Positions 1-32,423 of a stretch of DNA of 32,423 nucleotides are shown here, piece after piece (position 1 is the stretch's first letter; the number at the start of each line of letters is the position of its first letter). Location: the IMG/VR virus record IMGVR_UViG_3300031741_000009, positions 1-32,423 of that record. One strand, written 5' to 3'. The notes beneath the pieces were generated by a model. That model saw only the letters and a program-made list of their open reading frames with translations. It made no database searches and was not told the origin of the DNA. Made by a program: the position numbers and the translations under genes. The stretch is from a virus.

Positions 1-2
1 TG

Positions 3-149
3 CGAGGCTACAAACCAATAGAGCCAACCGAGAACGAGAAGATTCTGGAAAAAGCCAAGCCCGGACAACCAATAGGACCACCCGATAAAATACCAGAGTA
101 CGCCCCAACCCAGGGACGCGGTAATTTTAAAACAAGTTTGTCGAGCTGA
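3..149 (+). CDS. 3' end of an upstream gene, hypothetical
   Basis: Only the last 48 codons lie in the window, since the frame is already open at its left edge and stops with TGA at 147-149. The visible tail is rich in Pro, Lys and Glu (for example KPGQPIGPPDKIPEY), with no domain I recognise; it looks like a flexible C-terminus. The next gene starts 2 bases after this stop, matching the tight packing of the rest of the window. Of the three + frames it is the only one open across the first 146 bases, and that is the main support. Function unknown. Confidence 0.45.
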   Translation, partial: RGYKPIEPTENEKILEKAKPGQPIGPPDKIPEYAPTQGRGNFKTSLSS

Positions 150-151
150 TC

Positions 152-355
152 ATGATATTCCAGGCATACCGAAAGAGAAAGCTACTCGAACAGATTGCAG
201 CAGAAGATACTGAGGTAGACACACTACAGGCAGTCGTTGATAGCATTGCCCGGGATGTACCAGGAGCATACATTACCCGCATAATCACGCACAGGCGCCG
301 ACTAGCCACACTCAAGACCAGGTTAGAACTAAAATTCAACACTGAAAAGCTGTAA
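152..355 (+). CDS. Small helical protein of unknown function, upstream of terminase
   Basis: 67 residues. The first part (about 6-35) is rich in Arg, Lys, Glu, Ala and Leu and looks like an amphipathic helix or short coiled coil. A second basic helical stretch (RRRLATLKTRLELK) lies near the C-terminus. There is no signal peptide, membrane segment or Cys cluster. ATG 152 follows the previous stop by 2 bases and has no strong ribosome binding site, so translational coupling to the upstream gene is likely. The small terminase gene begins 11 bases later. I do not recognise a family. Confidence 0.6.
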   Translation: MIFQAYRKRKLLEQIAAEDTEVDTLQAVVDSIARDVPGAYITRIITHRRRLATLKTRLELKFNTEKL

Positions 356-366
356 ACCGAACACCC

Positions 367-1080
367 ATGTCAAGAAGAATACAAATAGGTGATCACAAGT
401 ACACCGAGCTATCGATTAGGTTCTATGATAGATATAGGTTCGACCCAGAGCTAAACGCAGCAAGAGCATACAGAGAAGTATTCCCCAATTGCAAAACAAT
501 TGAGTCATCATGGGTAGCCGCATCAAGATTGTTAAGTCTTGTTAAGGGTAGGGCTTATTTCGAGTTCAGGGCCAAGGAAGAGCTGGATACAACCAAGATA
601 AAGCCATCTATCGACCGTGTTCTAGAAGAGCTGAATATCGGCGCATACTTCAACCCTAAACGATTATTTGGTACTGACGACAGGCTCAAGAGCATCCATG
701 AATTACCAGATGATGTTGCCAGGGCGATTACCAGCATTAAGCACACCAAGCGGGTAGAGAATATTCCAGGTAAGGATAAGCCGGTGATTACCTATTATAA
801 CACCGAGATAAAGCTATTGGGAAAGAAAGAGACTTTGGAGCTGATAGGCAAGCACCTGGTTATGTTCACTGAGAAATTCCAGATAGAGAGTGAAGACGCT
901 ATGTATCAACGTGTTAGGGGGGAGATCATCGCAGCGGGCGAGGAAGAGCTTTCTATGGTGATGGCCAACGCCAGGCGGCAACGTGCGATTAGGCTTGACA
1001 CAGGCCCAGAGGACAATAGCCGTGGACCAGAGAAAACTATTGACAAGACTTCCCCTGAGTATATGGGACGGATGATGTGA
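367..1080 (+). CDS. terS: Terminase small subunit
   Basis: 237 residues. Small terminase subunits bind phage DNA at the packaging start and load the large subunit. The N-terminal third (about 15-75) has the helix-turn-helix layout of this family: an ARAYREVFPNC-type segment, then SSWVAASRLLS and an AYFEFRAKEE helix. The middle (about 80-125) carries the characteristic RVLEELNIGAYFNPKRLF, then a D-x-RLKSIHELPDDVARAI stretch and SIKHTKR, close to the usual arrangement in phage small terminases. The C-terminus (about 170-237) is charged and probably contacts the large subunit. Its position two genes before the large subunit supports the call. No clear Shine-Dalgarno precedes ATG 367; it starts 11 bases after the preceding gene. 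Confidence 0.85.
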   Translation: MSRRIQIGDHKYTELSIRFYDRYRFDPELNAARAYREVFPNCKTIESSWVAASRLLSLVKGRAYFEFRAKEELDTTKIKPSIDRVLEELNIGAYFNPKRLFGTDDRLKSIHELPDDVARAITSIKHTKRVENIPGKDKPVITYYNTEIKLLGKKETLELIGKHLVMFTEKFQIESEDAMYQRVRGEIIAAGEEELSMVMANARRQRAIRLDTGPEDNSRGPEKTIDKTSPEYMGRMM

Positions 1081-1092
1081 TTAATGGATTAC

Positions 1093-1104
1093 CCCACCGG
1101 TGGG
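1093..1104. repeat. 12-bp perfect palindrome CCCACCGGTGGG
   Basis: A perfect inverted repeat lies in the 93-base gap between the small terminase stop and the ATG at 1174. It has no loop, so it reads as a DNA dyad (a protein-binding site) rather than an RNA hairpin. The adjacent GGGC...GCCC (1102-1105 and about 1118-1121) could also form a weak stem. The gap has no convincing sigma70-type promoter. Being next to the small terminase gene it could be part of a packaging or regulatory site; this is only a guess. Confidence 0.4.
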
Positions 1105-1173
1105 CGAATAGCATTTTGCCCTTATATAGCCCCATTTAGTTTTTTGCAATGGATACAACAAAAGGAGCAGATT

Positions 1174-1701
1174 ATGAGTAAGACAGAAAAGGTATGGGGT
1201 GTCATGGTCGCATTACTATGTATCGCGGCCATAGTATCATCAATAATCATTGGTCCGCTTGGCGCTGCAATATGTGCAATCATTGCGCTACCTGTTAATC
1301 TTGTCATGATGATATTAGGCTCATTTAGTTATAGAAGAAGCCAGAGCCTATTGAAGTATGTCCGGACACTTAACTCTAATTACTTACACTCACTCATGGC
1401 CTTGGGAGCTCAATCTAAATTATTCAGCGAGGTTAAGAAGAAGCTCAACCTGTCAGACACCAGCCCGTCACTAAATATTGACCTACACCAAGAGAGTGAC
1501 GACTTCATCCCTAAATACAAAGAAAAGGCTTGCGCAGCGCAGAAGATACACAAGCACCTTGAGTCTGACATCTGGGACATCGAGAATCCAACCAGGGCAT
1601 TAACCAAGTTATTGATCAGGCGAGTGAAGACGATACCATGGAGAAATGTATTGAAGCGGGGCAAGCGAATTAAATCATTGCCGATAAAAGAAAGCGCTTA
1701 A
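1174..1701 (+). CDS. Two-helix membrane protein between terminase genes
   Basis: 175 residues starting MSKTEKVWG. An upstream in-frame ATG at 1084 exists, but AAAGGAG at 1161-1167 sits 6 bases before ATG 1174, so this start is preferred. Residues about 8-50 form two closely spaced hydrophobic helices (VMVALLCIAAIVSSIIIG, then GAAICAIIALPVNLVMMILG), predicting a helical hairpin in the inner membrane. The remaining 120 residues are charged, helical and probably cytoplasmic. It lacks the short soluble tail expected of a holin, and no lysis genes are nearby, so I do not call it one. The stop TAA is followed at once by the TTG of the large terminase. Confidence 0.75.
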   Translation: MSKTEKVWGVMVALLCIAAIVSSIIIGPLGAAICAIIALPVNLVMMILGSFSYRRSQSLLKYVRTLNSNYLHSLMALGAQSKLFSEVKKKLNLSDTSPSLNIDLHQESDDFIPKYKEKACAAQKIHKHLESDIWDIENPTRALTKLLIRRVKTIPWRNVLKRGKRIKSLPIKESA

Positions 1702-3369
1702 TTGCCTGAACCATCCCACAGCACCGCACTTGCCACCATAGACGAACAGCTATGGTCATTTGAAGACCGAGTTGATGACATCAATGTGTCTTTCCCGAAG
1801 ATGGCGATGCTCAAGGTTCTGGACCCGCTTAAGTATTATGTGCCTAATGGTCCTGGCGAGGAATACATAAAAACGTTCGCTAGATGTACCGAACAGAACG
1901 AGACTCCAACCATACTTGTGACGTGGCCAAACGGTGCCAGTAAATCCCATTCGACTATTATGCTAGTCATGAATGTGATTTACGGACCCCAAAGCGCATG
2001 GTTTGACTATCCTATATTTCATCATTTCCCATACCCACACACATTCTGGTATATTTCAACGGCAGACGCGCTAAAGGATACTGTTATACCTGGATTCATG
2101 GCCTTGTTGAAGCCAGGCACATTCCATGCACTAAAACACGGCAAGAACCATGTATCTGAAATTATAGTGAATGGACCCAAGGGTAAATTCCAGATCATGT
2201 TCAAGACTTTTGACCAGAATCCAAAGGTTTTTGAGTCTACCTCGTGTGGTTTGATTGTCGGCGATGAGCCTCTTCCAGAATCTATCTACACCGCTTGCCT
2301 ATCCCGTAGGCGCATGGGTTGCATCATGTTATTGCCTATGACCCCGCTAGATTGTGCGCCATACATCGTTGATAAGGTAATGGCTGCAGCACACCGCAAC
2401 GAGGATGGGTTTTTTCACCTTGAATGCGAGATATGGGACGTATGTATGAGGCGAGGCGTTAGAGGACACCTAGCACCCAATATCATCGACAGTATGGTTA
2501 ACGAGATGGACCCTGAAGAGTTTGAAGCCCGCGCTAAGGGTAAGCACATGTACTACAGTGGCTCGATCTACAAGCAACTAAACCGTGAAGAGCACTTTGT
2601 AGAACCATCCGACTACCCAATCCCACCATACGCGACTATCTACCAGGTTGTTGACCCCCATGATGCACGGGAATCAGCTTGTATCTATGCAGCACTATGC
2701 CCCAATGGACGCTGGATAATCTTTGCAGAGACACCAACAGACAACAGTAAAGAGTTTTGGAGAATGGACAGGACTCTGGAAATAGATGATGAAGTCCGGG
2801 CATGGATACAGATTGAGAAAGACCACCACATCAACGACATAGTAGGGTTTGATGGAGAAGTTGTTAGGGTTATGGATAGACACTTTGGCTGGCAGACCAG
2901 GGGGCAGAAGACGTTAGCAGGACTTTATGCAGAAGAAGCACGGCTGCAGGGACGAACAGATTTTAACTACATGGCCAGCTCAGGCGTGACAGGTGGAGAA
3001 ACTGGGGAGATAGCATACGGGCATAAGATGGTCCGGAAAGCATTGAAGCCGAGACAAGACGGGAAACCAGGGCTAGTGATATGGAATACCTGCATTCACA
3101 CATGGCGAGGGATGACACATTATATCATTAGAAAATTAACAGGAGCAGGAGCAGACGAGAAAGCCAAGGGCGAAGGTGTTATAGTTGAGAGGTTTCGCGA
3201 TTATCCTGATGTCGTTCGTTATTTGGTAGTGAGCAGCCTAGAGCCAAACGAGGAACCAATCCCAATATCACGCGAGAAGGCTAGGTTCGATGCAATCAAG
3301 ACCCCCGACAACCAAACTATAGCGGGACCGCGCAAGCTGGATCTCGCTGGAAAGATAGTGATGACATGA
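1702..3369 (+). CDS. terL: Terminase large subunit (packaging ATPase and nuclease)
   Basis: 555 residues. This is the motor that drives DNA into the capsid and cuts the concatemer. The ATPase half has a P-loop at about 75-82 (WPNGASKS) and a Walker B-like GLIVGDEP with D188/E189, then the coupling segment LLPMTPL. The nuclease half has spaced acidic residues fitting an RNase H-type site: D318 (QVVDPHD), D384 (VGFDGE) and D500/D503 (RDYPDVVRYL). The P-loop is unusual, with Ser where Gly normally precedes Lys. The start is the TTG abutting the TAA of the previous gene, without a clear Shine-Dalgarno. The alternative start is ATG 1801 (codon 34), which would still keep the P-loop. The stop overlaps the next ATG as ATGA. 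Confidence 0.88.
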   Translation: MPEPSHSTALATIDEQLWSFEDRVDDINVSFPKMAMLKVLDPLKYYVPNGPGEEYIKTFARCTEQNETPTILVTWPNGASKSHSTIMLVMNVIYGPQSAWFDYPIFHHFPYPHTFWYISTADALKDTVIPGFMALLKPGTFHALKHGKNHVSEIIVNGPKGKFQIMFKTFDQNPKVFESTSCGLIVGDEPLPESIYTACLSRRRMGCIMLLPMTPLDCAPYIVDKVMAAAHRNEDGFFHLECEIWDVCMRRGVRGHLAPNIIDSMVNEMDPEEFEARAKGKHMYYSGSIYKQLNREEHFVEPSDYPIPPYATIYQVVDPHDARESACIYAALCPNGRWIIFAETPTDNSKEFWRMDRTLEIDDEVRAWIQIEKDHHINDIVGFDGEVVRVMDRHFGWQTRGQKTLAGLYAEEARLQGRTDFNYMASSGVTGGETGEIAYGHKMVRKALKPRQDGKPGLVIWNTCIHTWRGMTHYIIRKLTGAGADEKAKGEGVIVERFRDYPDVVRYLVVSSLEPNEEPIPISREKARFDAIKTPDNQTIAGPRKLDLAGKIVMT

Positions 3370-3464
3370 AATGCCTACTATCCTACATCTGGACAATAAT
3401 CAAGACACAAAGCTATTGCCCGTATTGGTTTTGGTGCGAGCTATATGAGGAAGTTAAGTCATGA
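3366..3464 (+). CDS. Very small Cys/Trp-rich ORF linked by ATGA overlaps
   Basis: 32 residues starting MKCLLSYIWTIIK, with three further Trp/Cys-rich positions (YCPYWFWCELYEEV). Its ATG overlaps the terL stop (ATGA, 3366-3369), and its own TGA overlaps the next ATG (ATGA, 3461-3464). That double coupling fills the space between terL and the next gene exactly, which is the main support for it being translated. The N-terminal half is hydrophobic enough for a short membrane-associated helix. Function unknown. It could serve only as a coupling leader that carries ribosomes to the next gene. Confidence 0.55.
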   Translation: MKCLLSYIWTIIKTQSYCPYWFWCELYEEVKS

Positions 3465-3649
3465 TAAACAAGACCAAGCTAGCACGCGAATGTCTTGCAA
3501 AGATTAAAGAGTATGGCTTGAAGGTAGAGATTGATGGCCAGTATTTTAAGATATCACCACCATCTCTATTGCCTATAGAATTAACCATGGATCTCATAGA
3601 GTGCCCTAATGAAGTCATGGACATACTAAAGTCAGAGGTGATGACATGA
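3461..3649 (+). CDS. Small protein resembling a TubC-like docking fold
   Basis: 62 residues. The pattern LAKIKEYGLKVEIDGQYFKISPP, then a helical end in VMDILKSEV, resembles the short TubC N-terminal docking domain (helix, G-hydrophobic, beta hairpin around a DG turn, then helices), which also occurs in small phage proteins. No Cys cluster or membrane segment. It is coupled by ATGA overlaps on both sides, so it is translated with the terL cluster. The family assignment rests on pattern alone and could be wrong. Confidence 0.65.
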   Translation: MINKTKLARECLAKIKEYGLKVEIDGQYFKISPPSLLPIELTMDLIECPNEVMDILKSEVMT

Positions 3650-3882
3650 GTAAACTCGTATTTCATAGCCAGATTTACTACGCATTCTTTAAGTTTTACT
3701 ACCCACTACTAGGGAGATTGCATTATGTAATCCACAGGGTTAGACACCCAAGCCATAATATGAGATGGAAATCTAAGTGGGGAGATATGAGTTGTGAGAC
3801 ATGTAATCTGTGTATCTGGTCAAGATGTTTGGACGGGGATGGAGCATCTGCTAGTTTATGGTTAGAGAGGGAATACAAATGA
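3646..3882 (+). CDS. Small basic protein with C-x2-C-x2-C-x4-C cluster
   Basis: 78 residues. The N-terminal half is aromatic and basic (HSQIYYAFFKFYYPLLGRLHYV). The C-terminal half has a compact Cys cluster, CETCNLCIWSRC, followed by an acidic Gly/Asp turn and SLWLER. Four Cys within 12 residues suggests a metal site (zinc or iron-sulfur), though the ligand spacing does not match a family I can name. The ATG overlaps the previous stop and the TGA overlaps the next ATG at 3879. Confidence 0.65.
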   Translation: MSKLVFHSQIYYAFFKFYYPLLGRLHYVIHRVRHPSHNMRWKSKWGDMSCETCNLCIWSRCLDGDGASASLWLEREYK

Positions 3883-4067
3883 CTAAACCATTGAATTGTG
3901 ATATGGGACAACATCAATTCTACCCAACGGGCTTAAAGTCTAAAGTGTGGACAAGTAGCAATACTGATTCATCATCTACTGTGCCAGAAGGGGTCCCTAC
4001 CCAAGAGGAATGGAAGTGCGCTTTTTGTGGAGAGACTATTTTGGTCTTTGAAGGAGACACGCCATGA
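3879..4067 (+). CDS. Small zinc-ribbon-like protein
   Basis: 62 residues, starting MTKPLNC at ATG 3879. The frame also has an upstream ATG at 3858, but 3879 gives the same ATGA overlap seen at the other junctions in this chain, and a purine-rich GAGAGGGA lies before it. A Cys/His pair near the N-terminus (CDMGQHQF) and CAFCGET at about residues 49-55 could together bind one zinc ion. Between them is a Ser/Thr-rich linker. The small CxxCGE knuckle is common in phage accessory proteins. Function unknown. Confidence 0.65.
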   Translation: MTKPLNCDMGQHQFYPTGLKSKVWTSSNTDSSSTVPEGVPTQEEWKCAFCGETILVFEGDTP

Positions 4068-4351
4068 CAATCCGCAACACCCAGCAGCATGTAGACCAAA
4101 AGAGCTACGGGGAGAGGTTTGATAGGATATTTGGAGATAAGGAGCAAGATATGGGATTAGTAGTAGATGGAGACTTAAAGAGTTTGAAGGAGAGCACACC
4201 ACCTATTGACTTCAGCCGGGATGTGGCATGTTTTCACATTTATGGGTTTGAGGAAGATGAGGATGGAACATACTTAGTCGATGACAAGCATGATTCAAAT
4301 CATTGTGCGGTAAAGTTCACCTACTGCCCACTATGCGGAGAGAAGCTATGA
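4064..4351 (+). CDS. Small acidic protein with C-terminal CPLCGEKL knuckle
   Basis: 95 residues. The N-terminal half is charged (SYGERFDRIFGDKEQ). The C-terminal half has a beta-like stretch (CFHIYGFEEDEDGTYLVDD), then H-x-D-S-N-H-C and a terminal YCPLCGEKL. This terminal knuckle is typical of small phage proteins that end in a zinc ribbon (FCPFCGKKL-type endings). Candidate ligands are one or two His/Cys near residues 77-81 plus the terminal pair. ATG 4064 overlaps the preceding TGA, and the TGA overlaps the next ATG at 4348. Confidence 0.65.
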   Translation: MTIRNTQQHVDQKSYGERFDRIFGDKEQDMGLVVDGDLKSLKESTPPIDFSRDVACFHIYGFEEDEDGTYLVDDKHDSNHCAVKFTYCPLCGEKL

Positions 4352-4566
4352 GCCAAACCAGGATACTATGCGATAAGTGTGGTAAAGGTGCTGCAATGCA
4401 CCATATAAGCTACCCGATGGAGCGGAACAAAGACCAGAATTTATGTTGCAAGTGTCATGTAGAACAAGGAGAATCACCATCTGATTGGCACCCGCTATGT
4501 ATGGAAACCTACCATAAGATGCGAGAAGATGAACAACCTTGTAAAATTAAGTCAATCCCATTATAA
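4348..4566 (+). CDS. Small Cys/His-rich zinc-binding protein
   Basis: 72 residues starting MSQTRILCDKCGKG. A longer frame from ATG 4303 would overlap the previous gene by 49 bases; ATG 4348 gives the ATGA overlap used throughout this cluster and is preferred. Two CxxC knuckles (CDKC near residue 8 and CCKC near residue 36) plus HH and H-x-L-C residues could make a two-knuckle zinc fold. It is the last member of the terL-linked chain; the portal gene follows after 59 bases. Function unknown, nucleic-acid or protein binding possible. Confidence 0.65.
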   Translation: MSQTRILCDKCGKGAAMHHISYPMERNKDQNLCCKCHVEQGESPSDWHPLCMETYHKMREDEQPCKIKSIPL

Positions 4567-4578
4567 TCGAGAGCGTAC

Positions 4579-4593
4579 CATCCCACAGGGGTG
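4579..4593 (+). promoter_or_regulatory. Short hairpin upstream of the portal gene
   Basis: CATCCC (4579-4584) pairs with GGGGTG (4588-4593) around a 3-base ACA loop; one pair is G-U. No T-run follows, so it is not an intrinsic terminator. It lies 33 bases before the portal ATG. The stretch after it contains GGAGCAAACCA, matching the leader just before the ATG at 7675, but here it is not followed by a start codon. It could be a decayed leader. The real portal ribosome site is probably the AAGGAATAAAG just before ATG 4626. Confidence 0.3.
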
Positions 4594-4625
4594 TAACGGA
4601 GCAAACCAGTCAAGGAATAAAGAAG

Positions 4626-6593
4626 ATGCCTAAAGGTAAAGACAAATCATTTGATAACCCTAAACTATGGAAGCTCGTATATAATTGGTACAAATCAGGA
4701 ATCAAGTACCGTGACGGTAGATCACTTCCTGAGATGTGGGACAAGTTCGAGCAGTATTACGACAATGAATACTGGAATGACATCCAGCGACCAGAGTATT
4801 TGACCGCAGCGAGTGACAACCTATTATTTGAAGACATCGAGACCATGCTCCCGGTGATCACATCAAGACCCCCACGTCCAGAGATAACACCCATACCAAA
4901 AGATACCAGCGAGGAAGCAATCAGCGCAGCCAATGAGTATGCCAAGAAGGTTCAGCGCGAACTCATTACGATATGGCACGATACCAGAATGATGGGGAAG
5001 CTCAGGACTGGATTCAGAGAGAACGGTATCAAAGGGACCTATATTCACAGGTCACTATATGACAAAGATAAGCATGAGTGGCAGGAAACAGTCTGTGACA
5101 TGCTTTCTATTATTCCAAACCCAACAGCTTTTGATATGGAAGGATGCTATAAAAGCTGGTTTATCTATGCCCCTGTTATGTCAGTACAAGACATATATAA
5201 AAGATATGGCGTGTGGGTAGAGCCAGAGAGCCAGGATGAAGCAGAGCTTGGCCAGTATGTCGGGATGCTTAAGAAAGGCGTCAGAGGTGTACAGCGGGTT
5301 CTTAATAACTCTTTTGGTAACGACAGTTCCACCAAAGACAAAAGAACAGGCTTTGCAGTGCTTATCGAGTGCTGGATGGCAGACGGTGAAGCAGAGATGG
5401 AAGAGGTCCTGGTAAACGAATACGATGACGATGGATCACGTATCGAAGTAGCCGGGAGTAAACAGTACGAGAGCACAGGTAATGGACAAGAGCAGATAGA
5501 AGTACCCGGCTCAGCAAAATATAAAAAGAAATCAGTACAACGTCGCAAATATCCAAACGGTAAGGTTGTAACGATTGCAAGAGGTGACAAAAATAGAATA
5601 TTAGAGGTTAAAACAAACTCATACGGACCACGCTTTCCATTCATGAGAACCGTGAACTATGAACGTGCTGGAGACTTCTACGGTACATCCGAGGGTAAGA
5701 ACATTGAGGACCAAAACTTGATGCTCAACCAGATCATATCGAACGTGAACGACAATGCGCGCTTTACTGGCAATCCACAGAAAGAGATTGTGCGAAGTGC
5801 CAAGGTTAAGGGTAACAGTGACGAGCCAGGTGCAGTCTATGAGTCAGACACTGGACAGGGTGTACGGAATATCGACCCGCCATCCATGCCTAGCTATATC
5901 CATAACTTTCTAATATGGCTACAGGGAAGCTCAGACCGCAAGACGGGTATCAATGATTCAATGCGCGGAATCAGTCAGTCAGGGGATAGTGGAATCAAGA
6001 CCCAAGCTCTTATCGCACAGGCAACAGGGAGATTACAGCCCAAGACAGCCTCATTCGTTGAGTTTTCACGCCAATGGTACGAGCACAAGGTATATGTGAT
6101 CAAGAACTTTTACCCAGACAACATCATCCAACAGGACAAAGATGAGCAGGGTAAACCAACCTATGAAGAGTTTAACCCATCCGAGGGCCGTGAATTGGAT
6201 CTCAAGGTAGATGTGAGCCAGATAAGTATGCTACCGTTTGATAACTATGCAGAGTTTGAAGAGGCGCAGCTTATTTATTCCATACCGAACCCCAAGACAC
6301 AGTTACCATCTATGTCCCTGGACCAACTGATCGAGACAGCCCCAGCACTAAGGGACAAGCAGCGTATCAAGGCATACAATGCAGACCTGGAAGAGCAGGT
6401 AGAGATACAGCAAGCTATTCAGGAAATCATGGACAACTCAGCAGACCAACAGGAAGCAGAGATAGCCCTTGTCCAATATATGAGTGACAACCCAGAAATG
6501 GCCGAGAAAATAGCCGAGATGGCGGGAATATCATTGCCAGCCGAGGGTGAAGAGCCCGGAGCGCCACCAGAGCCAGAGGGCCAGGCACTTTAA
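4626..6593 (+). CDS. Portal protein
   Basis: 655 residues. The portal dodecamer forms the DNA entry and exit ring at one capsid vertex and docks terminase and tail. Recognisable features are the N-terminal helical WDKFEQYYDNEYW segment, the ETMLPVITSRPPRPEI stretch typical of podovirus-type portals, a Tyr/Phe-rich wing domain, SIIPNPTAFD, and the stem-like PFMRTVNYERAGDFYGTSEGK-type segment near residue 340 followed by the IEDQNLMLNQIISNV helix. The acidic Gln/Glu-rich C-terminus (about 590-655) fits the flexible barrel or tail of portals. Length and position after terminase agree. Its TAA abuts the TTG of the next frame. Confidence 0.9.
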   Translation: MPKGKDKSFDNPKLWKLVYNWYKSGIKYRDGRSLPEMWDKFEQYYDNEYWNDIQRPEYLTAASDNLLFEDIETMLPVITSRPPRPEITPIPKDTSEEAISAANEYAKKVQRELITIWHDTRMMGKLRTGFRENGIKGTYIHRSLYDKDKHEWQETVCDMLSIIPNPTAFDMEGCYKSWFIYAPVMSVQDIYKRYGVWVEPESQDEAELGQYVGMLKKGVRGVQRVLNNSFGNDSSTKDKRTGFAVLIECWMADGEAEMEEVLVNEYDDDGSRIEVAGSKQYESTGNGQEQIEVPGSAKYKKKSVQRRKYPNGKVVTIARGDKNRILEVKTNSYGPRFPFMRTVNYERAGDFYGTSEGKNIEDQNLMLNQIISNVNDNARFTGNPQKEIVRSAKVKGNSDEPGAVYESDTGQGVRNIDPPSMPSYIHNFLIWLQGSSDRKTGINDSMRGISQSGDSGIKTQALIAQATGRLQPKTASFVEFSRQWYEHKVYVIKNFYPDNIIQQDKDEQGKPTYEEFNPSEGRELDLKVDVSQISMLPFDNYAEFEEAQLIYSIPNPKTQLPSMSLDQLIETAPALRDKQRIKAYNADLEEQVEIQQAIQEIMDNSADQQEAEIALVQYMSDNPEMAEKIAEMAGISLPAEGEEPGAPPEPEGQAL

Positions 6594-6860
6594 TTGGAGA
6601 AACGAGGAATCATAGTAGTCGGACACCCAGCCATTGACCATGAATTATTGGCCGTGGCTGCGAGGTCCGTAGGAATGGAGCTTATTGTGCAAGCAGAATC
6701 GATTGACCCAAAGCTGTTTGAAGATGATAACGCGACCATACTTGCAGACATGTTTAATAACCCACAAAGGAATGGATACCATGCCAAAGCTAGACGCAGA
6801 GACGAAGAGAAAGATCAAAGTAAAGGCGAGAGCCGCCGCTATCCGGAAAAAACGCAATAA
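6594..6860 (+). CDS. Small protein of unknown function, TTG start, after portal
   Basis: 88 residues from a TTG directly after the portal stop. The start is RGIIVVGHPAIDHELLAVAARSVGMELIV, which looks like a genuine beta-alpha-beta segment with a Gly-His-Pro turn. The last third (after about residue 63) is highly charged and overlaps the next gene by 80 bases, so that part is constrained by the other frame. No ATG with a good ribosome site exists early in this frame. I do not recognise the family. The main doubt is the non-ATG start; the well-formed hydrophobic N-terminus argues that it is real. Confidence 0.5.
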   Translation: MEKRGIIVVGHPAIDHELLAVAARSVGMELIVQAESIDPKLFEDDNATILADMFNNPQRNGYHAKARRRDEEKDQSKGESRRYPEKTQ

Positions 6861-7074
6861 GCGGAATATCCACACTAGAGTTGACGCAGCTGCGGCATCT
6901 TATGTCGGCAAACCAGATGAGCGTTTCCTAGAAGAAGAGGCGGTGAACGCAAGGAGGCTGAGACATTTTGGGTTCATGAAGGATAGGAACCTTTCCCCCA
7001 TCGAGCGGGTGAAGAGAGATGACGCATTCAAAAAGAAAGTAAAGGCGGCTAGGGCTAAGAGCGGGAATAGATAG
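6781..7074 (+). CDS. Small, very basic helical protein
   Basis: 97 residues starting MPKLDAETKRK. The frame extends upstream to ATG 6685, but AAAGGA at 6766-6771 lies 9 bases before ATG 6781, so this start is preferred. It is extremely rich in Lys, Arg and Ala (KVKARAAAIRKKRNKRN near the N-terminus, KKKVKAARAKSGNR at the end), with a central acidic helix FLEEEAVNARRLRHFGF. It is probably nucleic-acid binding or packaged with DNA. No known family recognised. It overlaps the preceding gene in another frame. Confidence 0.7.
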   Translation: MPKLDAETKRKIKVKARAAAIRKKRNKRNIHTRVDAAAASYVGKPDERFLEEEAVNARRLRHFGFMKDRNLSPIERVKRDDAFKKKVKAARAKSGNR

Positions 7075-7085
7075 ATAGTTAAACT

Positions 7086-7162
7086 CGGGGTAGGAAGTTG
7101 GCTAACTGATAAGCGCCCTGGTCTGAGGGTAATAGCACCAAGAATGGCTTTGACCTATCCCG
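7086..7162 (+). ncRNA. Cloverleaf-like folded RNA candidate, 77 nt
   Basis: Hand folding shows CGGGGTAGG (7086-7094) pairing with CCTATCCCG (7154-7162) through 9 pairs, one of them G-U. Three small hairpins sit inside: AGTT/AACT (7096-7107), CCCT/AGGG (7116-7129) and CCA/TGG (7138-7147). Overall size and branching resemble a tRNA, but the T-loop consensus, a 7-base anticodon loop and a CCA end are missing, so it is not a functional tRNA by inspection. It fills almost all of the gap before the gene at 7182. It may be a structured leader or a degraded tRNA-like element. The short inner stems could form by chance. Confidence 0.3.
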
Positions 7163-7181
7163 TTCACAAAAGGAGCGTAAC

Positions 7182-7352
7182 ATGGACGAGACATTAGAAC
7201 AGGTGGTCGAGAATAATATCTCACGGATTAAAAATGAAGTCAGGGCTAAAGAAGAGGAAATGCGAACCCTTCGCCGTGAATGTGAGCTATTAGAGGGCGA
7301 GAGCTATAAATACATGGACATTCGTGACCTTATGAAAAAGACCACACCATGA
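7182..7352 (+). CDS. Small coiled-coil protein
   Basis: 56 residues. AAAAGGAG at 7167-7174 lies 7 bases before the ATG, one of the strongest ribosome sites in the window. The chain is almost entirely charged helix (ISRIKNEVRAKEEEMRTLRR and onward), with a heptad-like spacing of Ile, Val, Met and Leu that predicts a short coiled coil. The TGA overlaps the ATG of the Tat-signal gene (ATGA, 7349-7352), so the two are translationally coupled. Function unknown. Confidence 0.75.
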   Translation: MDETLEQVVENNISRIKNEVRAKEEEMRTLRRECELLEGESYKYMDIRDLMKKTTP

Positions 7353-7663
7353 ACCGCCGCCAATTCTTAAAATCCCTAGGCTTTGGACTGATTGCACCGG
7401 TTGCAGTATCCAAAGCATCACAGAATCCAGAGGCTTTGTCTAATGTCACCTGGACCGATGGGGAGCGTGGCCATGAATGGTGGAACAGGGAGAAACTGTA
7501 TTTCAGTGGGGTGGTTGGCCCATTAGAACCAGCCGACATGATTAACCTTGAATTAGCACAAACTTGGGAAGAATGGGATAAAGACTTTAAGCAATCATTA
7601 TCAAGAGAGCGACAAATGATACGTGACAGTCTTACGCGTCCATTATTCATAAACAGAACATAA
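7349..7663 (+). CDS. Small protein with twin-arginine (Tat) signal-like N-terminus
   Basis: 104 residues. The first residues, MNRRQFLKSLGFGL, match the Tat consensus (R-R-x-F-L-K), followed by a mild hydrophobic stretch IAPVAV and a possible cleavage after SKA near residue 23. The rest is Trp-rich and charged (HEWWNREK, LAQTWEEWDKD) and ends in a helical, basic tail. In bacteria such a signal exports folded proteins through the Tat channel; for a phage gene in the structural region this is unexpected. It may direct a late protein to the cell envelope, or the RR pair may be coincidental. Start chosen by the ATGA overlap with the preceding gene. Confidence 0.7.
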   Translation: MNRRQFLKSLGFGLIAPVAVSKASQNPEALSNVTWTDGERGHEWWNREKLYFSGVVGPLEPADMINLELAQTWEEWDKDFKQSLSRERQMIRDSLTRPLFINRT

Positions 7664-7674
7664 AGGAGCAAACC

Positions 7675-8061
7675 ATGAGTGAGAATCTAGGGAAGGACTT
7701 CAACGCACGTAAAGTAGTGCAAAGTGTCGCACTGGCCCCAGACAAGAAGATCCAATTTGTATTGACAGACGAGTTTAATGCATGGTACGCTGATAAGATA
7801 TTACCGCTTGGGTTTAGCCAGAACCCAGTTGACCCGCTGAATTACTATGACTTCATGGTGCTGTATGCCGATGAGGTAGAACCGGGAGAGAATGGAGCTA
7901 TACCAGTTAAGTACATGCACGACCTTCACCCAGACAGGTTCAAGTTGAACGAGCACCTAAGTTGGGATGACACGAAGAATGGCGGGACCGTAGCAGAGAG
8001 AACGGTTATCATCCAGCGCCGAGCCCGTGAAATGTCGGAGGCCAATCATGGAAGCGCCTGA
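7675..8061 (+). CDS. Hypothetical protein, 128 residues
   Basis: AAAGGAG (7663-7669) lies 5 bases before ATG 7675. The sequence is mixed alpha/beta, with aromatic and acidic stretches (FVLTDEFNAWYADKILPLGF, YYDFMVLYADEVEPGENG) and a basic C-terminus RTVIIQRRAREM. No membrane segment, signal or Cys motif. It overlaps the next gene by 14 bases, so the two are probably co-translated. Its position between portal and scaffold suggests a phage late or accessory protein, but I recognise no family. Confidence 0.75.
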   Translation: MSENLGKDFNARKVVQSVALAPDKKIQFVLTDEFNAWYADKILPLGFSQNPVDPLNYYDFMVLYADEVEPGENGAIPVKYMHDLHPDRFKLNEHLSWDDTKNGGTVAERTVIIQRRAREMSEANHGSA

Positions 8062-8458
8062 TTTTAAAAAGCCATACTATGCAGAGAAGAGCTTTGAGCC
8101 ACCAGCACCTTCGCTAATCCAGATCATAAAGGCGATAGAGGGATTTGCAGTGATGTTTGGAGAACTACCAGCAGCAATCTTGATGGGTCCACTCATGCAC
8201 AAAGACTGCATTGGAGATTACAACCTTGCCCGTGATACCGTAACCATCAACCCGTTTACTATCTTCAAGATACCAGTGTTGGAGCGTGACGACGTAACCC
8301 CTGAAGGTGTATTTCTGGTTAAGCATAAAGATATCGGGGATATAATCAACCGCATAGCCTTTAAAGCTCAGGAAGACTTGCCGGTAGAAGAGGATGACAT
8401 TGTTAAGCAGCTTATCCATAAGTACACCATGGAAGCGGCAAAACCGTTTGGTGGATGA
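8048..8458 (+). CDS. Hypothetical protein, first of a related pair
   Basis: 136 residues starting MEAPDFKKPYY. An upstream in-frame ATG at 8027 exists, but GGAGG at 8037-8041 lies 6 bases before ATG 8048, so that start is preferred. Residues about 22-60 contain IIKAIEGFAVMFGELPAAILMGP. The following gene has a similar layout (an I/L-rich helix, MFGE-x-P, then a hydrophobic strand), so the two look like diverged copies. The C-terminus is acidic then helical. The TGA overlaps the next ATG. Function unknown; small proteins of this kind occur near phage head genes. Confidence 0.72.
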   Translation: MEAPDFKKPYYAEKSFEPPAPSLIQIIKAIEGFAVMFGELPAAILMGPLMHKDCIGDYNLARDTVTINPFTIFKIPVLERDDVTPEGVFLVKHKDIGDIINRIAFKAQEDLPVEEDDIVKQLIHKYTMEAAKPFGG

Positions 8459-8718
8459 TGGCGTTAGTCTTCAGTATCGACCGTTATAACCGGATAGGAT
8501 TTAATTGTGCTGTATTGGACGGGCTTATCGATAAATACGAGAAAATGTTTGGAGAACGTCCACCAATGATAACACTCGCCCCTGAATCACTTCTTGAGCT
8601 CAAACACGAGCTTAAGTTGGAAATGGTAGTCACGACCCAGGATGAATATAGGGGAATCCCCATGGTTGCAGATACAGGAATGGCCCTTGACTCGATCGCA
8701 TTTGGGGCTACTGCGTGA
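8455..8718 (+). CDS. Hypothetical protein, second of a related pair
   Basis: 87 residues. The frame begins at the ATGA overlap with the previous gene; the second codon is also ATG, so initiation could be at 8455 or 8458. Residues about 20-45 read LDGLIDKYEKMFGERPPMITL, paralleling the MFGE-x-P block of the preceding gene, followed by an E-L-K-x-E-L helix and a strand ending GIPMVAD. This helix-strand-helix-strand layout is common among small phage proteins whose function is unknown. The stop overlaps the GTG of the next gene (GTGA). Confidence 0.72.
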   Translation: MMALVFSIDRYNRIGFNCAVLDGLIDKYEKMFGERPPMITLAPESLLELKHELKLEMVVTTQDEYRGIPMVADTGMALDSIAFGATA

Positions 8719-8858
8719 ATAAATTCCAAGAGCTAGTGAGCCTTGTGAGGAAACTTATTAAGGATAAATGGAGTGGTAGCTTAACTATTTCCTTTCATAA
8801 GGGCAATCTAGCGAATAAATTTAACCGTACAGAAGCGGATTACTTCCATAAGGAATGA
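8715..8858 (+). CDS. Tiny DUF2292-like protein, GTG start
   Basis: 47 residues from a GTG overlapping the preceding TGA (GTGA, 8715-8718). The centre, WSGSLTISFHKGNLANKFNRTE, fits the small DUF2292-type pattern (Gly-Ser-hydrophobic-Thr-Ile strand, a KG/DG turn, then a charged strand). It would be a small beta-hairpin protein with an N-terminal amphipathic helix. It is the last gene before the intrinsic terminator at 8915-8951. Start is inferred from the overlap, since no ATG is available. Function unknown. Confidence 0.6.
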   Translation: MNKFQELVSLVRKLIKDKWSGSLTISFHKGNLANKFNRTEADYFHKE

Positions 8859-8914
8859 AAATGTTTTAACACTCTCATATAGATTTTAAGCAGGACCACC
8901 GGAGAAACCGATTG

Positions 8915-8951
8915 CCCGCGACATGATATAGTCATGTTCGTGGGTTTTTTT
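8915..8951 (+). terminator. Rho-independent terminator
   Basis: CCCGCGACATGA (8915-8926) pairs with TCATGT plus CGTGGG (8932-8944) around a TATAG loop, with one bulged T and one G-U pair, giving a 12-bp GC-capped stem. Seven T follow at 8945-8951. It lies 57 bases after the stop of the preceding gene and 51 bases before ATG 9002. It separates the portal/accessory block from the scaffold/capsid block. I see no obvious promoter just after it, so it may act as a partial terminator that tunes capsid gene expression. Confidence 0.85.
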
Positions 8952-9001
8952 GTTTGTGGGAATGCAAACAGCGTCGAAAGACCAACTGAAAGGAAAGAAA
9001 G

Positions 9002-9553
9002 ATGGAGCCAAGAGCAAGAACAGCAGAAGAGATAGCAGCTAACCCAACCGGAGGAACACCCGATCTGGATTCAGCACTTGACAGCCTCGCACCAAAACCA
9101 TTAGCAGAGAAACCACTTGATGAGAACAGCGCTTCTACTGTATCGATGGAGAGGCACGCAACACCTGCCTTAAAGAGTGAAGCCGCGCAGCCAGAAGAAC
9201 AGCCTGGACCATTAGAGGCTGAGCTGAAAGAAGATCAATCCAGACGTACAGCACAGGCAGGGACCCGTGTTCAGTACGGTGAAACAATAAACCCCTGGTA
9301 TCTCGTATCGCACAATAACGGCGTAACTGTAATGGTTATGAAGGCTGGCGGGGAGAATAGTATTCTCTTAACCAGAACACCAGAGGGCGTTACTCAAACA
9401 TTTTTGCCGAACATGAAGTTTGGCGCCTGCCATGATGCCCACAGCAAACTTGATGGTACTCATCAATTATATGTGTCAGGAACATCAAAACCCATGCACT
9501 TAGCTGAACCAGAAGTGCGAAGAATGGGAATGAAAGCACCAGGACGCGGCTAA
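9002..9553 (+). CDS. Unknown protein upstream of the scaffold
   Basis: 183 residues. GAAAGGAAAG just before ATG 9002 provides a ribosome site. Residues 1-90 are low-complexity, rich in Ala, Pro, Glu and Thr (TAEEIAANPTGGTPDL, EAAQPEEQPGPLEAELKE) and probably disordered. Residues about 95-170 look folded and beta-rich, with NPWYLVSHNNGVTVMVMK and KFGACHDAHSKLDG. The end is basic. It sits directly before the scaffold, so a capsid-assembly or minor head role is plausible but unproven. No known family recognised. Confidence 0.75.
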   Translation: MEPRARTAEEIAANPTGGTPDLDSALDSLAPKPLAEKPLDENSASTVSMERHATPALKSEAAQPEEQPGPLEAELKEDQSRRTAQAGTRVQYGETINPWYLVSHNNGVTVMVMKAGGENSILLTRTPEGVTQTFLPNMKFGACHDAHSKLDGTHQLYVSGTSKPMHLAEPEVRRMGMKAPGRG

Positions 9554-9570
9554 GCCGGTTGAGGTGAATC

Positions 9571-10563
9571 ATGCAACAAGAAATTAAACAAGACAAACCA
9601 GTAGAAATAGAGTTCCCAAAGGAAGTGCTTGCCGAAGCGAGAGCAGAGGATATAGCAGTTCAAGACGGGACCTACGAAGCACCTGAAGACGGCGACAAGT
9701 CGGAAAAGGATGATAAATCCAAGTCTGTAGAGACTAAGGATGATGAATCCGGGAAGACCACTGAGGACGACGACGGTGATAAAGACGACAAATCCAAGAA
9801 GGATGAGAAGTCAGAAGGCATTCTGTTTGAGAAGTATGAACAAGATGGAAAGCCTTTATATGTTGCGGATAAAGATGGAAAACAGCATGAGCTAAAACAA
9901 GTCATTGAAGATCACCTGAATAACCTGAATTGGCAGAAAACCAATACAGAGAAGAATCAGGCGCTCAGCCAAAAAGAGACGGAACTAACGGACCGCATCG
10001 CTAAATATGATGTTGAGTCTATTGTCGAAGCTCTTAATGCTGAGGAAGGCGCGTTGCTAACTCAATTGGACGCATGGTTTACTCCGGAAGGACAAGACCC
10101 CGATCCAGCTAAAAATCCACTCCGTAATATTACCGGTGCAATGGCCGTACAATCCGATGAGGATAAGGCCGAAGCTGATATACAGAATCAGGCTTACTTA
10201 GAGGTAGTTCAGGAAGAAGTAGATCTTGAATATACAGAGCTTGAAAAAATCGATCCAAAGTACAAGGAAACGTCTGAGCGTGACACGCTGATGCAACTCG
10301 CTCTTATGCCCAAAACACTACTCGAAGCGCACCAATTGCGTGATGCCGATGGTCTTGCCACCAAGGTGAAAAAGCTAACTACCGAACTAACCGCACGAAA
10401 CAAAGCCTATGATAAGCTGGTAGCCCAAAAGGGTCCAGCCGAAGACGGTCTTGGTGGAGGTGAGGATGGTAAGGGAACTAGAGAATCGAGTGCTGCGCCG
10501 GGTGAAGTTAAGAGCTTTGAGGATCAAGCGAAACAAGGCTTAAAGGCTTTCCTTGAAATGTAA
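9571..10563 (+). CDS. Capsid scaffolding protein
   Basis: 330 residues. Scaffolds direct coat assembly and leave before or during DNA packaging. The N-terminal third is strongly acidic and low complexity with alternating Asp, Lys and Ser (about residues 40-85), followed by LFEKYEQDGKPLYVADKDGK and a long helical middle. An Ala/Leu/Glu/Lys-rich helical C-terminus ends at FEDQAKQGLKAFLEM; a helical C-terminus is where scaffolds usually bind coat. Immediate position before the major capsid gene is the classic arrangement. GAGGTGA precedes the ATG. The identification rests on composition and position, as scaffolds diverge quickly. Confidence 0.82.
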   Translation: MQQEIKQDKPVEIEFPKEVLAEARAEDIAVQDGTYEAPEDGDKSEKDDKSKSVETKDDESGKTTEDDDGDKDDKSKKDEKSEGILFEKYEQDGKPLYVADKDGKQHELKQVIEDHLNNLNWQKTNTEKNQALSQKETELTDRIAKYDVESIVEALNAEEGALLTQLDAWFTPEGQDPDPAKNPLRNITGAMAVQSDEDKAEADIQNQAYLEVVQEEVDLEYTELEKIDPKYKETSERDTLMQLALMPKTLLEAHQLRDADGLATKVKKLTTELTARNKAYDKLVAQKGPAEDGLGGGEDGKGTRESSAAPGEVKSFEDQAKQGLKAFLEM

Positions 10564-10577
10564 ATGAGGTGATGTAA

Positions 10578-11576
10578 ATGGGTGCTCGTAGTGTAACGAC
10601 TATCATGACAGACCTAAGTATCGCAACTCGCGATTACATCCTACCTGGTATAGTATACCAGATTATTGAATCAAACTACCTGGCTAAACGCCTCTTGGGT
10701 AAATCCGAGGGTGTTGGCGGTGGAGATCGTATCCGTGTTGACTTAGAAGTTAGCAAGGAAACAATCAATTGGCTCAGTGAGTGGGACAAGGTTGTTTATG
10801 CTCCAACTGAGATTCTTGACGTAGCTTACTATGATTGGAAATGGCTTAACGGCTCAATTGTCCTTTCAGAGAAGCAAGTCCGTGTTCAGAACACGGGTAA
10901 AGAAGCTCTTTTTAATATTGTAAAAACCAAATCGAAAAATCTTGCCCGTACTTTCAAGCAGGGTTTCGGTGAATTGTTATTCAAGAACGCTGCAGCTGGC
11001 TCAAACCAGCCAGTAACACTGTATGACGTTATTGTTAACAACACTGGCACATTGGCCGGAATCAATCCTTCCGTAGATACATACTGGAAAGCTAAGAAAA
11101 TGGCTATTTCAGATGTTACCTATGATCAGTGGATGGATCCAGCACAGGTATACTACATTGAAGCAGTAATGCGAGCAATGTATGGCGCCTTGACCAATGA
11201 CTCAGAACACCCAACCTTGATCGTGACTACCCAGGCTATCTTTGATGATTATGAGATGATTTTACATACTCAGAATCGTTACAGCTCTAACTCTTCGGTA
11301 GACGGTGCTTTCGAGCGTCTGAAATTCCGTGGTGCTCAAATGGTCGTTGATAGTAACGTACCAGCTGGCCACATGTACTTCCTGAATGAGAACTACTTGA
11401 TGTTCAAGCACTCTAGTGCTATCAACTTCGAGATGGGTCCATTTGAGAAGGTTGCAACGGGTCAACACGCCTACGCATCAGAACTTGATTGGTGGGGCGC
11501 TTTTGTATGTACCAACCGTGCATACCAGGGCGTTGTTACAGGTATCCCCGTAACCACTATTTCGATAACCCCATAA
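10578..11576 (+). CDS. Major capsid protein (HK97 fold)
   Basis: 332 residues. It forms the icosahedral shell. Signs are the size, position directly after the scaffold and before a cement-like gene, and the sequence pattern: an N-terminal helical arm, a WLNGSIVLSEKQVRVQN strand segment, a long helix (LARTFKQGFGELLFKNAA), then HPTLIVTTQAIFDDYEMIL, FERLKFRGAQMVVDSNV and the typical MYFLNENYLMF near the C-terminus, all usual for HK97-fold coat proteins. There is no prohead-protease gene nearby and no delta-domain-like extension, consistent with a separate scaffold. GAGGTGATG precedes the ATG. Codon choice appears more even than in the flanking small genes. Confidence 0.9.
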   Translation: MGARSVTTIMTDLSIATRDYILPGIVYQIIESNYLAKRLLGKSEGVGGGDRIRVDLEVSKETINWLSEWDKVVYAPTEILDVAYYDWKWLNGSIVLSEKQVRVQNTGKEALFNIVKTKSKNLARTFKQGFGELLFKNAAAGSNQPVTLYDVIVNNTGTLAGINPSVDTYWKAKKMAISDVTYDQWMDPAQVYYIEAVMRAMYGALTNDSEHPTLIVTTQAIFDDYEMILHTQNRYSSNSSVDGAFERLKFRGAQMVVDSNVPAGHMYFLNENYLMFKHSSAINFEMGPFEKVATGQHAYASELDWWGAFVCTNRAYQGVVTGIPVTTISITP

Positions 11577-11584
11577 GGAGGTGA

Positions 11585-12061
11585 ATGATGTTTACACCTA
11601 TTCAAAACCGTGATAAAACTGGTTTGACCTTCGCTACCCAGCCTAACGGCACAGGGATAACCCTGTATAATGCTTCTGGTGCAGCTATCGATAAGGGCGA
11701 TTGTTTTATGATTGCCTATACTGGTACTGCTGGGCAGGAACATCAAACGGCTGCTTTAGCTACCAACGCAGTTGTTGGAAAGTTAAGATTAGTTGTTGCG
11801 CTTGAGGATATCGCAACGGCCAAGATTGGTTACTTCGCAGTAAATGGTGAAGTAGTTGATTGTTTGGTATTGGGACACGCAAGTATTTCTGCGGCAGGAG
11901 TACCCCTAAAGGGTCAAGACGCTACAGAAACCCTCATGCTTGACCATGCGACGGTATCTACCGCCAAGTGTGTCGCGTATTCAATGGAGGCGAATATCGT
12001 CACCACAGCGAATACGTTGATGAAGGTTCTGCTTCTTGATAATAGAGCTGCAACGCTCTAA
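11585..12061 (+). CDS. Probable capsid cement/decoration protein
   Basis: 158 residues. TAAGGAGGTGA before the ATG is the strongest Shine-Dalgarno in the window, fitting high expression; either of two adjacent ATG codons (11585 or 11588) could start. The sequence is beta-rich with short Gly/Ala/Thr segments: ITLYNASGAAIDKGDCFMIAY, AVVGKLRLVVALEDI, KIGYFAVNGEVVDCLVL. The NASGAAIDKGD turn and overall layout recall the small capsid-surface (DUF2190-like) proteins found after phage coat genes. It lies 8 bases after the major capsid stop. A head-completion role is the alternative. Confidence 0.65.
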   Translation: MMFTPIQNRDKTGLTFATQPNGTGITLYNASGAAIDKGDCFMIAYTGTAGQEHQTAALATNAVVGKLRLVVALEDIATAKIGYFAVNGEVVDCLVLGHASISAAGVPLKGQDATETLMLDHATVSTAKCVAYSMEANIVTTANTLMKVLLLDNRAATL

Positions 12062-12069
12062 CCGAATCC

Positions 12070-12100
12070 GTGGGGACCAGGACTAGCTCTTGGTCCCCGC
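12070..12100 (+). promoter_or_regulatory. Strong RNA hairpin after the cement gene
   Basis: GTGGGGACCAGG (12070-12081) pairs with CTTGGTCCCCGC (12089-12100) around a 7-base ACTAGCT loop: 12 pairs, two of them G-U. No T-run follows (ATATCTTT), so it is at best a weak terminator. It lies 8 bases after the stop of the cement-like gene and immediately precedes a second hairpin that covers the next ribosome site. It may stabilise the highly expressed capsid mRNA 3' end or mark an RNase processing site. Confidence 0.6.
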
Positions 12101-12119
12101 ATATCTTTGAAAGGATATG
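12100..12119 (+). promoter_or_regulatory. Hairpin that can mask the ribosome site of the next gene
   Basis: CATATCT (12100-12106) pairs with GGATATG (12113-12119); the T-G pair closes a 6-base TTGAAA loop. The Shine-Dalgarno AAAGGA (12110-12115) lies partly in the loop and partly in the 3' arm, so folding would hide it. It would reopen when a ribosome or the upstream hairpin changes the local fold. Pairing is seen directly; the regulatory effect is inferred. Confidence 0.4.
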
Positions 12120-12122
12120 ATC

Positions 12123-12608
12123 ATGATGAACGAACGATTAAAACAGTTGATTATGTCAAAGCTCGATGAGCTCGGATTCCGGACTGATAATGATGCCATG
12201 GTAAAGGTCAAAAAAGTTGCGATTAACTTTGCAGATTCAGTCGCTGGAGCAGAAGTCGTAACAGACTTTGTATTCCCAGACAAGTGTGAAGTTATCACAA
12301 CTACCCTGGATGTAGTAACGAAGGAAGATGACGCGGCTTCTGATCTTATTATCATTGGTAACGAGACCGATCCAGATGGTTTCGCTAATGCGATGGTGAC
12401 TGGAACCGCAGGGCTTATCAAGCCTTCGCTTGCCAATGGCGCTTTAACCGTTGGTAAGTTACTGTCAGCTGACGAGGATGGTGTTGGTGCATTAGTCCCC
12501 CAGAACGACGTTACGAGTGGTGGTGAAGCCCTTTGCTGGACTCCAGCAGGTGCCGATTTTGCCCAGCTTGCTGGCTTTATCTGGGTCATGTACATCGATC
12601 TGACATAA
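12123..12608 (+). CDS. Probable capsid-surface or minor head protein
   Basis: 161 residues starting MMNERLKQL. ATG 12117 is too close to the AAAGGA ribosome site (1 base), so ATG 12123 (7 bases) or 12126 is the likelier start. A short N-terminal helix (LKQLIMSKLDELGF) is followed by beta-rich sequence with Val/Thr strands (VVTDFVFPDKCEVITTTLDVV, LIIIGNETDPDGFANAMV) and Gly/Asp turns, ending FIWVMYIDLT. A helix that could dock on the capsid plus a beta domain would suit a head fibre or decoration protein. Position between cement and adaptor genes agrees. No family named. Confidence 0.7.
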   Translation: MMNERLKQLIMSKLDELGFRTDNDAMVKVKKVAINFADSVAGAEVVTDFVFPDKCEVITTTLDVVTKEDDAASDLIIIGNETDPDGFANAMVTGTAGLIKPSLANGALTVGKLLSADEDGVGALVPQNDVTSGGEALCWTPAGADFAQLAGFIWVMYIDLT

Positions 12609-12613
12609 GGAAT

Positions 12614-12633
12614 TGCTCCCCTTCGGGGGGGCA
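12614..12633 (+). promoter_or_regulatory. UUCG-tetraloop hairpin 1
   Basis: TGCTCCCC (12614-12621) and GGGGGGCA (12626-12633) form 8 pairs, one G-U, around TTCG, with the loop closed by C-G. The C(UUCG)G loop is exceptionally stable in RNA. It starts 6 bases after the preceding stop. The bases after it, CATATCT, repeat those after the 12070 hairpin. No T-run follows, so transcript protection or processing is more likely than termination. Confidence 0.6.
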
Positions 12634-12670
12634 TATCTCTATGCTAGGATTACAAAATATTACAAAGAAC

Positions 12671-12686
12671 GGGTACTTCGGTGCCC
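12671..12686 (+). promoter_or_regulatory. UUCG-tetraloop hairpin 2
   Basis: GGGTAC (12671-12676) pairs with GTGCCC (12681-12686), one T-G pair, around TTCG with a closing C-G. TTTATC follows, a short T-run, so it could be a weak terminator. Two direct copies of ATTACAAA lie just upstream (about 12650-12666). The adaptor ATG is 23 bases further on. It is the second such hairpin in a 100-base gap. Confidence 0.55.
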
Positions 12687-12708
12687 TTTATCAGTTTAGG
12701 AACCTATC

Positions 12709-13509
12709 ATGAATTGGGAAGCACTCGCACAAAAGGCTATATCACCATTTGGCGCCAAGGGACCTAACCTGAAAGCTTATGCAATTGACCTGCTAAAAGA
12801 AGCTGAACTTGACTTCGCACAGGACACTAAAGCCATTGAGACAGAGGGAGTTATGTGGACTGGTACTGACATTGCAACTGGCTCGCTTGTAGTCGGTGTA
12901 GAGTACATGAGCGCTGGTTATACAACGGTAGTACACAATTCTGTGACATATACTGAGGGTGAAACATTCACGGCAGTAAACGCAAATTATACCACAACTG
13001 GGACAGGTAAAGTAGTTCTTGTAACCGAAAACCAATGGGTTGTGGATCTCCCTGCTAACTACCTTGAGATTAAAGATAGCCCCACATGGAACGGGCGTAC
13101 TCTTTATCTGTACAACCAAAGACAGGGCCTTGAGTTCAGGACGACCACCGAAGGCACATGGGGAGTATCAACACCAGATTACTACTTTATCCAGAATAAA
13201 CAATTGTGGCTCATATCCGGAACAGTTACAAATGGTCGAATTGATATAAACTATATTGCATTCCCAACAGAAACAGAGCAGGAGACTGACACCCCGACTA
13301 TTGCAGTAGAATACCACATTTACCTACTAGACTATGCCAAGGCATATCTCTATGAGGATCAAGAGAAAATTTCTATAGCTGATAGGATGATGTCAAAGTA
13401 CGAGAGGAACCGACAGCGAATTGGCGTGCAAATTTTCCATGCAAATACTCCAGACAATTCAAGTATACGTCCCGTAGCATCAAGCCCAGTAAGGGTTGAC
13501 CGTATATGA
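12709..13509 (+). CDS. Tail adaptor / head-tail connector protein
   Basis: 266 residues. The C-terminal part, YLLDYAKAYLYEDQEKISIADRM followed by SKYERNRQRIG, is typical of the helical adaptor that docks under the portal in podovirus-type phages (P22 gp4 / T7 gp11-like). The N-terminal helix (NLKAYAIDLLKEAELDFAQD) fits the same fold. Between them, residues about 50-110 are a beta-rich insert (GSLVVGVEYMSAGYTTVVHN and EGETFTAVNANYTTTGTGKV) resembling a small surface domain. It makes an ATGA overlap with the nozzle gene (13506-13509), supporting co-assembly. GTTTAGGAA before the ATG is only a weak ribosome site. Confidence 0.72.
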   Translation: MNWEALAQKAISPFGAKGPNLKAYAIDLLKEAELDFAQDTKAIETEGVMWTGTDIATGSLVVGVEYMSAGYTTVVHNSVTYTEGETFTAVNANYTTTGTGKVVLVTENQWVVDLPANYLEIKDSPTWNGRTLYLYNQRQGLEFRTTTEGTWGVSTPDYYFIQNKQLWLISGTVTNGRIDINYIAFPTETEQETDTPTIAVEYHIYLLDYAKAYLYEDQEKISIADRMMSKYERNRQRIGVQIFHANTPDNSSIRPVASSPVRVDRI

Positions 13510-16500
13510 AACGAGCGATCAAACAGTTTGGCGGTGTCTGGACCAATGGTGACAAGGAAGATATCGGTAATGGAAATCTTCTGAGAAGCCGGAACATGCG
13601 TCCTGAGCTTGGTCTTATTAAAAAGACATACGGTGCTGGGGTTATCACAGACGATGGCGCTGTATGCCCTATTACGGTCGCAACGGGCTATTCTGTGATC
13701 AACATCTTCTGTTTTATTAATGAGAATCTACCAGACGGGCGCGAGTATATCGCGCTGATCCAGAAAGATTCAACCCTGCAAGTGTGGGTTTACAGGTTTG
13801 ATTCAGATTACAACCTGGCTAGTGGCGAACCATCTATACTCTTACCTTTTGGATCAGACTCGTTTTGGCTGATAAGCAGCTCAATAGATTTCAATAGTTA
13901 CGGGCGTGTACCCCTTACAAATATCTCTGTAACAGACTCAGACGCAGTTACTTACACGTTTGATAAAACCTTTTCAGCGCACAGGCCACAACCAACAACA
14001 AACATCTATGGTAATAAAACTGTATGGGCGGGTGTACCAAGCGATCTGGGGCAACCATTCTATAGCTCTGGTGACGCTCAAAAAAATGTTTTTAATGACA
14101 CAGTAGCATTTGATAATGGAATCATAAAAACATTTTTAAATACGGATGGTGACATAGCCATTCCTCGGTTTGCATACGTTAATAACGTTATGTTCGCTCT
14201 GGTTCAGGCAAAAGCACCCTCCAGCTCCAGTGATGATAAGCTATATTTTTATGATAGTGGATCATGGCAACTTATCGCTAAAACTGATTACGAACCCTTA
14301 TTCGATTCGGCTAGCGATTATATCCAGATATTACATATAGTTAAGAAGAACGATGAATTAGTCATGGTATACATGTTTTTTGATGCTAGTGCAGCCACAA
14401 ATAAATACATTTATAAATCAGCCAGGCTAAGTGATATACTAGGCTCAGATACATGGACAAATGATTGGACCAACGCCAAGGCAGCCCCGGTTCACATATC
14501 ATCTGGGTTCAACAACCAAGACTCTACTACATCTTTTGACCTGGACGCAACAAAAACAACTTTTTACATATCCGAGACTGTAACGGGCGTGGATAATCCA
14601 GGCGGGATGATAGTAACGGTCGAGGATGGCCAGTCAGCGGTAGAATCAGCAGTCCCGACCGGACTCTCTTCGAGCAATAGGTCTGGTGTCGGGATAGCTC
14701 TAGCAGATAGCAATATCTTTTTATACGTTAATAACACATCTGGGACGTTGCTTGAGGCATATTCCGCTTCATCATTACCAGTCTCGCCAACTTGGTCGAC
14801 AGTAACGCTACCATCAACCGTAACAGGGCTAGAAGAAGGCTCTGGATTTGTTTGGAAGGGTGCTGAATTTGTAGTTACTTCCACCGACAACAGCGGCCTA
14901 CTCGATGAGAGACTTGCTTTGGTTGCACAACTTTTTGATGGAGCTGATACATATTTTGCACTGGTAGAGTTTAACTCTGCTGCAGAATCATACACGGGTA
15001 CAACAAATTACTATTACATTACATCTGGATGGACAATCCACAGTCTATATGCTTCTCTTGAAGTTAACCGAACAGGCGTAAGCTATATTTCGAGTGTATT
15101 TGACACCGGGCTTAACTTATACAGGACGATAAAGATAGACCAGGATTTTGACTATGACGTTCTGATTTCACCGTCAAGTATTCTAGAAGGGCTTGGCCTT
15201 ATATCATACGAGATTGAACATGACCACATATCGTCAATAAGCTTTTTGTTCGGCTCAGATGATGGTGGGTCTTCTAATCCAGAGATCAAAAGAATAGTAT
15301 CGTTCGGTGCTAATCCTGCATGGGCTAGTTATCCGAGTGGGTTTAAGTACGAAGCTCAATTTGGCGCATGTATGGGTTGGAGGGAATTATTCCAGACCCT
15401 TGATATTGACCTTGAGTTTGTGCTATACCAGAAGGCAGACAAGAATCCTCATTTTATTGACAAGAGCACCCTACGTATCCTTGGTGGTGCTGGGAATGCT
15501 AATTCTATAGAAACCGTTTCAAAAATTACAATAAATAATGGTGGTGCAAACTACTTGGAAGGGTCATTGGTCTTTTCAGGTGGTGGTGGCTCAGGAGCGG
15601 TAGCAGTATTCGAGGTTTCGGCTGGTATCATAGATACTGTAATAATCTCTGATCGTGGATCGGGCTATACATCTAATCCAACGGTTGTATACGACCCGCT
15701 GAAGAGCCTTAACTGGTTACTCACAAGCAGAGGTACGCACCTTTATTCTGGAGATAACTATGTTAGGATCACGAAGGTAGGTGACTTCTATATTGTAGCA
15801 GGAACCAGTCATATACAATCATATAGTTTTGACGGTACATCATTAACGCTAGAGGACACGATTGCCCTTGGCTCATGTTATGATGTTACAACCGATGGGA
15901 CATTCATTTTCGCTTCCACAACAGCTCTTGGTGGGCGCATTTATGCTTATAGCATAGATGGGTCTGGGGTAATGGCCTACATTGACCACGAGACAGCATT
16001 GGGCGGAAAAGCAATTTGGTGTGATGGCACATATATCTATTCTGCGAGTGCCTCAGCTATGTCAAGTTTTAGTTTTAATGGTTCTGTATTCGCACTAAAA
16101 TCTGCCAAGACAACAGGCGGCAGTGGTGGTGAAGGTACAGCAATCTGGGGCGACGGGACCTATATATATTCACTATCCAGGGCAGGCGGCGTTGGATTGT
16201 CTGCATTCCCCGTGACCGCTGGTGTACTTGGGACAAAGATAAGTGACTACTCTGGACTCGGATTTGCCGATACTGGATACGATGTATGGGGTGATGGAAC
16301 AAATATTTATGTTGCAAATGACGCAGACGGACTTCGGGCCGTATCTTTTAACGGATCAACGTTTGCAGATGTAGGGCATATTGATGACGGTGGGGGCTAT
16401 AAAGGTGTCTATTACTATAATGGACATATTTACTGTGCGACTGGTAATCATACTGGTCTAAGGACATACGTTATAAATAGCGGTGTACTTTCTAATGCAC

Positions 16501-18647
16501 AAGGTGTACAGGATGCGCACTCAAGTGGATATGGAGTTTATGCAGATGCAGATGTTGTTCTCTATGCTGTGCAGAGTACAGGATTAACGGCATTCACTTT
16601 CGCAGATACAGGTGTAGCAGCATTTACAGCATCATTAACACAAGCAACGCCAACAGACCTGTGGATAGGGTGGCTTGACCGTGAATATATGTATGACAGA
16701 CTATTCCAGCCAACCGCAGGATGGTGGGTAAACCAAAGAGCACCCGTAAAAGATTCTTCGTTAGATATATTCGGAATGTTTGGGGCAATTGGCGGGGCTA
16801 CTGGTAAATATCAGCATATAAGACATTCACTTGTATTTGATGGTGTTCAGGAATCATTATTGAGCAGTGTCACAACCGTCTACACCTCAGACGAAAGAGA
16901 TGCTGCATACGTTAATTACTCATTTGATACAGCATTCTATAACGGTAGACTTAATCGCAGGATAACTGGGATAAAGTTCTATGAAATGGCCTCGGTCGAA
17001 GATGATGCAGCAGCCACATTAATACATGAGGTTTCATTCCTTAGAGATATATCAGACTCAAGTTTAAAGGGCAGCTATGGTTATTCTGGTCATCTTGAGC
17101 CGATTATAACTAACGTAACCGATTCTGATCCATCAGTTAATTTCTTAAACCAATATCTTGATACCGGAACCGTGACCCCAAGACCACAGATAACGGGCGT
17201 AACCGTTTACTCTACTGGTAAAATAGCACTTGAACTAGACGCTATCTGTGACGACAGGTTCAATGAAGCATGGTCAATTCATGACGACCCACTGGCTGGT
17301 GCGCTTATTGAGAGCGGATCAAGTGGGTGTTATGCTGGGCAAGATGTACTCTCAGACCCGACCAAGACATTCACATATCTTGGTCTTGAAGGTTTAATGG
17401 CGGCAGTCACCCCAGGAGGGACAGGGGTGTTTGGGGCAATTGGTGGAAGTAATGGCACCTATGTCACAGAGATTGAACCAAATGGTGTAAAGTTTGGTGG
17501 CAACATCATGGGTAGCGCAACATACCCATTGAGCTATATGTTTGGCGCACAACCATATTTCTTCACAGATGAGGGCAGCGGTGTCTACTCATTACAGCTA
17601 CAACTTGATATGAAGGTTAAAAATGGAGCCAGTTACCCCCTACAAGGAGCAGTATCTATCAGGGTCAACTCTGACTATGCCATGGTTATAAATAACCGAA
17701 CATGGCAGGCTCACAGTTATCTAGATCCATCTGGTGAGAACGAAGAACAGTTTGCATCGGTTAGCTATTCAGAAGAAGGCCAATTAGACGTTATACCTGT
17801 TTCTAACTTTATTTCTATAAATGACCGAGAGGGCGGTGGAGTAACAGGACTTGACGAGCTTTATAACCTGCCAATCGTTTCAACAAAACAAGGGATATTC
17901 AGGATAAATAGTATATTCAATTTTGAAGAATCAGCTCATAATATTGGAAATATCGCAAAACACGGTATGATTTCGGCACAGGGACGAGTATTCGTTTGCT
18001 GGGAAGATGGTATTTACGGACTATCAATGAATAACCTGGCAGAATCAGATTCTACACCAACCGAACGACTGAAGGTGTCGCTGGCAATCGAGGATACATA
18101 CCTTTTGCTTTCCAGGGACCAAAAAGAATCAATCGAGTCAGGGTTTGACCAGACCAAGAATGAGATAGTATTCACGCTAGGTGATGAGGTTTGGGGATTC
18201 AATCCATTCAATGATCAGTGGAGACAAATAGATTCCGCGGTTGATATGAAATTATTGAACAAGGACGAGAACGCAGATTTGATGGTATTTGATTCCACGA
18301 ATAAAACTATCCACACGTTTGCTAATAAAGAATCAGTTAAGGGTGAAATATTTACACAATTCTTTAATCTTGATGATGAGATTGCTCAGGGAATACGTTA
18401 CATCCAGATAAGATACGTGAATGAGAACGCAGGACCCCTTACATGCGAGATTTACGGTGATGGTGATATGACGACCCCAATCAAGTCATTAACAACCGAA
18501 TTAGTCCAAAAGGCTAACCCATACACATTGCCATTGACACAGATAAAAAGATATGCCAATAGTTATGCTGTAAGGATTCGAGAGACAGCTAATAGCAGTG
18601 ACGCAATCGAGATCCACAAAATAGTTGTCGAAGAGGATAGCCTATGA
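13506..18647 (+). CDS. Giant tail nozzle-like protein with seven-bladed propeller insert
   Basis: 1713 residues. The C-terminal segment (about 1440-1620: VTGLDELYNLPIVSTKQGIFRI, VFVCWEDGIYGLS, IVFTLGDEVWGFNPFNDQW) resembles nozzle or DNA-stabilisation proteins of podoviruses (T7 gp12, P22 gp10), which plug the short tail. Those are about 470-800 residues, so this one is much larger. Extra parts: a G-rich repeat at about 677-728 (GGGGSGA...GSGYTSNPTV) of a type common in phage fibres; seven repeated units (about 757-1035) of the form DGT-x-IY...SFNGS, predicting a seven-bladed propeller; and a duplicated FGAIGG motif (about 1092 and 1309). It overlaps the adaptor and the next gene as ATGA. The extra domains might bind the cell surface. 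Confidence 0.72.
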   Translation: MKRAIKQFGGVWTNGDKEDIGNGNLLRSRNMRPELGLIKKTYGAGVITDDGAVCPITVATGYSVINIFCFINENLPDGREYIALIQKDSTLQVWVYRFDSDYNLASGEPSILLPFGSDSFWLISSSIDFNSYGRVPLTNISVTDSDAVTYTFDKTFSAHRPQPTTNIYGNKTVWAGVPSDLGQPFYSSGDAQKNVFNDTVAFDNGIIKTFLNTDGDIAIPRFAYVNNVMFALVQAKAPSSSSDDKLYFYDSGSWQLIAKTDYEPLFDSASDYIQILHIVKKNDELVMVYMFFDASAATNKYIYKSARLSDILGSDTWTNDWTNAKAAPVHISSGFNNQDSTTSFDLDATKTTFYISETVTGVDNPGGMIVTVEDGQSAVESAVPTGLSSSNRSGVGIALADSNIFLYVNNTSGTLLEAYSASSLPVSPTWSTVTLPSTVTGLEEGSGFVWKGAEFVVTSTDNSGLLDERLALVAQLFDGADTYFALVEFNSAAESYTGTTNYYYITSGWTIHSLYASLEVNRTGVSYISSVFDTGLNLYRTIKIDQDFDYDVLISPSSILEGLGLISYEIEHDHISSISFLFGSDDGGSSNPEIKRIVSFGANPAWASYPSGFKYEAQFGACMGWRELFQTLDIDLEFVLYQKADKNPHFIDKSTLRILGGAGNANSIETVSKITINNGGANYLEGSLVFSGGGGSGAVAVFEVSAGIIDTVIISDRGSGYTSNPTVVYDPLKSLNWLLTSRGTHLYSGDNYVRITKVGDFYIVAGTSHIQSYSFDGTSLTLEDTIALGSCYDVTTDGTFIFASTTALGGRIYAYSIDGSGVMAYIDHETALGGKAIWCDGTYIYSASASAMSSFSFNGSVFALKSAKTTGGSGGEGTAIWGDGTYIYSLSRAGGVGLSAFPVTAGVLGTKISDYSGLGFADTGYDVWGDGTNIYVANDADGLRAVSFNGSTFADVGHIDDGGGYKGVYYYNGHIYCATGNHTGLRTYVINSGVLSNAQGVQDAHSSGYGVYADADVVLYAVQSTGLTAFTFADTGVAAFTASLTQATPTDLWIGWLDREYMYDRLFQPTAGWWVNQRAPVKDSSLDIFGMFGAIGGATGKYQHIRHSLVFDGVQESLLSSVTTVYTSDERDAAYVNYSFDTAFYNGRLNRRITGIKFYEMASVEDDAAATLIHEVSFLRDISDSSLKGSYGYSGHLEPIITNVTDSDPSVNFLNQYLDTGTVTPRPQITGVTVYSTGKIALELDAICDDRFNEAWSIHDDPLAGALIESGSSGCYAGQDVLSDPTKTFTYLGLEGLMAAVTPGGTGVFGAIGGSNGTYVTEIEPNGVKFGGNIMGSATYPLSYMFGAQPYFFTDEGSGVYSLQLQLDMKVKNGASYPLQGAVSIRVNSDYAMVINNRTWQAHSYLDPSGENEEQFASVSYSEEGQLDVIPVSNFISINDREGGGVTGLDELYNLPIVSTKQGIFRINSIFNFEESAHNIGNIAKHGMISAQGRVFVCWEDGIYGLSMNNLAESDSTPTERLKVSLAIEDTYLLLSRDQKESIESGFDQTKNEIVFTLGDEVWGFNPFNDQWRQIDSAVDMKLLNKDENADLMVFDSTNKTIHTFANKESVKGEIFTQFFNLDDEIAQGIRYIQIRYVNENAGPLTCEIYGDGDMTTPIKSLTTELVQKANPYTLPLTQIKRYANSYAVRIRETANSSDAIEIHKIVVEEDSL

Positions 18648-19222
18648 CCACAGCAGAGATGTTGACGCGCCTTAACAGCAGGTCGAATAATCGATGGACT
18701 CCGGCCCAGCTGTATCAGTTCCTGAATAGTGCTCAGGACAGGTTAATCATTGCGCTAGACCCACTCTACTTGACTGAGATCACGCGCATAGAGGGCGTAA
18801 CCGGAACAGCAGGTGAATACGACCTTGGAGCATTAAGCCCTGAGATATTCGGATCGGGGAATGTAGATGCGGTTAGGTTCAGAACATCTGGGATTTATTA
18901 CACATTTATGCCATTCGCTGAGATTAAAAAACTTGAGATAGCAACATGGGCACCTTCAGACGTAAGCCCATATCAATATGTATTCAAGAATGTCCTTTAT
19001 TTAAAGCAGGATGCTACGAATCCAGAAGTTGACATCTTTTACACTAGGAAGCCACTAGAGATAGAAAGTGGTGTTAACTCAGAGCTTGATGAGTCATTAC
19101 ATGAAATGATAGTCACGATAGCGGAAGGTATAGGGTGGCAGTCTGACCGAAATATACCGAGAGCCAATTTCGCATTTGTATCGGCAAAGATTATTATTGA
19201 TACCATGAACGGGAGGGCATGA
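18644..19222 (+). CDS. Adaptor-like protein, first of a tandem pair
   Basis: 192 residues. The pattern LTRLNSRSNNRWTPAQLYQFLNSAQDRLI, LTEITRI, RFRTSGIYYTFMPF, EIKKLEI and IFYTRKPLEI, with ELDESLHEMIVTIAEGIGWQ, matches small adaptor-type connectors found beside tail genes (an N-terminal helical segment, a beta core with the IFY-x-RKP strand, then a C-terminal helix). It is about 30-35% identical to the next gene by eye over most of its length. It overlaps both neighbours by ATGA. The two may form alternate rings or a heteromeric ring in the head-tail channel. Confidence 0.7.
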   Translation: MTTAEMLTRLNSRSNNRWTPAQLYQFLNSAQDRLIIALDPLYLTEITRIEGVTGTAGEYDLGALSPEIFGSGNVDAVRFRTSGIYYTFMPFAEIKKLEIATWAPSDVSPYQYVFKNVLYLKQDATNPEVDIFYTRKPLEIESGVNSELDESLHEMIVTIAEGIGWQSDRNIPRANFAFVSAKIIIDTMNGRA

Positions 19223-19818
19223 TGGACGTTGACGCAATGTTGTTAGATTTGTCAGTTCGGCTTGAAGACCCAGACGAAACCCTTTTCGATGATCCAAAGC
19301 GTCTTGAGGCCCTTAATGATGCACAAAGTCGATTGATAAACCTTCTTAACCGCGAACATCTGACTGAGATCACAGAAATAGCACTTACAAAGACTGCTGC
19401 TAATGGCACGTACTCGCTACTCGTACTCTCAGATCTTTACGGATCAGGCGGGTCAATATCTATGGTCAGGTATAATTCAAGTGGTGTATATTTTACACCA
19501 ATAAGCCTTTCAGCGATCAAAAAGTTAGAGATGACAAACTTTGCACCATCTATTACAGCACCATACTTTTTCGTATACAGATCAAAGATTTATACACTTG
19601 CTGGCGTAACAAGTCCGGTGATAGATATTTTTTACCTAAGAAAGCCAACAGGTCTAGTAGCTACTGGTGAATGTGACCTAAACCCAAAGCTACATGAGAT
19701 TCTTGTTAATATTGCAGCAGGGATTAGCTGGGGGATGAATGAAAAACTTGATCGCGCTCAAGCAGCACTTGATGAAGCTTACGCCGGAATTAAAACAATA
19801 AACGATAAAGGGGTATAA
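19219..19818 (+). CDS. Adaptor-like protein, second of a tandem pair
   Basis: 199 residues; ATGA overlap with the previous gene. Shared with its neighbour are AQ-x-RLI, LTEIT-x-I, an L-x-GSG-x turn, RY/RF-x-SSG-x-Y-F, IKKLEM, a FAPS/WAPS turn, DIFYLRKP, and the LHE...IA-x-GI-x-W helix, all in the same order, so this is a tandem duplication with divergence. Its end (DRAQAALDEAYAGIKTI) is more helical. Function inferred as tail or connector. A strong AAGGGG ribosome site at its 3' end serves the next gene. Confidence 0.7.
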   Translation: MMDVDAMLLDLSVRLEDPDETLFDDPKRLEALNDAQSRLINLLNREHLTEITEIALTKTAANGTYSLLVLSDLYGSGGSISMVRYNSSGVYFTPISLSAIKKLEMTNFAPSITAPYFFVYRSKIYTLAGVTSPVIDIFYLRKPTGLVATGECDLNPKLHEILVNIAAGISWGMNEKLDRAQAALDEAYAGIKTINDKGV

Positions 19819-19821
19819 GCT

Positions 19822-20742
19822 ATGGTACTAGCAACCGGAACAATCTTAGGATTAACAGCACTGGCCAAGGGTGGGAAGTCAATCTATGACTACTACCAGA
19901 ACAAGAATAATGCACCAAGCCCCTACGCACAGACCGAACAGGGCAAAAGATTGGCAGAGCAGCAGAAAACAGGTGCTTATTCTGGGCAGATCAGAAACGA
20001 AATGATCGGTGGGGTGAACAGGGTTGCCAGCGCAAGTGCAGAGACTAACCGAGCTAATTATATTGGCCGGATGTCAAACCTACTTGGGACAAGTGTTGCA
20101 TCCCAAAGAGGGTTGAATGAGATAGAAGCAGGCCGTGGGCGTATCGTAGCGAACGAGGCTGGAAGGGTAGGCGCACTTAATGCACAATCCAAGATAACGG
20201 CAGGTGATCAACTTGCAGCCGGGACCGACCAAAGAGCCGATCAGATATTACAGTATAATCAGCAGAACAGACAACAACTTACTGGTGGGCTAGTAGATGC
20301 AGGTGTAGGATATGCGACTGGGTATATGGCTAATCAAGCAACCGTGGCCGCGCAAGCCCACGAGATTGAACTAGCCGGCATTAAGGCGGGTGCAGGTGGT
20401 GGCATTAAGGCGGGTGCAGGTGGTGGCACCGAAGCAGCACGTATAATGTCCCAGATACAGGGTGGAGAAAGCCCAGCGCCTAATGTCCCAGCAGTACTTC
20501 CACAAGATAGTCAGTCGCAAGGTGGTGCGCCAACAGTAGACACAGGCCCTAGTACACCATCGGCGCTCGATACTTTTAGCCCTGAGCAGCCCCCAGTTAC
20601 GTCAGACCAGACTAAACAATTACAGGATGAGCTAATAGCCGCTGGATACCAGATCGACTTTGGAAGCACTGGTAGTGGATATGGTGTATTTGGTCCACAA
20701 ACGATAGCCGCCCTACAACAATACCAATACGCAACAAGGTAA
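19822..20742 (+). CDS. Internal/ejection-type protein with peptidoglycan-binding C-terminus
   Basis: 306 residues. A short hydrophobic N-terminus (TGTILGLTALAKGG) precedes a long Ala/Gln/Asn-rich helical part (about 40-185) of the kind found in phage internal virion proteins. Then come a Gly-rich repeat (GIKAGAGG twice) and a disordered Pro/Ser linker. Residues about 262-306 (KQLQDELIAAGYQID, FGPQTIAALQQYQ) match the peptidoglycan-binding domain 1 pattern. It may be released with DNA and anchor to the cell wall. No catalytic lysozyme motif is seen, so the cutting enzyme would be elsewhere. AAGGGG lies before the ATG. Confidence 0.7.
   Translation: MVLATGTILGLTALAKGGKSIYDYYQNKNNAPSPYAQTEQGKRLAEQQKTGAYSGQIRNEMIGGVNRVASASAETNRANYIGRMSNLLGTSVASQRGLNEIEAGRGRIVANEAGRVGALNAQSKITAGDQLAAGTDQRADQILQYNQQNRQQLTGGLVDAGVGYATGYMANQATVAAQAHEIELAGIKAGAGGGIKAGAGGGTEAARIMSQIQGGESPAPNVPAVLPQDSQSQGGAPTVDTGPSTPSALDTFSPEQPPVTSDQTKQLQDELIAAGYQIDFGSTGSGYGVFGPQTIAALQQYQYATR
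20377..20424 (+). repeat. 24-bp perfect tandem duplication
   Basis: Two adjacent identical 24-base units (20377-20400 and 20401-20424) sit inside the ejection-type gene. Each encodes GIKAGAGG, in frame, so the repeat lengthens a Gly-rich linker without breaking the protein. Perfect identity suggests a recent slippage event, so copy number may vary between relatives. Confidence 0.9.
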
Positions 20743-20751
20743 GAGGTTATC

Positions 20752-21648
20752 ATGCCCGCACCTAGACCACCTTCACCAGCAGAATTAATTGCCTACACCA
20801 AAGCAACGGGAAAGCTTTATACTACCGTCCATAACGATGAGCATTACTTCAATCTAACAGGTGAACGGGTTCCATGGTATAAAACACCTACTAAAAAGCC
20901 AGAAACAGCCTTCGAGCAGAACCGGCGCGAAGTTAATGAGAAAAAGATACTTGACCGCCGCAAGAAGCCAACAGTAGAAGAGCAGGAAGCCACGGCTATA
21001 ACCAAAGCCACAGGTAAGCTCGATCGTGATGCGGCACTCGCAGAAGCTATAGCTAAAAATCGAGCTATGATAAAAGCGACCGAGAAGAATAGGCTTGGCG
21101 AGTCATCTAAATCTGCTATTACTAGGATTGGTAAAGATGCTAGTACGTTAGCGGATGAATATACAGGTCTTGGCGCCAAGATTGACGAAGAGAGATTGGC
21201 AATGGATGAAGCCGCAAACGACACAATCCTTTCCTGGTGGCAGCGAAATAAGCCTTATGGACCAGATGCACCAAAAATAAGAGCGACCAATAATGCAAGG
21301 GACCAATTTGATCTAGGCGCTCGTAATGTTGAGTCAATGCAAAACCAACGCGACCTTGTTTATGGTGCTCATGAAGCCAAACTGGATTCTGTAGACATGA
21401 TATCCAGAGCCGCGGCTAACGGGATAACAAACACGGGTCCACTTTTTGAGCAAAGAAGGCAGGCCACAGAGTATTTAGATCAACATGAGAAACTGCTAAA
21501 TCAGAGAGTATTAGAAACCATCCAACAGAGTCTAGGTTTTATGCCAGCCCAGGAATACCTTATGACACCAAAAGGGCAACAATTATATGAGATGGTTGCT
21601 GCCAGCGTAAAGGGTAGCGTTGATGCTGATTTAAGCGGAGGACAATAG
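20752..21648 (+). CDS. Probable internal virion protein, helical
   Basis: 298 residues. The chain is mostly helical and charged (KKILDRRKKPTVEEQEATAI, RDAALAEAIAKNRAMIKATE, RQATEYLDQHEKLLNQRVLE), with no membrane segment, signal or enzyme motif. KATGKL appears twice (about residues 18 and 84). It lies between a peptidoglycan-binding ejection-type protein and the giant polyvalent protein, the usual place of podovirus internal virion genes. AGAGG lies before the ATG. Function inferred from position and composition. Confidence 0.68.
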   Translation: MPAPRPPSPAELIAYTKATGKLYTTVHNDEHYFNLTGERVPWYKTPTKKPETAFEQNRREVNEKKILDRRKKPTVEEQEATAITKATGKLDRDAALAEAIAKNRAMIKATEKNRLGESSKSAITRIGKDASTLADEYTGLGAKIDEERLAMDEAANDTILSWWQRNKPYGPDAPKIRATNNARDQFDLGARNVESMQNQRDLVYGAHEAKLDSVDMISRAAANGITNTGPLFEQRRQATEYLDQHEKLLNQRVLETIQQSLGFMPAQEYLMTPKGQQLYEMVAASVKGSVDADLSGGQ

Positions 21649-21649
21649 C

Positions 21650-24600
21650 GTGGGTTTTACTGCCGAGCAAGCAAGAAGATTTTTAGATGAATCTATTGGT
21701 GACGGCCTTCCAGAAGGCGAGGACTTACACTCTAGATATGGGTCGTTATCATCAGCATTTGACCAAGACGATAAGCCCAATGAAGAATACATTGGCTTTC
21801 TAGATAAAATTAGCGATCCAAACGCTAACTTTAATTACGACCCAAAACAAGTAGCCCGCGACTACGCCATGTTTGAAGCCGCGAAGAAACTAGTATCTCG
21901 CAACCAAAAACAGCAAGAAGCAGCCTTAGCAGAAGACCCAAAAGCTCAGAAGGAAATGGACGAGCAGGAAGAACTACTCGCCACACAGAACGATCCAGCG
22001 CGGAACGATGCTATTATGAATAGTCGCGATCCATTGAAGACCCTTTCAGAGCTTCAACAGCTAAAGGCGAAGTTAAAAGATGAATCGCCAGAGGTAAGAG
22101 CAAGAATTTTCCAAGAGTTTTACGATAAGACTGGACTAATGAAGTCGGGCGACTTGCCAGGCTCTTTAACAGGGGAACAGCAAGGTGAAGCACCTGTGAT
22201 AACAGGCGCATCACGAAACGATTACATAATGGGGAGCAAAAACCCACAGAAGGCCCTAGCAGAGATACAGAAGGTAGAGAACCAGACCAAAAACGAATCA
22301 CCTGAAATACAACAACAATTTTTACAAAGACTTTATGCTGGTGAATTTGATGAAGAAAACGAATCTCAACAGGAAACAGACCCATGGGTTGAAGCATCCT
22401 ACATGCCTACCCCCGCTTCATACCTGCAATCAATAGCAGAGCGTGGAGCTGAATCACTTGCATTAAATACAGCGAGACAGGCAGACCTACTCGGTGCGGT
22501 TGAGATGGAAGCACTTACGACCCCAGAGCAGGTTGCGAGAGAACGCGAGTTTGGTTCACTAGCTTTTGATCCAGACCATGATCCTGAATATCAAGCAGCT
22601 AAAGAGGTTACGGAAGCAGATCGCCAAGAAGCATCACGCAGAAATAAAGAAAGTTTTGTTATAAAAGGGTTACAGAATGTTCGAGCAAAGGCAGACGCTT
22701 TTGTAGCAGAACACCCAGAGTGGGAACAAAACCAAATTGAATTATCATGGGACACAGCTTTTGACCCATCGTATTTAGCGCAAACCATAGGTATGATAGC
22801 CCCATCAATATTCGGTGCTATCTCATCTGGAATGATTGGAGCAGCAGTAACAGGCGGAAACCCAGCAGGAGCAGTAGCGGGCGCAACAGGGTACACATAC
22901 CTACTTGAAGCAGGGATGTTCTATTCAGAAGCGGTAGATGCAGGTATGGACCCAGTTGAGGCAAGAAAGATCGCAAGGATGGTCGGTGGAGTTAATGCGG
23001 CAATGGAAATGTTGCCCATGAATAAACTTTTTAATACACACGGGTTCAAAAAGCTATTTAATAGAAGATTAGCCACCTCGCTTGCTGAAAAAGATATTAC
23101 CAACATAACCACTAAAGAGGCTCTGTCTCAGGCGGTTACAGAATCACTTACAGAAGTTGGACAGGAGATAACAACTATAATCGGTGAGATTAAAGGTTAT
23201 CGTGATGACATAACTCTTGAAGAGGTAGAGAAACGATTAGTCGAGTCTGGCTATGGTGGATTGATTGGTGGACCTACTACGGTAGTTGGCGGTGCGGTTG
23301 TTAGTAATATAAAAAGCGGAGTTAAGAAAACACCAGGGATAGGTGAACGCGAGTCATTGGACTTAGGCTTCACTCCAGACACCGATATTGCCCCACCAAC
23401 TACCCCAGAAACCGTTAAGGTCGGCGAAACAATCCCAGAAAAGAATGAGCTTACTCATGAAGACTTTGTACTATCAGAGATAGCAGATAATTTTGCCAAG
23501 ACACAGGCAGAGAAACCAGCGTTCCAGGAGATAGACGACAGTGAGCCCGCACCAGAGACTCTTAATGATATTCAGAAACAACTCCATGAGCAGAACAACC
23601 AGCTCAAATCCCTAGTAACTGACAAAAAGATTGAGATTGCCAGACTCGAAGAAGCCCTTGAGTACGAGCAAGAGATTACCAATAACGAAGATGGTATTGA
23701 CGAAGCCGAAACAGGACTTAGGGAAGCAATATCCGAACTTAATGAGATCCAGGTACTCAAAGACGATGTTGTAAATAATATTACTCACAACAACCAGGTA
23801 TTGAATACAGCCGAGCAGAAGCGCAAACCTGCCAGGACTAAAAAAAGAGCTATCCCACAGGAGCCTTCCCAAGAAGATAGCAAACCTGCCTCAATTGAGG
23901 CTATTCAGGGTGTGGAGGGGGACGAAGTTGCTCCGCTTAGTACCCCCACCCCTGTTAACAAGTTATTGTATAGAGGTGCAGCGCAAGATGGTATAGAGAA
24001 TAAGTTTGGGACATGGGCAACACCAGACAAGGGAGCTGCTCAAGAATATGCAGATTTACACGAAGGAGGAACGGTTACACGGGTAGAGACTCAAATTAAA
24101 AATGTAGCCGAGCCAGAAGATGTGAGATCTATCGCTGAAGGATTAGGGCTGGATGTTTCCAAGGAAGCTGATTATTGGCTAGTTACTCCCGAACAGTCTG
24201 AGAATGCAGAGCCAATACTAGAAGAACTTATTAAGCGTGGCTATGATGCAGTTCACATGCCACAAGGGGAGGATTTTGCCCCGTCAGGGAAAGCAATAGA
24301 ATCCTATCTTATCTTGAGAAAAGGAGTAGCAGATGAACGTATTGAAACGACAGAAGCTATTGTTAAGCCAGTTGAAGCTATTGAAGTCGAGAAGCCAAAG
24401 TTCAGCGACCTTACAAAAGAAGATCAAGACAAAGAAGTAGCCACCTTTATAGAAGCCTATGACAAAGAAAACGGTTCAGGTGGAGCATACGAAGCCACCA
24501 AGAAGTACGGTATATCACTTGTCCGGGCCGATAAGATAGAGAAGGGGCAGCCAGTAGCCTCAGAAGAAGAGTTCCGGTCGAAAATGAATAAGATCGTAAC

Positions 24601-27600
24601 CGAGAAGGTTGACAAGCTCAATACAGAACCACGGAAGCAGGATAAGGTCGGAACAAAAAGAAATGTTGCCGGTGATCCAGCAGAATTAACCCGTATCGAG
24701 ACGGACGAAGCCAACGTTTCCTATGAGTATTGGGAAGGCGAGAAAGCCTATATCCGGGTTTATGATGTAGACACTGGTAAGTCGATTAGTATAAATACAT
24801 ACCCAGATAAAGCCAAGGGTCTTGCTGCATACGACAAAGCTATAGAAGATGCTGGGATTACAACTCAGGCAGACAAGAAGCCCGTTGTTTCACGTGAAAC
24901 ACCTAAAGAATTAAAGCAGAAACAGGTCGAACCTTTAAAAGTTGAGAAGAAATCACCAAAAGGCGGTACTATAGACTGGCGCGAAGAGTCTATAGAGGGG
25001 CTGATGGACAAATATGGGGCTATCCAGAAAAAGACAAAAACCCCATATCTTTATGTTACCTATGACCCAAGCAGCAATAAAGAGGATCGCCGTCGTGCTA
25101 TTGTCGAGAATGATGGCATTCGTATTGACAAGATTGTTCCCACCGAGAATGGAGATATTAAGGGTTTTGTATTAGGCCCCCATTCTGCATTTTATTCTGT
25201 AGATGAAGTAGAGTTAAGTTCGCATTCCAGAAAACGACTGGATAACGCTAACGAGAAAATTGGACTTGGCGACGAATATAAAGAGCTAGGTCTTAGTGCA
25301 GAGGATGAGGCCAGTCTCAGGAAGCAAGTTGGCCAGGCTACTAAATTTTTTGGTAGTAGGGCGCTTGACCTTTACGAGCTTGGAGGTATAGACCAGGATC
25401 TAGTATCTAAGCATGTACCGCAGGGATACTTGGGAGATTCCAGAGCTGATGAGATATTGAGGAAGGCCACGGCACTAGCAGCCTTTGAGCAGTTTGGGTA
25501 TGATGGTGATTTTGAGAACAAGATAGACAAGGGCAGAGCCTATGGTGACTTACTTAAGCGGCTAGAAGAAGCCAAGCAGTCACCAAAAGCCACTGATACA
25601 GTGACGGCTTACGAAACGATTGAGCAACTATCCGAAGAAGAACTAAAAGCAGGAGGTATGACAGATGCCGAACTTGAAGAAATTGCAAAGACCGCAGCAG
25701 AGTACGACAGGCAAGCAGAAGAAGCCGAGTCGGACATACTTGAAACTTTTGCGCCTGAAATTGATGCTATTAAGGATCAAGACACCAGAGAGCGAAGCAC
25801 TGCAAAAGAAGATCGGGATTTAGAACAACTAAAATCTGAGATCACAGCACTTGAGGCACGTATCGCCAAGGGTGATGAATCGGTAAAATCGGAAATCCAA
25901 TCTGGCCTATTCCCTTCAGGAGCAGACCAAGATCAATTATTCAATACCACGGATATGTCACTCAACAGTATCTCCAAGATACGTGCTGAGCTTGAGGACA
26001 AGCGTAACCAGTTAGCAGAGTTAAAGGCCGAAGATAAGACCAAGGCCGAGGTAGAGGCTGGTAAATCTACTGGAGAGCTTGAGCTTGAGCCAAAAAAACA
26101 ACTCACCAAGCCCGTTAAGGCCAAGAAAGAGCTGAAGAAAGACTACGCGACGACTATTGCTGCAGCTTATGTAAAAGCTGAATTAGCAGAGAGCAACGAC
26201 GGCGCTACTATTGTCAGAAACTATGCGAACACATTTATAAAGCCACTTGCAGGACGAATCAACAATGCCCCCTGGAAAGCCGGGAAAAAATACGCTGAAT
26301 GGAGAAAAGAGACACCAAGCCGGGAATTAGCAAAACTTATTAAACACGGGCTTATCCAGAATGCTTTTGATGCTGATGGAAATTCATATTATGCGCCGCT
26401 AACTGCTAAACGTCCAGCCGATCTAATGTCAAAGGATGAAGTTGATAAGGTCATGGTGGTATTTAACCGAGATGGCGAAAAGGCATACCGAGCATTACTA
26501 TCAAAAGAATATTCACATGTAAGAGGTGTTACTAAGGAAGCCTCAAGGGAAGACCTAGCCCAAGCAGAATGGACCAGAGAGAAGGTCATCGCAGCCCTTA
26601 AAGCAGATACACCTATACCGGAAGCCGTCACCAATAAATTTCCTAGTCTTGTAGCTCAATACCAATACCAGCTAGATATTGATAAGACCAAAAAAGATAT
26701 TGCCAATGAAGAGGCATATATAAGGAATCTTAGCGAAGAGCTCCCCAAGCCACTCAGGGATGTTAAACGTGCAGTCGGGGTAGCCGAGATTAATGATGCA
26801 ATCACACTCGCCCAGACACAAGACCCGGATAAAACATACAATTCATTCGATATTGAGAAACTACACGGAACCTACGTGCAGGCCGTCCAGAACCTAACCC
26901 TGCTAAACGATAAGCTCAAGACACTGAGCGAGCGCCAGAGGCAGGTAATCGCGCAGGACAAGAAGCTAGAGAAGGCACCGCCATTAAAACTTGAGACAGA
27001 AGAAGTTAAATCGATTTCTGATCTGGGAGACAAAATTGGGGGCGCAAGAAAAGACTTGTCAACCGGAAGGTCACTCAAGAAGAAAACAGCCGCGAAGCCT
27101 AAAGGGTGGAGGTCAAGATATAACATATCCCAGATTGCTGCAGAGTCAAGTTTTGCAGGCGGGATAACTAGAGAGAGCCCCAACGTTGGTAAGTTTGCGA
27201 TATTCGATAAACGCAAGAAAAAAACTACATGGAGTGGTATCCCAAGACCTATCGGGAATAAGTATTTTGATACAGAAGAAGAAGCCAATGAGATGATGCC
27301 ACTATTGGCCGTTGCTGAAAAGCATCGTGTTTATGGCACACTTGATAAATTCACTATCTACAGATCAGTCACGGACCGTAAGCGTGTTCGGGTCTTGAAA
27401 CAAGAGTTTGATACCCGCGAAGATGCCATGAAGTACATGGCTACACATGCAGAGGAATTGCTTGACACCAAACTAACCTTTGGCGAAGAGATACTACCAA
27501 GACCAGATGTTGTATTCAGGAATGGCGAAGAGCGCCGTAAAGGTAACGTTACAGGTGAATCATTCATGGACACCTTTGGTTTTAGGGGTGTTGAGTTTGG

Positions 27601-30600
27601 TAACTGGGTAACAAAGACCGAAGAACGCCAGGAAGTTATGAACCATGCTTTTGATGCGTTACTTGACATGGCCGAGGTGCTTGGAATCCCAGCAAAAGCA
27701 GTCTCGCTTAACGGTGATCTAGCACTAGCTTTTGGAGCAAGAGGACAGGGATTAAGTGGCGCTGCAGCTCATTATGAACCATCATTCGCAGTAATTAACC
27801 TCACGAAGATGGCCGGAGCTGGGCATTTAGCCCATGAGTGGTTCCATGCACTTGATCATTATGTAGGTAGACTTGACACAAAAGCAGGCGGGAGAAAAGC
27901 CGGGGCGCAACCTGGCAAGCCTATTTTTGAAGGGAAGTCAGATAGAGATATATTCGCTACCCATGGCTTTCAGTATGCAAGCAGATCAAAAGCCCGTCCA
28001 GAGCTAAGAGAGGCTTTCGATGAGTTTGTCAAGACTATGTTCACAAAAGGCCAGCAATACGTCGAGGACACACAGAAAGCAGATAAGTTCCTTGAGGCTG
28101 CAAGAGATGGTCTTGACCAGAACCTAAAATCTATACGAGATTATATAAGCACACAGCGAGAGTCAACATACTATAAACGCAATAATGCACCAGCTACACC
28201 AGAACAGTTAGCTGAATTTGATAAACTTGCCAAGATGTTGCTTGATGGGGAGTCACTTGAAACACAGTGGATGAACATTGAGGGGAGTAGATCACGGCTT
28301 AAAGGTCGATGGTCCAACGATGTGCTTGAGAGTATAAGCAAGATTTACAAGGCCGTCAGAGGCCGCACAGGCATATCAGAAGGCACTGGGGACAACCTGA
28401 TCGGTCGTTTAAAGGGCCCAATGGAGGCATACCAACAGCGAATTAAGATCATGAAGGATGCCGAGGGTGGGACTAAGAAGCTAAGGCGAGTGCCAACAGA
28501 CTTTAGGAAACAGGCTACAGCCGCAGACCAGGCCAAGTCAAGCGCGTATTGGGCAACCGAACATGAGATGGGTGCAAGAGCTTTTGCAGCCTATATCGAG
28601 GATAAACTGGCAGAGAAAGAGAATGTCAATGATTTCCTGGCCTTCCATGCCCATGGCGCAGTTATAGTCCCGATCTATCCAGAAGGATTATTCAGACCAT
28701 ACCCAGAGGGTGCGGAGCGTAAAGCTATCAATAAAGCATTTGAGAAGCTGTTTGATACCATTGAGACTAAGGAATCTGAGTCCGGAATAGAGATGTTCCA
28801 AAAAGATTCACCGATGGAAAGGGCTACACCTGAATGGAATGAATCAGCTATAGCTATCATGCAGGGTGTATTTGCCGGAGCTAAAGTTGTGAAGACTAAG
28901 CAGGGATGGGCGGAAGCCACCGCAAGGCTTGGGAAGAGCCCTAAATCAGCTTTTGGTTTCTGGGACCCAAAGACCGAGACTGTTTATATAAACCCAGATA
29001 AATCTAATAAAGATACTGTATTCCATGAATTTACTCACCCTGTTATAGAGCAGATGAGGCTCAATGACCCTGAATTATACGCGAAGGGAATGGAGCTTAT
29101 CGCTGGAACAGGGTATGTCAAAAACGCCATAGCCCAAGATTACGTTAATCCAATGAATGAGGCGCTGGTACAGGCTATTGGTGAGCGTGGTGCTTCAATC
29201 CAAGACCAGGCACAGAGAAATAAGTTCATCGCATGGGTCGAAGAATTATGGACTAAAGTTAAAGCCCAATTCAAGAAGACTTTTGGGTTAGATATGACAC
29301 TAGATGATTTCGTTAATAATGTCGCATACGGCATGAGGAATGGCGCAATCCAGGTGAAGGCTCAGAACCCCGTACCAATGGGTAGATCAGAGAGAAGAGC
29401 TAAGTATGGAAGAAACATTCCCAAGGACCCGATAACTTATGTAGCCGAAGATATCGACAATTCGGTTGGCGGGGTACAGATAGGAATGGAGTTTTCTGAT
29501 GATGTCCAGCCACTTGCCGAGCCGAGGGTGAGGGTTGGTCTTACACAGACCGGTGTATTTAAATCATCTATAGATAGAGTAAATAATATTTCAGACGCAG
29601 GCCGACTAGCTCAAGACTTTATAGGCAATAGAGCCCAGGAGAATATAATAGCCATAGTAATGGGCGATTCAGGCGAAGTTCTTAAGGTTATAAAACATAC
29701 CACTGGCGGCCAGGATGCGTCACAGGTCTTTCCTTCATCCGTTATCGGGTCAATCCTTAACGTGGATGGTGTGAAGTCAGTGTGGTTTTCACATAACCAC
29801 CCATCCGGAGAATACAAGGCATCCAAAGACGATATAGTGGTAACTGCGAAGTTCAGGGATATGCTGTCATTGACAGACATTAAGATGAACGGCCACTTTA
29901 TAGTTACTCCAAAGAATACAGGGCTATTGGATATAGAAACCAAAGACCAAATAGATCTACCAAAAATTGACAATAAAAAGTCTAACAAAAAGTCTTTTGA
30001 GCGAGAGATTGAATATGGAGACTTGGACGGCGTGCAGAAGATAGATGGACAATCTAAAGCATTGCCGCTTATACAGCGCATGAAAGCCAAGACTGGGTTG
30101 TTGTTGTTAAATACACAGTATCAGCCTATAGGCGAGCTTGAAATAACACCGGAAGAAATGGCGCAGCTTCGAGACAATAAAGCGCACCCAGCTTCTCGTT
30201 TTTACAAGGCGATTGAAAGAACAAACACAAAAGCCGTAATTATAAAAGCGAACAGGATCGATGTTGTCGCCGCAACCAATCTCGCTAAATTTATAAATTC
30301 TGCGACTGCCGAGGCATCGGATTACCAATCGCATCTCCAGGAACGCCAGTACCACGATGTAGCCGTATTGGATATAATGGATAATTCAGGATCGTGGCCT
30401 AGCGGGACACGTATTGCTGAACTGACGGGTCCGTTCAACCAGGAAGATCCAGAACCAGGCGATATATTCTATTCCACCCTAACCCAAGCCGTTGAGGGCA
30501 TGAAGCAGAACAAAGCCCCTGCCGATCAATGGATGGCCGTTATCCGCAAGCAGCCCGGAGTTAAGAAGGAAGAGATTGAATCTTCTGGGCTAGAGGTCTG

Positions 30601-32423
30601 GTTAAATGAGCAGAAGGGCAGTATTCCCCGTGAGGATATAGTCAACTTCCTGAAAGCCAATGAGATCACGGTTACTGAGACTGAGCTAGGCGGCAAAGCA
30701 CCAGCCAATGTTGAATGGGAAGACTTAACAGAGCCAATGCAAGAGATTGTATCAATGTATGAGAACAGGACTCTATCTGGTGGCGAGTTCATGGATAGTG
30801 CGACTAAAGAGGGATTCAATGTCGCTCTTAACAATGGTGCATATACAATTTCAAAAGGCAAAGTACCAGCCCCAACCCCAACCAAATTCGCCAACTACAC
30901 CACCAGCGGAGGGAAAAATTACCGAGAGTTGTTGCTAACTTTGCCGGAAGCACCAATAAGCGAAGATTACAATAATGTTTCCATGGAGATATTCGGTGAA
31001 AAGTATAGCGGACTATCTATCGCTGAGAGGCAACGTGTTGATAACGAAGTCGGGTTCAAGGAAACTCCTGCCCCATTCCGCTCAAGCCACTTCGACCAGC
31101 CCAACATCCTAGCCCACATCCGCTTTGATGAAAGAATTGACGCTCAAGGCCGAAGGGTGTTGCATATCGCAGAGGTGCAGAGTGATTGGCACCAAGCAGG
31201 GCGTAAGAAGGGGTATGCTACAGGTGCTAGGGATTTCTCAGGGCTTAATGCGAAGATCGAAAATGGACTCTGGAATGTCTATACCGCTGACGGCGACTTT
31301 GTTTCTACAGTTTCCCGAAAGAGGGCAACTACCGCAGAGGAGGCTATTGCTAAAGCTCAAAAACGAATTGATGATGGTATGGTCAGACTTAAAAACAAGG
31401 GCGTACCCGATGCCCCATTCAAGACCACCTGGCCACTTTTAGCCATGAAGCGCATGATGCGCTATGCAGCCGAGAACAACTTCGACGCAATAACTTGGGA
31501 CACGGGAGAGATCCAGGCTGATAGGTATGACCTGAGTAAGCAGGTAGATGCTATCGAGTTTTCAAAAAATAATGATGGCACCTATTTTGTCCGTGCATTA
31601 AAGGATGATAAGAATCTATTTGAGCGTGACAGACTTGATGAGAGTGGAGTAGAAGAATTAATTGGTAAGGATGCCACGGAAAAGGTTATATCGAGAGAAG
31701 ACGGGTCACTTACAGGTTTAGATTTAAGCGTAGGCGGCGAAGGCATGAAAGCCTTTTACGATGCAATCCTACCATCCACATTGAACAAATACGTGAAGAA
31801 GATGGGTGGGAGGGTAGGGCAGAGCACCATACCATTCACAGAAGCTAACGTATATATAAATGATGCCAGAGCAGTGAAGAATGAAGGAGATAACGGGTGG
31901 AGGGTAGAAACATTTAGCGAGGACAAGGGAGCGTGGACGCCGTTTTATGCCGCTAATGTTGGTGTAAGCAAGTCAATTGCCGAGAGTGTTGCTGCAAAAC
32001 AAAGGGATATTGCCAAAAAGTCGAAAACTGGAATAGAAGTCCCCCAGCTAATTATCACCCCCCAGATGAAGCAAATGGCTTTATCCGGACAACCACAATT
32101 CCAGGTCGACCCAAAGCGCACCCTAACCCGCCCATCCCTAAAAGACTTGACCAGTCCAGCGCGGGAGCTTGTAAGGCCGAAGCGAGCAAAGAGAGTCCTT
32201 GCCAAGCACGAACCAGGGGAAAGAGAAGTTAAGCGGGTTAAACAGCTTACCAGGAGCCTACCAGAGCAGGGTAAGAATGTCTTAGTTAAGAAACGGACAG
32301 CCACACTGATTAAGGATCAGATAAGATTTTTAAAACGTGGCGCACAGTTGGGTGCTAAAGACAAGGCCGAAGCTCTTGAAAAACTTAAAAAGTTAATCCG
32401 GGATTATGCAACCGAAAAACTTC
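21650..32423 (+). CDS. Giant polyvalent protein, 3' end outside window
   Basis: At least 3591 residues in one open frame from GTG 21650, with GGAGGA at 21637-21642 (spacing 7). In order: charged helical N-terminus (1-360); Gly-rich hydrophobic segments (about 370-450 and 533-553); coiled coil (637-725); ADP-ribosyltransferase-like module (about 770-890, LLYRG with R775, GTWAT); helical regions; LPD1-type module (FGFRGVEFGNW at 1976) with zincin HEWFH at 2062-2066 and possible third ligand E2306; second zincin-like site HEFTH (2459-2463) with E2504; RadC-like JAB with HNHPSG (2715-2720), S2725, D2728; a PADQW...GVKKEEIESSGL module (about 2938-3014); EVQSDWHQ block (3175-3182); basic tail. This is the architecture of phage polyvalent proteins thought to be injected with DNA. 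The end is not visible. Confidence 0.85.
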   Translation, partial: MGFTAEQARRFLDESIGDGLPEGEDLHSRYGSLSSAFDQDDKPNEEYIGFLDKISDPNANFNYDPKQVARDYAMFEAAKKLVSRNQKQQEAALAEDPKAQKEMDEQEELLATQNDPARNDAIMNSRDPLKTLSELQQLKAKLKDESPEVRARIFQEFYDKTGLMKSGDLPGSLTGEQQGEAPVITGASRNDYIMGSKNPQKALAEIQKVENQTKNESPEIQQQFLQRLYAGEFDEENESQQETDPWVEASYMPTPASYLQSIAERGAESLALNTARQADLLGAVEMEALTTPEQVAREREFGSLAFDPDHDPEYQAAKEVTEADRQEASRRNKESFVIKGLQNVRAKADAFVAEHPEWEQNQIELSWDTAFDPSYLAQTIGMIAPSIFGAISSGMIGAAVTGGNPAGAVAGATGYTYLLEAGMFYSEAVDAGMDPVEARKIARMVGGVNAAMEMLPMNKLFNTHGFKKLFNRRLATSLAEKDITNITTKEALSQAVTESLTEVGQEITTIIGEIKGYRDDITLEEVEKRLVESGYGGLIGGPTTVVGGAVVSNIKSGVKKTPGIGERESLDLGFTPDTDIAPPTTPETVKVGETIPEKNELTHEDFVLSEIADNFAKTQAEKPAFQEIDDSEPAPETLNDIQKQLHEQNNQLKSLVTDKKIEIARLEEALEYEQEITNNEDGIDEAETGLREAISELNEIQVLKDDVVNNITHNNQVLNTAEQKRKPARTKKRAIPQEPSQEDSKPASIEAIQGVEGDEVAPLSTPTPVNKLLYRGAAQDGIENKFGTWATPDKGAAQEYADLHEGGTVTRVETQIKNVAEPEDVRSIAEGLGLDVSKEADYWLVTPEQSENAEPILEELIKRGYDAVHMPQGEDFAPSGKAIESYLILRKGVADERIETTEAIVKPVEAIEVEKPKFSDLTKEDQDKEVATFIEAYDKENGSGGAYEATKKYGISLVRADKIEKGQPVASEEEFRSKMNKIVTEKVDKLNTEPRKQDKVGTKRNVAGDPAELTRIETDEANVSYEYWEGEKAYIRVYDVDTGKSISINTYPDKAKGLAAYDKAIEDAGITTQADKKPVVSRETPKELKQKQVEPLKVEKKSPKGGTIDWREESIEGLMDKYGAIQKKTKTPYLYVTYDPSSNKEDRRRAIVENDGIRIDKIVPTENGDIKGFVLGPHSAFYSVDEVELSSHSRKRLDNANEKIGLGDEYKELGLSAEDEASLRKQVGQATKFFGSRALDLYELGGIDQDLVSKHVPQGYLGDSRADEILRKATALAAFEQFGYDGDFENKIDKGRAYGDLLKRLEEAKQSPKATDTVTAYETIEQLSEEELKAGGMTDAELEEIAKTAAEYDRQAEEAESDILETFAPEIDAIKDQDTRERSTAKEDRDLEQLKSEITALEARIAKGDESVKSEIQSGLFPSGADQDQLFNTTDMSLNSISKIRAELEDKRNQLAELKAEDKTKAEVEAGKSTGELELEPKKQLTKPVKAKKELKKDYATTIAAAYVKAELAESNDGATIVRNYANTFIKPLAGRINNAPWKAGKKYAEWRKETPSRELAKLIKHGLIQNAFDADGNSYYAPLTAKRPADLMSKDEVDKVMVVFNRDGEKAYRALLSKEYSHVRGVTKEASREDLAQAEWTREKVIAALKADTPIPEAVTNKFPSLVAQYQYQLDIDKTKKDIANEEAYIRNLSEELPKPLRDVKRAVGVAEINDAITLAQTQDPDKTYNSFDIEKLHGTYVQAVQNLTLLNDKLKTLSERQRQVIAQDKKLEKAPPLKLETEEVKSISDLGDKIGGARKDLSTGRSLKKKTAAKPKGWRSRYNISQIAAESSFAGGITRESPNVGKFAIFDKRKKKTTWSGIPRPIGNKYFDTEEEANEMMPLLAVAEKHRVYGTLDKFTIYRSVTDRKRVRVLKQEFDTREDAMKYMATHAEELLDTKLTFGEEILPRPDVVFRNGEERRKGNVTGESFMDTFGFRGVEFGNWVTKTEERQEVMNHAFDALLDMAEVLGIPAKAVSLNGDLALAFGARGQGLSGAAAHYEPSFAVINLTKMAGAGHLAHEWFHALDHYVGRLDTKAGGRKAGAQPGKPIFEGKSDRDIFATHGFQYASRSKARPELREAFDEFVKTMFTKGQQYVEDTQKADKFLEAARDGLDQNLKSIRDYISTQRESTYYKRNNAPATPEQLAEFDKLAKMLLDGESLETQWMNIEGSRSRLKGRWSNDVLESISKIYKAVRGRTGISEGTGDNLIGRLKGPMEAYQQRIKIMKDAEGGTKKLRRVPTDFRKQATAADQAKSSAYWATEHEMGARAFAAYIEDKLAEKENVNDFLAFHAHGAVIVPIYPEGLFRPYPEGAERKAINKAFEKLFDTIETKESESGIEMFQKDSPMERATPEWNESAIAIMQGVFAGAKVVKTKQGWAEATARLGKSPKSAFGFWDPKTETVYINPDKSNKDTVFHEFTHPVIEQMRLNDPELYAKGMELIAGTGYVKNAIAQDYVNPMNEALVQAIGERGASIQDQAQRNKFIAWVEELWTKVKAQFKKTFGLDMTLDDFVNNVAYGMRNGAIQVKAQNPVPMGRSERRAKYGRNIPKDPITYVAEDIDNSVGGVQIGMEFSDDVQPLAEPRVRVGLTQTGVFKSSIDRVNNISDAGRLAQDFIGNRAQENIIAIVMGDSGEVLKVIKHTTGGQDASQVFPSSVIGSILNVDGVKSVWFSHNHPSGEYKASKDDIVVTAKFRDMLSLTDIKMNGHFIVTPKNTGLLDIETKDQIDLPKIDNKKSNKKSFEREIEYGDLDGVQKIDGQSKALPLIQRMKAKTGLLLLNTQYQPIGELEITPEEMAQLRDNKAHPASRFYKAIERTNTKAVIIKANRIDVVAATNLAKFINSATAEASDYQSHLQERQYHDVAVLDIMDNSGSWPSGTRIAELTGPFNQEDPEPGDIFYSTLTQAVEGMKQNKAPADQWMAVIRKQPGVKKEEIESSGLEVWLNEQKGSIPREDIVNFLKANEITVTETELGGKAPANVEWEDLTEPMQEIVSMYENRTLSGGEFMDSATKEGFNVALNNGAYTISKGKVPAPTPTKFANYTTSGGKNYRELLLTLPEAPISEDYNNVSMEIFGEKYSGLSIAERQRVDNEVGFKETPAPFRSSHFDQPNILAHIRFDERIDAQGRRVLHIAEVQSDWHQAGRKKGYATGARDFSGLNAKIENGLWNVYTADGDFVSTVSRKRATTAEEAIAKAQKRIDDGMVRLKNKGVPDAPFKTTWPLLAMKRMMRYAAENNFDAITWDTGEIQADRYDLSKQVDAIEFSKNNDGTYFVRALKDDKNLFERDRLDESGVEELIGKDATEKVISREDGSLTGLDLSVGGEGMKAFYDAILPSTLNKYVKKMGGRVGQSTIPFTEANVYINDARAVKNEGDNGWRVETFSEDKGAWTPFYAANVGVSKSIAESVAAKQRDIAKKSKTGIEVPQLIITPQMKQMALSGQPQFQVDPKRTLTRPSLKDLTSPARELVRPKRAKRVLAKHEPGEREVKRVKQLTRSLPEQGKNVLVKKRTATLIKDQIRFLKRGAQLGAKDKAEALEKLKKLIRDYATEKL

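Follow-up and report, generated by a model that had tools for sequence, protein, structure and literature searches.

The locus analysed here raises the question of what kind of protein a phage encodes in a gene so long that it runs off the end of its own sequence record. The window, i.e. the whole stretch of DNA that was analysed, is a linear IMG/VR record of 32,423 bases that ends inside this giant gene (Table 1). From the sequence it had been predicted that the gene specifies a polyvalent protein that is packaged in the virion and that may counter host defences early in infection.

Integrity and extent of the giant frame

Reading of the frame bore out that it starts at a GTG and continues uninterrupted to the right edge. 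At the base composition of the window, the probability that 3591 successive codons stay free of stops by chance is about 1e-95. The stop codon of the preceding gene (21646-21648) lies one base from the GTG, and together with the GGAGG sequence upstream this makes both the start of the giant and its translational coupling look natural. The frame is a real coding sequence under purifying selection, with a dN/dS of 0.08 over 1,049 codons relative to the contig L001 (dS 1.8, a value at which synonymous sites are near saturation).

The alternative that the frame results from an assembly join, or represents a decaying gene, is extremely improbable. The record does terminate inside the gene and the module order near residues 770-1290 is unlike that of L001. 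Nevertheless, besides the low dN/dS, three observations argue against it. L001 is collinear with the window over residues 1640-2688, and no sign of a break is seen as far as residue 2688, nor does the frame contain a stop. In the relative L021 a single frame holds both the RadC region and the block. Finally, complete relatives of similar length (2,678-3,737 residues) terminate in stops and likewise come after a smaller gene.

An extension past the right edge was sought among overlapping records, but none was found that reaches the end of the giant, also not by exact match of the last 30 bases. The last 197 residues had no relative in the viral contigs. In 105 complete frames a median of 999 residues (quartiles 595-1355) follows the C-terminal block, so that the full protein of the window is predicted to comprise some 4,000-4,750 residues. 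By analogy with its relatives, it may perhaps carry an LPD38-type C-terminal end.

Table 1. Features of the giant gene and its neighbourhood (positions in the window; residues of the giant protein)
Feature	Residues	Position	Strand	Remark
Portal protein		4626..6593	+	phrog_156, E 1.2e-15
Major capsid protein		10578..11576	+	phrog_9953, E 8.4e-37
306-aa alanine/glycine-rich protein		19822..20742	+	candidate small ejection protein; peptidoglycan-binding-like C-terminal end
298-aa protein directly 5' of giant		20752..21648	+	candidate second ejection protein; L001 orthologue 41% identical
Shine-Dalgarno GGAGG		21637..21641	+	8 nt 5' of GTG, read in sequence
Giant protein gene		21650..32422	+	GTG start, 3591 codons, stop-free to record end
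Hydrophobic segment	382-400	22793..22849	+	hydropathy scan; within glycine-rich N-terminal region
ART-like module	772-889	23963..24316	+	weak; missing from L001 alignment
Conserved motif DLGDKIGGARKDL	1791-1803	27020..27058	+	precedes LPD5
LPD5	1899-1975	27344..27574	+	Pfam E 2.5e-5; 25.0 bits, just under the cut-off of 27
Zincin-like metallopeptidase 1	1956-2078	27515..27883	+	HEWFH at 2062-2066
LPD1	2292-2374	28523..28771	+	Pfam E 4e-20
Zincin-like site 2	2445-2576	28982..29377	+	HEFTH at 2459-2463
RadC-like JAB domain	2645-2755	29582..29914	+	Pfam E 3.6e-15
C-terminal block	2940-3394	30467..31831	+	predicted GNAT-fold domain with two inserts

Domain composition and class membership

The description that fits the giant best is that of a phage-type polyvalent protein in the sense of Iyer et al. 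(2017). It combines disparate domains in one chain (LPD1, RadC, the zincins and, near the cut-off, LPD5) and is encoded near late virion genes, with terminase, portal, capsid and tail genes upstream. Moreover, it matches the phage-giant family PHROG 30335 (E 8.7e-116) as well as PHROG 616, and relatives that share its core or its C-terminal block carry ART-PolyVal, LPD38, LPD5, LPD1, InPase and RadC domains. InPase (PF18823) was looked for but not found in the record of the window, and is present in L002 and L003.

The two zincin-like sites and the RadC-like JAB site that had been predicted are indeed there. The first zincin matches the NCBIfam model CLCA_X with a score below the cut-off of that model. 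The phage-clade zincins are characterized by a His at the end of strand 2, an HEXXH motif and an Asp three residues on (Iyer et al. 2017, PMC5512222), and the stretch AHYE...HEWFHALD (2062-2069) has the same arrangement, including the Asp three residues downstream, as a match in sequence. The region of the second site is common to the giant and gp74 of Tenacibaculum phage Gundel_1. The RadC-like domain scores 56.4 bits against a Pfam cut-off of 22.1 and contains a complete JAMM metal motif, HNHP-x6-S-x2-D (HxHP-x6-S-x2-D type), at residues 2715-2728. It was also the only part of the giant that was matched, weakly, in a phmmer search against the PDB. The region directly after it (29945-30424, residues 2766-2925) resembles a degenerate second JAB copy in the relatives L074, L056 and L126; support for such a copy is weak in these relatives and it is undetectable in the window, and it was rejected as a feature of the giant.

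A comparison with the phage polyvalent proteins described by Iyer et al. (PMC5512222) reveals common LPD1 and LPD5 domains, a phage-clade zincin, an enzyme mosaic and a late-gene position. There are also differences. RadC was found only in the polyvalent proteins of conjugative elements (Iyer et al. 2017, PMC5512222), whereas the phage-type giant of the window carries it; the C-terminal GNAT-like block differs from the RimI-like GNAT type described there; and a canonical ART-PolyVal domain was not detected in the giant. The giants of Stx-type podophages (PHROG 616, about 2.8-3.2 kaa) are similar in size and have an LPD5-zincin-LPD1 core that is 42-45% identical to that of the window, but no similarity was detected before residue ~1684 or after ~2545, and the RadC domain and C-terminal block of the window are unmatched in them.

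The ART-like module (residues ~772-889), also part of the original prediction, is weakly supported and no more than plausible. A home-made ART profile, built from relatives, gave 12.2 bits for its best stretch versus 3.3 bits for the top-listed of 200 shuffles, whereas the Pfam scan of the giant yielded no ART match. In addition, the His of the H-Y-D active site of ART-PolyVal (Tox-ART-HYD2) is replaced by Arg in the giant (LLYRG), although YRG is also present in two true ART-PolyVal members. The module is missing from L001, in which another, shorter sequence takes the place of residues ~770-1290, although the shared core is 79% identical. With the N-terminal 917 residues as query only the L001 contig was matched, and the first 1,780 residues gave no match in the phage collection.

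As polyvalent proteins include antirestriction factors (PMC5512222) and RadC is frequently associated with DNA conflict, the main role of the giant could be a dedicated antirestriction activity like that of P1 DarB/DdrB. Yet, the Pfam and PHROG scans of the giant revealed no DdrB-ParB, DarA, ArdC, methylase or helicase domain, whereas ddrB-ParB does occur in some relatives, and we consider this role improbable.

A widespread C-terminal block with a predicted GNAT fold

The C-terminal block, noted earlier as a stretch seen in other phage giants, proved to be both real and widespread. A search with residues ~2940-3394 returned 115 related stretches in viral contigs, and a profile search returned 168 in genome contigs that belong to many phyla, amounting to about 280 viral and genomic loci. 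The block is without any Pfam or NCBIfam model and its profile gave no match in the PDB. Among 14 block-bearing giants, LPD38 and ART-PolyVal were each present in seven, LPD5 and LPD1 each in six and RadC in three; InPase was found in block-bearing giants as well. ART-PolyVal occurred in half of the 40 viral records searched (20), nearly all of them block-bearing. This co-occurrence makes the block part of the polyvalent network. One giant, of Dolichospermum phage Dfl-JY45 (L238, 6868-14031), contains two full copies.

Two cyanophage records named lysin match part of the block, and the label 'endolysin' reaches the giants via PHROG 7348, which contains the block and spans it in 56 of the 60 members. 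This PHROG is in fact a giant profile of 2564 positions and no lysozyme family matches the block, so that an identity as endolysin was rejected.

Structure prediction suggests that the block is likely to have a GNAT fold. An AlphaFold2 model of the block of the window reached a pLDDT of 82, and one of a compact homologue (94 aligned sequences) a pLDDT of 91 with a pTM of 0.82. In Foldseek, spermidine/spermine acetyltransferase (SSAT) ranked at the top (probability 0.99-1.00, E 0.011). In VIA-align, all of the 50 top rows were GNAT-fold chains for both models (Z 7.0-8.9; 7.6-8.8 in one of two runs), with mostly 105-130 residues aligned; a Z near 8 is middling, and values in this range can mean only a common arrangement. 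Even at rank 50 the Z was 7.0-7.6, where according to the tool models that lack a clear match usually give 4-5. Furthermore, an independent comparison of the block profile with 26 GNATs placed alpha3-beta5 in the same register; its score of 22.8 exceeded that of all 60 column shuffles (maximum 17.5) but is weak in absolute terms, with an hhalign probability of only 3-5%.

In GNATs the CoA loop lies at the end of beta4 and the catalytic Tyr is often found on the last helix. Two motifs of the block are invariant or nearly so among 137 sequences: E-x-QSDW (3175-3180) at the end of beta4, and GMKAFYD, with Tyr3370, on the last helix. The canonical CoA loop Q/R-x-x-G-x-G/A is not present directly before alpha3; instead, QSDWHQxGRKxG ends beta4 and is followed by a variable insert. 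Thus, the block shares its predicted fold, the strand-helix register and the conserved last-helix Tyr with GNATs such as SSAT, NatD and TacT/AtaT, and differs from them by its altered CoA loop, its two large inserts and the lack of a match to the Pfam GNAT models (in any of 60 block members). Acyltransferase activity of the block is possible.

The block might also represent another mixed alpha/beta domain of similar arrangement, possibly a binding module. The missing sequence-family match, Foldseek E-values that were all above 0.01 and an alignment of about 110 of 302 residues at a Z near 8 fit with that idea. It is set against the agreement between two models, the exclusive recovery of GNAT-fold chains down to rank 50, the profile register and the position of the conserved Tyr. 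We regard such a domain as the less probable option, albeit one to be taken seriously, and continue with the GNAT fold. The block, with its predicted GNAT fold, is what is new here.

Genomic context and probable packaging

The giant is the last gene of a podovirus-like late cluster, in the order terminase small subunit, a 555-aa protein, portal, major capsid, tail proteins, the 306-aa and 298-aa proteins and the giant. By place and content the 555-aa protein is probably the terminase large subunit. The gene at 1084-1701, between the two terminase-like genes, encodes a 205-aa product that has an extended hydrophobic segment and is possibly holin-like. The adjoining adaptor-like genes at 18644-19222 and 19219-19818 are paralogues (37% identical), and the pair is also found in L001. 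The gene for the 306-aa protein contains an exact 24-bp tandem repeat (20377-20424; repeating peptide GIKAGAGG). No tRNA or Rfam RNA was found in the window.

The gene order of the window is kept in L001. The level of identity with L096/L001 varies strongly: the capsid protein is 92% identical and the core of the giant 79%, whereas most tail and ejection-type genes reach 41-55%. The core thus appears to be unusually well kept or recently exchanged, and the patchwork conservation of the region 10578-21648 and the core suggests module exchange. The product of 12117-12608 is, like the capsid protein, 92-94% identical to its counterparts in L096/L001. The 1713-aa tail-region protein (13506-18647) had no tblastn match in 50,697 phage records, and its counterpart in L001/L096 (1374 aa) is only partly similar.

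The position of the giant behind two ejection-type genes resembles that of the presumably ejected proteins T7 gp14/gp15/gp16 and the N4 virion RNA polymerase, where a very large late gene also follows smaller genes for internal proteins. No sequence similarity between these proteins and the giant was detected, and the T7-like three-protein reading is based on gene order, size and composition. Neither did Pfam and PHROG scans of residues up to 3591 yield an RNA polymerase or transglycosylase match. As far as context goes, packaging of the giant is best supported by analogy with Pelagibacter phage HTVC028P, where the genes are arranged in a T7-like order: tail tubular A, tail tubular B, acetyltransferase, internal protein A, gp35, gp34, internal virion protein and tail fibre. 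The block-bearing gp34 (954 aa) thus lies between internal protein A/gp35 and an annotated internal virion protein. Taken together with the two ejection-type genes of the window, this order leads us to infer that the giant is probably a component of the virion that enters the host along with the DNA. A role in countering host defences, as originally proposed, is conceivable. Literature searches for virion proteomics of polyvalent proteins brought up no usable data, with none for this phage or a close relative, and no mass-spectrometry backing for the label 'structural protein' was found in the text on Gundel_1.

Proposed role of the giant

We consider it probable that the giant is a phage-type polyvalent protein and that, of the three internal (ejection) proteins in a podovirus-like virion, it is most likely the largest. 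Its synthesis would be late, with translation coupled to that of the preceding 298-aa gene, and would be followed by packaging and, together with the DNA, by ejection into the host. One or both of the zincin modules would then cut the chain in the cell, after which the modules could act separately. The freed RadC-like JAB domain may act on nucleic acid or protein, the ART-like module would also be released, and the C-terminal GNAT-fold domain may, early in infection, acylate an amine of some host molecule. The data show the frame, its selection, the domains, the gene context, the wide recurrence of the block and its predicted fold. What we infer is that the giant is packaged, ejected and self-cleaved, as well as any catalytic activity and target; ejection, self-cleavage and the action on host targets follow the analogy with the polyvalent class.

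A structural or tail-associated protein that stays with the particle would be compatible with a position behind the tail genes and a pair of small genes of virion type, with the endolysin label of the PHROG that covers the block, and with the annotation of the Gundel_1 relative as structural protein. The enzyme-like modules would then serve assembly, through self-processing, or passage of the envelope. However, it is hard to see a structural role for the JAB, LPD, ART-PolyVal, InPase and GGDEF-type domains of the giant or its relatives, the combination of modules varies among relatives as expected of effectors, and no lysozyme match was obtained for the giant with Pfam or PHROG, as was the case for transglycosylase. 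A structural role therefore seems unlikely, and we favour the ejected polyvalent protein.

Giant phage proteins that contain polyvalent domains occur commonly, yet hardly any have been tested. The present analysis identifies a concrete module that they share, with about 280 loci, a predicted fold and invariant residues, and provides a natural small context for it in gp34 of the cultured pelagiphage HTVC028P. In addition, a misleading 'endolysin' label is corrected and RadC is shown to occur in phage-type polyvalent proteins. More tentatively, and as a possibility that we would not yet favour, the block may found an undescribed family of effectors with an acyltransferase fold, injected by hundreds of phage giants at the start of infection. 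If so, the altered CoA loop and the inserts may mean an unusual donor or substrate, for instance host tRNA, polyamines or a defence protein.
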